This document shows, piece by piece, positions 1 through 55,763 of a DNA stretch of 55,763 nucleotides; position 1 is the stretch's first letter, and each line of letters opens with the position of its first letter. This DNA comes from an uncultured Bacteroidia bacterium (GTDB lineage Bacteria; Bacteroidota; Bacteroidia; Bacteroidales; Prolixibacteraceae). Position numbers and translations under genes: made by a program. The stretch covers positions 1-55,763 of the forward strand of contig CAIVMQ010000068.1 in NCBI GenBank assembly GCA_903907075.1, read 5' to 3'. The notes below the pieces were generated by a model that was not told where the DNA came from, did no database searches, and saw only the letters and a list, made by a program, of their open reading frames with translations.

Positions 1-1463
1 CTATCTACTTTTATTCTGCCATTATGAACGTCAATAATACGTTTTACATAAGATAATCCAAGCCCAAACCCTTTTACATTATGGATATTTCCTGTCGGGA
101 CGCGATAAAAGCGTTCAAATATCTGGGTCTGGTGCTCTTTTGAAATTCCAATACCATGATCTTTAACTTCGACTATTGCCCATCCGTTTTTATTCTCAGT
201 GGAGAGCTCAATTAACGGATCTTTTGTACTGTATTTAACGGCATTATCCAACAGATTGAATATAACATTGGTGATATGTACCTCATCGCCCTGAATAAAA
301 GGATTTTCAGCCGCTAGCTCAGTCTTTAATGCTCCATTCTCATTTATAACTCGGATCTCGAAATTCAAGGCGACCGTCTCTGCGAGTTTATTTAGATCGA
401 TCTCTGAAAATTTTAATTTTATTTGCCCCTCATTGAAAACGGCCATTTGTAATACTTTCTCAACTTGATTGCTAAGTCTTTTGCTCTCATCAAAAATCAC
501 GCCTGAAATATGATCAACTGTATTTTGTGATAACGATACCGATGAATCGCGAAGCATTTGTGATGCGAGTGAAATTGTTGAAATGGGAGTTTTCAGTTCA
601 TGTGTCATATTATTGATGAAATCATTTTTTATCTGTGAAATCTTCTTTTGACGTAAAATAATTTGTAGTGTAATAATAAATATCCCAATGATCATCAATG
701 TAAGGATCAGGGACGGAAATACCAAAAACGAGGTCGATTTAATGAAATTATTATTTTGATCAGGAAAATAAACGCAGAGGTAATCAGGCTTAATTGGTTC
801 ATCATCAGATAATAGCAATCTTTTATACTGTTTGTTTTTCCTTCCCGGCTTATAATCTTTACTCCCCATAATATACGCATTTTTTCCATCAATCTGGGTT
901 AAAAGGGTATATTTATAATCGAGGTAAATATCATTTCGCTTAAGTGCGGAATCTAAAGCCTGAGCCAATAGTTCGGGAGGGAATCTTAATGATAGTGGCA
1001 ACTCAGCACGTTCCTTCATAAATAACTGATAGCGATATTTTTGAGCGTCCTGTGCACTCTTTCGATTGTATCCGTGCTGAAAACTTTGAACTTGGATTTG
1101 TGCAATAAAGTTTGATTGTCCATAGTCTTTCTTTTGTCCTGTGGTAGCTGAAAACTTTCGATAGATAGATAGTTCACCGTTATTTTGTAATGTTCCCAAT
1201 GTGGATGAATTATCTGAATTGGAGAAAAGACCGGAATCTCCTTGAGGATAATCACCCTGATCGGCATCAATCGCATAAAACTGATTGATTTCAAGGATGT
1301 CCATATATTCCGTGACATCTTGAAGAGCTTTATAAGCTTGCGTACTGAAATTTTTCTCCTGAAGATCGGCAGTATGTTTAATGGTCATCATCTGCACTAC
1401 AATTAAAAATAGTGCAGCAATGGCCATCGCCAAACTTAAGGTATATATCATTCTCCTACTCAT
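1..1463 (-). CDS. Sensor histidine kinase, C-terminal end cut by window edge
   Basis: Membrane two-component sensor kinase that should autophosphorylate on His and pass the phosphate to a response regulator outside the window. Translating back from the ATG at 1463 gives one open frame to base 1 with no stop. A transmembrane segment lies near residues 5-25, followed by a roughly 230-residue extracytoplasmic sensor region with no recognised domain, and a second membrane segment near 255-275. The HisKA motif NNMTHELKTP puts the phospho-acceptor at His288. The HATPase domain shows an N box (NLLDNAVKYS, about 400-413), a G1 box (DHGIGIS) and a G2 box (GFGLGLSYV). The frame runs off the window only about 20 residues after the G2 box, so little seems to be missing. 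The stimulus is unknown. The two-membrane-segment layout is typical of Bacteroidota HisKA kinases. Family is certain, specific role is not. Confidence 0.93.
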   Translation of the reverse strand, partial: MSRRMIYTLSLAMAIAALFLIVVQMMTIKHTADLQEKNFSTQAYKALQDVTEYMDILEINQFYAIDADQGDYPQGDSGLFSNSDNSSTLGTLQNNGELSIYRKFSATTGQKKDYGQSNFIAQIQVQSFQHGYNRKSAQDAQKYRYQLFMKERAELPLSLRFPPELLAQALDSALKRNDIYLDYKYTLLTQIDGKNAYIMGSKDYKPGRKNKQYKRLLLSDDEPIKPDYLCVYFPDQNNNFIKSTSFLVFPSLILTLMIIGIFIITLQIILRQKKISQIKNDFINNMTHELKTPISTISLASQMLRDSSVSLSQNTVDHISGVIFDESKRLSNQVEKVLQMAVFNEGQIKLKFSEIDLNKLAETVALNFEIRVINENGALKTELAAENPFIQGDEVHITNVIFNLLDNAVKYSTKDPLIELSTENKNGWAIVEVKDHGIGISKEHQTQIFERFYRVPTGNIHNVKGFGLGLSYVKRIIDVHNGRIKVD

Positions 1464-1468
1464 CGCGG

Positions 1469-1476
1469 CAAAGATA
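1469..1476 (-). promoter_or_regulatory. Bacteroidota -7 element (TATCTTTG) for the histidine kinase
   Basis: The minus strand reads TATCTTTG, a perfect TAnnTTTG match, ending five bases before the ATG at 1463. Transcription would start at or almost at the start codon, so the mRNA may be leaderless. No clear -33 TTTG is present. Confidence 0.5.
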
Positions 1477-1722
1477 GAGCTAATAATGGTTGTGGGGAGT
1501 ACTCCTTAACATTATTTAACTTAGGAACTTATACATGGAATATATATGATTTTAATAATTCTTATGATTTTTAATAAATCTGAATTATAAGAGGTTTAAC
1601 TCTTTGTTTTATGGAATAGCTGAGGTGAATTAAATTGGGTAAATAAATAACGATTATGATATCTATTTTTTTTCAGATCTCTGGGGGACTCGTCTTTTGA
1701 AACCTTTACGATTGGATGGCTC

Positions 1723-2463
1723 TTAGATTGATGTACTACTATTTATGTGGACCAATGCCTTGCTTGCCGAGTTCTGTTGGGCCTCCTTTTTTGAGTACCC
1801 CTCACCATTAGCAACCGTTAGTCCATCTATTTTAATTACGGAAATAAAGGGAAGGCTTCGTTGGGAGATTTCACGATTTTCGTGTGTTTCAAATGTTACT
1901 TCTCGTTTATTCTTTTGTCCCCATTCGATAAGTTGGCTCTTAAAATTAGTATCACTGTGCTCTAATTGCTCAATATCGACATGCCGGGATAATACCTTTT
2001 TGATTACAAATCTTTTGACTCCCTGATACCCGATATCAAGGTATACGGCACCTACAAATGCTTCGAATACATCGCCATAGATGTGACTGGAGTCATTTAC
2101 CGAATTTGTATTGGAATTGATATAGCGATTTAGACCAAGCTTAAAGGTTAACTGGGTAAGGAAACTTCGGTTAACAATTCGCGAACGCATCTGAGTAAGA
2201 AACCCTTCATCTTTTCGAGGAAATCGATTATAGAGATATTCGGCCACAATAGTCCCTAATACAGCATCCCCCAGATATTCAAGTCTTTCGTTATTAATTG
2301 GTTGCCCCATTATATCTGCCGATGAAGCTGATCTGTGTATAAATGCCAGATCATACAGACGAAGTTTTAATGGACTAAAACCTGTTGTTGCTTTTATGAA
2401 AGTATAAAACTCTTTCCTTGGTGAAGAAAAGAGTTTTATTTGATACCTTAAATCCCGTAACAC
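1723..2463 (-). CDS. rnc: Ribonuclease III
   Basis: Double-strand-specific endoribonuclease that processes rRNA precursors and structured mRNAs in the cytoplasm. The 246-residue protein has the RNase III signature NNERLEYLGDAVL, giving metal ligands Glu59, Glu62 and Asp66, and a second site (GDVFEAFVGAVYLD) giving Asp131 and Glu134. A double-stranded RNA-binding domain occupies roughly residues 170-240. Length is normal, with a short extra N-terminus before the nuclease domain. It lies four bases downstream of fabF on the same strand, so acpP, fabF and rnc are probably cotranscribed, a common Bacteroidota order. No terminator hairpin is obvious after its stop. Confidence 0.97.
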   Translation of the reverse strand: MLRDLRYQIKLFSSPRKEFYTFIKATTGFSPLKLRLYDLAFIHRSASSADIMGQPINNERLEYLGDAVLGTIVAEYLYNRFPRKDEGFLTQMRSRIVNRSFLTQLTFKLGLNRYINSNTNSVNDSSHIYGDVFEAFVGAVYLDIGYQGVKRFVIKKVLSRHVDIEQLEHSDTNFKSQLIEWGQKNKREVTFETHENREISQRSLPFISVIKIDGLTVANGEGYSKKEAQQNSASKALVHINSSTSI

Positions 2464-2467
2464 TATG

Positions 2468-3718
2468 CTAAGAGATTTTTTTAAAGATCACTGTACCATT
2501 ATGGCCGCCAAACCCAAAAGTGTTACTTAAAACATAGTTGAGTTCGCGCTTCTTGGCTTTATTAAATGTAAAATCAATTTTTGGATCAATTTCGGCATCC
2601 AATTCAAACTGATTGATTGTTGGAGGGACAATACTATCCCTCATTGCTAAAATTGAAGCAATAGCCTCAACAGCTCCGGCTGCACCCAAAAGGTGACCGG
2701 TCATTGATTTTGTTGCGCTTATACTTACTTTGTAGATGTGCTCCCCAAAAACCCGTTTGATTGCAATAGGTTCTGCAATATCTCCCAGGCCGGTAGAGGT
2801 TCCATGAACATTAATGTAGTCGATATCAGTAGGAACAAGTCCGGCATCTTTCAAAGCCCTTTGCATTACTAATGCCGCACCACCTCCCAAAGGATCAGGT
2901 GCTGTCATATGGTAAGCATCGGTAGACATACCCACGCCAACAAGTTCGGCATAGATTATTGCACCTCGTTTTACTGCATGCTCATACTCTTCAAGTATTA
3001 CTGCACCAGCTCCTTCTGCCATTACAAACCCATCACGGCCAGAGTCAAAAGGCCTGGAGGCAGTTTTGGGATCATCATTTCGAGTTGAAAGGGCACGCAT
3101 GGCGTTAAAACCTCCAACTCCTGCCTCATTAATGGCAGACTCTGATCCTCCTGCAATAAACATGTTTGCTTTTCCTAATCGAATATAGGTTGCAGCATCT
3201 ATCATGGCATGAGTGGCTGATGCGCATGCTGTTACTGTGGTAATGGTAGGACCGCGAAACCCATATTTTAGGGCGATATTACCGCTAGCCATATTGGCAA
3301 TCATTTTTGGAATAAAGAATGGAGAAAACCTGGGTGTTTCAGGCGCATGATTATACTCGGTTACAACCTGTAAAAAAGTATTAAGCCCCCCAATACCAGC
3401 TCCCCAAATCACTCCACATTCGTCTTTATCGATCTTCTCAAGATCAATTCCTGAGTGAATAATAGCCTGAGCTGCAGCAATATATGCAAATTGAGCATAC
3501 ATATCGTGCTTATGAACCTCTTTCTTCTCGAGGTATTCACTTGGATCAAAATTCTTTACTTCACAGGCAAACTGTGTTTTGAAGTTGGAAGAATCAAAAC
3601 GAGTAATGGGGCCGGCACCGCTAACCCCATTGCACAGGTTCTTCCAAAATTCCTCAACATTCTTACCTAGCGGGTTTATCGTGCCCATTCCGGTTACAAC
3701 AACTCGTTTTAATTCCAT
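2468..3718 (-). CDS. fabF: Beta-ketoacyl-ACP synthase II
   Basis: Condenses malonyl-ACP with acyl-ACP in type II fatty acid elongation, with loss of CO2. The 416-residue sequence is full length and carries the thiolase-fold triad: Cys165 in TACASATHA, His305 in VHGTSTGLGD and His342 in SMTGHLLGAAG. The Cys-His-His set separates elongating KAS I/II enzymes from FabH-type Cys-His-Asn enzymes. It lies between acpP (36 bases upstream) and rnc (4 bases downstream), so its acyl-carrier substrate is encoded just upstream. Confidence 0.97.
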   Translation of the reverse strand: MELKRVVVTGMGTINPLGKNVEEFWKNLCNGVSGAGPITRFDSSNFKTQFACEVKNFDPSEYLEKKEVHKHDMYAQFAYIAAAQAIIHSGIDLEKIDKDECGVIWGAGIGGLNTFLQVVTEYNHAPETPRFSPFFIPKMIANMASGNIALKYGFRGPTITTVTACASATHAMIDAATYIRLGKANMFIAGGSESAINEAGVGGFNAMRALSTRNDDPKTASRPFDSGRDGFVMAEGAGAVILEEYEHAVKRGAIIYAELVGVGMSTDAYHMTAPDPLGGGAALVMQRALKDAGLVPTDIDYINVHGTSTGLGDIAEPIAIKRVFGEHIYKVSISATKSMTGHLLGAAGAVEAIASILAMRDSIVPPTINQFELDAEIDPKIDFTFNKAKKRELNYVLSNTFGFGGHNGTVIFKKIS

Positions 3719-3754
3719 AGTAAGCTTATGAGCCCTTTATTAAGTGAAAGTGGA

Positions 3755-3991
3755 TTACTTCGCGTTTTCTGTGATGTAATTGATGGCGTCGCCAACAGTT
3801 CCGATTTTTTCAGCCTGATCATCAGGAATGGCAATATTGAATTCTTTTTCAAATTCCATAATCAACTCAACAGTATCGAGTGAATCGGCACCTAAATCGT
3901 TCGTGAATGAAGCTTGCGGAGTAACTTCGCTCTCATCAACACCTAATTTATCAACAATGATCGCTTTTACTTTGGCTGAAATGTCAGACAT
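3755..3991 (-). CDS. acpP: Acyl carrier protein
   Basis: Carries growing acyl chains on a 4'-phosphopantetheine arm for fatty acid synthesis. The protein is 78 residues and acidic, with the DSL attachment motif ([10 protein letters not shown]) placing the prosthetic group on Ser37. Length and charge are typical of primary-metabolism ACPs. It is first in the acpP-fabF-rnc run, and its leader contains a strong hairpin behind a duplicated TTTG-rich promoter (separate entries). Confidence 0.97.
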
Positions 3992-4029
3992 AATTTTTAA
4001 TTTTAACGTTAATACTATTTGTAAATTTA

Positions 4030-4057
4030 CTCGCTGATTTTAATTTGATTCAGCGAG
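4030..4057 (-). promoter_or_regulatory. Hairpin in the acpP 5' leader
   Basis: An exact 8-bp inverted repeat, CTCGCTGA (4030-4037) and TCAGCGAG (4050-4057), flanks a 12-base AT-rich loop. Relative to the putative promoter at 4060-4075, the hairpin would form the very 5' end of the acpP transcript. It has no U-tract, so it is not a classic terminator. It could stabilise or regulate the message. Confidence 0.5.
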
Positions 4058-4059
4058 TG

Positions 4060-4075
4060 CAAAGAAACAAAGAAA
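4060..4075 (-). promoter_or_regulatory. Candidate acpP promoter, two tandem TTTCTTTG -7-like elements
   Basis: On the minus strand TTTCTTTG occurs twice back to back. Each copy is one base from TAnnTTTG. They lie 69-84 bases upstream of the acpP start and are the best promoter candidate for acpP-fabF-rnc. Confidence 0.4.
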
Positions 4076-4200
4076 GAAATTTATCTTCCAAATATTTAGG
4101 CAAGAATCTATTCTATTAGTGGGCAAAATATAACTTTAGAATTTTAATTGGAACATTTAGGTCGAATGTTCTAAAAATATTAATTTATAAGTATCTTTTA

Positions 4201-4767
4201 ATGAAGAATATAGCTATATTAGCGTCGGGTTCGGGTAGTAATGCAGAGAATATTATCAAATACTTCAAAAATCATCCATTTGTGCGGGTCGATTCGGTGT
4301 GGACAAACAATAAAGATGCCTTTGTGATTCAGCGGGCTGAAAATCTGGGTGTCGAATCGCATATATTTACGCGGCAAGAGTTCCGTGAATCGGATACTAT
4401 GATCAAAGATCTTCAAAAAAGGGAGGTGGATTTAATTGTCTTAGCTGGCTTTTTGTGGCTGGTACCCCCTATATTTACCTCTACCTTTCCTATTATTAAT
4501 ATTCATCCTGCACTTTTACCCAAATATGGAGGAAAAGGAATGTACGGTTCGTTTGTTCATGCAGAGGTGATCCGGAATAAGGAGAAAGAATCTGGAATCA
4601 CAATTCATTTGGTTAATCAGGAATACGACAAGGGGGAACATCTGCTTCAAAAAAGGTGCCCGGTATATATAACCGATACACCTGAGTCCCTTGCCGTCCG
4701 AATTCATGAATTGGAATATGCCTATTTCCCATCGGCAATCGAGCAATTCTTAATTGGAACGAAATAA
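4201..4767 (+). CDS. purN: Phosphoribosylglycinamide formyltransferase
   Basis: Transfers a formyl group from 10-formyltetrahydrofolate to GAR in the third step of purine synthesis. The 188-residue protein has the N-terminal nucleotide-binding segment ILASGSGSNAENI and the catalytic set Asn100 and His102 (INIHPALLP) plus Asp143 (QEYDKGEHLL), equivalent to Asn106, His108 and Asp144 of E. coli PurN. It opens a plus-strand run with the LD-carboxypeptidase (14-base gap) and yraN (11-base gap). The start follows an AT-rich TATCTTTTA stretch that may be a near-consensus -7 element. Confidence 0.97.
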   Translation: MKNIAILASGSGSNAENIIKYFKNHPFVRVDSVWTNNKDAFVIQRAENLGVESHIFTRQEFRESDTMIKDLQKREVDLIVLAGFLWLVPPIFTSTFPIINIHPALLPKYGGKGMYGSFVHAEVIRNKEKESGITIHLVNQEYDKGEHLLQKRCPVYITDTPESLAVRIHELEYAYFPSAIEQFLIGTK

Positions 4768-4781
4768 TTAGTAAACAGATT

Positions 4782-5684
4782 ATGAAGTTTCCTATACCGC
4801 TTTTACCCGGAGATACAGTGGCCATGATCACTCCAGCAGGAAAAATAGAACGGCAGATTGCTGAGCATGGAGCCGAATTACTTAGGAACCAAGGATTCAG
4901 GGTCAAGATTGGTAGCCATGCGTTTGATCAGGATGGGATCTTTGGAGGCTCCGATTTGTCGCGTTCTTCCGATATGCAACTAGCCTTGGATGACCATTCT
5001 ATTAAAGCAATATTTTTTACGCGAGGTGGATATGGTTCCATCCGAACTCATACATATCTCAATTGGTCCTCCTTTTTTAAGAAGCCTAAATGGTTAGTCG
5101 GATTTAGTGATATTACCGTTTTTCATGCTTATCTTACCAATCATCAAATTGCATCTGTACATGGAGTTATGAGTGCCTGGTTCGAACAGGAGGGGCAACT
5201 TACCGGAAGTTTCTTGAAAATGATGGATGTCTTGCGTGGAAAGAAGCCCGATTATCACGTAATGCCACATCAGCTAAATAGAAATGGCAATGCAACAGGA
5301 ATTCTAACGGGAGGTAATTTGTCTATTATCCAAAGTCTGCGGGGTACGAATCTCGATCTGTTACCACGTGGTAAAATCCTCTTTATCGAGGATATTGATG
5401 AACATCATTATCATATTGACAGAATGATCCAGAATCTAAAATCAGGGGGCATACTTGAAAGATTATCGGGATTAATTGTGGGCTATTTTACAAATATTAC
5501 CGATGGGGAAATCCCATTCGGTAAAACATCTTACGAAATAATAAAAGAGGCTGTAGATTCGTATGGCTATCCTGTGATCTTTGGATTAGAGGCAGGACAT
5601 GAATTGCCAAACTACCCGTTGATCTTGGGAAGCAAAATCTCTATGAGCGTCTCTGATGATCAGGCTTCGTTTCAAAATATCTAA
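4782..5684 (+). CDS. LD-carboxypeptidase, peptidase family S66
   Basis: Cytoplasmic murein-recycling enzyme expected to remove the terminal D-Ala from L,D-linked tetrapeptides. The 300-residue protein shows the family's Ser-Glu-His set: Ser109 in VGFSDIT, Glu203 in LFIEDIDEH and His273 in GLEAGH. The LTGGNLS motif near residues 175-181 is also present. No signal peptide is visible, which fits a cytosolic enzyme acting on imported muropeptides. Some S66 members act on microcin-type substrates instead (MccF), but chromosomal context with purN and yraN favours murein recycling. Confidence 0.92.
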   Translation: MKFPIPLLPGDTVAMITPAGKIERQIAEHGAELLRNQGFRVKIGSHAFDQDGIFGGSDLSRSSDMQLALDDHSIKAIFFTRGGYGSIRTHTYLNWSSFFKKPKWLVGFSDITVFHAYLTNHQIASVHGVMSAWFEQEGQLTGSFLKMMDVLRGKKPDYHVMPHQLNRNGNATGILTGGNLSIIQSLRGTNLDLLPRGKILFIEDIDEHHYHIDRMIQNLKSGGILERLSGLIVGYFTNITDGEIPFGKTSYEIIKEAVDSYGYPVIFGLEAGHELPNYPLILGSKISMSVSDDQASFQNI

Positions 5685-5695
5685 TTCGCAAATAA

Positions 5696-6064
5696 ATGAA
5701 ACCATCGGCAGAACTTGGAAGAAAAGGGGAAGACATTGCCGTTGCTTTTCTTCAAAAACAGGGTTACAGGGTTCTGGCACGAAACTGGTTTTACGATCAC
5801 AAGGAGATCGATATCATTGCTCGCGAAGGTGATATTATTGTTATTGTTGAGGTTAAGACACGAGAAGGGGATTATTTTGAAGAACCTTGGGAAGCAATAT
5901 CGACAAAGAAAATCAGAAATCTTGTGGAGGTTGCCGAGGCGTGGCTGCTGCAAAAAGAGATCGATCTGGAAACCCGTTTCGATGTAATCTCAATAATTTT
6001 CTCGAATGCCATTACCTATGAATTAACCCATTTTCCGGGTGCTTTTATTCCACCGGTGAATTGA
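5696..6064 (+). CDS. yraN: YraN/UPF0102 family endonuclease-like protein
   Basis: Small protein with the restriction-endonuclease-like fold that is widespread in bacteria; its cellular role is not settled. The 122 residues contain the family's PD-(D/E)xK-type site: Glu12 (GRKGEDIA), Asp39 (HKEIDIIA) and Glu52-x-Lys54 (VEVKTR), with a further conserved RFDV near residue 96. Third and last gene of the purN run. No other domain is present, so DNA processing is inferred from fold only. Confidence 0.93.
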   Translation: MKPSAELGRKGEDIAVAFLQKQGYRVLARNWFYDHKEIDIIAREGDIIVIVEVKTREGDYFEEPWEAISTKKIRNLVEVAEAWLLQKEIDLETRFDVISIIFSNAITYELTHFPGAFIPPVN

Positions 6065-6151
6065 TCCGAGTATTTATTTGGGTACACATCTTAATTTCTG
6101 GACATCTGTTTTTGATCTCCTATGGAAAATAGTCAGCGTTTAAATAATAAA

Positions 6152-6649
6152 TCAGAAAGTTAGTCCTGCCCTTGCCCCGAGAATTTCCACTTTATCACCA
6201 TTTTTAAATGCGGATTGATAGAGGAGTAACAGGTCAATTTGTTTGGTTATTTTGAATCCTAATCCCGGAGTATATGTAAAAGCGCTGCCTTTCCCGTTTT
6301 GTGTATAGAACGATAATCCGGCCTTTCCACTAAGATAAATAGTTTTCGACAAATAATATTTAAAGCCTGCCAATACCGGTATGGAACTCCAATTGTTTAA
6401 ATGACTATATTCTTTGACCCATTCCTGATATCCAGCACTAAAAGTAAGGCCAATCTTTCGATTTGTCCAATATTCGCCTTGCAGATCAAATCCAAAGGCT
6501 CCTGATTCTACTTGTGAAAAATCACCAATTGGTATAAATATCAAAGCGCCAATGCCGAATTTGTAAGGCTTGTAAATGTTTTCAACTTGGGCATCGACCG
6601 CCAGGGTAAGAAAACACATTGCAATAAGAATTAACAGTCTTGTTTTCAT
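6152..6649 (-). CDS. Small outer-membrane beta-barrel protein
   Basis: The 165-residue precursor starts with a clear signal peptide ending at about residue 20 (VDAQ). It continues with alternating hydrophobic and polar strands rich in Gly and aromatics and ends in Phe (GLTF), as expected for an eight-strand outer-membrane barrel of the OmpW/OmpX or PorT size class. No conserved motif identifies a transported substrate. It stands alone between yraN (convergent) and the YjbR gene (divergent). Confidence 0.75.
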   Translation of the reverse strand: MKTRLLILIAMCFLTLAVDAQVENIYKPYKFGIGALIFIPIGDFSQVESGAFGFDLQGEYWTNRKIGLTFSAGYQEWVKEYSHLNNWSSIPVLAGFKYYLSKTIYLSGKAGLSFYTQNGKGSAFTYTPGLGFKITKQIDLLLLYQSAFKNGDKVEILGARAGLTF

Positions 6650-6666
6650 AACTCAGAAAGGATTAA

Positions 6667-6682
6667 ACTTTAAATTTAAAGT
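6667..6682. promoter_or_regulatory. 16-bp perfect AT-rich palindrome
   Basis: ACTTTAAATTTAAAGT is self-complementary over 16 bp and ends 18 bases upstream of the beta-barrel start, where an operator would sit. It is AT-rich and could be chance. Confidence 0.3.
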
Positions 6683-6771
6683 CGAAAATTTGGGGCCAAG
6701 TAAATTTAATCAAAATTTCAGTTTAAAATTCCTTTTCATGGATCTATAGCTGTCTAAACTTCACTTTTTGT

Positions 6772-6779
6772 TATATTTG
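6772..6779 (+). promoter_or_regulatory. -7 element (TATATTTG) for the YjbR gene
   Basis: A perfect TAnnTTTG match 23 bases upstream of the ATG at 6803, giving a leader of about 15-20 bases. No matching -33 TTTG at the usual spacing. Confidence 0.5.
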
Positions 6780-6802
6780 AAATAACTTTAAAGCGTAATC
6801 TA

Positions 6803-7162
6803 ATGGATATCGAAGAGATCATCGCATATTGCCTCTCAAAGAATGGAGCTGAGGAGAGTTTCCCTTTTGATGACACTACCCTTGTAATCAAAGTCGGGGG
6901 GAAGATATTTATTCTGATTAGCCTTGAAGGAGATCTTTGGATTAATTTGAAATGCGATCCTGACCGGGCTATTGAGTTGCGTGAGTCCAATCCGGCTATC
7001 TCACCGGGCTATCACATGAGCAAGAAGCACTGGAATACAGTTGTTCTTGATGGGTCCATGACCAGAAAACTGCTGTTCGAAATGATTGATCATTCGTATG
7101 AGCTGGTATTTGAATCGTTATCAACAAAAATAAAATCAGCTCTCCAAATGGACTCAAAGTAA
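6803..7162 (+). CDS. MmcQ/YjbR family protein
   Basis: 119-residue protein of the YjbR family, which has a CyaY-like (frataxin-like) fold and is often called DNA-binding, without a firm biochemical role. The diagnostic pattern is visible: an N-terminal helix, FPFDDTTLVIKVGGKIF, LKCDPDRAIELRE, the histidine-containing GYHMSKKHWNTV, and a final helix. Its own promoter and monocistronic position suggest independent expression. Confidence 0.9.
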   Translation: MDIEEIIAYCLSKNGAEESFPFDDTTLVIKVGGKIFILISLEGDLWINLKCDPDRAIELRESNPAISPGYHMSKKHWNTVVLDGSMTRKLLFEMIDHSYELVFESLSTKIKSALQMDSK

Positions 7163-7426
7163 TTGAGAATCTCCGCACAGTTGGAAGAGATGTTTCTACT
7201 CTTGGGCATGATGCTTAATAATCAATCCAAATAGACCAGTTTTAAAAACATCGACACATGAAAAACAATTACTGCGCCACCCGGAACTGAAACTCATGCA
7301 AAATATTCAATATCTATTGACTGTTATACAAAAGCGAAACTGATATATTACCCTGCTTTCCCCTGTGGACTTTTTAAAAGCAGATATTGGTGCAGCTTGC
7401 CCACAAAAAATTCAGGAAAGATGCTT

Positions 7427-8917
7427 TTAGTCGATGATATTTGGGTCGCGCTCTTTTATATAGTTTAATAACTCTTTGGAAATATCAGATAGCAATTGAA
7501 TTTTATCGTATTCAAGGCGCACATTATTCAGATATTGAAGTATTAGTGCATCGCCAATTCTTGATTCCGGCAAGATTCCGGCAAAGAAAAACCCCATTTT
7601 TTCAATCTCTGCTGTAAGCCAATAAGTCCGTGGATCAGTCAATTTCAGAAAGATGTTAATGGCAGAAATTTGTTGCAAACAATAGTTTCTTAGGGTTTTA
7701 CGAATCTGATGCAGGATGTCGGCACCATACGTTAGAACGTAGATCTCAACACAACCTTCCAGCTCATTCAGCCCAGATTCCAGTGTGGACTCGCCGATGT
7801 CAAACCGGTTTTCAGCGGCAGAAGGAACTGCCGAATGATGGCTAACACCAAGGTTCTCGTAAATTTTGCCCACCATTGCTTTATGATGTTCAGGTATAAA
7901 TAGATCGCATTGAACCGGAGTCGTCAAATATTTAAATGACAGGAGAACACTGATGCGCTGGTATGTGTCATCCATACCTTTGAATTTCCAGGAAGCAGGA
8001 CTTGTGGCAAGCATTAATCCACAATCTTTAAACTGGCTTTTAAGCATTGTTTTTTGCGTAAAAATATGGTTAGTCACTGCATATGCGTAAGAACCCCTCA
8101 GTTCGCGTTGCTTTGGAATCTGGAAGACGTAATCAACCATCCTGTTTAGGGCTCCCTGCCCTCTGAATTCGACATTCACAAATGCAAAGGTCAGTTCTGC
8201 AATGGCATCCTCCGGATACTGATAAAGCAAAGCTAAATGACCCATAAAAACATGATCCTTTGTAACCGCAACGACCGAGATCATTTGTGAAGTCTTGTTC
8301 ATCTGTACCAACCGCTCGGGGAAATAGATGTGATCATCAAAAAAGGTATAACCATGAGTCTTATAAGCACAGCGAGAGATTTCAATGGCTTCATTTTCAT
8401 CTAATCTTCTCACATCGTATTCGATCTTTTCAGTAATGATGACCGGAGTCGGCAGTTTTTCTTCCACTTCACCGTGCTCCTTTAAGGCGACCAAATCCGG
8501 AAGATATTTGATCATTACCGTTTCTTTGCCCTCGGTTCCAAGGTTGTGAAACGAAAGATTATCCATCATCTTCTGAATGAGATAAATACCCAATCCATCA
8601 CCGGAAATATCATCTAAGTTTTTCGATAACTCATATTTTTTAATATGTTCGGGATCAAATGGGATCCCCATTTCTTTTAAAATGATTTTTATCCCGCCGG
8701 AGGTTTTTTCACAGACAATATCGAAAGTCGGAAGGTCTTCCACACTGTTGTGAACCATGATGTTTGAGACCGACTCTTCAACAGCAACATCGATTTGATT
8801 AAGCTCACGACCGGAAAATCCGATCATTTGGGCAATTTCCCTAACAAATAACTGAACCAGAAAGAAATAACTCAGTTTGTTAGGGAAAGTCATTTTGATT
8901 GACTCATTGGTTTTCAT
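7427..8917 (-). CDS. RsbW-like ATPase fused to a GNAT-like acetyltransferase
   Basis: The first 135 of 496 residues form an anti-sigma-factor-type HATPase domain: N box VEESVSNI (about 46-53), a G1-like EMGIPFDP (82-89, Glu where Asp is usual) and G2 box GDGLGIYLIQKMMD (106-119). This is the RsbW/SpoIIAB class, which phosphorylates or sequesters partner proteins. Residues about 165-330 look like a GNAT fold, with a motif-A-like stretch VNVEFRGQGALNRMV preceded by acidic beta strands. The last 150 residues (about 340-496) may be another degenerate acetyltransferase-like unit. No anti-anti-sigma factor or sigma factor is adjacent, so the partner is unknown. ATPase assignment is firm; acetyl-CoA binding is inferred. 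Confidence 0.8.
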   Translation of the reverse strand: MKTNESIKMTFPNKLSYFFLVQLFVREIAQMIGFSGRELNQIDVAVEESVSNIMVHNSVEDLPTFDIVCEKTSGGIKIILKEMGIPFDPEHIKKYELSKNLDDISGDGLGIYLIQKMMDNLSFHNLGTEGKETVMIKYLPDLVALKEHGEVEEKLPTPVIITEKIEYDVRRLDENEAIEISRCAYKTHGYTFFDDHIYFPERLVQMNKTSQMISVVAVTKDHVFMGHLALLYQYPEDAIAELTFAFVNVEFRGQGALNRMVDYVFQIPKQRELRGSYAYAVTNHIFTQKTMLKSQFKDCGLMLATSPASWKFKGMDDTYQRISVLLSFKYLTTPVQCDLFIPEHHKAMVGKIYENLGVSHHSAVPSAAENRFDIGESTLESGLNELEGCVEIYVLTYGADILHQIRKTLRNYCLQQISAINIFLKLTDPRTYWLTAEIEKMGFFFAGILPESRIGDALILQYLNNVRLEYDKIQLLSDISKELLNYIKERDPNIID

Positions 8918-9387
8918 CGGTAAGAGTTTTTAGTAAACATGTTATTATTTGTGTTTCTAGTCAATTAGATGACTGTTAAGGTTTTGAAATTGATAAAACT
9001 ATTTATTTAACAACCTTAGACCGATTTTTGTTGTGTAAGTTTATCTGAATTAATAAGCTCTAAAAAGGCTAGGTTGTTCAGGGGAAGACTGTTCAACGTG
9101 ATTGTTGTATCCAACTTATTTCACAATATCTAATTAAAGTACAAAAGTGTCTTTTTTTTTGTTCTTTTCGTTATGGCAATGAGTCTGCAAGTCTTTAGAC
9201 TTCTCGATTAATTTATTGGATCGTGTTCAATACTGTTAATATAACATCAAGCTGTTAAATAAAATTTATTTTAAGATTTGCAGAAAAATTGAACATATAA
9301 ACTGAATATATTAAGTTGAATTTTAACGCAGGAGGAGTTTTGACCTTAACTCAACAGCATTGTCCGGGCAGGATGGTATCCTCTATC
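8918..9387. other. 470-bp intergenic region
   Basis: AT-rich spacer between two minus-strand genes: upstream of the ATPase/GNAT gene and beyond the 3' end of the rhamnosidase gene. I see no gene, tRNA, convincing hairpin terminator or exact TAnnTTTG on the minus strand. Confidence 0.6.
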
Positions 9388-12135
9388 TTATTTTGACAAA
9401 AACAGATAGGTACCGCTTTTCACATTAAATACCCTATACCCTTGCTCGTCACCGACAAAACTTATTTTATCTGATTCTTTAATGGTCCGGCCGTTTTCGG
9501 TTATCTCTTTCCCCTTCCGCATTGGCACATAAACAGTTGCCTTACAACCTACAGGGACAATTACCTCCATCGAAAAGTGCTCAGCTTCATTTTTCCAGGA
9601 TATCCCCCCTTTGCCATTCGGTGTTTCTGTGAAGTATTTTACAAAAGAGAGTTCAGCTACCGGTTGCGGACGGAAGATAATATGTCTGTACCCGGGTGCT
9701 TCGGGATCAGTATTCATACCAGCCAGTTTGCGGTAAAACCAAACCAGGCTCCCACCAAACATTGGGTGGTTGCGCGAGTTATCTCCGTTCCATTGTTCCC
9801 AGGTGGTGGTCGCTCCCTGGTCAATCCACCAGCCAAAGCTGGGTTGAGTTCGTTTATTCAGTGCTTCATAGGCTAAATCGTGCATCCCGTTTTCGGATAG
9901 CACCTCGAAAAGGAATTGCGTTCCAAAAATGCCGGTATCTAGATTTCCATTATTTGCAAGGATATCAGCTTTTAATGTCCCTTTTACTTTTTCATATTGA
10001 TCGTCAGGAACACCCATTTTTAGGGCAAAGATATTACCCCCTGCTTTTCCGTAGGTCCCATTTTTGGGATCATAAAATTCTTTGTAAAATGCTTTTCTGG
10101 TCCGCTCTGCTAATTGGGCATATTTTGCTTCATCTTCGGGTTTATTAAGCGCCTTCGCAGCTTTTGATGTCAGATCGGCACATCGCCAGAAAAAGAAGGT
10201 GTGGACCATCTTTTCGGAAGGTAAATTTCCGGGAGCAACCCAGTCACCCAAATTAAACCACATGAGAACCTTACCGTCTTTCCCGATTCGCTGCGAATAC
10301 ATGATTCCAGCCGTATCAACCCAGCTCTCCATGTAGCGGATATACTCTTTCATCGCCTGATAATTATCTTCAAGCATATCTTTTGCCCCATAATGGAGGT
10401 AAAACTCCCATGGCATAATGCAGATTGCGGCACCCCAGCCAACTCCTCCGCCACATCCCGGTTGCCAGGGGGCACTGTTAGGGACATATCCTGTTTCTAC
10501 ATTCTGGGCGCCACGAATATCCTGAATCCATTTCTGATAGAAATTCCTGGCGTCGAAATTATGCATCACCATAACGCTCGAGACCTGGCCATCGCCTGTG
10601 TAGGGAGAGCGTTCCCGGTGAGGGCAGTCACTGGCAACTCCGCCGTGCATATTATCGGTCTGACTTCTTCGCCAAATTGTGTTGATCTGGTTAAACAGGG
10701 GATTCGAGGTTTCAAATGTCGTAGCTACATCAATATCGGTGTAGACAACTTCAGCGGTTATTTGTCCGGGCAGAAGCGCTCCCGGCCAGTTGGTTATTTC
10801 AACACCGCTAAAGACAAACCAGTTAAAACGGGCTGCATACGTTTCGGGACCTTCACCTTTAAAGGTATAGAAATTCTCGCCCGAAGAGTTAGGACACAGG
10901 TATTTAATCTCTATTTGCCGGCCGGCAGCTCCCTTTACCTGATTTAGACGGACCCAACCCGAAACTTCAACGCCAAAGTCAACATGATAATTCCCATTCT
11001 CCAGCTTTTCAATCTTAACAGGTTTGAGTCGCTCCATCACCTTGTCTGACTGTGAGGTATGGGCAACAAGTTTTCCTTCGGGGGCTTTACGCAACACCAC
11101 AGGTTTCCAGGCTGAATCATCAAATCCGGGCTGGCACCACCCTGACTGCTCTTTGGTGGCATCATAATGTTCACCATAATAAACCATGTCCATAAGAATC
11201 GGACTCTCTGATGACTTCCAGCTTTCATTACTGGCAACGATGTCTTCTGATCCATCGGTATACGTGATATGGATTTGGGCAAGAAAACGGGGTGATCCAT
11301 ATGCCCCGGCCCACCCTTTGGCCGGATTATAAAACCCATTGCCGAGGATACTTCCTACTGCATTCTGTCCGTTTTTTAATAAATCTTTGATCTCATAAGC
11401 CAGGTACATAATGCGATACTCCTTAAAATTATCTTCCAGCGGAATACCTTCATTGATTAATTCGGGACGTTTTCCGTAGTTGGTTTGATTGGGTATTAAC
11501 ACATCATTACCTACTTTTTGACCATTGACGTAAAGTTCAAAATATCCTAAGCCAGTAACAAAAGCAACCGCTTTTTCAATTTTTTTTCCAATCCTGAATT
11601 CTGTTCTGAACATTGGTGCCGGAGGTGGTAATTTTTCAGGCAGGTGGGTTTTGGGATTCGTGATTTTAGAAAGCGCCTCCTCACCCTGCCATGGCGCCCC
11701 AATCCATTTGGCACTCCACTCTGTTGGGTTAAGGATTCCCATGCGCCAAAAAGCAGGTTGGCTCCACGCTGAAGCAATACCATTCTTATCCCAGACACGT
11801 ACCTGCCACCAGCATTCTGTCCTTGAACGCAAGGGAACTCCTGAATATTCAATCCTGTTGCATTGTTCGTTTAGCACCTTTTTACTGTCCCATAAATCGG
11901 CATTTCCTAACTCTTCTTTTGACGTAGCCACACGAATTTGGTAGGCTGTTTGCACTTGACCGCTCTCTCTCTTCCCGGCTATGTTTATCCATGCCAAACG
12001 TGGCTTGTCAACATCAACTACCCCGGGATTCGGTAAATACTCACAAGTAAGTTTGGTGGGTTTGATTTTTCCGAAAGAGACAAATGCGGGCAAAATCAAA
12101 AGAAAAAATAGGATAGAGATTCGATTCAACGTCAT
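9388..12135 (-). CDS. Alpha-L-rhamnosidase, glycoside hydrolase family 78
   Basis: Exported enzyme that releases terminal alpha-L-rhamnose from glycans or plant glycosides by an inverting mechanism. The 915-residue precursor has a signal peptide (about residues 1-22), N-terminal beta-sandwich domains (about 25-460), the (alpha/alpha)6 catalytic barrel (about 470-800) and a C-terminal beta-sandwich. The motif ASDCPHRERSPYTGDGQ supplies Asp503, Glu508 and Asp515 with the same spacing (0, +5, +12) as Asp567, Glu572 and Asp579 of Bacillus GL1 RhaB. TTTWEQW supplies Glu780, equivalent to the catalytic base. No SusC/SusD pair, regulator or rhamnose-catabolic gene lies nearby, so it is an orphan rather than part of a visible polysaccharide locus. 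Confidence 0.95.
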   Translation of the reverse strand: MTLNRISILFFLLILPAFVSFGKIKPTKLTCEYLPNPGVVDVDKPRLAWINIAGKRESGQVQTAYQIRVATSKEELGNADLWDSKKVLNEQCNRIEYSGVPLRSRTECWWQVRVWDKNGIASAWSQPAFWRMGILNPTEWSAKWIGAPWQGEEALSKITNPKTHLPEKLPPPAPMFRTEFRIGKKIEKAVAFVTGLGYFELYVNGQKVGNDVLIPNQTNYGKRPELINEGIPLEDNFKEYRIMYLAYEIKDLLKNGQNAVGSILGNGFYNPAKGWAGAYGSPRFLAQIHITYTDGSEDIVASNESWKSSESPILMDMVYYGEHYDATKEQSGWCQPGFDDSAWKPVVLRKAPEGKLVAHTSQSDKVMERLKPVKIEKLENGNYHVDFGVEVSGWVRLNQVKGAAGRQIEIKYLCPNSSGENFYTFKGEGPETYAARFNWFVFSGVEITNWPGALLPGQITAEVVYTDIDVATTFETSNPLFNQINTIWRRSQTDNMHGGVASDCPHRERSPYTGDGQVSSVMVMHNFDARNFYQKWIQDIRGAQNVETGYVPNSAPWQPGCGGGVGWGAAICIMPWEFYLHYGAKDMLEDNYQAMKEYIRYMESWVDTAGIMYSQRIGKDGKVLMWFNLGDWVAPGNLPSEKMVHTFFFWRCADLTSKAAKALNKPEDEAKYAQLAERTRKAFYKEFYDPKNGTYGKAGGNIFALKMGVPDDQYEKVKGTLKADILANNGNLDTGIFGTQFLFEVLSENGMHDLAYEALNKRTQPSFGWWIDQGATTTWEQWNGDNSRNHPMFGGSLVWFYRKLAGMNTDPEAPGYRHIIFRPQPVAELSFVKYFTETPNGKGGISWKNEAEHFSMEVIVPVGCKATVYVPMRKGKEITENGRTIKESDKISFVGDEQGYRVFNVKSGTYLFLSK

Positions 12136-12478
12136 TGGGTTGTCATTTAGTTTATTGTTAGGTAACCAGCCATAAAAATAACCTAATTTCTTTGAAATAA
12201 TTTTACGGGAAAATGATATCTAGTTAATTTGAAATTCAGGGAGTTACTTGCCTATTCTTATTTTAAATCGTGCCGGAATGTGCAACTACCTACTAATTTG
12301 ACTAGTACAGAATTACAACCATTCATGAGTAGTTTAATCCAATTTTGTGTAATTTTGAGAGTTATTTCCGGATAATATACTATGATTTAGGCTGCAGGTT
12401 GAACTGGCTTATTGCTTGTGATTAAAATATATTCAGGATAGATTAGAGTCAGAAATTAATATTTAAAGCTATAAGACA
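12136..12478. other. 343-bp divergent intergenic region
   Basis: Holds the promoters for the minus-strand rhamnosidase and the plus-strand S4 protein. No exact TAnnTTTG is evident. A 20-base element at 12263-12282 resembles one at 23513-23532 (17 of 20 bases identical), discussed in the findings. Confidence 0.5.
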
Positions 12479-12688
12479 ATGATATTCAATTTAAATGGTG
12501 CGGAATATATTGAATTGATTAAGCTCCTTAAGTTACTCCATATTGCTGAGTCGGGGGGCCATGCAAAAATAATGGTTGAAGAGGGTGAGGTTAAACTTAA
12601 CGGCGAAGTGGAATACCGCAAACGGGCCAAGCTTCGTCCTGGGGATATGGTGGTAACCTCGGGCAAAGAGATCGTTATTCAGCCTTGA
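12479..12688 (+). CDS. Small S4-domain RNA-binding protein
   Basis: 69-residue protein consisting of a single S4 RNA-binding module of the YbcJ/RlbA type: EYIELIKLLKLLHIAESGGHAK, the characteristic loop VKLNGEVEYRKRAKLRPGD, and a final strand. Such proteins are linked to ribosome or rRNA-associated functions, but no activity can be assigned from sequence. It stands alone, with large spacers on both sides. Confidence 0.88.
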   Translation: MIFNLNGAEYIELIKLLKLLHIAESGGHAKIMVEEGEVKLNGEVEYRKRAKLRPGDMVVTSGKEIVIQP

Positions 12689-13163
12689 TGTGATTTAATA
12701 GCACAGTTCAAGATTGGATAGATTATGATCTGACATAAATTTAATGCACTAAATAACAGTGTTTTATTTTTTAATTAATTTTTCTCAAGATCTTCTACCA
12801 ACAATTCCAGAACTTATTTAAACAGTGATTAACTGATGAAGATCAAGTAGAATATTCTTCATGATTTTCATCATGGTTGATAATGGTTAGCTTTCTAATT
12901 ATCGGCATATATTTATTCATTATCAGCTTATTTTGTGCAGTATTTAGGTTGCTGAATTGAAGTGGATATATCAAGCACTATGTTAAATAATTAGAATTAA
13001 TTTTCCTGTCAACTCAAAGAATTAATTTGTTAGGCGAACTTAGTGTACCTTTGTATTTTGCTAAGATTTAGTATAATAAACACTTGCCACTTTTGATTTG
13101 GTAGTCGGACTGAATAGGGAATTGGCTAAATTAGAAGGGCTATTTTAGGATTAATACATATCG
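12689..13163. other. 475-bp intergenic region with a promoter
   Basis: AT-rich spacer with no coding potential that I could support. The 3' part carries a Bacteroidota promoter candidate at 13026-13053. Confidence 0.55.
13026..13053 (+). promoter_or_regulatory. Candidate promoter for the DUF5686 gene
   Basis: TTTG at 13026-13029 and a perfect -7 element TACCTTTG at 13046-13053, separated by 16 bases, slightly shorter than usual. It lies 110 bases upstream of the ATG at 13164, giving a leader of roughly 100 bases. Confidence 0.5.
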
Positions 13164-15614
13164 ATGAGAGTATATTTAAGTTTACTGTGTTTATTATTTA
13201 TTACCATAGGTGGTGTAAATGCTCAAAAGACAGTGGTTCTTGGAAAGATAACCGAAAACATTACCAACAATCCAATCCCTTATGTAAATGTGATCTTTAA
13301 AGACACATATACAGGAACTATGTCTGATTTAAATGGAAATTACAACCTCAGTTCTGCAAATCCCACCGCGATAATTGAGGTTTCAGCTGTCGGATACAAG
13401 AAGCAGAGTTTTAAGATAAAACTTAATCAGGTAAACAATATCAACGTCTTAATGGTCGAGGATGTTGTTTCGTTGGGCGAGATTTCTATCCGAATGGGAG
13501 AGAATCCTGCGATTCCTCTGTTCCGCAAAATTGTAGCTCATAAAAAGGATAATAATCCTTCTAATTTTCCATCCTGGCAATCAAGGCTTTATTCTAAATC
13601 TGAGATCGATATAAAAAATGTAAATAAGTCGTTGAGCAAGAAAAAACTCATGAAACAATTTGAGTTTGTATTTCGGTATATCGATTCTTTGGAGGTTCAG
13701 GGAAAAACTTTTTTGCCGGTATTTTTCACCGAAACGGTTTCCAATTACTTTCATGATGCCACAACCAATACCAATCGGGAGGAGATAATAGCCAATAAGG
13801 CATCGGGGATGACTACTGATATGATCACTCAGTTTACTGGTAAAATGTATGAAGGGATCAATCCGTATGATAATTATATCATGATTTCAGATATCGGGCT
13901 TATATCACCTCTAAACTCTTTGGGGCTTCAGTTTTATAACTATTATCTGCGTGACAGTACAATGTTAAATGGGCACAAGATCTACGAGATCTCTTTCAAA
14001 CCAAAGAATACGCAAGATCCAACTTTCAAAGGAAAATTCTGGTTTGAAGATGAAAGTTTTGCCCTCACCAAGCTAGAGATGCAGCTATCGACAAAGGCGA
14101 ATGTCAATTTTCTGAATAATCTGACCTATTCTGTTGATTACCAATTGACAGATGGCCGTTGGATTCCTCGGAATGAGTCGCTTATCGCAGATTTGGATAT
14201 AAGAAAAGACAAAGATTCCGAAAAAATTGGAATCATGGGGCGCAAAACTAATGTATATCAGGATTTTAAATTCGGCGAGGTAGCCTCTATTACTAAGGTG
14301 CCCAAAAATGCCATTATCGTAAGTAAAGATGCGATTAAGAAAGATGACAATTATTGGAATACCGCACGTCCGTTCGAATTGCAAAAAAGGGAGTCCGGAA
14401 TTTATGCCATGGTCGATTCGATAAAAACTGTCCCGCTATATAAAACCATTGCCGAATATATTTACATGTTTTACTATGGCTACCGTGATCTGGGTAAGAT
14501 CGAGGTGGGTCCTTATTATTCAGCATTTAGCTCGAATGAGATTGAAGGGAATCGATTCCGAATCGGTGGTCGTACAACGATGAAGTTCGATCAGAAATGG
14601 AGGCTTAACAGTTACGGCGCCTATGGGAACAAAGATAAGGAGTTCAAGTATGGTGGAGGGTTAGAGTACTATTTTTCCAAGAAGCCACGACTGATGGTTG
14701 CCCTTCAGGGATCGCATGATTATGATTTATTAGGATTAAGTTCAAATGCCTTTACACGCGATAACATTCTTACAACGTTGCTCAGCAAGAATCCGTACAC
14801 GAAATTAAACATGATAAATCGTGTTCAGGCAACCATTGATAAGGATTGGATCCGTGGGTTTTCAAATCAGCTGTATGTAACTTCATCGCATATTGAGTCG
14901 GGTCCTCTGATCCCTTTTTTAGACCAACAAGGAAATTTAATCCCCGCAATTCGGACCGGTGAGATACGATTAAATACCAGATATGCTCCAAAAGAAACCA
15001 TTATGGTGGACGGGTTTCAACGTTCAACCTTTGGTATTTTTAACCCTGTACTTAACTTCTCTGTTACTAGCGGAATCAAGGGTTTTCTGGGTAGCGACTA
15101 CGAATATCTCAAGTTGGATATGAATTTCTCAGATAAAATTGCCTTAAATCCAATAGGTTATATCACCTATTACCTTCAGGCGGGTAAGATCTGGGGGAAT
15201 ATTCCCTGGCCTTTGATGAAGATTCATGAGGGTAACGAATCCTATGCTTTTGATGCTTATGCTTTCAACTTAATGAATTACCAGGAATTTGTGAGCGATA
15301 CCTATGTCAGCCTTTTCTTAGAGCATCATTTTCAAGGATTTTTTCTTAATAAAGTACCCCTTTTCCGTCGTTTAAAATGGAGAGAAGTAGTAGGGGTTCG
15401 GTCGTTAGTTGGGAATTATGACCAAGCTCAACACGCCGGCTTTGTTTTCCCTCAAGGGATGACCGGATTGAGAAGTACACCCTACACCGAATTCTCGGCA
15501 GGGATAGAAAATATCCTTAAGATAATCAGGGTCGATGCTGTTTGGCGCTATAACTATAACAACGACCAGAAAATTAAACTGGGAATTATGTTTTCTCTGC
15601 AGTTAACCCTATAG
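13164..15614 (+). CDS. DUF5686 outer-membrane protein with carboxypeptidase-like regulatory domain
   Basis: 816-residue Bacteroidota surface protein. A signal peptide (about residues 1-20, ending VNAQ) is followed by a CarboxypepD_reg-like beta-sandwich (about 22-110: VLGKITENITNNPIPYVNV...GTMSDLNGNYNLSS), the plug-associated fold also found at the front of SusC proteins. The rest is a DUF5686 region whose last 350 residues look like a large beta barrel with aromatic-rich strands. The family has no established substrate; it is often described as TonB-receptor-like without a TonB box or plug. It has its own promoter and is convergent with tadA 40 bases downstream. Confidence 0.88.
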   Translation: MRVYLSLLCLLFITIGGVNAQKTVVLGKITENITNNPIPYVNVIFKDTYTGTMSDLNGNYNLSSANPTAIIEVSAVGYKKQSFKIKLNQVNNINVLMVEDVVSLGEISIRMGENPAIPLFRKIVAHKKDNNPSNFPSWQSRLYSKSEIDIKNVNKSLSKKKLMKQFEFVFRYIDSLEVQGKTFLPVFFTETVSNYFHDATTNTNREEIIANKASGMTTDMITQFTGKMYEGINPYDNYIMISDIGLISPLNSLGLQFYNYYLRDSTMLNGHKIYEISFKPKNTQDPTFKGKFWFEDESFALTKLEMQLSTKANVNFLNNLTYSVDYQLTDGRWIPRNESLIADLDIRKDKDSEKIGIMGRKTNVYQDFKFGEVASITKVPKNAIIVSKDAIKKDDNYWNTARPFELQKRESGIYAMVDSIKTVPLYKTIAEYIYMFYYGYRDLGKIEVGPYYSAFSSNEIEGNRFRIGGRTTMKFDQKWRLNSYGAYGNKDKEFKYGGGLEYYFSKKPRLMVALQGSHDYDLLGLSSNAFTRDNILTTLLSKNPYTKLNMINRVQATIDKDWIRGFSNQLYVTSSHIESGPLIPFLDQQGNLIPAIRTGEIRLNTRYAPKETIMVDGFQRSTFGIFNPVLNFSVTSGIKGFLGSDYEYLKLDMNFSDKIALNPIGYITYYLQAGKIWGNIPWPLMKIHEGNESYAFDAYAFNLMNYQEFVSDTYVSLFLEHHFQGFFLNKVPLFRRLKWREVVGVRSLVGNYDQAQHAGFVFPQGMTGLRSTPYTEFSAGIENILKIIRVDAVWRYNYNNDQKIKLGIMFSLQLTL

Positions 15615-15654
15615 TTTTATACGTTTAACGGATTGTTGCGTTGTAGTTTGTGAA

Positions 15655-16098
15655 TTACCGTCTTTGTTCAAAGAATTTCTTAAGCAGTAAGGTACATTCA
15701 TTTTGTAAAATCCCTCCAAGTACTTCTGTCTTTGGATGGAGAACATCGGGTGCGAATTTTAGAAAACCCCGTTTTTCGTCACTCGCTCCATAAACGATGC
15801 GATCAATTTGTGACCACCCCAATGCTCCTGCACACATCGAACAAGGCTCGAGGGTGACATACAAGGTACAGCCGCTAAGATACTTCCCACCCAGGAGATT
15901 TGCCCCTGCAGTAATGGCCTGCATCTCGGCATGGGCAGTCACATCGTTGAGCAGTTCCGTGAGATTATGAGACCTCGAAATAATCTGATTACGGCATACC
16001 ACAATAGCCCCTACGGGAATCTCCCCCTCTGCAAACGCCTGTTCAGCCTCCATCAGGGCACGTTTCATAAAATATTCATCGTCGAAAGGGTCAATCAT
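15655..16098 (-). CDS. tadA: tRNA-specific adenosine deaminase
   Basis: Deaminates adenosine 34 of tRNA-Arg(ACG) to inosine, allowing wobble reading of CGN codons. The 147-residue protein has the zinc site of the cytidine-deaminase fold: His56 and the proton-shuttling Glu58 in TAHAEMQAI, then Cys86 and Cys89 in PCSMCAGA. The N-terminal helix followed by GEIPVGAIVV is typical of TadA rather than of riboflavin or dCMP deaminases. Confidence 0.95.
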   Translation of the reverse strand: MIDPFDDEYFMKRALMEAEQAFAEGEIPVGAIVVCRNQIISRSHNLTELLNDVTAHAEMQAITAGANLLGGKYLSGCTLYVTLEPCSMCAGALGWSQIDRIVYGASDEKRGFLKFAPDVLHPKTEVLGGILQNECTLLLKKFFEQRR

Positions 16099-16114
16099 AG
16101 CTCTTAATTTTGCT

Positions 16115-16122
16115 CAAATATA
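16115..16122 (-). promoter_or_regulatory. -7 element (TATATTTG) for tadA
   Basis: A perfect TAnnTTTG match on the minus strand, 16 bases from the tadA ATG at 16098, predicting a leader of about 10 bases. Confidence 0.5.
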
Positions 16123-16288
16123 AGATATTGAAAAGAAATAATCCGGTCAAAAAAGAGGGGTGGCAAATTGGGTTAAATAACCTTAAGCCCTCGGTAGTAA
16201 ATGGTGTTCAATAGTTCTTTGATTCTGATCATTTTATGTGTCGGCTTACCATAGGATAAACACCATTTCCCCCCTTTGAACTCTTATT

Positions 16289-16318
16289 TTTGTATCTCGT
16301 CGTTGTTTTGTAATTTTA
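16289..16318 (+). promoter_or_regulatory. Candidate aspS promoter
   Basis: TTTG at 16289-16292, an 18-base spacer, then TAATTTTA at 16311-16318 (one base from TAnnTTTG). The leader to the ATG at 16348 would be about 25 bases. This is the best-spaced two-part promoter that I found in the window. Confidence 0.5.
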
Positions 16319-16347
16319 CACCTAAATAAATTTACAATACAACACTA

Positions 16348-18108
16348 ATGTACAGAAATATTACTTGCGGCCAACTTCGGTTAGCGCATGTCGGGCAGGA
16401 GCCTATTTTAGCCGGTTGGGTGCAGACGATACGAAACCTTGGAGCAATGACTTTCATTGATATCCGCGACCGTTATGGGATCACACAGCTGGTAGCTGAC
16501 GAAAATACCCCGATCCAGCTTAAGGAGCAATTTGATAAGCTGGGGCGCGAATATGTTATTCAGGTTAAAGGGGTTGTGCGCGAGCGTTCGAGTAAGAATT
16601 CAAAAATTCCAACAGGTGAGATAGAAGTGGATATTAAGGAGCTTACGGTTCTGAATAAATCGGCTGTGCCACCTTTTACAATACAGGATGATACCGATGG
16701 CGGGGATGAGTTACGGATGAAATTCCGCTACCTCGATCTTCGTCGTGAAGCGGTTCGGAAGAATTTGGAGCTTAGAGCCCGTATGGCTCATGTTGTTCGT
16801 AATTACCTCGACGACTTACAGTTTATCGAAACAGAGACCCCCGTTCTGATTAAGTCAACACCCGAAGGGGCTCGTGACTTTGTTGTTCCATCCCGAATGA
16901 ATTCTAATCAGTTTTATGCACTTCCTCAATCACCGCAAATATTTAAGCAACTTCTTATGGTTGCAGGGTTTGACCGGTATTATCAGATTGTAAAATGTTT
17001 CCGCGACGAGGATTTGCGTGCCGACCGTCAGCCTGAATTTACTCAGATCGACTGTGAGATGTCGTTTGTGGAGCAGGAGGATGTGTTATGCACTTTTGAA
17101 GGTCTTACACGTCATATCTTTAAAGAGCTTAAGGGTATTGACCCCGGAGAATTTCCACGTATGACCTATGCCGAGGCGATGGAGAACTATGGAAATGACA
17201 AGCCGGATATCCGTTTCGGATTAAAGTTTAAAGAATTAACTCAGATCGTCAAAGGGAAAGGGTTTGTGGTATTCGATGATGCTTCATATATTGGAGGGAT
17301 ATGTGTTCCAGGCTGCGGAGAATATACCCGCAAGCAACTTGATGCACTCACCGACTTTGTAAAACGTCCGCAGGTTGGAGCAAAAGGGTTAATTTATGCG
17401 AAAGTAAATGAGGATGGTACCGTAAAATCGTCTGTCGACAAGTTTTATTCTCAGGAGGAGCTGGCTCAGTGGGCCGAGGTTTTCGAGGCGAAACCGGGTG
17501 ATTTACTCTTACTCCTCTCGGGCGAGAAAGAACGTACCTTACCTGCGCTCTCCATCCTACGTCTCGAAATGGGACGTCAGTGCGGCTTAATGGATAAAGA
17601 TATCTTTAACCCATTGTGGGTTATTGACTTTCCACTTCTTGAATGGAATGAAGAATCAAGCCGCTTTCATGCGATGCACCACCCGTTTACTTCACCAAAA
17701 CCGGAAGATATCTTACTGTTAGATTCAGATCCGGGTAAGGTGCGAGCAAACGCATACGACTTGGTAATCAATGGAGTTGAAATTGGCGGTGGTTCTGTAC
17801 GGATCTTCGATAGTGAACTTCAGGCTAAGATGTTTAAGACGTTGGGATTCACAAAGCAAGAGGCAGAGAATCAATTTGGATTTCTGATGGAGGCTTTCAA
17901 ATACGGAGCACCTCCCCATGCCGGAATTGCATTTGGTTTCGATCGCCTGGCTTCGATGTTTGCCGGACTGGATTCGATTCGCGATGTAATTGCTTTTCCA
18001 AAAAATAACTCGGGGCGCGACGTGATGAACGATTCACCCGCAGAGATCGCGCAGGCTCAACTCGATGAACTCTGCCTTGCATTGATAGCACCAAAGAGTA
18101 AAAGTTAA
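16348..18108 (+). CDS. aspS: Aspartyl-tRNA synthetase
   Basis: Class II synthetase charging tRNA-Asp. The 586 residues follow the bacterial layout: an N-terminal OB-fold anticodon-binding domain (about 1-110), a class II catalytic core, an inserted GAD-type domain (about 285-415) and a C-terminal extension. Motif 2 is seen in [19 protein letters not shown] and motif 3 in [26 protein letters not shown]. Whether it is discriminating or also charges tRNA-Asn cannot be told here, since gatCAB is not in the window. Confidence 0.97.
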
Positions 18109-18208
18109 TTTGCTCGGGGCATCGACATTGGCTCTTAAAATACTAATAATACAAATCCTTCAAGGAGATTAACTTCTTGGAAAGGACTAAATCCAACAAC
18201 CTATAGTG

Positions 18209-18886
18209 ATGGATAAGCTTAGAGTTATTCTTACAGGAGCCACAGGAATGGTTGGCGAAGGGGTTCTTTATGAATGTTTAAATCACCCGGAGGTGGAAAA
18301 AGTTTTGGTGATTAATCGCAATCCATGCGGTTACAACCATCCAAATCTCTCAGAGATTATCCACGCTGATTTATCCGATATCTCCAGCTTAGGTGATCGG
18401 ATTCAGGGCTTTAATGCCTGCTATTTTTGCCTTGGAGTTACATCACTTGGGAAAAATGAGGTTGAATATACGCGGTTAACATACACGTTAACACTTAATT
18501 TTGCGAATACTCTTGCCTCCTATAATCCCGATATGACGTTTTGCTATATCTCAGGAACCGGGACCGACAGCAGCGAGAAAGGTCGAACGATGTGGGCTCG
18601 CGTTAAAGGAAAAACGGAAAATGATCTAATGAAACTTCCGTTTAAACAGACCTATACTTTTCGTCCTGCGGGTATCAGACCCTTTTTACCTTTGAAGCCC
18701 TCACAAACTTTTTATAAGACTTTTAAATACCTATCGTGGTTATTTCCTATCATGGGATTTATTAATCCGGACTTTGTTGTCAACATGAAGGATTTGGCTT
18801 TGGCGATGATTAACGCCTCATTAGTAGGGTATTCAAAAAATATACTCGAGGTAAAAGATATTAAAATTCTGGCAAAGGGGAAGTAA
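18209..18886 (+). CDS. Atypical short-chain dehydrogenase / NAD-dependent epimerase-like protein
   Basis: 225-residue Rossmann protein of the atypical SDR group related to HTATIP2/TIP30. The nucleotide-binding loop GATGMVGEG starts at residue 10. The SDR active-site region reads YISGTGTDSS then GRTMWARVKGK, so Trp129 occupies the place of the usual Tyr while Lys133 is kept; I believe this WARVKGK pattern is common in this subfamily. A GTG three bases earlier (18206) could also be the start, but ATG at 18209 is preferred. Substrate unknown. Confidence 0.85.
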   Translation: MDKLRVILTGATGMVGEGVLYECLNHPEVEKVLVINRNPCGYNHPNLSEIIHADLSDISSLGDRIQGFNACYFCLGVTSLGKNEVEYTRLTYTLTLNFANTLASYNPDMTFCYISGTGTDSSEKGRTMWARVKGKTENDLMKLPFKQTYTFRPAGIRPFLPLKPSQTFYKTFKYLSWLFPIMGFINPDFVVNMKDLALAMINASLVGYSKNILEVKDIKILAKGK

Positions 18887-19043
18887 CGGTTTGTTACTTC
18901 GTAATTCAATAACACCAAAAAATGATGGCTTATTTGGTAATTACCTTCTTTACTTAATAATCTAAAGTGATTAATTGGCTATTCTTAAACCATGGAAACG
19001 ATGATGGTTTAATTTAGATGCAATCTAGGGGCTTAATTTAGAA

Positions 19044-20078
19044 TTAGGTTTCAATTTCGCCACTAATATTTTGCGACAAGTACGCTTTAATCTGAGCCAC
19101 CGAGAGCTCCTGTCCCAGTAAGAACATCAACTTTGTTACTGCAGCTTCCACGGTAATATCCTTGCCGCTCACCACGCCAGCTTCCTGAAGTTCCCGGCTT
19201 GTCTCATAATACCCCATCTTTACTTTGCCACCCGGGCATTGGCTTACATTGAGAAAAATTATTCCCGATAGTGTAGCCAATCTAATTGCCTCAAAGATCC
19301 AGGGGAAAGTGGGCATATTTCCCGATCCATACGATTCCAGTATCACCCCTTTAAGTTCGGGAAGAGCAAGTATTAACTCGAAATACTTGCGGTTAATGCC
19401 CGGGAATATTTTCAACACAATAACGTTGTCGTTAATAGCCGTATTGATATTTAGAATCCCTTTACTCTTGGGATAGTTAATCATCGGGTAGTTGTATTTA
19501 ATATCAACTCCTGCGACGGCAAGTTTGGAGTAATGATGGGAGGTGAATGCGGCAAATTGCTGTGAGTCTTCTTTCGTCGTGCGGTTACCTCTAAAAAGGT
19601 GCGAGCTAAAGTAAATACACACTTCGGGTACGATAGCTTTGCCTCCTTCCCTGGCTGCTGCAATCTGAATGGCGGTGATGATATTCTCTTTCCCATCAGT
19701 GCGTAATATTCCTATGGGAAGCTGTGAGCCTGTCATGATAACCGGCTTATCAAGATTTTCAAGCATATAGCTAAGCATCGAAGCGCTATAGGCCATGGTA
19801 TCTGTCCCATGAAGAATAACAAATCCATCGTAATGAGAATAGTTCTCTTTAATTGTGGTGGCCAGTTTAATCCAGATCTCAGGTGTCATATTTGCCGAAT
19901 CAATGGGGGGATCGAAGGTTATCGATTCAATATAAAACCCAAGTTTATAGAGTTCAGGAATCTCCTCCTGGATCAATTTAAAGTTCATCGGGGTGAGGGT
20001 TTTAGTCTTGGGATCTTCGCGCATTCCAATTGTTCCCCCGGTATAAATGATCAAGATGGATTGTTGATTTGTTCCCAT
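19044..20078 (-). CDS. ansA: Type I (cytosolic) L-asparaginase
   Basis: Hydrolyses asparagine to aspartate and ammonia. The 344-residue protein has both catalytic threonine motifs: Thr16 in IYTGGTIGM and Thr92-Asp93 in LHGTDTMAYSAS. It lacks a signal peptide, so it belongs to the cytosolic, low-affinity class rather than the periplasmic one. It lies 57 bases downstream of tatD on the same strand but has a good -7 element of its own (20105-20112). Confidence 0.95.
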   Translation of the reverse strand: MGTNQQSILIIYTGGTIGMREDPKTKTLTPMNFKLIQEEIPELYKLGFYIESITFDPPIDSANMTPEIWIKLATTIKENYSHYDGFVILHGTDTMAYSASMLSYMLENLDKPVIMTGSQLPIGILRTDGKENIITAIQIAAAREGGKAIVPEVCIYFSSHLFRGNRTTKEDSQQFAAFTSHHYSKLAVAGVDIKYNYPMINYPKSKGILNINTAINDNVIVLKIFPGINRKYFELILALPELKGVILESYGSGNMPTFPWIFEAIRLATLSGIIFLNVSQCPGGKVKMGYYETSRELQEAGVVSGKDITVEAAVTKLMFLLGQELSVAQIKAYLSQNISGEIET

Positions 20079-20104
20079 AGCGGTTAAAAATGATGGTTCT
20101 AGAA

Positions 20105-20112
20105 CAAAGGTA
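20105..20112 (-). promoter_or_regulatory. -7 element (TACCTTTG) for ansA
   Basis: A perfect TAnnTTTG match in the short gap between tatD and ansA, 26 bases from the ansA ATG, so ansA need not depend on read-through from tatD. Confidence 0.5.
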
Positions 20113-20135
20113 AAAATAGAGACGAAAACGATACG

Positions 20136-20900
20136 CTAAAATCCGAATAATTGTTTGGTATTCTGAGTAGTAGTCGCACCTACCTCCTCGATAGTAATAT
20201 TATGAAGGGTCGCAATCTTAGTGGCAATGGCGGTAAGATAGGCCGATTCATTTCGTTTACCACGGTGAGGGACAGGTGCAAGCCATGGGGAATCGGTTTC
20301 TATAAGTATATGTTCAAGAGCGACCTGTTGGATCACAGCGTCTAATCCTGAATTTTTGAATGTTACTATTCCTCCCACCCCAATTTTAAACCCCAGTTCA
20401 ATAACCTGTGAGGCTTGCTCTGCGGTGCCGGTAAAACTATGAAAGACACCAAATAGTGAATCATCTTTCTCTTGTTCAATGACTTCGAATACTTCAGCAA
20501 AAGAGTCCCGCACATGAATCACAATAGGGATTTTGGCTTTTTTTGCCCAGCCGATCTGAATTCGAAATGCCTCAGTTTGCTCTTTAAGCAGGGTCTTATC
20601 CCAATAGAGATCAATCCCTATCTCTCCGATTCCCAAAAATTTGCGTTTGTTTAACCAATATTCCATGATCTCCAATTCCTTATTGAAATCATCCTTTACA
20701 GAGGTTGGATGTAACCCGATAAGTGGTATAAAGAGATTTGGATTTGAATCAGCCAGGTCCATCATAGGCTTAATCGTTGAGCTATCGATATTGGGAAGTA
20801 TGATCTTATGAATGCCCGAATGGATAGCACGCTGAATTACTTCCTCCCTGTCGGAACTAAACTCTTCGGAATAGATATGCGAATGGCTATCAATAAACAT
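20136..20900 (-). CDS. tatD: TatD family metal-dependent hydrolase/DNase
   Basis: 254-residue TIM-barrel metallohydrolase; TatD proteins show 3'-5' exonuclease activity and are not part of the Tat translocase. The metal-binding N-terminus FIDSHSHIY is followed by IGEIGIDLYWD, VIHVRDS and FHSFTG, and by ETDSPWLAP near the end. I start at the ATG at 20900. A GTG at 20918 would add six residues, but the -7 element TATCTTTG (20918-20925) overlaps it, so transcription should begin downstream of that GTG. Confidence 0.94.
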   Translation of the reverse strand: MFIDSHSHIYSEEFSSDREEVIQRAIHSGIHKIILPNIDSSTIKPMMDLADSNPNLFIPLIGLHPTSVKDDFNKELEIMEYWLNKRKFLGIGEIGIDLYWDKTLLKEQTEAFRIQIGWAKKAKIPIVIHVRDSFAEVFEVIEQEKDDSLFGVFHSFTGTAEQASQVIELGFKIGVGGIVTFKNSGLDAVIQQVALEHILIETDSPWLAPVPHRGKRNESAYLTAIATKIATLHNITIEEVGATTTQNTKQLFGF

Positions 20901-20917
20901 AATAAGCAAATTACACA

Positions 20918-20925
20918 CAAAGATA
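20918..20925 (-). promoter_or_regulatory. -7 element (TATCTTTG) for tatD
   Basis: A perfect TAnnTTTG match whose last base overlaps an upstream GTG. It predicts a leader of about 10 bases and decides the tatD start in favour of 20900. Confidence 0.55.
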
Positions 20926-20974
20926 AATCTTGGGAGGAGTATCTTTGTAAAAGCAATGTTATATCTCTGTTATT

Positions 20975-22762
20975 TTAGTCAAGTTTGAGAACTGCAAGGA
21001 AGGCTTTTTGTGGTACTTCAACATTGCCTATCTGTTTCATCTTTTTCTTCCCCTTCTTTTGCTTATCCAGCAATTTTCGCTTACGGCTGATATCACCACC
21101 ATAACATTTGGCTGTTACATCCTTGCGGACAGCTTTTATGGTTTCACGGGCGATTATTTTAGCACCTATAGCAGCTTGTATTGCAACGTCGTATTGCTGA
21201 CGTGGGATTAGCTCTTTGAGTTTTTCGCACATCCTACGCCCAAAGTTATAGGCGTTGTCGAAATGGATTAATGTGGAGAGGGCATCAACAGGCTCACTAT
21301 TGAGGAGTATATCGAGCTTGGCAAGTTTTGCGGGACGGTAACCGGTGATATGGTAATCGAAAGAGGCATACCCTTTTGAGATACTCTTTAATTTATCGTA
21401 AAAATCAAATACGATTTCGCCAAGTGGCAAATCAAACGTTAGCTCAGCTCTCTCGGCGGTAAGATAATCTTGCTTTGTCAGCATGCCACGCTTATCGAGG
21501 CAGAGGGTCATGATGGCACCGATATACTCCGACCGGGTTATGATCTGAGCCTTGATATATGGCTCTTCGATGAGTTCGATCATCGATCCGTCAGGCATGC
21601 CTGCCGGATTATATACTTCAAAAGTCTCACCTGCCCGGGTGTGAATCATATACGATACGTTAGGAACCGTAGTGATCACATTCATATCAAATTCGCGGTC
21701 AAGACGCTCCTGAATAATCTCCATGTGGAGCAGTCCAAGGAATCCGCAACGGAATCCAAATCCCAGAGCAGCAGATGATTCCAAGGTATAGGTTAGTGAA
21801 GCATCGTTTAATTGAAGTTTCTCCATTGCAGTTCTCAGATCCTCATAATCCTCACTGTCGATGGGATAAACTCCGGCAAATACCATTGGTTTTACCTCTT
21901 CAAATCCGGAGATAACATTTGAGCACGGCTGTTTAACATTGGTTACTGTATCTCCTACGCGGATCTCACGAGCCGTCTTGATATTAGAGATAATATAACC
22001 GACATCGCCGGCACTCAGCGACTCACGTGGATCGAGGGCCATTTTTAACACCCCTACTTCGTCAACATTATATGTTTTTTCAGTCGCTACAAACTTTACG
22101 ACATCGCCTTTACGAACAGTGCCATTTACAACTTTTACATAGGCCACAACGCCTCTGAACTGGTTGTAAACCGAATCGAAGATAAGCCCTTGCAGCGGTG
22201 CGTCAGGATCTCCAGCCGGGGATGGGATGTCTGATATAATTCGTTTAAGGATCTCATCAATTCCTTCGCCCGTTTTTCCTGAGGCTCTGATAATGGTTTC
22301 CCGTTTACATCCTATTAATTCAATAATCTGGTCTTCTACAACTTCCGGATTGGCATTCGGAAGGTCCATTTTATTAAGAATCGGAATAATTTCTAAATCA
22401 TGTTCGATGGCCAGATAGAGGTTTGAAATCGTCTGGGCCTGAATTCCTTGTGTTGCATCAATAATTAGTAATGCTCCTTCACAAGCCGCAATAGAACGGG
22501 AAACTTCGTACGAGAAATCAACGTGCCCCGGTGTGTCAATCAGGTTTAATCTGTATTTCTCACCCTCATGGGTATGCTCCATCTGGATCGCATGGCTCTT
22601 AATGGTAATTCCACGTTCCTTCTCAAGCTCCATATCATCAAGCACCTGTGCCTGCATATCGCGCCCGCTAATGGTTTGCGTGATCTCTAAAAGACGGTCG
22701 GCTAGAGTGCTCTTTCCGTGATCAATATGGGCAATAATGCAAAAGTTCCTGATGTTCTTCAT
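20975..22762 (-). CDS. lepA: Elongation factor 4 (LepA), ribosome-associated GTPase
   Basis: Translational GTPase that acts on ribosomes and helps 30S biogenesis or back-translocation. The 595-residue protein is full length: G1 [10 protein letters not shown] at the N-terminus, switch II region [12 protein letters not shown] for guanine specificity, EF-G-like domains II and III, and the LepA-specific C-terminal domain ([15 protein letters not shown]...[19 protein letters not shown]). It has its own promoter (22890-22897) with a leader of about 120 bases. Confidence 0.98.
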
Positions 22763-22889
22763 GCGTTATGTTCTGTTTTTATCGTCGTTTGGAATACGTT
22801 ATTAAACTAATCCCAAAGGGGCTATTAAATGTATCTAAAATCCTTATATTCTTACAATTCTTGTTGAAAATATATTTTCAAAACGTTTG

Positions 22890-22897
22890 CAAAGATA
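22890..22897 (-). promoter_or_regulatory. -7 element (TATCTTTG) for lepA
   Basis: A perfect TAnnTTTG match 128 bases upstream of the lepA ATG and downstream of the tatA terminator hairpin. The implied leader is long compared with other genes here. Confidence 0.45.
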
Positions 22898-22940
22898 TTT
22901 AAAATTCGATAGATTTTGTTATTTACTGACCCTTCGCAGA

Positions 22941-22977
22941 ATAGAAAAAGCCCTGCGCAATTTAATGTGCAGGGCTT
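22941..22977 (-). terminator. Rho-independent terminator after tatA
   Basis: A 12-bp stem with one G-T pair (22948-22959 with 22966-22977) and a six-base loop. On the minus strand it is followed by TTTTTCTAT. It lies 21 bases beyond the tatA stop and separates tatA from lepA. Confidence 0.85.
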
Positions 22978-22997
22978 CCTGTGAAATAGAATAAAAT

Positions 22998-23207
22998 CTA
23001 ATCCTTTAATGGCTCTTTTTTATTATCCGAACTTGGAATCTTCTTGGGAGTTTCGGTTGGTTTCTCATCCTCATCCTTCATCGACTTCTTAAACTCCTTC
23101 ATCCCTTTGCCAATTCCACTCATCATTTCAGGAATCTTCTGACCACCAAAAAGAAGAAGTACCGCTCCAATAAGGATAACGAGATGCCAAGGTGCAAATA
23201 AATCCAT
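22998..23207 (-). CDS. tatA: Twin-arginine translocase subunit TatA/TatE
   Basis: 69-residue pore-forming subunit of the Tat system, which exports folded proteins. One N-terminal membrane helix (LVILIGAVLLLF) is followed by the hinge motif FGGQKIPE, an amphipathic helix (MMSGIGKGMKEFKKSMK) and a charged tail. The frame is open to 23297, but ATG 23207 gives the canonical short N-terminus and follows a -7 element. TatC is not in the window. Confidence 0.94.
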   Translation of the reverse strand: MDLFAPWHLVILIGAVLLLFGGQKIPEMMSGIGKGMKEFKKSMKDEDEKPTETPKKIPSSDNKKEPLKD

Positions 23208-23233
23208 TGTGTAATTATTAAATTGTTTGATGT

Positions 23234-23241
23234 CAAATTTA
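23234..23241 (-). promoter_or_regulatory. -7 element (TAAATTTG) for tatA
   Basis: A perfect TAnnTTTG match 26 bases upstream of ATG 23207. It supports the short tatA start. Confidence 0.5.
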
Positions 23242-23476
23242 CAAATGTTTTTTTTAGAGCGAAAAATAAATCGATTTAAATTTATCCTAAATGACAAATA
23301 ATATATTCGCTGGTTCTGACTTTAGTAAAATAGATACACTGATCCGGAATTTAAACTCAGTTGTTTTACAGGTTATTGGCTATATCGGATAGCTTTTTGT
23401 ATGCCATGATAATTCAGATAGCTAATTTTTTCATGGTGTGTTCTAACCAGAGATGATGATATATTACATTTACTGT

Positions 23477-23484
23477 TATCTTTG
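23477..23484 (+). promoter_or_regulatory. -7 element (TATCTTTG) for the first DUF1080 gene
   Basis: A perfect TAnnTTTG match 63 bases upstream of ATG 23548. The predicted leader of about 55 bases contains the element at 23513-23532 that resembles one upstream of the rhamnosidase gene. Confidence 0.5.
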
Positions 23485-23547
23485 GGTTTAAAATAATCAG
23501 AATCAATTAATCTTAAATCGCACCGGAAGGTGTATAAAATTCAACGT

Positions 23548-24285
23548 ATGAGAAAAAATATTTTTCTGACATTATCACTTGTTGCTTCAGTTTTAATTTC
23601 ACTTCCTGCGTTCTCCCAAGGAGTTAATAAACTCTCTGAAAAGGAGAAAAAAGATGGTTGGGCATTGCTTTTTAACGGTAAGAATTTTGATGGTTGGCGC
23701 CAATGTAATGGTACCGCTATGCCTACCAACTGGAAGATTAGCGAAGATGCGATGCAGGTTTTTACCGCAGAAGATAAGAAGCCGGGACAAGGATCCAATG
23801 GAGACGTCCTCTATCCGGGAAAGAAATATAAAAACTTTGAGCTTTCTATCGATTTTAAGGCCGGAACAGCTGGAAACTCAGGAATCTTCTATTATGTTCG
23901 TGAAGTTAAAGGAGAACCAATCTATTATGCCGCTCCTGAAGTTCAGGTACTCGACAACAAAGATGCATCAGATAATAAGGTTGACAGTCACCTCGCAGGC
24001 TCACTTTATGATATTCTTCCTTGTGATCCTAAGACAGTTCATCCGGCCCTTTCATGGAATACAGTAGTTATTAAAGTCAAAGATGGTCATGTAACCCATA
24101 CTATGAACGGAACCAAAGTTGTTGAATATACACTGTGGACTCCTGAATGGGATGCAATGGTTGCTAAAAGTAAGTTCAAAGATTTTAAGGGTTGGAGTGA
24201 AGGGATAGCTAAAGAAGGATATATCGGTCTTCAAGATCATGGGTATTCAATCTGGTTTCGGAATATCAAGATTCGCGAGCTTTAG
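23548..24285 (+). CDS. Exported DUF1080 protein (3-keto-disaccharide hydrolase family)
   Basis: 245-residue secreted protein with a signal peptide (about residues 1-24, ending AFSQ) and one DUF1080 concanavalin-like jelly-roll domain. Family landmarks are LFNGKNFDGW, the NSGIFYYV strand, APEVQVLDN, HLAGSLYDI, WNTVVIKV and the C-terminal GLQDHGYSIWFRNIKIREL. Members are reported to hydrolyse 3-keto-glycosides made by Gfo/Idh/MocA oxidoreductases. A paralogue lies at 39630-40400. ATG 23548 is chosen over GTG 23530 because it opens directly on the signal peptide. Stand-alone unit with its own promoter and terminator. Confidence 0.9.
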   Translation: MRKNIFLTLSLVASVLISLPAFSQGVNKLSEKEKKDGWALLFNGKNFDGWRQCNGTAMPTNWKISEDAMQVFTAEDKKPGQGSNGDVLYPGKKYKNFELSIDFKAGTAGNSGIFYYVREVKGEPIYYAAPEVQVLDNKDASDNKVDSHLAGSLYDILPCDPKTVHPALSWNTVVIKVKDGHVTHTMNGTKVVEYTLWTPEWDAMVAKSKFKDFKGWSEGIAKEGYIGLQDHGYSIWFRNIKIREL

Positions 24286-24317
24286 TAAATCTTACTTATC
24301 AGATCAGATTTCGTATG

Positions 24318-24371
24318 CCGGAACCGAGCCTCAGTCGCCTAATTTCGATTGATGTTCGGTTCCGGTTTTTT
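24318..24371 (+). terminator. Rho-independent terminator after DUF1080
   Basis: A perfect 10-bp stem CCGGAACCGA / TCGGTTCCGG (24318-24327 and 24356-24365) with a 28-base loop is followed by TTTTTT. It starts 33 bases after the DUF1080 stop. Confidence 0.85.
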
Positions 24372-24429
24372 GTACCTCAACGTTTTTAGCAATTTAATAG
24401 AGTACCGAATTTTATAGTGAATATGATAG

Positions 24430-24885
24430 ATGAATATAAGCATTCGAAAGGCAGAACATTCTGATCTCGATTCAATAATCACATTTCAGGTAGCTATGGC
24501 CTGGGAAACAGAGCAGTATAAATTGGATCGGGAGACTGTTCTAAAAGGCGTTAATGCCGTTTTTAATAACGATAAACTTGGTGTTTATTATGTTGCGCTA
24601 ATCGGAGAGCGTGTTGTAGGATCGCTGCTGACCACCTATGAATGGAGCGACTGGCGTAATGGTACTGTGTTATGGATTCAGTCGGTATTTGTTGACTTAA
24701 CCCATCGTAAAAAAGGGGTTTATGGAGCGTTATACAACCATGTTAAAACTGCCGTCTCTTCCGATCGGTCATTAAAAGGTATTCGGTTGTATGTCGATGA
24801 ATCAAACATTAATGCCATGGAGGTATATACCCGTTTGGGGATGAATGGAGAGCATTACCGTGTTTTTGAGTGGATGAAAGATTAA
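24430..24885 (+). CDS. GNAT family N-acetyltransferase
   Basis: 151-residue single-domain acetyltransferase. The N-terminal ISIRKAEHSDLDSIITFQ is typical of GNATs. Motif A is LWIQSVFVDLTHRKKGVYGALYNHV, with the acetyl-CoA pyrophosphate loop read as RKKGVYG, and motif B is VDESNINAMEVYTRLGM. Substrate cannot be predicted and neighbours give no clue; it is a single-gene unit. Confidence 0.9.
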   Translation: MNISIRKAEHSDLDSIITFQVAMAWETEQYKLDRETVLKGVNAVFNNDKLGVYYVALIGERVVGSLLTTYEWSDWRNGTVLWIQSVFVDLTHRKKGVYGALYNHVKTAVSSDRSLKGIRLYVDESNINAMEVYTRLGMNGEHYRVFEWMKD

Positions 24886-24985
24886 TAGGTTACTATATAG
24901 AAAATAGAATATTATTGATGAGATTTATTTATTTTCATGCTTTTTAGGTCAATTGCAAAGGGGTTTTCGATCTTTAACCGAAATA

Positions 24986-26626
24986 CTAACGACTGGTTTT
25001 TATGATCTTAAAATGCTCTTCCTTATTCCCGTAACGAATAGATAGAACCATTACTCCAATTGGTAAACGGGAGAGATTCTTAACTTCGATAGTTTCAGAA
25101 ACCGGCAGCGTGGATTGCCACAAGCAAGTGCCACTAAGACTGTAAATAGTTATGATGCCTGTCCCACCCGAAATACGCTCAATATTTTGGATTGTGATAA
25201 AGTTATTGAATGGATTGGGAAAAACTGACCACGATTCTTTTTGTATTTGTGGTATTAATGTATAAAGTTTGAGGTATTTATCTGCTTTATCGAAATCAGG
25301 AATTCCATAACCTGTTAATGAATCGGGATAGGTATATCGATTAGCACTTTGTTCGATCGCCTTTTTAACCAGTTTAACATCTGAATATGGGTTGGCCTGA
25401 AGTAGACAAGCACCCATTCCGGCTAATACCGGAGAAGAGAATGAGGTGCCACTCGAATAACCTGGAACACCAGCACTCGTGATAAGATAGGTCAATGAAC
25501 CCATCGCTGCCACATTCGGTTTTATGGCTCCACCGTAAGCAGGGCCAACAGAGCTGAAAGAGGCCCGTATCCCTTTTTTATCCACAGCCGCTACTCCGAT
25601 TACATTCTCTCCATCTGATGGTGCCAAAATATGCCTCCAGGCATTGTCTCCTTCATTACCTGCACTGGTAAATACGAGTATCCCTTTTTGAAAGGCTAAA
25701 TTTGCCCCTTGTGTAATACGTGTCTTACTGCCGTTCAGTTCTGAATAGAAGTGGTTCATCATCGGATCATCGAATTGAGAATAGCCAAGTGAAGAGTTGA
25801 TCACATCGACACCCAAGCTATCGGCTAATTCGGCTGCTGCAACCCAGTTGTCCTCCTCGATAAGGTATTCCGTAGGGGCATCCTCGGTACGGAAAAGATA
25901 ATACGAAGCATCGGGAGCTGTTCCAAGCAGAACAGATGGCTGATTACCTGCCATGCACGAAAGGACACACATTCCATGGGTGTGCTGTTGGTAAATATCT
26001 GAGGTGGGGTCAACAAAATCGCGAGTACCCAGTATCCGACCGCTATTACGCAGCGTGTCGAAGGCAACAATGTCGTTGACATGCCAAAACCCGGCATCCA
26101 GAATAGCAATCTGGATCCCTTTTCCACGATAGCCTGCATTATGAAGAACCTGACCATTTAACTGGGTTAGTTGGGTTAAAGAGGTTCCATATCTTGCCGG
26201 GTCGATGGCACCGTTTAACTCCTCTTCATTGAATTTCAAGATGGCTGACTTCACTGTTTTTACAGGTTTGGTAATCTCCATCATTGTGATAAAAGGGAGC
26301 TTGGCGATTCCTCTTATCTTTCCAGTATCACAAAGAACGGTAACCCCATTAAGCCATTTAGAGATATGGATAACTGTTGCACCCCGATTTTTTAGGCTAT
26401 CTAAATACACCGACGAGACTGGGAGATCTGTTTGGTCAATAGGAATGCTCTGCCTATTTCTACGATCAATAGCCCGCTTTGATAAAAATGCTTCAGGATG
26501 ATTAACTTGGTAGGGGGTGCCTGTTTTATCCCGGAGCTTTAACCAATAATAGTTAATCGGACTAGTCTGAGAATAAGAAGCTAGTTCGAATAAAAATAGA
26601 AAAACTACGATGAAACCGGTTTTCAT
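24986..26626 (-). CDS. Secreted subtilisin-like serine protease (S8) with T9SS sorting domain
   Basis: 546-residue precursor: signal peptide (about 1-19), a propeptide-like segment (about 20-140), the S8 catalytic domain (about 150-440) and a C-terminal type IX secretion sorting domain (about 465-546) beginning WSVFPNPFNNFITIQN. The triad is Asp177 (AILDAGF), His217 (HTHGMCVLS) and Ser395 (SSGTSFSSP), with oxyanion Asn324 (SAGNEG). All are present, so an active protease exported to the surface or medium is expected. The Por_Secre_tail implies T9SS machinery elsewhere in the genome. Stand-alone gene. Confidence 0.94.
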   Translation of the reverse strand: MKTGFIVVFLFLFELASYSQTSPINYYWLKLRDKTGTPYQVNHPEAFLSKRAIDRRNRQSIPIDQTDLPVSSVYLDSLKNRGATVIHISKWLNGVTVLCDTGKIRGIAKLPFITMMEITKPVKTVKSAILKFNEEELNGAIDPARYGTSLTQLTQLNGQVLHNAGYRGKGIQIAILDAGFWHVNDIVAFDTLRNSGRILGTRDFVDPTSDIYQQHTHGMCVLSCMAGNQPSVLLGTAPDASYYLFRTEDAPTEYLIEEDNWVAAAELADSLGVDVINSSLGYSQFDDPMMNHFYSELNGSKTRITQGANLAFQKGILVFTSAGNEGDNAWRHILAPSDGENVIGVAAVDKKGIRASFSSVGPAYGGAIKPNVAAMGSLTYLITSAGVPGYSSGTSFSSPVLAGMGACLLQANPYSDVKLVKKAIEQSANRYTYPDSLTGYGIPDFDKADKYLKLYTLIPQIQKESWSVFPNPFNNFITIQNIERISGGTGIITIYSLSGTCLWQSTLPVSETIEVKNLSRLPIGVMVLSIRYGNKEEHFKIIKTSR

Positions 26627-26805
26627 GGAATGGGAAAAGGATAAATAACCTGAGCCCCAATAATTAAATTTGCAATTACCAAATTAAATGAGGTGTTCTT
26701 CGACAAAAGTAGTGAATGATTTAGCATATTGTTCCACCTCAAAATGATCTTTTCAGAAGAGTTCTTCAGATTTATTTAAATCAATATTAGCGGTTTAAAG
26801 AGATT

Positions 26806-29634
26806 CTATTTTCTCCCTAACTCCTCCTTGAGATATTTGGCCGTATAGGATTTGTTAAGTTTAATAATCTCATTGGGTGAACCGCTGCACAAGAGTCTTC
26901 CTCCATCTTTCCCCCCTTCAGGGCCAATATCAATAATATGGTCGGCAACCTTGATAACCTCCATATTGTGCTCGATAACAATCACGGTATTTCCTTTGTC
27001 TACCAATTTATTGAGTACCTCAAGTAATACACGAATATCTTCAAAATGTAAACCCGTTGTGGGTTCGTCGAGGATGTAAAGAGTCATTCCGGTATCGCGT
27101 TTGCTGAGCTCGGTAGCAAGTTTTACCCGTTGTGACTCTCCGCCGGATAATGTTGTAGAAGATTGCCCCAGCGTGATATATCCCAGTCCAACCTCCTGCA
27201 AGGTAAGCAGTCGATGGACAATCGCGGGTATACTTTCGAAAAATTCAACCCCCTGATTAATGGTCATATCGAGAACGTCGCTAATCGATTTCCCTTTATA
27301 ACGTATTTCAAGCGTTTCCCGGTTATATCTTCTACCGTTACATTTATCACAATGGACATATACATCAGGGAGAAAATTCATCTCAATTACTTTCATTCCT
27401 GCACCTTCGCACTCTTCACATCGTCCACCTTTGACATTGAATGAGAATCTTCCAGGTTTATAACCTCGTATTTTGGCTTCAGGCAAGAGGGTAAAGAGCG
27501 TTCTGATATCGGTAAAAACACCTGTGTAGGTGACCGGATTTGAGCGGGGGGTGCGACCGATTGGTGATTGGTCTACTTGTACTACTTTGTCTATCAGGTC
27601 AATTCCTTCAATCGAGGAGTAAGGTAGAGGATCCAGGAGGGAGTTGTAAAAATATTGACTTAGAATTGGTTGCAGGGTCTCGTTTACGAGTGTCGATTTT
27701 CCGCTTCCTGAGACTCCTGTAACGCAGATGAGTTTTCCAAGAGGAAATTCAACATCTATATTCTTGAGATTATTTCCGCGGGCCCCTTTCACAACTAACG
27801 ATTTACCGTTTCCGGCTCTGTGGCTCAATGGGACATCAATTTTTTTCTTTCCCGTAAGGTATTGTGCCGTTAGGCTATTGTGCTTAAGAACCTCCGATGG
27901 GAGGCCGGAAGCGACAATTTCACCTCCGTGAATTCCTGCCATTGGTCCCATATCTATCAGGTAATCTGCTTGTAGCATCATATCGCGATCGTGCTCTACA
28001 ACTACCACTGAGTTGCCTGTATCGCGCAGCTGTTGTAATGATTTTATCAACCTTAGGTTATCGCGATGATGCAGTCCAATGCTGGGTTCATCAAGGATAT
28101 AAAGAACATTCACAAGTTGTGATCCGATCTGTGTTGCAAGTCTAATCCGCTGTGATTCGCCTCCCGATAGTGTTCCCGCAGCGCGATCAAGAGAGAGATA
28201 GGTGAGGCCGACATCGATTAGAAAGCGGAGTCTGGTTCGCAATTCCTTAATTACTTCGGTAGCAATTTGCAATTGACGACTACTCAAGCGCTCTTCTATA
28301 TTTTCGAAGAAATCGGAAAGTTCGCAGATATCGAGCTTGGCTAATTCGGAGATATTCTTACCATCGATTTTAAAATGGAGTGGTTCTTGTTGCAACCGGT
28401 GTCCATTACATTCGGGGCATGTCATGCTTTTATGAAACTGATCGGCCCATTTTTGCGCTGATTTTGAGAGGTTATCGCTTTTCTGGTTGAGGATATATTT
28501 AACAATCCCTTCGTAGGTCATCATGTAATCGATGGAGCTTCCTAAGGGGGAATTTTTTAATTGAATTCGCTCCCCTGTCCCATATAAAATTGCGTTAAGG
28601 GCCTCGTCAGAGATCTCGCCAACCGGGGTCTTAAGGGTAAAATCATATTTCTCGGCTAATGCCTCGATTTGCCAAAAGATCATCGTATTTTTATGTGGCC
28701 CAAGCGGAGCGATACCCCCTTTGGCTATTGAAAGGGTCGGATCAGGGACTAATTTAGCCTGATCGATTTCGGTAATCTCACCTAGCCCATTGCATTTATG
28801 ACAAGCACCCTGCGGGGAGTTGAACGAGAAGCTATGGGGTGCCGGATCATTGTATGAGATACCTGTCGAAGGGCACATCAGATGGCGCGAAAAAAAGCGG
28901 GTATCACCCGATTCGGCATCCAGAATAAGGATGATCCCTTGTCCATGCTTCATCGCAATATCCAAAGAATCGCGAAGTCGTTTTCTGTCACTTTGATCAA
29001 TAATTAATTTATCAATCACCATCTCGATATGATGGTTTTTATACCGATCGACTTTAAATCCGTGCGTCATCTCACAAACTTCACCATCTATCCGGGCATA
29101 TAAAAACCCTTTTTTACGAATCTGTTCGAAGAGTTCGCGGTAATGACCCTTACGGCCACGCACTACAGGGGCAAGGATCATGGTTCTTTTTCCCTGGAAT
29201 TTTTCTAAGATAAGGTTGATGATTTGCTCGTCGCTATATTTTACCATCTTCTCCCCCGTATTGTAGGAGTAGGCCTCACCTGCGCGAGCAAACAAGAGCC
29301 GCATAAAGTCGTAGATCTCTGTTACGGTGCCTACAGTAGAACGGGGATTCTTATTGGTTGTCTTTTGTTCGATGGAGATGACAGGGCTCAGACCTGTGAT
29401 CTCGTCCACATCGGGGCGTTCCATATTTCCCAGGAAGCTGCGTGCATAGGCCGAGAAGGTCTCAATATATCTGCGTTGACCTTCTGCGTAAATAGTATCA
29501 AAGGCAAGCGATGATTTACCACTGCCACTAAGGCCTGTAATCACCGTTAGTTGATTACGTGGAATCTCAACAGTTATATTTTTAAGGTTATGCTCTCGCG
29601 CTCCTCTTACTACGATCTTATCTTCTCCATCCAT
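26806..29634 (-). CDS. uvrA: Excinuclease ABC subunit A
   Basis: DNA damage recognition ATPase of nucleotide excision repair. The 942-residue protein carries two ABC modules: Walker [10 protein letters not shown] at residues 34-42 and GVSGSGKST in the second half, with signatures [12 protein letters not shown] and [12 protein letters not shown]. Two zinc sites are visible, the second as CEECEGAGM...CDKCNGRR. It lies 31 bases downstream of the lytic transglycosylase and may be cotranscribed with it. Confidence 0.98.
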
Positions 29635-29665
29635 CTATTGGTATACGCTTAATAGTAAAAGTTAA

Positions 29666-30664
29666 TTAGTGATCCACGGGCTGATCTGCAAAAACAAAAC
29701 TCCGGTATTTCCCTAACTCCGGAATCTTTAAGGTATAATTTTTCTGCTTTGGATTTCTAAGATAAGTTTGTTTTAACCACGGATTAAACTGCTTAAATAA
29801 CTTATAATTGATGGTGTTGGACCGTGCAAAATCCGCGAGGTTTTTTATACTCTCAGCGACTTTTATCTCGCGGACCGGAATAATGGGGTATTTCTCCTGC
29901 TCGGTTACTTTAAACCCATATTTTATTGGATCTCCAACGATTAGCTTAAGAGCTAAAATACGAAAGAGATATCTTGAAGTCTCTTCGTTGAGTAATAAAT
30001 CATAATAATTGTTGCTATTTTGAAATTCCTCTTGCCTCTTTATTCCGCTTACTCCTGCATTATAAGAGGCTGCAACCATCGTCCAATTGCCATATTTGGA
30101 ATAGGCTGTTTTTAAAAACTTACAGGCTGCTTCGGTAGATTTTTCAAAATTATATCTCTCATCAACTTCTTCATTTATTTCTAACCCATTTTCTATTGCG
30201 GCTCCTTTCATAAACTGCCATATCCCTGCAGCACCTGCAGGAGAGACAATCTTATCCAGGAACCCGCTCTCTGCCATGGCTAAGAATTTAAAATCGTTAG
30301 GAACACCATTTTTTCGCAAAATAGGTTCTATGACAGCAAAATATCGATTCGTTTTCTTGATGTAGAGTAAGGTCTGGGAATGAAAATTTGCCACACTGAG
30401 CATTTCGCGGTCTAACGATTCACGAACATCAAAATTTGAAAGCGGCACACTCTCATTTGCAAATTCAAGCTTGTCGGGCAAAGTTACTGGGGTAAGATAA
30501 ACTTCTCTGGCTTCTGCTAAGGGCTCTGTATTAGATGGTTTAGCAGGATCTGTTTGAGAACAAAAGAATAATCCACAAACGATTATCCCAAATGCTATAA
30601 CATAAAGAAATACAATTAGCTTCGAAAGATTTATTCTGTTTTTTAAGGAATTCAGGTCTTCCAT
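29666..30664 (-). CDS. Membrane-anchored lytic transglycosylase (SLT family)
   Basis: 332-residue murein-cleaving enzyme. One N-terminal membrane anchor (about residues 15-35) is followed by a linker and an SLT/MltD-like catalytic domain (about 105-230). The catalytic Glu is Glu132 in FLAMAESGF, followed by the family's GAAGIWQFM and AASYNAG motifs. The last 80 residues do not show a clear LysM repeat, though the ending YTLKIPEL resembles part of one. A TATCTTTA at 30686-30693, one base off TAnnTTTG, is a possible promoter. Confidence 0.92.
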   Translation of the reverse strand: MEDLNSLKNRINLSKLIVFLYVIAFGIIVCGLFFCSQTDPAKPSNTEPLAEAREVYLTPVTLPDKLEFANESVPLSNFDVRESLDREMLSVANFHSQTLLYIKKTNRYFAVIEPILRKNGVPNDFKFLAMAESGFLDKIVSPAGAAGIWQFMKGAAIENGLEINEEVDERYNFEKSTEAACKFLKTAYSKYGNWTMVAASYNAGVSGIKRQEEFQNSNNYYDLLLNEETSRYLFRILALKLIVGDPIKYGFKVTEQEKYPIIPVREIKVAESIKNLADFARSNTINYKLFKQFNPWLKQTYLRNPKQKNYTLKIPELGKYRSFVFADQPVDH

Positions 30665-31093
30665 ATAACTTGTTAAGTAAGCCGGTAAAGATAATTTATT
30701 CCCCGATCTCTTCCAATTAATTCAACCAAAGAGATATAAAGAAAACCGAAATATTTCCTGAAATAAGCCTTGGTTAATCTATTTTTAATGTTCTTTAATA
30801 TTGATTTTTCAGATAAATTAGTTCAAGCAGAATTTGCTTTCTAAACGGGGTATAGAATAAGTCTTTTTGAGAATCGCAGATTTTTTTGGCTGCGGGACAA
30901 AAATTTAACTAAAATTCATTGTAATCAACTGTTAAAGTGGGTAATTTTAGTTCAGATTATTTTTTTTCTAACCGGTTAATCTAAAAGATTTGAAATTGAG
31001 TCTTTTCGCTCTGAGATAACCATTTAAATTTGGCACAGAAATTGTCGGGTTCAAATTAAGAGGTATTAAGTTTTATCTAAAACTATTGGAATT
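30665..31093. other. 429-bp divergent intergenic region
   Basis: AT-rich spacer between the lytic transglycosylase (minus) and the serpin gene (plus). No gene seen. Its 3' end carries the sigma-54-like element at 31031-31045. Confidence 0.6.
31031..31045 (+). promoter_or_regulatory. Sigma-54-like (-24/-12) promoter for the serpin gene
   Basis: TGGCAC, five bases (AGAAA), then TTGT matches the TGGCAC-N5-TTGC consensus with correct spacing and one mismatch (GT for GC at -12). The predicted start is near 31056, leaving a leader of about 38 bases before ATG 31094. Confidence 0.5.
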
Positions 31094-32326
31094 ATGAAAA
31101 TTAGGATTACATTTCTAATCATGGCTTGTGCCATTTTTGCAATAGGATGTGTAAAGAATGTCGGGCCCGATCCTGTTCCCGATGATATTGTCCTGACTCA
31201 AAAATCGGCTAGCCTTGTTAAGTCAGGGAATCTGTTCACATTTAATCTGTTAAAGAAGATCCCAGCGAGTGAGGATCAGAATATGATGGTCTCCCCCTTG
31301 AGTATATCTCTGGCTTTTTCAATGGTCCTTAATGGGGCTGACGGCGAGACAAAAAATGCGATTGTCAATTCTTTAGGGTTGGAAGGCCTTAGCGTAGATG
31401 AGATTAACCAGATCTACTTGGATCTGATAACTGCATTAGAAAAGGCTGATCCCAATGTAGTGATGAATATCGCCAATTCAATATGGATCAGAAAAGGCTA
31501 TCCGGTCTTGGAGCCCTTTATATCGACTAATAAAAAATATTTTGATGCTCGTATAGCGGCGCTTGACTTTGACCAAAGCACTTTAGCGATAATTAATGGT
31601 TGGGTCAATGAGAAAACGAATACCAAAATCCCCAAGATTCTTGATCAGATATCTGCCGATGAAATAATGTTTCTGATTAATGCAATTTATTTCAATGGAA
31701 AGTGGAGTGTTAAATTTGAGAAGGGCAATACTGAAAATGGCTCTTTTTCACTCGTCTCAGGATCATCAGTATCTGTTCCACTCATGAAGATCAAGGATGA
31801 TTATGGGTATTCGGAGCAAGCAGGATATAAGGCATTAAAGCTGCCCTACGGACGTGGAAAATTTAATATGGTACTGCTTCTTCCAGATGAAGGTAAATCG
31901 GTTGATCAGCTAATCGATCAACTAACTCCTACTACATGGGATGTTATAAAAAAGGCACTTGTAGGCACTTCAAAGGTTGATGTATGGATACCGCGGTTGA
32001 AATTTTCGTGGGAGAGCGAACTAAATGATATCCTATCTTCTATGGGTATGGCTGTTGCATTCTCAAAAACAGAGGCCAACTTCTCTAAAATTAATTCTAC
32101 TGATCAGCTCTTTATCACAAAAGTTAAGCATAAAACATTTATTGAAGTCAATGAAGAGGGTACCGAGGCTGCTGGCGTTACCTCTATTGGAATTGGGGTT
32201 ACTAGTATTGGACCGGGTGGTCCACAGTTTCATGCTACCCGCCCTTTTGTCTTCTTTATTACTGAAGAGGATACAGGTGCAATACTATTCGCCGGTAAGG
32301 TTATAAATCCATTATTAACGAATTAG
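31094..32326 (+). CDS. Serpin (serine protease inhibitor), predicted lipoprotein
   Basis: 410-residue complete serpin fold preceded by a lipoprotein signal (AIGC, Cys19), so the inhibitor is probably membrane anchored in the envelope or on the surface. Landmarks: MMVSPLSISLAFSMVLNGA, FLINAIYFNGKWSVKFEK, KALKLPYGRGKFNMVLLLP and the C-terminal RPFVFFITEEDTGAILFAGKVINP. The hinge EEGTEAAGVTS (354-364) has small residues at P15-P9, as in inhibitory serpins. Counting from P17 Glu354 as in antitrypsin puts P1-P1' at Thr370-Ser371, though the loop is about three residues longer than in antitrypsin. It inhibits by irreversible suicide trapping; the target protease is unknown. Confidence 0.94.
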   Translation: MKIRITFLIMACAIFAIGCVKNVGPDPVPDDIVLTQKSASLVKSGNLFTFNLLKKIPASEDQNMMVSPLSISLAFSMVLNGADGETKNAIVNSLGLEGLSVDEINQIYLDLITALEKADPNVVMNIANSIWIRKGYPVLEPFISTNKKYFDARIAALDFDQSTLAIINGWVNEKTNTKIPKILDQISADEIMFLINAIYFNGKWSVKFEKGNTENGSFSLVSGSSVSVPLMKIKDDYGYSEQAGYKALKLPYGRGKFNMVLLLPDEGKSVDQLIDQLTPTTWDVIKKALVGTSKVDVWIPRLKFSWESELNDILSSMGMAVAFSKTEANFSKINSTDQLFITKVKHKTFIEVNEEGTEAAGVTSIGIGVTSIGPGGPQFHATRPFVFFITEEDTGAILFAGKVINPLLTN

Positions 32327-32369
32327 GTTTTATTTTTATTCGTAAAATAGACTTTAAAATTAATCTGCT

Positions 32370-32897
32370 ATGAACTTAAAATTAAATATCAGTATATTTT
32401 TAGTTCTCCTCTCTTTGGGGTCATGTCAACAGGTTCAGTTTGATCAAAATAAAATAGATTGTTATTTTCAGTTTGAATATGTAAATCATGCGTGGGGGTT
32501 CAATCATTCCGGGTTTTATATTACTCCAGCGGGAGAGATGTATACCTATGATAAAGCGACCCCCTGGATATTTGCCGATAATAACCAAATCAAACGTTCC
32601 GACTTATTAACTAATATCGGAGTCTCGGTAAAGCGAGACACACTCATTGGAAGTGCAGATTTAGCACATTATCAGTATCTTGCATTAATTGCACTAGATG
32701 GGAAAATGAGCGATTTACAAATGCGTGGTGCAGATATGGGGGTGCATCTCTGTAAGATTATTGTCCCGGATTCTGGTGGTTCTCCAAATGATTACCGCGA
32801 AATTATTCTTTATCAAACTGGAGATACGGAGACTCATAATCTTACTCCAGAGGCTACTTTAATCGCTGAATGGTTAGTCGGTATTCATTTCCCTTAA
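32370..32897 (+). CDS. Hypothetical lipoprotein
   Basis: 175-residue protein with a clear lipoprotein signal (LLSLGSC, acylated Cys near residue 19). The mature part is a mixed, probably beta-rich domain with several aromatic residues (YFQFEYVNHAWGFNHSGFYI) and a C-terminal helix. I do not recognise the family. It follows the serpin by 43 bases on the same strand and is probably cotranscribed, so it may share the serpin's envelope role. Confidence 0.8.
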   Translation: MNLKLNISIFLVLLSLGSCQQVQFDQNKIDCYFQFEYVNHAWGFNHSGFYITPAGEMYTYDKATPWIFADNNQIKRSDLLTNIGVSVKRDTLIGSADLAHYQYLALIALDGKMSDLQMRGADMGVHLCKIIVPDSGGSPNDYREIILYQTGDTETHNLTPEATLIAEWLVGIHFP

Positions 32898-32989
32898 AGG
32901 CGATTAATAAGAATATTTTGGTATTCAAGACCCATTTAAAATTTGCAGAAATATTCGATTTGCTTTTTTATTTCTTCAAAAGAAAAGGT

Positions 32990-32997
32990 TAGTTTTG
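32990..32997 (+). promoter_or_regulatory. -7 element (TAGTTTTG) for the dedA gene
   Basis: A perfect TAnnTTTG match 14 bases upstream of ATG 33012. It lies inside the longer open frame that begins at 32943, which argues against that earlier start. Confidence 0.45.
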
Positions 32998-33011
32998 ACC
33001 AAAATATTTTT

Positions 33012-33641
33012 ATGGGTGCACTTTTCCAGGAGGTCTTAACGTGGTATATGGATCATATAACCTATTGGACCGTTTTTTTACTTATGGCCGTTGAGAGTAC
33101 GATTATTCCTTTTCCCTCTGAATTAGTAGTTCCACCGGCTGCTTATAAAGCCGCCAATGGCGACATGAATATTCTACTGATCATTATTGCTGGCTCTTTA
33201 GGAGCAGTGGCTGGTTCACTGATAAACTATTTCGCCGCCAAATTTATTGGTCGCAAGTTGTTGCTAAAATTTGTCAATACACGGTTAGCTAATTTAATGA
33301 TGGTTAATCAAGCCGGAATAGAAAAGACCGAGAATTACTTCCTTACAAACGGGAAAACCTCCACCCTGATCGGCCGGCTGATCCCCGGTGTTCGTCATCT
33401 AATCTCTATTCCTGCCGGGCTTGCCAATATGAATCTGCGTGATTTCATTATTTATACTGCTATTGGTGCTACTGCATGGAATGTCATTTTAGCCCTTTTA
33501 GGCTATTTTTTCTATTCGCAAAAAGTTATGTTGGATAAGTATTATAAAGAAGCAATTCTCATTATACTCATTGTTTTATGTATCTATGTACTAACCCTGA
33601 TTTATAAAAGTTTTAAAGCGAATAGACGTGTTAAGCGCTGA
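33012..33641 (+). CDS. DedA family membrane protein
   Basis: 209-residue polytopic membrane protein of the DedA/SNARE-associated family, whose members act as lipid-carrier flippases or scramblases (for example of undecaprenyl phosphate) and help maintain membrane potential. Signature stretches are ESTIIPFPSELVVPPAAYKA, GSLGAVAGSLINYFAAKFIGR and TSTLIGRLIPGVRHLISIPAGLANM. I use ATG 33012 because the earlier start at 32943 lies upstream of the -7 element and would add a 23-residue non-conserved extension. Confidence 0.9.
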   Translation: MGALFQEVLTWYMDHITYWTVFLLMAVESTIIPFPSELVVPPAAYKAANGDMNILLIIIAGSLGAVAGSLINYFAAKFIGRKLLLKFVNTRLANLMMVNQAGIEKTENYFLTNGKTSTLIGRLIPGVRHLISIPAGLANMNLRDFIIYTAIGATAWNVILALLGYFFYSQKVMLDKYYKEAILIILIVLCIYVLTLIYKSFKANRRVKR

Positions 33642-33715
33642 TAGATAAGACTAATCTGCTATAAATTTGGAATTCAATTCTTCCTAATTTTAATGAAAAT
33701 CACAAGAAATACACA

Positions 33716-34378
33716 ATGTTAAAACCCATAAATTACCTTAGTCCGGATGTTCCGGATTCGTTGCCTTGGCAAAAAATTAAAACGATTGTGGCTACCAATG
33801 AATCGTTAAAAGGGTACGGTTGCCTGGTAAGTCAAGCTGAGTATAAAACCTTTCCCTTAGAAATTGTTCAATGGCCTAAAGCCTATGGTAGACCTATTGA
33901 TGCAGATACCGGAAATCAGGCTGGAACCAAAGAGGGCATTTTTGATTTTTGGTGGGAGGGTGACATACTTTTTGGACGTAATAATGCAGTTCATGATGAA
34001 TATCTATTAGGCTGGAGTACGAATCCCGATCAAGCAAACCGCAACAAAGAATTGGTCAATACTCCAGATAAAGTATTGTTGTGGCATGCAAACTACCATC
34101 CCGATGGCGGTCAGCTTTTTTTCCCCCTCACTGGGACACCTTTTGTAACTCCTCTTGCATTGCCTGGCGATGATATTACGCCGGATAAATTTGTAAATTT
34201 TTATTTTGATGGGACTCATGGATTGTATATCCATCCTTCGGTGTGGCATGAAGGTATCTTTCCAATTGCCACCAAAGCACAATTTTTTGATAAACAGGGT
34301 AGTATTCATGCCCGAGTAAGTGTAAATTTCGCTAGGGAGTTTGGCCACTTTTTAGAGGTGCCATTCTCAGGTTTTTAA
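33716..34378 (+). CDS. Ureidoglycolate lyase (AllA)-like cupin protein
   Basis: 220-residue soluble protein whose C-terminal half resembles the ureidoglycolate lyase/AllA cupin family: LLWHANYHPDGGQLFFPLTGTPFVTPLA, then GLYIHPSVWHEGIFPI. No other allantoin-degradation gene is present, so AllA activity itself is doubtful and the substrate may differ. It is convergent with the TlpA gene across a strong bidirectional terminator. Confidence 0.6.
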   Translation: MLKPINYLSPDVPDSLPWQKIKTIVATNESLKGYGCLVSQAEYKTFPLEIVQWPKAYGRPIDADTGNQAGTKEGIFDFWWEGDILFGRNNAVHDEYLLGWSTNPDQANRNKELVNTPDKVLLWHANYHPDGGQLFFPLTGTPFVTPLALPGDDITPDKFVNFYFDGTHGLYIHPSVWHEGIFPIATKAQFFDKQGSIHARVSVNFAREFGHFLEVPFSGF

Positions 34379-34441
34379 ATAGAAAAACTTAGTATGTGCC
34401 GAATTCCATTACTTCGGTGATTGTATTATACGATTCTCCCA

Positions 34442-34488
34442 AATCAAAAAGGGTGCAACGAAATTATTCGTCGCACCCTTTTTGATTA
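34442..34488. terminator. Bidirectional terminator
   Basis: A 15-bp perfect stem (AATCAAAAAGGGTGC with its complement) plus a further 5 bp inside, flanking a short loop. A-tracts on the left and T-tracts on the right let it end transcription both from the AllA-like gene (plus) and from the TlpA gene (minus). Confidence 0.9.
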
Positions 34489-34512
34489 ATGTATTTTATA
34501 TTTGGATTGTAA

Positions 34513-35607
34513 TTAAGGGAGCAGCTCAGCGAGCTTTGTTTCTAATTCTTCTCCGCGAAGATTTTTTGCAATGATATGACCTTCTTTATCGAGTAATAGT
34601 GCGAATGGAATTGATTGAACGCCATATTTTACTGCGGCCTCACATTGCCAATATTTCAGATCTGATACGTGATGCCAGGTTAGATGGTCATCCGCAATTG
34701 CTTTTAACCAAGCCCCTTTTTCGCGATCAAGCGATACACTTAAGATATCAAAACCCTTATCTTTAAATCGTTGATAAGCCTTAACAACATTCGGATTCTC
34801 CTTCCTGCAAGGCCCACACCAAGAAGCCCAGAAATCTAACAGAATTATTTTACCACGCAATGAAGAGAGTGCCAGCGGTGTTCCTTCGGGAGTATTGAGT
34901 GTAAAATCTGCGGCTACACTTCCAATAGTAGTTACGTGCATTTTTTCAGCCAATTTTTTTAACTCAACAACATATAATGAGGTAGAGATCGAAGGATCTA
35001 AAGAGGCAATAAGTGCATCAATATCTGTCGAACTCATCTCTTGTGAAAGCTGCATTAGTGCAATTAATGGTGATACCGTCGATTTGGGATGCTCATGGAT
35101 GAAGTTTTTAATATATACCTTTTGATTCCCCATCATCGCTTCATAGTCAATTTGAGCTTTTTTCATCTCATCTTCATTGCCACTCTGACGCGCTGTATTG
35201 TACTTTTTCTGTAATACTTGCGTCTCTTTTGAGAGTGACTTAAGTTCTTTTTTTACGATCGAAAATTCGTCATTGGCCTCTGATCCTTTAACTTCAGTAT
35301 TTGCTAGGCTATCGTTGTCCGCAGTAAGGGTAAGGGTTCCGTTCTCGGCAAAAAACTGAGCGACAACTGTCTGAGCACCAAAGGTAATTAACCTTAATTC
35401 AGGGAGCTCTACTTTTCCTTTTAACACAAAGTTACCTTTGTCTATTGAGGTGGAATCTTCGGCAACCCATTTGCCATTTGAAAATCTCATCAATTTAATT
35501 GAACCGCTATCTTTTCCTTTAATCTGTCCTTTAACAACAAATCCGACGGGCTTAGCACAGGAAAAAAGCCCTGTAAATGCGATGATAATAATTAGAAGAT
35601 TTCTCAT
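34513..35607 (-). CDS. TlpA-like thiol-disulfide lipoprotein with DUF4369 domain
   Basis: 364-residue envelope redoxin. A lipoprotein signal (LFSC, Cys17) leads into a DUF4369 beta domain (about 22-110), a helical linker (about 110-225) and a thioredoxin-fold AhpC/TSA-type domain (about 230-364). The active site is FWASWCGPCRKE with Cys264 and Cys267, and the cis-Pro region is GVQSIPFALLLD. The role is reducing or isomerising disulfides in envelope proteins. This architecture is very common in Bacteroidota. It has its own -7 element and terminator. Confidence 0.93.
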   Translation of the reverse strand: MRNLLIIIIAFTGLFSCAKPVGFVVKGQIKGKDSGSIKLMRFSNGKWVAEDSTSIDKGNFVLKGKVELPELRLITFGAQTVVAQFFAENGTLTLTADNDSLANTEVKGSEANDEFSIVKKELKSLSKETQVLQKKYNTARQSGNEDEMKKAQIDYEAMMGNQKVYIKNFIHEHPKSTVSPLIALMQLSQEMSSTDIDALIASLDPSISTSLYVVELKKLAEKMHVTTIGSVAADFTLNTPEGTPLALSSLRGKIILLDFWASWCGPCRKENPNVVKAYQRFKDKGFDILSVSLDREKGAWLKAIADDHLTWHHVSDLKYWQCEAAVKYGVQSIPFALLLDKEGHIIAKNLRGEELETKLAELLP

Positions 35608-35659
35608 TGGAATATAATTTTTCGATAAGGTTATAAATAGCTATTTAAAAATAAGGTAG

Positions 35660-35667
35660 CAAAGGTA
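35660..35667 (-). promoter_or_regulatory. -7 element (TACCTTTG) for the TlpA gene
   Basis: A perfect TAnnTTTG match 52 bases upstream of the ATG at 35607, just beyond the 3' end of meaB. Confidence 0.5.
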
Positions 35668-35695
35668 TTAAAACAATTTAACTCACAAATAGTCG

Positions 35696-36808
35696 CTACT
35701 CTTTTAGCATTGATTTAAAATAGGTTGCCAGTAGTTCCTGCGCTGCTATATAGGAGCTTATGGTGTTTTCGGGAACTAGTTTTTCATAGTCAGGTAGGGT
35801 GGTTTTGACAAGCGGATTTTGATAGAAATTAGTTCGAAGTGTTTCATGAATGGTTTCATACATCCAGAACCGGGCCTGATCACTGCGACGGGAGTTGAAA
35901 TAGGTATTTTTTTGCGTTAGGGCGACATAGCTCTTGACCATCTCCCAGATCTCTGCAATTCCACTATCTTCGAGTGCCGAACAGGTTAATACGGGGGGTA
36001 TCCATCCCGATCCAGTTGGAGGGAATAGGTGAAGCGCATTCCGAAATTGGGCTGCTGCAAGTTGAGCTTTGTCGTAATTATCACCATCTGCTTTATTAAT
36101 GATTATAGTGTCAGCCATCTCCATGATACCCCGTTTGATCCCTTGAAGCTCATCTCCGGCACCTGCAATTTGAAGTAATAGAAAGAAGTCAACCATCGAA
36201 TGCACTACAGTCTCTGATTGACCAACACCCACCGTTTCAATGAAGATAGTGGTGAATCCTGCCGCTTCACACAAAATAATAATTTCGCGTGTCTTACGTG
36301 CCACACCCCCTAATGTTCCAGCCGATGGACTAGGGCGGATATAGGCATTTGGATCTGTGGATAGCTCATCCATCCGCGTCTTATCTCCCAGGATAGATCC
36401 CTTCGAACGTTCAGAACTGGGGTCTACAGCTAATACGGCCAGCTTGCCACCCTGCTTGGTAATTCTTTTCCCAAGCACTTCAATAAAGGTACTTTTCCCG
36501 GCTCCAGGCATTCCTGTGATGCCAATCCGAACAGAATTGCCAGAATGAGGAAGACATTTGATAATAACCTCTTGTGCGATTTGTTGATGCAGAGGATTAT
36601 TGCTCTCGATAAGGGTAACGGCCTGACTTAAAATTGTAATATTACCATTCAGAATTCCCTCAATATATTGTTCTGATGAGAGGTTTTGCCGCTTCCCTTT
36701 TTTTAAAAATCGGTTTACCGAATCACTATTTACCGCATCAGGTTTCTCTATACCCGGATTTACTTTGAGGCCAATATATTTAGAGTCGTTTTCAGGATGA
36801 TGGCTCAT
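35696..36808 (-). CDS. meaB: Methylmalonyl-CoA mutase-associated GTPase MeaB
   Basis: 370-residue G3E-type P-loop GTPase that chaperones adenosylcobalamin-dependent methylmalonyl-CoA mutase by gating cofactor loading and protecting it from inactivation. Walker A GMPGAGKST is at 99-107, the switch/Walker B region ETVGVGQSE at 191-199, and the guanine-specificity motif is INKADGD. It implies a mutase and a propionate/methylmalonyl pathway elsewhere in the genome. It is last in the pfkA / small membrane protein / DUF1573 / meaB run, 11 bases after DUF1573. Confidence 0.95.
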   Translation of the reverse strand: MSHHPENDSKYIGLKVNPGIEKPDAVNSDSVNRFLKKGKRQNLSSEQYIEGILNGNITILSQAVTLIESNNPLHQQIAQEVIIKCLPHSGNSVRIGITGMPGAGKSTFIEVLGKRITKQGGKLAVLAVDPSSERSKGSILGDKTRMDELSTDPNAYIRPSPSAGTLGGVARKTREIIILCEAAGFTTIFIETVGVGQSETVVHSMVDFFLLLQIAGAGDELQGIKRGIMEMADTIIINKADGDNYDKAQLAAAQFRNALHLFPPTGSGWIPPVLTCSALEDSGIAEIWEMVKSYVALTQKNTYFNSRRSDQARFWMYETIHETLRTNFYQNPLVKTTLPDYEKLVPENTISSYIAAQELLATYFKSMLKE

Positions 36809-36819
36809 GTTTCTACTAA

Positions 36820-37905
36820 TTATTTTTTGACTGTACCTATTATCCTTAATAGGGTTGTCGAATATTCTGGATCGTTTGAAATAACGGTGATTATTTTATT
36901 CTGCATCCCAATTCTTTCACGTGAATCAAAGGTCACATTCAATTCGGTGGTTCCGCCCGGAGCTATTTTCGTATTGGCTGGTTTGCCCGAAGTGCAACCG
37001 CAAGAGGTGGTAACACTACGTATAATTAACTCTTTTTTACCTTTATTGCTAATCACAAACGTATGTTCGACAATAGTCCCTTCGGCGATCTCTTTAAAAT
37101 CAACTATTTTACTGTCGTATTCAATACGCGGTGCATCCCTAAGTTCTTGTGGGCTTAATTTTGAAAAATCTTCTTCTACCGTTCCACTGATTTTAATGGC
37201 ATCGTTGAATTTGGCTTCTCCATTATAAGCCATGTAGACCCTGTTTATTGCAAATCCATAATCCCCTTTTTTTGCTGCATCAAAAGTGATTAATAGATAT
37301 CCCTTGGTTTTTGGTGGTAAGATCGCAGGGATAACTTTAAGTGTTAAATGTGGTGGAATTATCTTAAAATCGATCGATACAGGAGTGGTTTCCGGATTAT
37401 AAATGTGGATCGTATCACTCTTTATCTCATGATCTTTAATCCTTACAAAAGATAATTCATCTGCAGATAGTCTGATCTTTCCAAAATCGACAGGAAAAAG
37501 ATCTGTAATCACTAAAGGTTTAGGAATTACTTCGCCCGATATGGTTAATACGCGAACACTCTTCGGGACATTTGCCGTAACAGTAATACTCTTGGCAAAT
37601 ACGCCGGGGCGCTGCTCCGGATTATAGGAAACTTTAATAAATCCCTGTTTGCTAGGCAGGATTGGTTCCTGACTCCATTCGGGGGTCGTACATCCGCACG
37701 ATGCCTCCACATGCTGTATAACAAGAGGGATATTCCCTGAGTTAGTAAATGTGAAATTATATGTGGCAGCTCCTGCTTCCTCCTTAATCTTTCCAAAATT
37801 ATGATCCATATTCACAAACTGAATCTCGGCAAGCGGTTGCGCAGTGGTCGTCTGTTGAGAAATTACAGCCACGAAAAAGATAATAACTCCAATTAACCTA
37901 TTCAT
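36820..37905 (-). CDS. Exported protein with two DUF1573 domains
   Basis: 361-residue secreted protein. A signal peptide (about 1-22) is followed by a DUF1573 Ig-like domain (about 27-128), a beta-sandwich middle (about 130-245) and a second DUF1573 domain (about 258-360). Both DUF1573 copies have the typical SCGCT motif (Cys70/Cys72 and Cys302/Cys304). DUF1573 proteins are abundant in Bacteroidota envelopes but have no settled function; the paired cysteines could be disulfides or metal ligands. It lies 5 bases after the small membrane protein and 11 before meaB. Confidence 0.9.
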   Translation of the reverse strand: MNRLIGVIIFFVAVISQQTTTAQPLAEIQFVNMDHNFGKIKEEAGAATYNFTFTNSGNIPLVIQHVEASCGCTTPEWSQEPILPSKQGFIKVSYNPEQRPGVFAKSITVTANVPKSVRVLTISGEVIPKPLVITDLFPVDFGKIRLSADELSFVRIKDHEIKSDTIHIYNPETTPVSIDFKIIPPHLTLKVIPAILPPKTKGYLLITFDAAKKGDYGFAINRVYMAYNGEAKFNDAIKISGTVEEDFSKLSPQELRDAPRIEYDSKIVDFKEIAEGTIVEHTFVISNKGKKELIIRSVTTSCGCTSGKPANTKIAPGGTTELNVTFDSRERIGMQNKIITVISNDPEYSTTLLRIIGTVKK

Positions 37906-37910
37906 TTACC

Positions 37911-38087
37911 TTACTTAATTCGTTTAATCACTTGGTATTGTAGGATTCCTGATAACGCGCCGATAGCCCAAATCGTTAAAAAATCAACGGTGCGGATAGT
38001 TGCAGAAAATGAACTTCTGCGATAATTCCCGATACATAAGAACAGTAGGATAAAAGGGCCAACGAATCCAAAGTATTTCTTATCCAT
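37911..38087 (-). CDS. Small two-helix membrane protein
   Basis: 58-residue hypothetical protein with two predicted membrane helices (FGFVGPFILLFLCIG and FLTIWAIGALSGILQ) and a basic C-terminus. The frame is open up to 38144 but would then overlap pfkA. ATG 38087 gives a compact protein with a 34-base gap. It is sandwiched in the pfkA-DUF1573-meaB run. Family not recognised. Confidence 0.7.
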   Translation of the reverse strand: MDKKYFGFVGPFILLFLCIGNYRRSSFSATIRTVDFLTIWAIGALSGILQYQVIKRIK

Positions 38088-38121
38088 AGGATGAATTTTT
38101 ATTTCTGAAATTGGTGCACGT

Positions 38122-39144
38122 CTATTCGTCACCAAAAAGGACACCCATGTTACGAGCTTTCTTAATTAAGTTATGACCCGGATCGACCAGGCTGAGTTTT
38201 CCCCCAACCTCCTCGAGGGGAATAGCGCTGAGTATGCCACCATGAATGGCAACCATCTTCCCATAGTTCCCCTTGGCAATGAGCTCGGTAGCATATGCGC
38301 CATAGCGGGTCGCCAAAATCCTGTCCATAGCAGAGGGACTTCCTCCACGCTGAACATATCCTAACCGGGTTTCGCGTGCCTCAATCTTAGTAAGCTGCTG
38401 TATTTTACTCACAATATAGGATGCCGCGGATATATTTTCAGGCTTGCTAATCCCCTCAGCAACGACCACAATCGCCGATACCTTCCCCTTTGAGAATCGC
38501 TCTTCGATCGTTTTACACACTTTATTAATATCGTAGTCAATCTCAGGTATCAGAATGATATCACCCCCTCCGGCAATACCGGCATAAAGGGCGATCCAGC
38601 CGGCATTATGCCCCATCACTTCGATTACCATTGCGCGCTGATGAGAGTTTGCTGTGGAGTGGAGACGGTCAATGGCTTCGGTAGCAATGCTGACAGCTGA
38701 ATCAAATCCGAAAGTAAGCTCTGTGCCAAAAACATCGTTGTCGATCGTTTTGGGAATTCCAATAACATTTAATCCCTCCTGAGAAAGCAGGTGGGCTGTT
38801 TTCATCGTTCCGTTTCCCCCTATGCAGACCAAACAGTCCAGACCGAGTTCCTCATAGTGCTTTTTTATAAGTCCCGGTTTCGCGTTGTGTGTTAATCCCT
38901 TTTCCAGCTTGAACGGTTTCTCACGTGAGGTGCCTAAGATTGTCCCTCCAAGGGTAAGGATACCCGATAATTTAGGCTCATCTAATTCGACATAATCTTT
39001 CCGTATTAACCCACTAAAACCCGCAGTAATTCCAATTACTTCCATACCATGGTTGATAATTGCGGTTTTTCCGACCCCTCTGATTGCCGCATTTAACCCC
39101 GGACAATCGCCTCCTGCTGTGAGAATTGCAATTTTTTTACCCAT
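38122..39144 (-). CDS. pfkA: 6-phosphofructokinase
   Basis: 340-residue glycolytic enzyme phosphorylating fructose 6-phosphate. Key motifs: AILTAGGDCPGLNA at the N-terminus, CIGGNGTMKTA (109-117), the catalytic PKTIDND with Asp135 as base, and MGHNAGWIAL. Gly112 at the position equal to E. coli Gly104 points to ATP as phosphate donor, while Lys132 (equal to Gly124) resembles PPi-dependent and actinobacterial enzymes. Asn111 replaces the Asp103 of E. coli. ATP use is therefore likely but not certain. It is first in a minus-strand run that ends with meaB. Confidence 0.94.
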   Translation of the reverse strand: MGKKIAILTAGGDCPGLNAAIRGVGKTAIINHGMEVIGITAGFSGLIRKDYVELDEPKLSGILTLGGTILGTSREKPFKLEKGLTHNAKPGLIKKHYEELGLDCLVCIGGNGTMKTAHLLSQEGLNVIGIPKTIDNDVFGTELTFGFDSAVSIATEAIDRLHSTANSHQRAMVIEVMGHNAGWIALYAGIAGGGDIILIPEIDYDINKVCKTIEERFSKGKVSAIVVVAEGISKPENISAASYIVSKIQQLTKIEARETRLGYVQRGGSPSAMDRILATRYGAYATELIAKGNYGKMVAIHGGILSAIPLEEVGGKLSLVDPGHNLIKKARNMGVLFGDE

Positions 39145-39202
39145 AAACGACTTCTATTATTTAATGATTCGTGGCTTCTCTTTTGTCCAAAATGAGATGT
39201 TA

Positions 39203-39210
39203 CAAATCTA
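39203..39210 (-). promoter_or_regulatory. -7 element (TAGATTTG) for pfkA
   Basis: A perfect TAnnTTTG match on the minus strand, 58 bases upstream of the pfkA ATG at 39144. Confidence 0.5.
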
Positions 39211-39493
39211 CACTAAAATTCAGCGCTCCTATTCATTTTTATATTATTCTATCGTAAATAAACTCGCTTAAGTACAGAACTTAATTTACGGTTGAAGATA
39301 CTATTTTTAAATAGAATTTTAAAAATTAGATATTCGAAACCGATTAAATTACGAACCACCTGAAGGAGTTGCTGGTTTGCGACACTAAATTTTAGTCTAT
39401 TATTAAAATCAACACCGGTTGTGAATTCGGATCTTTTATTTGATGCCAGGATTTGAATGTAACTATCAGTATATTAATAGTTTCGAAAATTAA

Positions 39494-39509
39494 TTCTGAT
39501 TTATCAGAA
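39494..39509. promoter_or_regulatory. 16-bp palindrome upstream of the second DUF1080 gene
   Basis: TTCTGATTTATCAGAA is a 7-2-7 perfect inverted repeat, 120 bases before ATG 39630. Operator-like in form. A single half-site ATCAGAA also occurs at 23496-23502 upstream of the first DUF1080 gene. Confidence 0.35.
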
Positions 39510-39629
39510 AAAACTGTTTAAAATTCAAAAGATTTTTTAAAATTTGCATCTAAGGATTTCAAGGTTATTACGAACTAAGATTTTACGAATCAACCAATTA
39601 TAAAATTCATAAATTAATCTGTTTTACCA

Positions 39630-40400
39630 ATGAAAAGTACACTTTTAATTTTATTCGTTGCTCTATTTTTAGGTTTTACGAACACCGCTTCTGCAAAGAA
39701 GAAAGAGGGTAATAAGGGGAAAGAGGCTCTCAATACACTAACCGATCAAGAAAAAGCGCAGGGCTTTGTTCTGATGTTTGATGGCAAGACAACAGAAGGA
39801 TGGCGCAGCTACAACAAAACAACATTCCCCTCTGATTGGAGTGTTGAGGATGGAGCCTTGCGGTTAAAAGGTTCTGGCAATGGTGAGGCCGGTTCTGGAA
39901 ATGGAGGCGACCTGGTTTTTGGGAATCAGAAATTCTCGAATTTTGCATTAAGGCTCGAATGGAAGATCTCTGAAGGGGGTAATTCGGGTATTTTCTATTT
40001 GGCTCAGGAGGTTCCTGGAAAGGAGATTTGGAGAAATGCACCTGAGATGCAGGTTCTTGACAACGATCGTCATCCTGATGCGATGTTAGGTAAGGATGGT
40101 AACCGTCAGGCGGGTTCATTATATGATTTAATTCCTGCGAAGCCACAAAATGCGAAACCCGCAGGTGAGTGGAATAGCATTGAAATAATCTGTTATCAGG
40201 GCACTATTGTGCATAAGATGAATGGTGCCACAGTGCTGGAGTACCATCTTTGGACTCCAGAATGGAATGAACTGGTAAAACACTCAAAATTTCCTACCTA
40301 CAATCCCGATTGGGCAAATGTTGCCAAAGAAGGGGTTATCGGTTTTCAGGATCATGGTAACGACGTATGGTACCGTAATATTAGAATTCGTAAATTATAG
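39630..40400 (+). CDS. Exported DUF1080 protein, second paralogue
   Basis: 256-residue secreted protein with a signal peptide (about 1-22, ending ASA), a short Lys-rich linker, and a DUF1080 domain. The same landmarks as the copy at 23548 are present: LMFDGKTTEGW, NSGIFYLA, APEMQVLDN, RQAGSLYDL, EWNSIEII, HLWTPEWNEL, and a C-terminal GFQDHGNDVWYRNIRIRKL. The conserved core supports the 3-keto-glycoside hydrolase family. Stand-alone gene with a terminator 27 bases downstream. Confidence 0.92.
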   Translation: MKSTLLILFVALFLGFTNTASAKKKEGNKGKEALNTLTDQEKAQGFVLMFDGKTTEGWRSYNKTTFPSDWSVEDGALRLKGSGNGEAGSGNGGDLVFGNQKFSNFALRLEWKISEGGNSGIFYLAQEVPGKEIWRNAPEMQVLDNDRHPDAMLGKDGNRQAGSLYDLIPAKPQNAKPAGEWNSIEIICYQGTIVHKMNGATVLEYHLWTPEWNELVKHSKFPTYNPDWANVAKEGVIGFQDHGNDVWYRNIRIRKL

Positions 40401-40426
40401 ATTTTGGAAAGATATTCTTGTTCTTG

Positions 40427-40463
40427 AAAAAGGGCGGTTCCCAATTTGGAAGCCGCCCTTTTT
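40427..40463. terminator. Bidirectional terminator between DUF1080 and gldB
   Basis: A stem of about 14 bp with a single-base bulge (AAAAGGGCGGTTCC with its complement) is flanked by an A-tract on the left and a T-tract on the right. It lies between convergent genes. Confidence 0.85.
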
Positions 40464-40519
40464 AGTGCACATTATGCAAATTTACAAATTAAATTTAGCC
40501 CCCTATTTAACGGGTAATA

Positions 40520-41524
40520 CTACTCAGGTGAGTATCCCGATTCGTTAAGAATCTTTTGATAGTCTGTCTCGGCCATTAATATGGGCAGCGTGATATTGGA
40601 ATGTTTATCCATATACGAGCGTACGATTTGCCACCCGATCCAGATTCCTGTCCTTCCGGGAGAATCGGGACTGAAAATGGATGTAAATGGTGCAGGATTA
40701 AGCAGCCGAATACTGTTCAAACGCTCTGAATTAAAAAGCAATTTATGCTCTATCAGATAAGTCCACATCTGCGATTCGTTCTTCTTACACCAGTCCAGTT
40801 TTTCAGGAAGGTAGCCAATTATTGACTCTTCAGGCTCTTCAGGAAACATAGCCTCCAGGAAATAGAGCATCTTACCCTGGTAGATCATCTGCGATATTAG
40901 GCTGTTCGAGGTCTCATCGTATTCGAATTCGGAGACTCCCCAGCCATATAAGACATCGGTAGCGATTTTTGATTTAGTCATTAACTCCCTTTTAAACTGA
41001 GCTATTCCAAGCCTTTTATAAAACTGGCAGTCAGAGCCCAGGTAATTATCGAGGCTAATTCCAACAGCATCGGATGTCAGTACGATAGATTGATTAAATC
41101 CGGAGTTGATTGTTATTAACGAAGGGATTTTTTTCTGCGGAAAGTAGTAACTGTAATGCTTGAATCCCTCTTCTATCTTTTGTTGAATCTGACTTAAGTC
41201 GGTAAAAACAGAATCAATCTGTTTGCGAGAAACGATTTGGATCGAGTCGGTGAGAAACGAATTAAAATAGGTCGGGAACATCGGATCTGAGAGATCTCCT
41301 ATCGCAATGACATTTTTAGTGTATGCGTCAAAAAAAGCTCCGTAGCTCTCTCGTATTCGGGGTATCAACTGAGCCGCATTATCGGGTGTAACCGCGAAGA
41401 TATCCTGATCGAGCCGTTTGATCGTTAATTTAAGTTCTATTTTGGAGACATCGACCTTCAATGGATTTCTATGGCAACAGACAAACAAAGCGATCATTGA
41501 GAGGAGAAGGAAAACTTTAGACAT
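40520..41524 (-). CDS. gldB: GldB-family gliding motility lipoprotein
   Basis: 334-residue protein with a lipoprotein-type signal (LFVCC, acylated near residue 16-17). The body matches the GldB family: KLTIKRLDQDIFAV at the front, FFDAYTKNVIAIGDLSDP, SLITINSGFNQSIVL, GISLDNYLGSDC, YQGKMLYFLEAMFP and, at the end, GRTGIWIGWQIVRSYM. GldB is required for gliding in Flavobacterium and is found across Bacteroidota, including non-gliding species. Other gld genes are not adjacent, so motility itself cannot be concluded. Confidence 0.9.
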   Translation of the reverse strand: MSKVFLLLSMIALFVCCHRNPLKVDVSKIELKLTIKRLDQDIFAVTPDNAAQLIPRIRESYGAFFDAYTKNVIAIGDLSDPMFPTYFNSFLTDSIQIVSRKQIDSVFTDLSQIQQKIEEGFKHYSYYFPQKKIPSLITINSGFNQSIVLTSDAVGISLDNYLGSDCQFYKRLGIAQFKRELMTKSKIATDVLYGWGVSEFEYDETSNSLISQMIYQGKMLYFLEAMFPEEPEESIIGYLPEKLDWCKKNESQMWTYLIEHKLLFNSERLNSIRLLNPAPFTSIFSPDSPGRTGIWIGWQIVRSYMDKHSNITLPILMAETDYQKILNESGYSPE

Positions 41525-41570
41525 CGATTACCAGTTTAAAAATTAACTACATTTGTTCTTTACAATGTTG

Positions 41571-41578
41571 CAAAAGTA
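41571..41578 (-). promoter_or_regulatory. -7 element (TACTTTTG) for gldB
   Basis: A perfect TAnnTTTG match on the minus strand, 46 bases upstream of the gldB ATG. Confidence 0.5.
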
Positions 41579-41646
41579 TAAAATGAGTGGGATAACCATC
41601 TTTTTAATAGGATGAAATATTAAAAGAGTCATTTTATCGCATTAGA

Positions 41647-41697
41647 ATTAATGCCCGCCAAGTGCCGCTTCGCTTGTTAATTATCGGGCAGATTAAT
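41647..41697 (+). promoter_or_regulatory. Imperfect hairpin upstream of nadE
   Basis: ATTAATGCCCG (41647-41657) can pair with CGGGCA (41685-41690) and, after a two-base bulge, TTAAT (41693-41697), closing a 27-base loop. It ends 55 bases before nadE and could be a leader structure or an operator. No known riboswitch recognised. Confidence 0.3.
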
Positions 41698-41752
41698 TTA
41701 TTCGGATCATAAGGTTCTAATTCAAGCGGAATCGATCTAAAAAAATATTTTC

Positions 41753-43405
41753 ATGAAGATTGCACTTGCCCAGTTGAATTACCACATTGGTAATTTTGAA
41801 TCAAACAGGGACCAGATTATTCACCATATCGAGATTGCCAAAGGCCAGGGTGCTGAGCTGGTGGTTTTCTCCGAACTTGCTGTTTGTGGCTATTACCCCA
41901 ATGATCTTCTCGAACGGCGCGAATTTATCGACCGATGTATTGCATCGGTTGAGGAGATTGCTGCACAGTGCATCGGCATAGCTGCCCTTGTTGGTGCGCC
42001 AAGCATAAATAGCTCCCCAAATGGGAAGATGCTCTTTAACTCGGCATACTTCCTTAAAGATGGACATATAGAAAGCGTTCATCATAAAACACTCCTTCCA
42101 ACGTACGATATTTTTGATGAGTATCGTCATTTTGAACCCAACAAGGATTTTAATCTTATTGAACTTAATGGTTTAAAATTGGCTATCACCATATGTGAAG
42201 ATCTCTGGTTTAATCAACCGGTATTTAGCGCTTTTGGACGTGAGAATCTATATGCGATATGTCCCGTTGAAACTTATTGCAAACAAAATCCTGATCTGAT
42301 AATTAATCTTTCGGCCTCCCCATTTTCGTATAATCAAGCCAAACTGCGTAAAGATATTCTCCTCGAGAATGCAAAGCGATTTGAAGTGCCTATAATCTAT
42401 GTGAATCAGGTTGGTGCTCAAACTGAATTGATCTTTGACGGAGGATCTTTATTTGTGAATCAATATGGAGAGATTGTACGTGAGATGGCTTATTTTGCCC
42501 CCGATTTTACGGTGATTGATACTACAGTTCAGACAGGCAATCAGTTGATTCAGAATTCAAAAGAGACTATTGCTACGATACATGATGCATTGGTACTTGG
42601 CGTGAACGACTATTTCAGAAAAACAGGTTTTAAGAGTGCTACCCTGGGACTCTCAGGAGGGATCGACTCTGCAGTTACTCTCGTGCTTGCCGAAAAAGCC
42701 CTTGGAGCCGCAAATATTCATGTCCTGTTAATGCCCTCTAAGTTCTCCTCCGATCACTCTATTGATGATGCGGTAACGCTAGCCAAAAACCTCGGTGTGA
42801 AGTATGATATTCTTAAGATTCATGATATTGTGGATGCTTTTGATCAAACATTGGAACAGGTTTTTGAAGGTCGCGCAAATGATTTAACAGAGGAGAATAT
42901 ACAGGCTCGAATTCGCGGAACTTTACTTATGGGATTATCCAATAAGTTTGGCCATATCTTACTCAACACCTCCAATAAAAGTGAGGCAGCTGTTGGCTAT
43001 GGTACACTCTATGGTGATATGAATGGAGGATTATCGGTATTGGGTGATGTATATAAATCGGATGTATTCGAGTTGGCCAGATATATGAATCGGGAATCGG
43101 AAGTAATACCACTAAATACCATTATAAAGCCACCTTCGGCTGAGCTTCGGCCCGATCAAAAAGATTCAGATTCGTTACCCGATTATGAAGTGCTGGATAA
43201 AATTCTCTTTAATTATATTGAATTGGCTAAGAGTCCTGCTGAAATTATCGCTATGGGCTTTGATGAGTCTACGGTATCGAGAACCGTTTTGATGGTTAAC
43301 AGAAATGAATACAAACGTTTTCAGACTCCTCCAATCCTTCGTGTCTCTTCAAAGGCTTTTGGATTTGGTCGAAAGATGCCGCTAGTTGCAAAATATGCCT
43401 TGTAA
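41753..43405 (+). CDS. nadE: Glutamine-dependent NAD+ synthetase
   Basis: Final step of NAD synthesis: amidates deamido-NAD using ammonia from glutamine. The 550-residue protein fuses an N-terminal nitrilase-type glutaminase (Glu41, Lys112 and Cys148, in FSELAVCGY, HHKTLLPTYD and ITICEDLW) to a C-terminal ATP-dependent synthetase domain whose PP-loop is LSGGIDSAV (300-308). Full length. Downstream, the Crp/Fnr gene follows by 51 bases. Confidence 0.97.
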   Translation: MKIALAQLNYHIGNFESNRDQIIHHIEIAKGQGAELVVFSELAVCGYYPNDLLERREFIDRCIASVEEIAAQCIGIAALVGAPSINSSPNGKMLFNSAYFLKDGHIESVHHKTLLPTYDIFDEYRHFEPNKDFNLIELNGLKLAITICEDLWFNQPVFSAFGRENLYAICPVETYCKQNPDLIINLSASPFSYNQAKLRKDILLENAKRFEVPIIYVNQVGAQTELIFDGGSLFVNQYGEIVREMAYFAPDFTVIDTTVQTGNQLIQNSKETIATIHDALVLGVNDYFRKTGFKSATLGLSGGIDSAVTLVLAEKALGAANIHVLLMPSKFSSDHSIDDAVTLAKNLGVKYDILKIHDIVDAFDQTLEQVFEGRANDLTEENIQARIRGTLLMGLSNKFGHILLNTSNKSEAAVGYGTLYGDMNGGLSVLGDVYKSDVFELARYMNRESEVIPLNTIIKPPSAELRPDQKDSDSLPDYEVLDKILFNYIELAKSPAEIIAMGFDESTVSRTVLMVNRNEYKRFQTPPILRVSSKAFGFGRKMPLVAKYAL

Positions 43406-43456
43406 ATCAATTTAATTTTTAATTTTGATGTTTAATAACATCTAATTGGGCATTCA

Positions 43457-44158
43457 ATGTTGGATTCAAGTCAATTCCATGAGAGTCATTTTAAGGGTGA
43501 AGATTCGATATTTGATCTTCTCAATCCGGAGGAATTGATAATACTTGAAAAGTCGCATGAAGTTAGGCGCTATAAAAAAAATGAGTTCATCTATAGGGAG
43601 GGTGAATATCCCGTTGGAATGCAATATTTAAAGGAGGGGATGGTTAAGCTGATCAAAGAAGGTATTGGAGGCCGCGATCAAATTATCCGTATGATACCCC
43701 GAAACGGATTAATCGGCTACCGATCTCTTATTGCAGGCGAGCCACATAATGGGACCACAATCGCTATTGAAGACTCCGAAATTATTACCATACCTAAAGA
43801 TATACTCTATAATGTGCTCTTGCGGAATTACGATTTCTCACTGGCTCTGCTAAAAGACCTTGCTTTGGAACTTGGTTTCTCACACCATCGCACGGTGAGC
43901 CTAACTCAAAAACATATCCGTGGACGGCTTGCAGAATCGATCTTATTGTTGATTGAAAAATATGGCTTTGAACACGACAATAAGACCCTCAGGGTTTACC
44001 TCCCGCGCGAAGATCTTGCTAACCTATCCAACATGACCTCCTCAAATGCAATCAGAACACTATCGATATTTGCCGGTGAAAAAGTAATCGCAATGGATGG
44101 CCGTAAAATAAAAGTGATCAATCTTGAGCAACTGGAGAAGATCAGTAAACAAGGATAG
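43457..44158 (+). CDS. Crp/Fnr family transcription regulator
   Basis: 233-residue regulator with an N-terminal cyclic-nucleotide-binding-type beta barrel (about 20-135: FIYREGEYPVGMQYLKEGMVKL), a long dimer helix and a C-terminal winged helix (about 160-225: PREDLANLSNMTSSNAIRTLSIFAGEKVIAMDGRKIKVIN). The protein contains no cysteine, so it cannot bind an Fe-S cluster as FNR does. Ligand unknown. It lies 264 bases upstream of the sugar cluster on the same strand and is a possible regulator of it; that link is inferred from position only. Confidence 0.92.
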   Translation: MLDSSQFHESHFKGEDSIFDLLNPEELIILEKSHEVRRYKKNEFIYREGEYPVGMQYLKEGMVKLIKEGIGGRDQIIRMIPRNGLIGYRSLIAGEPHNGTTIAIEDSEIITIPKDILYNVLLRNYDFSLALLKDLALELGFSHHRTVSLTQKHIRGRLAESILLLIEKYGFEHDNKTLRVYLPREDLANLSNMTSSNAIRTLSIFAGEKVIAMDGRKIKVINLEQLEKISKQG

Positions 44159-44321
44159 CTCAACTTTTGAAATCCTTACGTTAGAAATTCTGTGTTAAAG
44201 ACATTAAGAATTTTAACTTTTTCAGAGATATTACAGGATAAATAATGATTTCGAGGTTAAAATTAGATGTAAACTGAATAAAATATATGAAGTTATTTAT
44301 TGTCTATTTTTTTTTCTTTGA

Positions 44322-44364
44322 TACGCTTCTAAGTTCACGTAAAATACTCTTTAAGCGTAAAATA
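44322..44364. promoter_or_regulatory. Operator-like repeats upstream of the sugar cluster
   Basis: The 9-base direct repeat CGTAAAATA occurs at 44338-44346 and 44356-44364, an 18-base period. TACGCTT (44322-44328) and AAGCGTA (44353-44359) form a 7-bp inverted repeat around the first copy. The element ends 58 bases before the GH2 start and follows TTTCTTTG (44313-44320), a near -7 match. Confidence 0.4.
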
Positions 44365-44422
44365 GTTTCATGTTAGATTGGAATTATTAAGCACTTGAAT
44401 TATCCTAATAAGTTGATTAGTA

Positions 44423-47146
44423 ATGAAAAAAATAAATCTATTTCCCAGAATGAAAAAACTAAATTGCAAAATTGCTGTACTCCTTATCAGTATGGTTGCT
44501 TTACTTACCTCTTTAAGCAGTAAAGCTGAAAATATATCCTCTTATAAGGTTACCACGATTTCTGACAATTGGAAAATGCAGGCGGCTGAAAAAATTGGAA
44601 AAATTGAAGATTCAATGATTTCAAAAATCGATTTCAATACTAAAACATGGTATGAGGCCGTAATCCCAGGAACAGTATTAGGCAGTTTGGCCTTAAAGCA
44701 TGTTATTGAAGATCCCACATTCGGGATCAATATGAAAAATGTAGATACCGTTCAATTCCAGAAGCCTTGGTGGTTTAGAACAACATTCAAAATCGATGGT
44801 GCCGACCTAGCTAAGACAATATCCCTTCATTTTAATGGCATTAATTACCGTGCTGACTTGTGGATCAATGGGCAAAAAGTTGTCGGAAACGATGTTTTTG
44901 CTGGCACATACCGCATGTTTACCTTTAATATTAATGCCTTTGTTCATCCTGGAGAGAATACGATGGCCTTAAAGCTTTCGCAATATGCATATGGTGAATA
45001 TTCACTTGGATTTTGCGACTGGAATCCAATTCCATCTGACCGCAGCATGGGAATTTTCAGAGAAGTCTTTTTGGAAATTAATGAGGGATTAAAAATTCGG
45101 AGCCCCTTTGTTTACTCAAATGTGGATACTTTAACCAAGAAGAATGCAAATTTATTTATTCAGGCTGAATTGGTAAATAGCACGGCTCATGCCATCGACG
45201 GTGTGCTTCGCGTAAATTATGAACTGGGTACAGTTGAGAAAAAAGTTAGTGTTAAAGCGGGTGAGACGTTGTCATACCGATTTACACCTGAGGAATATCC
45301 ACAACTAAAAGTTAAAAATGTTGAGCTTTGGTGGCCTAATGGAATGGGTAAGGCGAAGATGTATAACCTTAAAACTTCTTTTATTGCTGGGAATAAGGTT
45401 ATTGATCAGGTCGACAAGAAATATGGTATCCGGGAGATGCGTAGTTATTTGAACAAAGAAAAGAACAGAGCCTTCGAAATCAATGGCAAGTTTATCCTGA
45501 TCAAAGGTGGCGGATGGGCTGATGATATTTTTCTGCGTGACACCCGTAAATCTGTTGAGGCTCAGCTAAGGTATATCCGTCATATGAACCTAAATAGTAT
45601 TCGTTGCGAAGGGTTCTGGGGTAAAGATGAAAACCTTTTTGACCTCTGCGATGAGTACGGAATATTGATCATGATCGGATACAACTGCATCTGGGAATGG
45701 GAAGAATATTTGCATAAGACCTGTCATGAGAAATATGGCGGTGCGGTAAACGATGAGGATATTACATTGCTCTCAGAGTCGTGGAAGGATCAGATGCTTT
45801 GGTTGCGTAACCATCCAAGTATTTACTTGTGGATGCTAGGCAGCGATAAACTACCATGTCCGAAATTGGAGTTAAAATATGTTGAGCTATTTAAAAAATA
45901 CGATCCTTCACGGCCTTATGCAACCTCTTCGGGTGGTGCCGGAACAGAAGATAATAATGTCGTTGCAACGGTGCCGCTAGTGTCTGATATTAGTGGTCCG
46001 ACAGGTATGAAGATGATGGGTCCTTATGCCTGGACGCCTCCTCAATATTGGTTTACCGACACTAAACTTGGTGGTGCGTGGGGCTTTAATACGGAGACTT
46101 GTCCGGGTGCTGCCATTCCTCCCTTGGCCTCCCTAAAAAAGATGCTTCCTGTAGCTGCCTTGTGGCCAATAGATAAAACGTATTGGGAATATCATACCGG
46201 ACGAAACGAGTTTACTTCTCTCGATCGGGATATCAATGCTATTAATAGTCGCTATGGTAGCTCGTCGAGTGTTGAGGAGTTCTCGTTTAAAGCACAGCTG
46301 AATAATTACGAGATTATGCGTCCTCAGTTTGAGGCGTTTGTGGCTCATAAACCAAAGAGTACCGGATTGGTACAATGGCAACTTAACTCTGCCTGGCCTA
46401 AGATGATCTGGCAGCTTTACGACACTTATCTGCAGCCTAATGGGTCGTTTTATGGGGTTAAGAAAGGTTGTGCTCCGCTTCATGCGATTTACCGATATGG
46501 TTTCAATGATATTTATTTGGCAAATGAAGATTTAATAGAAGCGAAAGGGCTAACTGTTAAACTTCGGATATTTGATCTTAACTCGAAAGAGGTTTTTGCA
46601 GATCAATGGAAGGGCGATGTGAAGTCAAATATTTCGAAGTTTATCTATAAGATTCCTGAGATTAAAAATCTTACAGCTGTTTGGTTTCTTGATCTACGGA
46701 TCTACGACAAGAATAACAAAGAAGTTGATAATAGCATCTATTGGTTATCGGAGAAAAAGGATGTTTTAGATTATGAAGCTTATAAGAAACTGTCGTGGCC
46801 ATTCTATACACCTACCAGTCAATTTGCCGACTATACGGCATTAGATAAACTTCCCAAAGTAAAATTGGGTTATGATTATGCCTATTCTCAAGAGGGTAAG
46901 TTTGGTAAGATTCGTTTAAAGGTGAAAAATTCATCCCCTACGATTGCCTTCTTTATGTTTCTTGATGTGTTAAATCCAGCTACGAAGCTGCCGATCTTAC
47001 CAATCTATTGGAACGATAATTATGTAACCTTATTACCCGGTGAGGAACGCACCTACGAGGCAAGTTATTTTCTCTCTGATTCCAATGGAGCTAAGCCACT
47101 TCTTGAAGTTAAAGGATGGAATGTGGATAAGCAAATTATAAAATAA
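44423..47146 (+). CDS. Exported GH2 glycosidase, exo-beta-D-glucosaminidase-like
   Basis: 907-residue precursor with a signal peptide (about 1-36; an internal ATG at 44450 could also be the start), an N-terminal jelly roll (about 75-225), an Ig-like domain, the TIM barrel (about 340-640) and C-terminal beta-sandwiches. The catalytic residues match the CsxA exo-beta-glucosaminidase subgroup, where Asp replaces the usual GH2 acid/base Glu: Asp475 in WMLGSDKLP and the nucleophile Glu558 in GAWGFNTETCPG. The expected role is trimming terminal beta-linked glucosamine or a related amino sugar outside the cytoplasm. It heads the cluster and is followed by ROK kinase after 19 bases. Substrate is not proven by sequence. 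Confidence 0.88.
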   Translation: MKKINLFPRMKKLNCKIAVLLISMVALLTSLSSKAENISSYKVTTISDNWKMQAAEKIGKIEDSMISKIDFNTKTWYEAVIPGTVLGSLALKHVIEDPTFGINMKNVDTVQFQKPWWFRTTFKIDGADLAKTISLHFNGINYRADLWINGQKVVGNDVFAGTYRMFTFNINAFVHPGENTMALKLSQYAYGEYSLGFCDWNPIPSDRSMGIFREVFLEINEGLKIRSPFVYSNVDTLTKKNANLFIQAELVNSTAHAIDGVLRVNYELGTVEKKVSVKAGETLSYRFTPEEYPQLKVKNVELWWPNGMGKAKMYNLKTSFIAGNKVIDQVDKKYGIREMRSYLNKEKNRAFEINGKFILIKGGGWADDIFLRDTRKSVEAQLRYIRHMNLNSIRCEGFWGKDENLFDLCDEYGILIMIGYNCIWEWEEYLHKTCHEKYGGAVNDEDITLLSESWKDQMLWLRNHPSIYLWMLGSDKLPCPKLELKYVELFKKYDPSRPYATSSGGAGTEDNNVVATVPLVSDISGPTGMKMMGPYAWTPPQYWFTDTKLGGAWGFNTETCPGAAIPPLASLKKMLPVAALWPIDKTYWEYHTGRNEFTSLDRDINAINSRYGSSSSVEEFSFKAQLNNYEIMRPQFEAFVAHKPKSTGLVQWQLNSAWPKMIWQLYDTYLQPNGSFYGVKKGCAPLHAIYRYGFNDIYLANEDLIEAKGLTVKLRIFDLNSKEVFADQWKGDVKSNISKFIYKIPEIKNLTAVWFLDLRIYDKNNKEVDNSIYWLSEKKDVLDYEAYKKLSWPFYTPTSQFADYTALDKLPKVKLGYDYAYSQEGKFGKIRLKVKNSSPTIAFFMFLDVLNPATKLPILPIYWNDNYVTLLPGEERTYEASYFLSDSNGAKPLLEVKGWNVDKQIIK

Positions 47147-47165
47147 TTAATAATACACTAGTACG

Positions 47166-48089
47166 ATGAGATATGCTGCAGGGATTGATTTAGGGGGCAC
47201 ATTTGTGAAGTTCGCCCTTGTCTCAGAAGATGGTAAGATTTCCTATAAAGATAAATTAGAGATTGGATCAAAGGCAACCCGCGAGGATATCCTGGATACC
47301 CTTAAGGAGGCGATTCAAAAAATAAAGCTATTTGCTGATCAGCAAGGAAACAAGTTATCCGGTATTGGCATTGGTTCACCAGGGATTATCTACGATGGCG
47401 TGGTAATTGGTGGTGCTGAGAACCTAAATGGCTGGTCCAATGTCCCTCTTGGCGAGATATTCTCTAACGAGTTTAATCTTCCTGTTTTTGCTGATAATGA
47501 TGCCAATGTGATGGGATTAGGTGAGACCGTATTTGGTGCTGCCCAAAATTGTACTGACGTCATATTTATAACGGTAGGAACAGGTATTGGTGGTGCAATC
47601 GTTATGAATGGTCAGCTTTATGGTGGGTATAAAAATAGGGGCGCTGAACTAGGCCATTTTACCGTTGATCATAAAGGAGTTGATTGTAATTGTGGTGGTA
47701 GAGGTTGTCTCGAAGCTTATGCTTCTACATCAGCCTTAGTAAAACGATATGCCGAACTCTCAGGACTTTCTGAGGAGCTTGTGAATGGGATACTAATTGT
47801 GGAGAAATTTAAGGCAGGTGAGGCTGCTGCGGTGCAATGTATGGAAGAACATACCGATTACCTTGGTCATGGCATCGCCTCATTTGTGAATACGTTTGCC
47901 CCTCAAAAGGTGGTAATTGGAGGTGGAATTTCGGAGGCCGGTCAATTTTATATCGATATGATCAAGAAGTCTACTTTCAGCTATGCAATGCCAGATTGCT
48001 CAGTATTTACTGATGTTATTGGGGCTACCTTAGGCAATAATGCAGGGTGCATGGGAGCTGCTTCATTAGTCTTTAAGAATACTAACTAA
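47166..48089 (+). CDS. ROK family sugar kinase
   Basis: 307-residue cytosolic kinase. The ATP-binding start AAGIDLGGTFVKFALV, GIGSPG, DNDANVMGLGE with the catalytic Asp, GTGIGGAIV, and the zinc-binding ROK signature CNCGGRGCLEAYAS are all present, and there is no DNA-binding N-terminus, so it is an enzyme rather than a ROK repressor. Glucokinase-like, but ROK kinases also use amino sugars. Position between the glycosidase and a FucP-like transporter suggests it phosphorylates the imported sugar. Confidence 0.93.
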   Translation: MRYAAGIDLGGTFVKFALVSEDGKISYKDKLEIGSKATREDILDTLKEAIQKIKLFADQQGNKLSGIGIGSPGIIYDGVVIGGAENLNGWSNVPLGEIFSNEFNLPVFADNDANVMGLGETVFGAAQNCTDVIFITVGTGIGGAIVMNGQLYGGYKNRGAELGHFTVDHKGVDCNCGGRGCLEAYASTSALVKRYAELSGLSEELVNGILIVEKFKAGEAAAVQCMEEHTDYLGHGIASFVNTFAPQKVVIGGGISEAGQFYIDMIKKSTFSYAMPDCSVFTDVIGATLGNNAGCMGAASLVFKNTN

Positions 48090-48099
48090 ATCTAACTAA

Positions 48100-49356
48100 A
48101 TGAAAAAAAATTATTTCCTCGTCGTCCTAATCATGTTTGTGTTTTTTGTTATTTCATTTCTTACGAACATCTTAGGGGCTCTGAACGACAAAGTCTCGCA
48201 AAGCTTTACATTGAATGAAACCATGGCGGGATTACTGCCTTTTGCCTTTTTTATTGCCTATGGGGTGATGTCTATCCCATTTGGGTTTTTAGTGGAGAAA
48301 TATGGAGAGAAGAAAATGATTATCTCTGCCTTTTTGCTCGCCTTTGCGGGTGCTTTAGGGTTTGCTCAATTCCCAACCTTTAACGTGTTTATTGTCTCGC
48401 TATTTACCATAGGTTCTGGAATGGCAGCCTTGCAAGTCGTTATCAATCCGTTATTACGGGTTTCGGGTGGGGAAGTAAACTATGCGTTTAACTCTGTTAT
48501 GGGACAGCTGGTATTCGGATTAGCCTCCTTTATAAGTCCTCAGATGTATACCTACTTAGTAACCAATATCGATGCGGGAAATGTGAGTAAACCATTTATT
48601 GGGTTGTTGACCAGTTTAGTCCCTAAAGTTATGTCGTGGGTTTCTGTCTATTGGGTCTTTGCTCTAATTGCAATCCTTATGGTCGCGCTGGTTTCTTTTG
48701 TTCGTTTTCCTAAAGTTGACTTGCAGGATGATGAAAAAGTAGGTTCAAAAGATAGCTACCTCGAATTGTTTAAGAATAAATATGTGATCCTTTATTTCCT
48801 GGGTATCTTCGCCTATGTGGGATCCGAACAAGGGATATCGTATTGGATGTCTAAGTTCTTGAAGATATACCACGATGTAAATCCTGATGTGGCAGGTGCC
48901 GATGCCGTATCGTACTTCTGGGGACTTATGACAATCGGAGGGATGTTAGGACTTGTGCTTATGAAGCTTTATGACAGCAAACCAATCTTACGGTGGTTTA
49001 CCATTCTGGCAATGTGTTGCGTGGCGATTGGGTTGTTCGCAGATGTTCAGACTTCATTATGGGCATTCCCAATGTCGGGCTTCTTCCTGTCGGTAATGTT
49101 TCCGGTGATCGTCTCTTTGGGACTAAACTCAGTTCCAAAGCATCATGGTTCATTTGCGGGAATTCTAATGACTGGAATTGCTGGTGGCGCTATCGTTCAG
49201 CTTTTAATCGGAGCGATCAGCGATGCCGTTTCGCTTAGAGTTGGAATGCTATTTATCTTCGTTACGCTGGGCTATATCTTGAGCCTTAGCTTCTGGGCCA
49301 AACCATTGGTGAACAATCAAACGTTTACCTTACGCAGTTTATTTAGCAAAAACTAA
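48100..49356 (+). CDS. FucP-like MFS sugar transporter
   Basis: 418-residue, 12-helix major facilitator of the fucose/glucose permease type. Signature elements are FFIAYGVMSIPFGFLVEKYGEKK in the first half and the GSGMAALQVVINPLLRVSG stretch typical of FucP relatives. These are usually proton symporters for a monosaccharide. It follows the ROK kinase by 10 bases, fitting uptake of the sugar freed by the exported GH2 enzyme. Confidence 0.92.
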   Translation: MKKNYFLVVLIMFVFFVISFLTNILGALNDKVSQSFTLNETMAGLLPFAFFIAYGVMSIPFGFLVEKYGEKKMIISAFLLAFAGALGFAQFPTFNVFIVSLFTIGSGMAALQVVINPLLRVSGGEVNYAFNSVMGQLVFGLASFISPQMYTYLVTNIDAGNVSKPFIGLLTSLVPKVMSWVSVYWVFALIAILMVALVSFVRFPKVDLQDDEKVGSKDSYLELFKNKYVILYFLGIFAYVGSEQGISYWMSKFLKIYHDVNPDVAGADAVSYFWGLMTIGGMLGLVLMKLYDSKPILRWFTILAMCCVAIGLFADVQTSLWAFPMSGFFLSVMFPVIVSLGLNSVPKHHGSFAGILMTGIAGGAIVQLLIGAISDAVSLRVGMLFIFVTLGYILSLSFWAKPLVNNQTFTLRSLFSKN

Positions 49357-49419
49357 ACTTATTTTTAAGTTCAAGAAAGATTTAAAGTCTAAGTATATAA
49401 AATTTAATACCCTATTATT

Positions 49420-50697
49420 ATGACAAAGTTAGCAGTTCTTGGAGGATCTCCTGTGCGTGACACCAAAGTTAATCCTTGGCCTAAATGGCCTGTTTGGGAC
49501 AAGAATGAAGAAAAAGCCCTGATTGAAGTTTTAAACAGTGGAGTATGGTCCTACAATGGACCTAAAGAGACCGAGTTTAACAAGAATTTCGCCAAAGAGA
49601 TGGGTGCTAAATATGCAATATCAGCAGCTAATGGTACGGTAACATTACAAATGGCTCTAGAAGCTTGTGGCATCGGCATAGGTGACGAAGTAATTCTTCC
49701 TGGCCTTACCTGGCAAGCTACTGCAGCTACAATTATTGATGTTAATGCCACCCCAATCTTGGTGGATGTTTGCGAAGATACCTGGTGTATCGATCCTAAG
49801 GAGATTGAAAAGGCAATTACTCCGCGTACTAAAGCCATTATTCCTGTCCATTTATATGGCAGTTTTGCCGATATGGACGAGGTAATGCGTATTGCTAAAA
49901 AACATAACCTCTTTGTTATTGAAGATTGTGCGCATAAGCATGGTGGTGAATGGAATGGCCAAAAAGCAGGAACAATCGGTGATATTGGAAGCTTTAGCTA
50001 TCAGTTATCAAAACATCTTACTGCCGGTGAAGGGGGTACTGTAACCACAAATAATTTCGAGCTTTACGAAAAGCTGGATGCCTTGCGAAACTGTGGCCGT
50101 CGACCTGAACCTGCAAGTGCAGCACAAGGAGATAAAGGTGAAGGACTCTACTTTGATGCAGGAAATTTCTGCCAGTCTGGTAACTTCCGAATCACCGAAT
50201 TTCAAGCTGCGATTTTAATTGAAGGTCTTAAACGGTTGCCAGAACAAAATCGTGTAAGAGATGAGAACGGTATTTACTTAAACTCACTCATAACTTCAAT
50301 ACCTGGAATTACACCAATCAGAAGAGATGCTCGCGAAACGAAAGAAGCGTATTTTAATTTCTCTTTTAGATATAATCAAGCAGATTTTAAAGGACTTCCA
50401 GTGGCGAAATTCAGAGCAGCTCTGACTGCCGAGATTGGTATTGAAGTAGTGGCCAGTTATATCCCATTAAACAAATGCTCGCTGTATCAGCCTCATACCA
50501 AGCCTGCACGTCATAAACTAAACCCGGAATATTGGGCAGCAATCGACCCAACACGTTTTGACCTTCCGGTTTGTGATAAGATCCACTTTGAAGCGTCAGC
50601 CTGTATTCATCATAAAGTTTTAATGGGCACTAAAGCCGACATGGATCTTTTGGCTACAGCTATCCGTAAGGTTTACGACAACGCAGAAAGTCTTTAA
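49420..50697 (+). CDS. DegT/DnrJ/EryC1/StrS family PLP aminotransferase
   Basis: 425-residue fold-type I aminotransferase of the group acting on keto-sugars and keto-cyclitols. The Schiff-base lysine is Lys198 in YQLSKHLTAGEGG and the PLP-nitrogen-binding Asp is Asp169 in VIEDCAHKHG. The N-terminal LAVLGGSPVR is typical of the scyllo-inosose/StsC-like branch. In biosynthesis such enzymes add an amino group to a keto-sugar. Next to a glycosidase, transporter and kinase, the reverse (removing an amino group) is equally possible. Gap to the oxidoreductase is 30 bases. Confidence 0.92.
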   Translation: MTKLAVLGGSPVRDTKVNPWPKWPVWDKNEEKALIEVLNSGVWSYNGPKETEFNKNFAKEMGAKYAISAANGTVTLQMALEACGIGIGDEVILPGLTWQATAATIIDVNATPILVDVCEDTWCIDPKEIEKAITPRTKAIIPVHLYGSFADMDEVMRIAKKHNLFVIEDCAHKHGGEWNGQKAGTIGDIGSFSYQLSKHLTAGEGGTVTTNNFELYEKLDALRNCGRRPEPASAAQGDKGEGLYFDAGNFCQSGNFRITEFQAAILIEGLKRLPEQNRVRDENGIYLNSLITSIPGITPIRRDARETKEAYFNFSFRYNQADFKGLPVAKFRAALTAEIGIEVVASYIPLNKCSLYQPHTKPARHKLNPEYWAAIDPTRFDLPVCDKIHFEASACIHHKVLMGTKADMDLLATAIRKVYDNAESL

Positions 50698-50727
50698 TTC
50701 CGTCTCTTTTTAGTTCGAAACTGGAGT

Positions 50728-51732
50728 ATGAAAAAAATAAGAATCGCACTTATTGGTGCAGGGTATATCAATCATTATCATGCACGTGGATTGCAGCTTT
50801 TGCCTAATGTTGAGATTGTATCTGTGGTTGCAGCTCGCATCGAGACGGCTCGTGCTTTTGCCGATAAATATAATATTGCAGAGGCTACTACGGATGTCAC
50901 CACCCTATATGATCGTAAAGATCTTGATGCGGTAGTGATCTCGACTCCGAATAAGTTTCACGCTCCATATACCATCGAATTTCTCAACCATGGCAAGGAT
51001 GTCTTTCTTGAAAAGCCAATGGCGATGAATGCCGGTGAAGGTGTTGAGATTAAAAAAGTCTCAGATGCTACCAGGCAGCTCGTGATGGTGGGGCATATGT
51101 GGCGATTCGACAACGATGTCAACTTTGTTAAGCAGACCGTTGACTCAGGTCAGATGGGCAAGATTGTTAAAACAAAGGGATATGCGATTCATGAAAATTG
51201 GGGTCCTGCCGGATGGTTCGCTCAGAAAGAGCTTGCTGGCGGGGGTGCTCTAGCCGATATGGGCGTGCATGCGATCGATACTGCACGGTACATTATCGGC
51301 GATCCACTACCCAAAAAAGTATATGCAAAGATTGGAACTCATTATGGGAGCTACGACGTTGATGATTCTGGCATTATCCTAATCTCATGGGATAATGGCG
51401 CTGAGTCGTTGATAGAAAGTGGATGGTGGCAGCCTCATATGGATGGCCCCGAAGCCGCAACCGGCATCTATGGAACAAAAGGGTATGCGAACGTTTTTCC
51501 AACCTATCTAAAATACAAAGTTGACAATACGCCAGGAAAGTTTGAGCCTAAACTGCCTGTTCGAACTGAACATTGCGACCCAACGATGTATAACCGTCAA
51601 ATGGAATATTTTATCGACTGCATTGTTACACGTAAGCAGCCGGTTCCGGGTCTTGAAGTTGGACAAATTATCCTGGATATCGTAGACGCAGCCTATAAAT
51701 CAGCACAGACTGGTGAAGTGGTGAATTTGTAA
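50728..51732 (+). CDS. Gfo/Idh/MocA family NAD(P)-dependent oxidoreductase
   Basis: 334-residue cytosolic oxidoreductase. It has a Rossmann domain (ALIGAGYINHYHA, residues 7-19), the catalytic Lys96 in FLEKPMAM, and the C-terminal catalytic set in GGGALADMGVHAIDTARYIIG (Asp177, His181, Asp184). The family oxidises or reduces sugars and cyclitols at C2, C3 or other positions. No signal peptide or Tat motif. Paired with the DegT aminotransferase it could interconvert keto- and hydroxy-sugar, analogous to NtdC beside NtdA. Confidence 0.93.
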   Translation: MKKIRIALIGAGYINHYHARGLQLLPNVEIVSVVAARIETARAFADKYNIAEATTDVTTLYDRKDLDAVVISTPNKFHAPYTIEFLNHGKDVFLEKPMAMNAGEGVEIKKVSDATRQLVMVGHMWRFDNDVNFVKQTVDSGQMGKIVKTKGYAIHENWGPAGWFAQKELAGGGALADMGVHAIDTARYIIGDPLPKKVYAKIGTHYGSYDVDDSGIILISWDNGAESLIESGWWQPHMDGPEAATGIYGTKGYANVFPTYLKYKVDNTPGKFEPKLPVRTEHCDPTMYNRQMEYFIDCIVTRKQPVPGLEVGQIILDIVDAAYKSAQTGEVVNL

Positions 51733-51854
51733 TTGACAGCATTAAATAGGCCTAACCAGCCCAACTAAACAAACTAGCCCTTGACCGAATGTAAAACGAA
51801 AGGGTTGCATTTTAAGTGAAATTTGTTGCTAAATTGTGAGAAATCACGAGTAAC

Positions 51855-51882
51855 AATGCGCCTGCTTTAAAGTAGGCGCATT
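51855..51882 (+). terminator. Strong hairpin between the oxidoreductase and second GH2 genes
   Basis: AATGCGCCTGC (51855-51865) pairs with GTAGGCGCATT (51872-51882), 11 bp with one G-T pair around TTTAAA. The downstream run has few Ts (CGATCAATTTT), so it may be a weak terminator, processing site or attenuator. Just upstream, GTGA-GAAA-TCAC (51836-51847) forms a small dyad. Confidence 0.5.
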
Positions 51883-51932
51883 CGATCAATTTTCAACTGA
51901 CTTGTTCGCATTGACCTTTAATTGTTTTACTT

Positions 51933-54599
51933 ATGAACTTAAAGAAAGTTAGGCTTTATGGGATGTTTCTGTCGCTTGCCCTATTGATTTTTGGGTTTAA
52001 AACTCCAGCTCCTTCCGTTTTAATCCTGAATGCGAAATGGGAACTTCAATCTTCAGCGAAGCTAACAGCTAAGGGGACTGAAATTTCCACGAATGCATTT
52101 GTCCCAAATAAATGGGTCTCTGCAACCGTGCCAACTACTGTATTGGCAGCCTTGGTAGAGCAGAAAGTTTTTCCTGATCCGTATTACGGAGAAAATCTTA
52201 AAGCTATTCCGGGCTATCGTTCAGGCAGCTGGCTTTCGATGCCCAAGGATAGTCCCTTTCGTTCATCGTGGTGGTACCGAAAAACCTTTGATATGCCCGC
52301 TGACTGGCAAGGTCAATTTCTTACCCTTCATCTCAATGGGATAAATCTCAAGGCCAATGTGTGGCTTAACGGTCATCTTATTGCCGATACGGCTAGCGTA
52401 GTGGGGATGTTTCGCCGGTTCGAATTTGAACTTAATGCTTTTGCAAAGCCGGGTGCAGAGAATACCCTGGCCATCGAAGTTTTTGGTCCTGGAAGAATTC
52501 CTGACCTCAAATATTACACCAAGCAAGTGGAGGCAACAACAGGATGGGACGATCATAATCCACAACCACCCGATCTGAATATGGGCGTCTGGCAAGATGT
52601 CTTTATCTCTGCCAATGGACCCGTATCTATTCGACATCCTTATGTGGTGACCAAGCTCGATCTGCCCTCGTTAGATCAGGCTCATCTCACCATTAGTGCC
52701 AAGCTGATCAATAAAAGCGATCAGTCGGTCACAGGTGATCTGGTTGGTGTAATTGAAAACATACAAATTAAGAAGCAGGTTGTGTTGGGTGCCCATGAAT
52801 CAAAACAGGTTCAGTTTACCCCCTCCGACTTTGCGCAACTAAACATCAAGAATCCACGTGTTTGGTGGCCTCACAATACAGGGAAACAAGAGCTTTATTC
52901 ATTAAATCTCTCTTTTATAACCGTTAATGGATGTTCGGCAGAAGAGAAGGTGCGCTTTGGTATCCGAGAAGTGAATACTTACATCAATAAAGATGGATGG
53001 CGTGGTTACCAGGTAAATGGTAAAAATATCTTAATTCGGGGTGGTGCCTGGATGACCAGCGATATGATGCTTCGTCTTTCGACTCATCGCTATGCGGGAT
53101 TGATTAAATATGCCAAGGAGGCTGGACTTAATGCCCTTCGATCTGAAGGATTCTCTATCCGTGAGACAGAAGATTTCTACAATCTTTGTGATGAGAATGG
53201 CATCTTAGTGATCCAACAGTTTTTTGGCCGTAATCTTCCCGATGAGAAATTAGCGGTGCAGATTATCGAAGATATGTTGCTTCGAATCCGAAACCATCCA
53301 AGCTTGATCCATTTCTTAGGTCATGATGAGACCTTTCCAACAGCGAATTTAGATAAAAATTATAAGGAGCTAATCGCCAAATACACCCCCCAACGGACCT
53401 ATCAGCCGCATTCGGGTGCCTTCGATATCAACGATCGATTTAAGACTGGTGGAACCAGAACTGGCACGTTGGAACTTTGGAGTTATGCTACGCCAGGCCA
53501 CTATTATACCCATAAGGAAGATGGTGCTTGGGGCTTTGCTCAGTCAGGAGGGATCGGTGGTGTTTTTGCTCCGTATGAGAGCATGCGTAAGATGATACCA
53601 GAAAAAGATTTATGGCCTATAAACAATGAGGATTTCTCCTTTCATACCGTCCTTCAAGGGACCGATTACTTTACTTCTGGCCTTGAGGCTTTAGAAAACC
53701 GGTATGGGAAAGCTACGGGAATAGTTGATTTTTGCACCAAGGGTATGGCCCTGAATTACGAGAGTGCACGGGGTATGTTTGAAGCTTATGCACGAAATAA
53801 ATATGAGGCACTGGGTATCACAACCTGGAAATACGATGCCGCTTGGCCGGCTGTCTATAGCTGGCAATATGTCGATTGGTATCTCAATGTTGGAGGTGCC
53901 TACTATGGAGCAAAAAAAGCCTGCGAACCATTGCATGTTCAATTCTCCTATGATGATAACTCCATTTACGTGGTTAATAGCCGGTATCAAGGTTATAAAG
54001 ACTTAAAAGTTACAGCTAAGATCATCAATTTTGACCTGAGTGAGAGATTTTCAAAATCGGCAGTTGTAGCTATTGGAGCGGATGGGAAAACGGAAGCTTT
54101 TAAACTGAATTTTCCTTCTGGCTTAAGTAAAACACATTTTCTTCGATTAAAATTAGAGGATCAAGCGGGCAAGATAATCTCTGAAAATTTATACTGGTTA
54201 TCAACACAGCCAGATATTCAAGGCTCGAGAGTAGATACGAAGAGTCCGCGTGGTTTTGACTGGGATCTCTTTGTCGCAAAACCTAAGTCGGTGGCTGACT
54301 TTACAGATCTTGAAAAACTTCCGAAAGTTAAGCTAGAACGATCGATGACGGTAAGTCAGGTTGGATCAGAGCGAGTCGGTAGCGTGAAAATCTCAAATCC
54401 CAGCAATTCATTGGCTTTTATGGTTCACCTAGCTTTAACAAAAGGCGAAGGTGGCGATGAGATAACTCCTGCCTACTGGGATGACAATTATTTCTCCTTG
54501 TTTCCAGGAGAATCTAAGGTTATTAAAGTGAAATACTCGGCTGATGATGAAGGAACCAAATCGACTCAACTAAAAGTAGAGGGATGGAATAGCTTATAA
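51933..54599 (+). CDS. Exported GH2-like protein with altered catalytic site
   Basis: 888-residue precursor: signal peptide (about 1-25) and the same domain order as the GH2 protein at 44423, with clear similarity along the length (HLNGINLKANVWLNG, VWWPHNTGKQELYSLNL, KFGIRE-like RFGIREVNTYIN, WWQ-free barrel, C-terminal YWDDNYFSLFPGE). The acid/base Asp is kept (Asp465 in FLGHDETFP). At the nucleophile site GAWGFNTETC of the first protein aligns with GAWGFAQSGG, so Ser538 replaces the catalytic Glu. The protein is either non-hydrolytic, for example glycan-binding, or uses another residue or mechanism. The frame is intact, so it is not a pseudogene. Confidence 0.87.
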   Translation: MNLKKVRLYGMFLSLALLIFGFKTPAPSVLILNAKWELQSSAKLTAKGTEISTNAFVPNKWVSATVPTTVLAALVEQKVFPDPYYGENLKAIPGYRSGSWLSMPKDSPFRSSWWYRKTFDMPADWQGQFLTLHLNGINLKANVWLNGHLIADTASVVGMFRRFEFELNAFAKPGAENTLAIEVFGPGRIPDLKYYTKQVEATTGWDDHNPQPPDLNMGVWQDVFISANGPVSIRHPYVVTKLDLPSLDQAHLTISAKLINKSDQSVTGDLVGVIENIQIKKQVVLGAHESKQVQFTPSDFAQLNIKNPRVWWPHNTGKQELYSLNLSFITVNGCSAEEKVRFGIREVNTYINKDGWRGYQVNGKNILIRGGAWMTSDMMLRLSTHRYAGLIKYAKEAGLNALRSEGFSIRETEDFYNLCDENGILVIQQFFGRNLPDEKLAVQIIEDMLLRIRNHPSLIHFLGHDETFPTANLDKNYKELIAKYTPQRTYQPHSGAFDINDRFKTGGTRTGTLELWSYATPGHYYTHKEDGAWGFAQSGGIGGVFAPYESMRKMIPEKDLWPINNEDFSFHTVLQGTDYFTSGLEALENRYGKATGIVDFCTKGMALNYESARGMFEAYARNKYEALGITTWKYDAAWPAVYSWQYVDWYLNVGGAYYGAKKACEPLHVQFSYDDNSIYVVNSRYQGYKDLKVTAKIINFDLSERFSKSAVVAIGADGKTEAFKLNFPSGLSKTHFLRLKLEDQAGKIISENLYWLSTQPDIQGSRVDTKSPRGFDWDLFVAKPKSVADFTDLEKLPKVKLERSMTVSQVGSERVGSVKISNPSNSLAFMVHLALTKGEGGDEITPAYWDDNYFSLFPGESKVIKVKYSADDEGTKSTQLKVEGWNSL

Positions 54600-54612
54600 A
54601 AATTATCTGGTA

Positions 54613-55763
54613 ATGAGAGTTGAAAATAAACAATCGAATTATTCACAATGGCTTTATATTGTATTTCCTGCAATTGCCATGCTATTAGGCTGGGGATTGA
54701 GAGGATTTATTGGAGGTGGACCATTTGGAGCGATGATTCCAGGCGCAATGGTTGCCATAAGTATTTCGCTATTATTGGAGCTCCCTCTACCCGTGGCTGC
54801 TATGTTTACAGTTTTTAGTGTTGTTGGCATTGGCTTAGGAGGGGAGATGACATATGGACAGACTCTTGGATTCTTAAGACATCCAGAAACAGTTTGGTGG
54901 GGCACAATTGGCACAACGGTAAAAGGGGGAGTATGGGGTTTGCTTGGGGGTATTATCATGGGATTAGGTCTTATCTACAACAGGCTGCCTAAACGGGTGA
55001 TCATTTATACGTTACTCTTATTACTCTTTGGAATGCTAATTGGCTTCAAATTAATTAATCAGCCGATGGTGATCTATTTCTCCGATCCTGCTAAGCCTCG
55101 TCCCGAATCGTGGGGTGCCTTACTGGTTGGATCCTTGGTGCTATTGCTCTATCTTCGAACGAAGATCGAGATGGCAAGCTTTAAGCTGATCAAACGATTT
55201 GCTCTTTGGGGTCTTCTTGGAGGAGCACTTGGATTTGGACTTGGCGGATATTGGATGGTCTTAGGTAGTCAACTTCCCAAGGACGGTGTATTTCAAAATT
55301 GGTGGAAAATGATGGAATTTACTTTCGGACTTTTCCTTGGAGCAGCCTATGGACGTGCGGCATGGCTTAGTCGTCATGACCTTGATCCAGAGACGAAAAT
55401 AAATAACCCATACCCTGACTCGAAACTTAAAACAACCGCAATAGAGCTTTTGGGATCCTTGATTATTGGGTTTTTAATCTTTTGGTTTTTTTCCGCATGG
55501 CTTGAACCAATGGTGGACGCCGGAAAGATGAACCATGATTTCTCAATGGTCAACTTGACTGATTTGGCAAAGTTGCTCTCCAACTACGCTTTTTATGGAC
55601 TGATCATGATCATTGCTGTCATCCGATATCCTAATCTTGCTTGGCAGATTGCAATAACATTAACGTTTTCTCATACTATTATTGATTTGATGGATAGCGT
55701 CTATCCTGATTCCCCAAGTAATACACTTCTAACTCCGAGTTTTTTCTTTGTATTTTCTTCTTC
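54613..55763 (+). CDS. Polytopic membrane protein, C-terminus cut by window end
   Basis: ATG at 54613, 13 bases after the second GH2 gene, opens a frame that runs off the window (383 codons visible). It encodes about nine or ten membrane segments with many Gly-rich helices, including LLGWGLRGFIGGGPFGAMIPGAMVA, VVGIGLGGEMTYGQTLGFLRHPET, GVWGLLGGIIMGLGLIY and LLGGALGFGLGGYWMVLG. I do not recognise a named family. The arrangement of repeated glycine motifs hints at an internal repeat. Position suggests a transport or membrane-modifying role linked to the sugar cluster. Confidence 0.8.
   Translation, partial: MRVENKQSNYSQWLYIVFPAIAMLLGWGLRGFIGGGPFGAMIPGAMVAISISLLLELPLPVAAMFTVFSVVGIGLGGEMTYGQTLGFLRHPETVWWGTIGTTVKGGVWGLLGGIIMGLGLIYNRLPKRVIIYTLLLLLFGMLIGFKLINQPMVIYFSDPAKPRPESWGALLVGSLVLLLYLRTKIEMASFKLIKRFALWGLLGGALGFGLGGYWMVLGSQLPKDGVFQNWWKMMEFTFGLFLGAAYGRAAWLSRHDLDPETKINNPYPDSKLKTTAIELLGSLIIGFLIFWFFSAWLEPMVDAGKMNHDFSMVNLTDLAKLLSNYAFYGLIMIIAVIRYPNLAWQIAITLTFSHTIIDLMDSVYPDSPSNTLLTPSFFFVFSS

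Follow-up and report, generated by a model that had tools for sequence, protein, structure and literature searches.

The last seven genes of the window, by which we mean the whole 55,763-base stretch of DNA analysed, are tentatively read here as a catabolic amino-sugar module, in which a DegT-family aminotransferase and a Gfo/Idh/MocA oxidoreductase would together convert a ring amine to a hydroxyl. We hold this reading to be plausible, if not quite probable. In the proposed scheme, the glycoside hydrolase GH2a (GH2_16 type) would free a sugar whose C2 amine is unacylated, cutting outside the cell in loci of the window type and in the cytosol in related loci with an SSS carrier, and the sugar or its glycoside would be imported by an MFS (GluP/FucP-like) or SSS (SGLT-like) carrier. 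The cytosolic DegT protein would then pass the ring amine to a keto acid and leave a keto-sugar, the ketone of which the Gfo/Idh protein would reduce to a hydroxyl, and a glucokinase-like ROK kinase, where present, would phosphorylate the glucose-like product. What we infer is the direction of the pair, the amine-bearing carbon, whether the substrate is free or phosphorylated, and the step at which the kinase acts.

Organization and conservation of the cluster

The gene set and its conservation were established computationally, as were the residues typical of glucosaminidases and the family and subfamily affinities. The ORF coordinates confirmed seven genes on the same strand, preceded by a regulator gene:

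43457..44158, + strand: Crp/Fnr-type regulator (Pfam cNMP_binding and HTH_Crp_2), directly upstream of GH2a
44423..47146, + strand: GH2a, predicted exported exo-beta-D-glucosaminidase of the GH2_16 type, 907 aa, signal-peptide-like N-terminus
47166..48089, + strand: ROK sugar kinase, glucokinase-like, 307 aa
48100..49356, + strand: MFS sugar importer of the GluP/FucP/NagP group, 418 aa
49420..50697, + strand: DegT-family aminotransferase, 425 aa, nearest solved relatives 2-deoxy-scyllo-inosose aminotransferases
50728..51732, + strand: Gfo/Idh/MocA oxidoreductase, 334 aa, without signal peptide
51933..54599, + strand: GH2b, GH2 paralog without catalytic nucleophile, 888 aa, export-signal-like N-terminus, accessory
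54613..55761, + strand: polytopic membrane protein of no recognised family, open at the contig end, accessory

The intergenic gaps from the first to the seventh gene are 19, 10, 63, 30, 200, and 13 bases. Pfam and NCBIfam searches backed the family calls of the original prediction (GH2 twice, ROK, MFS, DegT, and Gfo/Idh/MocA) and, as it had also stated, found no GlmS, NagA, or NagB among the seven genes. As the window and the 55,763-base contig end together, the cluster is cut inside its seventh gene, which in relatives is followed on its 3' side by GH3, metallo-beta-lactamase-fold, GH3, and beta-helix genes. A scan for promoters and terminators performed no better than shuffled sequences (23 versus 30.4 and 11 versus 10.0, respectively). 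The Crp/Fnr-type gene, which also precedes GH2a in loci L034, L035, L036, L039, L042, and L043 and is found in this position only in members of the genus, is a possible regulator of the cluster.

From 79 relative loci we counted the 68 that each contain a DegT ortholog, leaving out ten with other DegT proteins (L122-L131) and one with only a 73-residue DegT end (L132); the 68 are not independent, as many belong to Arenibacter or to one Prolixibacteraceae genus. The conserved core consists of transporter, GH2, DegT, and Gfo/Idh. In all 54 ortholog loci whose upstream sequence reaches 4.5 kb or more, GH2a was found within five genes upstream of DegT, and all 54 also had a sugar transporter, which was SSS/SGLT-like in 36 and of the MFS type in 18, but never both. 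Gfo/Idh lies downstream of DegT in 53 of 57 loci, with no recognised Gfo/Idh in the other four; in Arenibacter troitsensis (L088), DegT occupies 9995-11284 and Gfo/Idh 14001-15005. These counts bear out the expected co-conservation in relatives. Near other DegT proteins, a GH2 of the GH2a kind was absent (0/10 in L122-L131 and 0/6 in L048-L053, several of these loci being short), and the association of GH2a with DegT is therefore not due to chance. A phylum-wide look at 295 other genomes, drawn evenly, gave no match at E <= 1e-150.

The neighbours in relatives include importers, glycosidases, SusC/SusD, and a phosphodiesterase and a phosphatase with export-like N-termini. SusC/SusD-like genes, recognised by similarity to one SusC/SusD pair, occur in 32 of the 36 SSS-type loci and in none of 23 MFS-type loci, the window contig itself ending early; the SSS-type loci thus support the transport and catabolic setting that had been proposed. 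One neighbour at L066 resembles a GT2-containing protein by eye.

The two GH2 proteins and the seventh protein

GH2a scored 89.7 bits against Pfam Ig_GlcNase and 475 bits against CsxA (2vzs), with homology across residues 61-905. The equivalents of CsxA E394, S468, D469, and E541 were conserved in 58 of 58 aligned GH2a sequences of over 800 aa. In every one of these, SD (S468-D469) replaces the usual NE at the acid/base position, which is a hallmark of GH2_16 (PMC12243196, in part), and the nucleophile Glu541 is retained; Glu394 of CsxA, at the C2/C3 position, binds the C2 amino group (PMC6566704, in part). Because all four hallmark residues are kept throughout, GH2a should be a GH2_16-type exo-beta-D-glucosaminidase, with a sugar carrying a free C2 amine as its predicted product. 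The SSS-type orthologs differ from CsxA and its GH2_16 relatives in having no export signal: a hydrophobic export-like start was present in 18/18 uncut GH2a proteins of MFS-type loci, but in 0/36 of SSS-type loci, which indicates that carrier type and site of cutting go together. Our searches of open-access papers turned up no GH2_16 glucosaminidase coupled with an aminotransferase, an absence that carries little weight.

GH2b scored 332 bits against CsxA. It has a serine at the position of the nucleophile E541 in 7/7 orthologs, all of which keep E394 and a glutamate at the acid/base position. As the nucleophile is lost in all seven, GH2b is probably not an ordinary glycosidase but an accessory protein, judging from its sequence. 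The count omits L083_12, which at 23% identity is not an ortholog; in the alignment, the acid/base position of this GH2b-labelled protein is Glu, and its nucleophile position is not. GH2b orthologs occur in 6/68 loci and orthologs of the seventh gene in 11/68. The seventh protein, 468 aa at full length in relatives, had no Pfam or NCBIfam match, its full-length ortholog had no Pfam match, and a fold search of its structure model (pLDDT 82) against the PDB returned nothing at E <= 0.001.

The DegT and Gfo/Idh pair

In Bacillus, NtdA (DegT) and NtdC (Gfo/Idh/MocA) act with the phosphatase NtdB to convert glucose 6-phosphate via a 3-keto sugar into kanosamine. The window cluster shares DegT and Gfo/Idh with this pathway and adds an importer and a glucosaminidase; the HAD phosphatase of the pathway has no counterpart among the seven genes, which include a kinase instead, but one is present in sister loci. 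The DegT protein, which matched Pfam DegT with 311 bits, does not bear out the parallel to NtdA drawn in the original prediction. Its best solved relatives are the 2-deoxy-scyllo-inosose aminotransferases BtrS and RbmB, with 305-307 bits in a PDB search in comparison to 110 for NtdA, and 2-deoxy-scyllo-inosose aminotransferases reached 333-349 bits in a profile search in comparison to 124. On these scores, membership of DegT in the NtdAC/kanosamine group was rejected. The identity to BtrS and RbmB is about 43% across 381-402 aligned residues, and the best NCBIfam model, PseC, scored 191 bits, far below its cut-off of 423.5.

In the tree, DegT is the sister of the 2-deoxy-scyllo-inosose aminotransferases with a support of 94/94, and we regard this grouping as moderately firm because long branches are present. 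A MosB-like reference, so named from its MosA-like neighbour, is 38.8% identical to DegT over 343 residues and lies outside the sister pair, though an AU test does not reject placing this reference together with DegT (p 0.099). BtrS and RbmB belong to antibiotic clusters, which the window DegT does not, and unlike in their setting there is no 2-deoxy-scyllo-inosose synthase among the seven genes.

Pfam backs the assignment of the oxidoreductase to Gfo/Idh, and the closest affinities of the protein are to glycoside 3-dehydrogenases and to an inositol dehydrogenase. A profile search of the PDB gave DgpA1 (140 bits), myo-inositol 2-dehydrogenase 3cea (128 bits), and DgpA (127.5 bits), and the NCBIfam models IolG and UDP-GlcNAc 3-dehydrogenase scored 160 and 138 bits, below their cut-offs of 355 and 450. 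The protein shares 32-35% identity with YcjS, a glycoside 3-dehydrogenase, with the Priestia relative of YcjS, and with DgpA1; over about 325 residues it is 30-35% identical to the D-glucoside 3-dehydrogenase YcjS and the C-glycoside 3-oxidase DgpA, from which a separate clade sets it apart in the tree. The neighbours of ycjS are an epimerase and a phosphorylase, whereas the partner of the window protein is an aminotransferase.

Another Gfo/Idh protein is GenD2 of gentamicin biosynthesis. GenD2 and GenS2, an NAD(P)-linked dehydrogenase and a PLP aminotransferase, act successively on one ring carbon, and in vitro they deaminate amino sugars when run backwards, using 2-oxoglutarate and NAD(P)H, which gives a precedent for the suggestion that such a pair could operate in this direction (PMC4340712, in part). 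They serve antibiotic biosynthesis at C3'' of a pseudotrisaccharide, and we liken them to the window pair by reaction type alone. Similarly, the rhizopine aminotransferase MosB yields scyllo-inosamine in vitro together with the inositol dehydrogenase IolG (PMC6668481, in part).

Transporters, kinase, and phosphatase

The MFS protein scored 112 bits against gluP, 95 against fucP, and 67 against NagP, all below the NCBIfam cut-offs, and the one SSS carrier tested was nearest to vSGLT (258 bits). The ROK kinase (253.6 bits against Pfam ROK) scored best as a glucokinase, with 218 bits against the NCBIfam ROK glucokinase model (cut-off 260), 111 against the GlcNAc kinase model, and 179 against the PDB glucokinase 2qm1, which speaks for the catabolic module. 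The idea that a kinase replaces the phosphatase held in part: a ROK ortholog is present in 24/68 loci, but a same-strand HAD phosphatase is present in 19/68 and both occur together in none, some loci being cut short.

Competing explanations

The gene set and its setting support the catabolic part of the proposed reverse path of release, import, phosphorylation, and oxidation or deamination, which is nevertheless unproven; kanosamine as its substrate is not supported. GH2a keeps the residues for recognising a C2 amine, an indication of glucosamine in preference to kanosamine, a 3-amino sugar, and DegT is not NtdA-like. Degradation of kanosamine or another 3-amino-hexose by reversed Ntd chemistry, although it would use the same reaction types and agree with the similarity of Gfo/Idh to YcjS, its Priestia relative, and DgpA1, is thus very unlikely in our view. 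For glucosamine, as the free sugar or the 6-phosphate, DegT might transfer the C2 amine onto a keto acid, Gfo/Idh might reduce the 2-keto-sugar to glucose or mannose, and ROK might phosphorylate it, but we consider this NagB-independent route rather doubtful. NagB-family enzymes above cut-off are encoded elsewhere in the window's own genome. A search of 34 other carriers, taken from the 68 loci, found such enzymes in 33, the best match lying in an open frame of about 640-680 aa in 28 of these and being simple NagB in five. The pair should therefore be dispensable for ordinary glucosamine use, glucosamine 6-phosphate needs no second route, and we rejected the argument that the lack of a nearby NagB implies a reverse pathway. 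The same enzymes would suit a different division of labour, which we judge unlikely: glucosamine would be used via the kinase and NagB, and the pair would act on the remaining moiety of the glycoside, which would be a 3-amino sugar or an aminocyclitol. The closeness of DegT to inosose aminotransferases and the partly inositol-dehydrogenase-like Gfo/Idh agree with this, as do the SSS-type GH2a proteins without export signal, which would leave both halves of the glycoside inside the cell. However, we know of no such glycoside of glucosamine that is a common aquatic substrate.

Further points against the catabolic module are the four of 57 loci without recognised Gfo/Idh and the 44/68 loci in which no ROK ortholog was seen (some cut short), which, together with the HAD phosphatase in 19/68, make a poor fit with catabolism. 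Moreover, amination is the reaction of those relatives of the pair that have been characterised, and the ones cited above act mainly in that direction as far as the cited passages go. A biosynthetic pair that oxidises and then aminates a sugar or inositol like GenD2/GenS2, and that in Flavobacteriaceae forms a trio resembling NtdABC with the HAD phosphatase, would account for this. Yet the importers, glycosidases, SusC/SusD, and export-like phosphodiesterase and phosphatase among the neighbours and the ROK kinase without HAD in 24/68 loci argue against it, a cytosolic glucosaminidase has no obvious use there, and we give this explanation a small chance. Many DegT and Gfo/Idh pairs make cell-surface nucleotide sugars, and the pair could be such a one, present here by accident; PseC, the best NCBIfam model for DegT, and UDP-GlcNAc 3-dehydrogenase, the second for Gfo/Idh, are nucleotide-sugar enzymes and count to this extent against the catabolic module, but both scored far below cut-off. 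As the tree separates DegT from ArnB and WecE, the seven genes include no glycosyltransferase or nucleotidyltransferase (Pfam/NCBIfam), and GH2a accompanies DegT in 54/54 loci, a surface nucleotide-sugar cluster is disfavoured and extremely unlikely. Firm clustering with surface nucleotide-sugar enzymes, which would have told against the original prediction, was thus not seen for DegT.

Implications

If the pair deaminates in vivo, as the catabolic reading has it, Prolixibacteraceae and some Flavobacteriaceae, among them Arenibacter and Zobellia, would be obtaining nutrients by running the chemistry of antibiotic biosynthesis in reverse. Amine stripping by such a pair would be an unusual way to eat amino sugars, and in the NagB-independent route the nitrogen would pass to an amino acid and not be released as ammonia. 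The swapped parts of the loci (MFS or SSS carrier, exported or cytosolic glucosaminidase, kinase or phosphatase) lead to testable predictions on import and its form. If true, the module would give inosose-aminotransferase-like proteins a function outside antibiotic producers and would hint at an overlooked pool of amino sugars.

Conservation of the gene cluster

Seven open reading frames run on one strand from 44423 to the end of the window, with spacings of 19, 10, 63, 30, 200, and 13 bases. Pfam and NCBIfam assign them as follows:

Gene 1, GH2 protein with an exo-glucosaminidase Ig domain (GH2a)
Gene 2, ROK kinase
Gene 3, MFS carrier of the GluP/FucP group
Gene 4, DegT aminotransferase (DegT)
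Gene 5, Gfo/Idh/MocA oxidoreductase (Gfo/Idh)
Gene 6, another GH2 protein (GH2b)
Gene 7, 54613-55761, membrane protein without family match

As the window is the entire contig C68 (55,763 bases), the cluster is truncated. In relatives, the membrane gene product has 468 aa, and 3' of its gene lie genes for a GH3 protein, a protein that matches metallo-beta-lactamases weakly and below the Pfam cut-off, another GH3 protein, and a beta-helix protein. The membrane protein family (L034:7084-8490 in one relative) had no match in Pfam, NCBIfam, or PDB folds; a distant paralog with 20-22% identity occurs in the loci L037, L068, and L077. A DUF1080 gene (3-keto-disaccharide hydrolase family; 39630-40400) lies about 4 kb 5' of the cluster, of which it is only a putative member, and occupies the same position in the relatives L055, L056, and L059.

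A DegT ortholog was present at 84-98% identity in 13 of 17 further genomes of the genus (absent at that level from G001, G003, G007, and G017) and at 76% in one genome from another family. Scanning the genome_contigs collection (84,980 species) with strict peptide patterns, beyond whose matches wider occurrence is possible, yielded 79 loci, 68 of which hold the ortholog by our own cut of at least 69% identity. The holders are Prolixibacteraceae, other Bacteroidales, Flavobacteriaceae (Arenibacter, Zobellia, Kriegella, Pricia, Euzebyella, Salegentibacter, and others), and one MAG titled Chlorobiota; the 68 loci are not independent, many coming from Arenibacter or a single Prolixibacteraceae genus. 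Among 295 further genomes sampled evenly across the phylum, none gave a match at E <= 1e-150.

GH2a and a transporter were found in all 54 loci with at least 4.5 kb upstream, the transporter being of the SSS family in 36 and of the MFS in 18, never both, and Gfo/Idh was found in 53 of the 57 loci with at least 4 kb downstream (missing in L067, L077, L104, and L119). GH2a occurred in none of 10 control loci with other DegT proteins (L122-L131) and in none of six paralog loci (L048-L053). Because of this retention and the GH2a-free controls, we regard transporter, GH2a, DegT, and Gfo/Idh as the core of the module; the ROK ortholog (24 of 68 loci), GH2b (6), and the membrane gene (11) are accessory. 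The original prediction of a seven-gene same-strand cluster was thus confirmed and extended by reading frames, families, and conservation, and its core genes proved to be co-conserved.

A second set recurs in relatives and on haloarchaeal plasmids (L048-L051, L145:8001-13110, L148:7001-13475), in which ceramidase-like proteins and a Gfo/Idh protein or class III aminotransferase are encoded close to one or two DegT proteins from this broad group; among the relatives' proteins, the Pfam check covers L048_7 only. This set may be another catabolic module. Some Bacteroidales-type loci (L087:6449-12541, L090:13715-18307, L104, and L118; family scan of L087 only) carry extra genes after the module, namely for a GSU2086-family protein, a heptose-kinase-like PfkB-HAD fusion, and a second ROK kinase, and L087 additionally has a GmhA-like isomerase.

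DegT and Gfo/Idh

Against solved structures, DegT scored 305-307 bits with the 2-deoxy-scyllo-inosose aminotransferases RbmB and BtrS, 187 bits with the next match, and 110 bits with NtdA of Bacillus kanosamine synthesis; a profile search gave 333-349, 209, and 124 bits, respectively. The predicted parallel to NtdA was therefore not borne out. In a tree of 44 proteins, DegT was sister to BtrS, RbmB, a Streptomyces protein, and a Sodalis protein whose gene lies near a 2-deoxy-scyllo-inosose synthase (support 94/94). An AU test did not reject a grouping with a MosB-like protein (p 0.099), the gene of which adjoins a MosA-like gene, and considering long branches we hold the placement with moderate confidence. 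The top NCBIfam model was PseC, a nucleotide-sugar enzyme, at 191 bits versus a cut-off of 423.5. At G000:C12:25788-28718, another DegT gene and the NagB gene of the genome stand on opposite strands about 1.5 kb apart, and these two hits are also near each other in several genus members.

The Gfo/Idh profile matched the solved structures of DgpA1 (140 bits), the myo-inositol 2-dehydrogenase 3cea (128), and DgpA (127.5), and the top NCBIfam models were IolG (160 bits, cut-off 355) and UDP-GlcNAc 3-dehydrogenase (138 bits, cut-off 450). Identities were 32% to E. coli YcjS, 35% to a Priestia relative of YcjS, and 34% to DgpA1, and the protein formed a separate clade in the tree. As members of this family act at differing carbons of sugars and also on inositol, the sequence gives no reading of the carbon acted on.

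Glycosidases and the two forms of the module

GH2a aligned with the exo-beta-D-glucosaminidase CsxA (subfamily GH2_16) at 475 bits over residues 61-905, and Glu394, Ser468, Asp469, and Glu541 (CsxA numbering) were retained in all 58 GH2a proteins longer than 800 aa (57 from loci plus that of the window). Two studies give an SD motif and Glu in place of His as marks of the GH2_16 beta-glucosaminidases (PMC12243196) and a contact of CsxA Glu394 with the C2 amine (PMC6566704). On these residues and marks, GH2a most likely frees glucosamine bearing a free amine, which speaks against a purely 3-amino sugar. GH2b retains Glu394 and has Ser at the CsxA nucleophile position (7/7 orthologs), with HDE at the site of the CsxA GSD. 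As the nucleophile Glu is invariant among the GH2 subfamilies compared in PMC12243196, GH2b probably binds glucosamine without hydrolysing its glycosides, or else works by an alternative mechanism. It is absent in near relatives such as L034 and L035.

All 18 uncut GH2a proteins of MFS-type loci carry a hydrophobic N-terminal segment that resembles an export signal and often includes a lipobox-like Cys, and all 36 of SSS-type loci begin at the mature domain without one, as judged by simple hydropathy rather than a signal-peptide program and with start codons set mechanically (TTG in L082, L092, and L103). The SSS carrier of L088 matched vSGLT best (258 bits), followed by SGLT1 and SGLT2, with the remaining SSS types well behind. 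Export segment and carrier type indicate that the MFS-type form cleaves extracellularly and takes up the monosaccharide; in the SSS-type form, a small glycoside seems to be imported and then cleaved intracellularly. SusC/SusD-like genes occur in 32 of 36 SSS-type loci versus none of 23 MFS-type loci. Identity of the SSS-type proteins to those of the window is 70-77% for DegT, 54-68% for Gfo/Idh, and 40-47% for GH2a, and this closer match of DegT and Gfo/Idh suggests a single constant cytosolic reaction that would serve varying glycosides.

Proposed function and substrate

The chemistry of such a dehydrogenase/aminotransferase pair is established by two precedents, one including GenD2, which we take to be a Gfo/Idh protein. 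According to the respective studies, GenS2 and GenD2 carry out the amination at C3'' in gentamicin biosynthesis and, supplied with 2-oxoglutarate and NAD(P)H, ran in reverse when kanamycin B and tobramycin were the substrates (PMC4340712), and MosB with IolG converts myo-inositol to scyllo-inosamine (PMC6668481). DegT and Gfo/Idh would work in the deaminating direction, which we consider likelier given the importers and glycosidases in the locus. The ROK kinase of the window scored 218 bits with the glucokinase model (below the cut-off of 260) versus 111 bits for GlcNAc kinase, which would fit a neutral hexose product; glucosamine is also compatible. Of the catabolic amino-sugar cluster originally proposed, the direction is thus supported by importers and glycosidases, but kanosamine as the substrate is not; we consider it unlikely given the distance of DegT from NtdA and the C2-amine residues of GH2a.

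Two observations count against a catabolic role of the pair. NagB is encoded in the window's genome (403 bits), and a search of 34 other carriers, drawn from the 68 loci, gave NagB-family matches above cut-off in 33; in 28 of these 33, the best match sits in a frame of about 640-680 aa. Glucosamine use therefore does not require the pair. The suggested replacement of a phosphatase by a kinase held only in part: a same-strand ROK ortholog occurs in 24 of 68 loci and never with a HAD phosphatase (0/68, some loci being truncated), but 19 of 68 have the HAD phosphatase, likewise on the same strand, which recalls NtdB and hence biosynthesis. Downstream of Gfo/Idh, Arenibacter and some other holders have the HAD phosphatase (e.g., L088:15034-15678), but Kriegella aquimaris and a Salegentibacter have the ROK kinase (e.g., L097:12267-13265).

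Glycerophosphodiester phosphodiesterase-like proteins, nearly throughout with an export-like N-terminus, recur in 28 of 68 loci (22 SSS, 6 MFS), hinting at a substrate with a phosphodiester; those of the MFS type are merely 31-40% identical to Arenibacter's. Divergent members are seen in both module forms (e.g., L088:11339-12157 and L069:13717-14577). Purple-acid-phosphatase-like proteins occur in 11 loci (that of L077 a 27% match) and GH92-like proteins (alpha-mannosidase family), four of which were confirmed against Pfam, in 13 of 68 when both strands are counted. These neighbours make a phosphorylated, mannose-bearing glycan a candidate, and our guess is that the natural substrate of the module may be such a glycan containing glucosamine.
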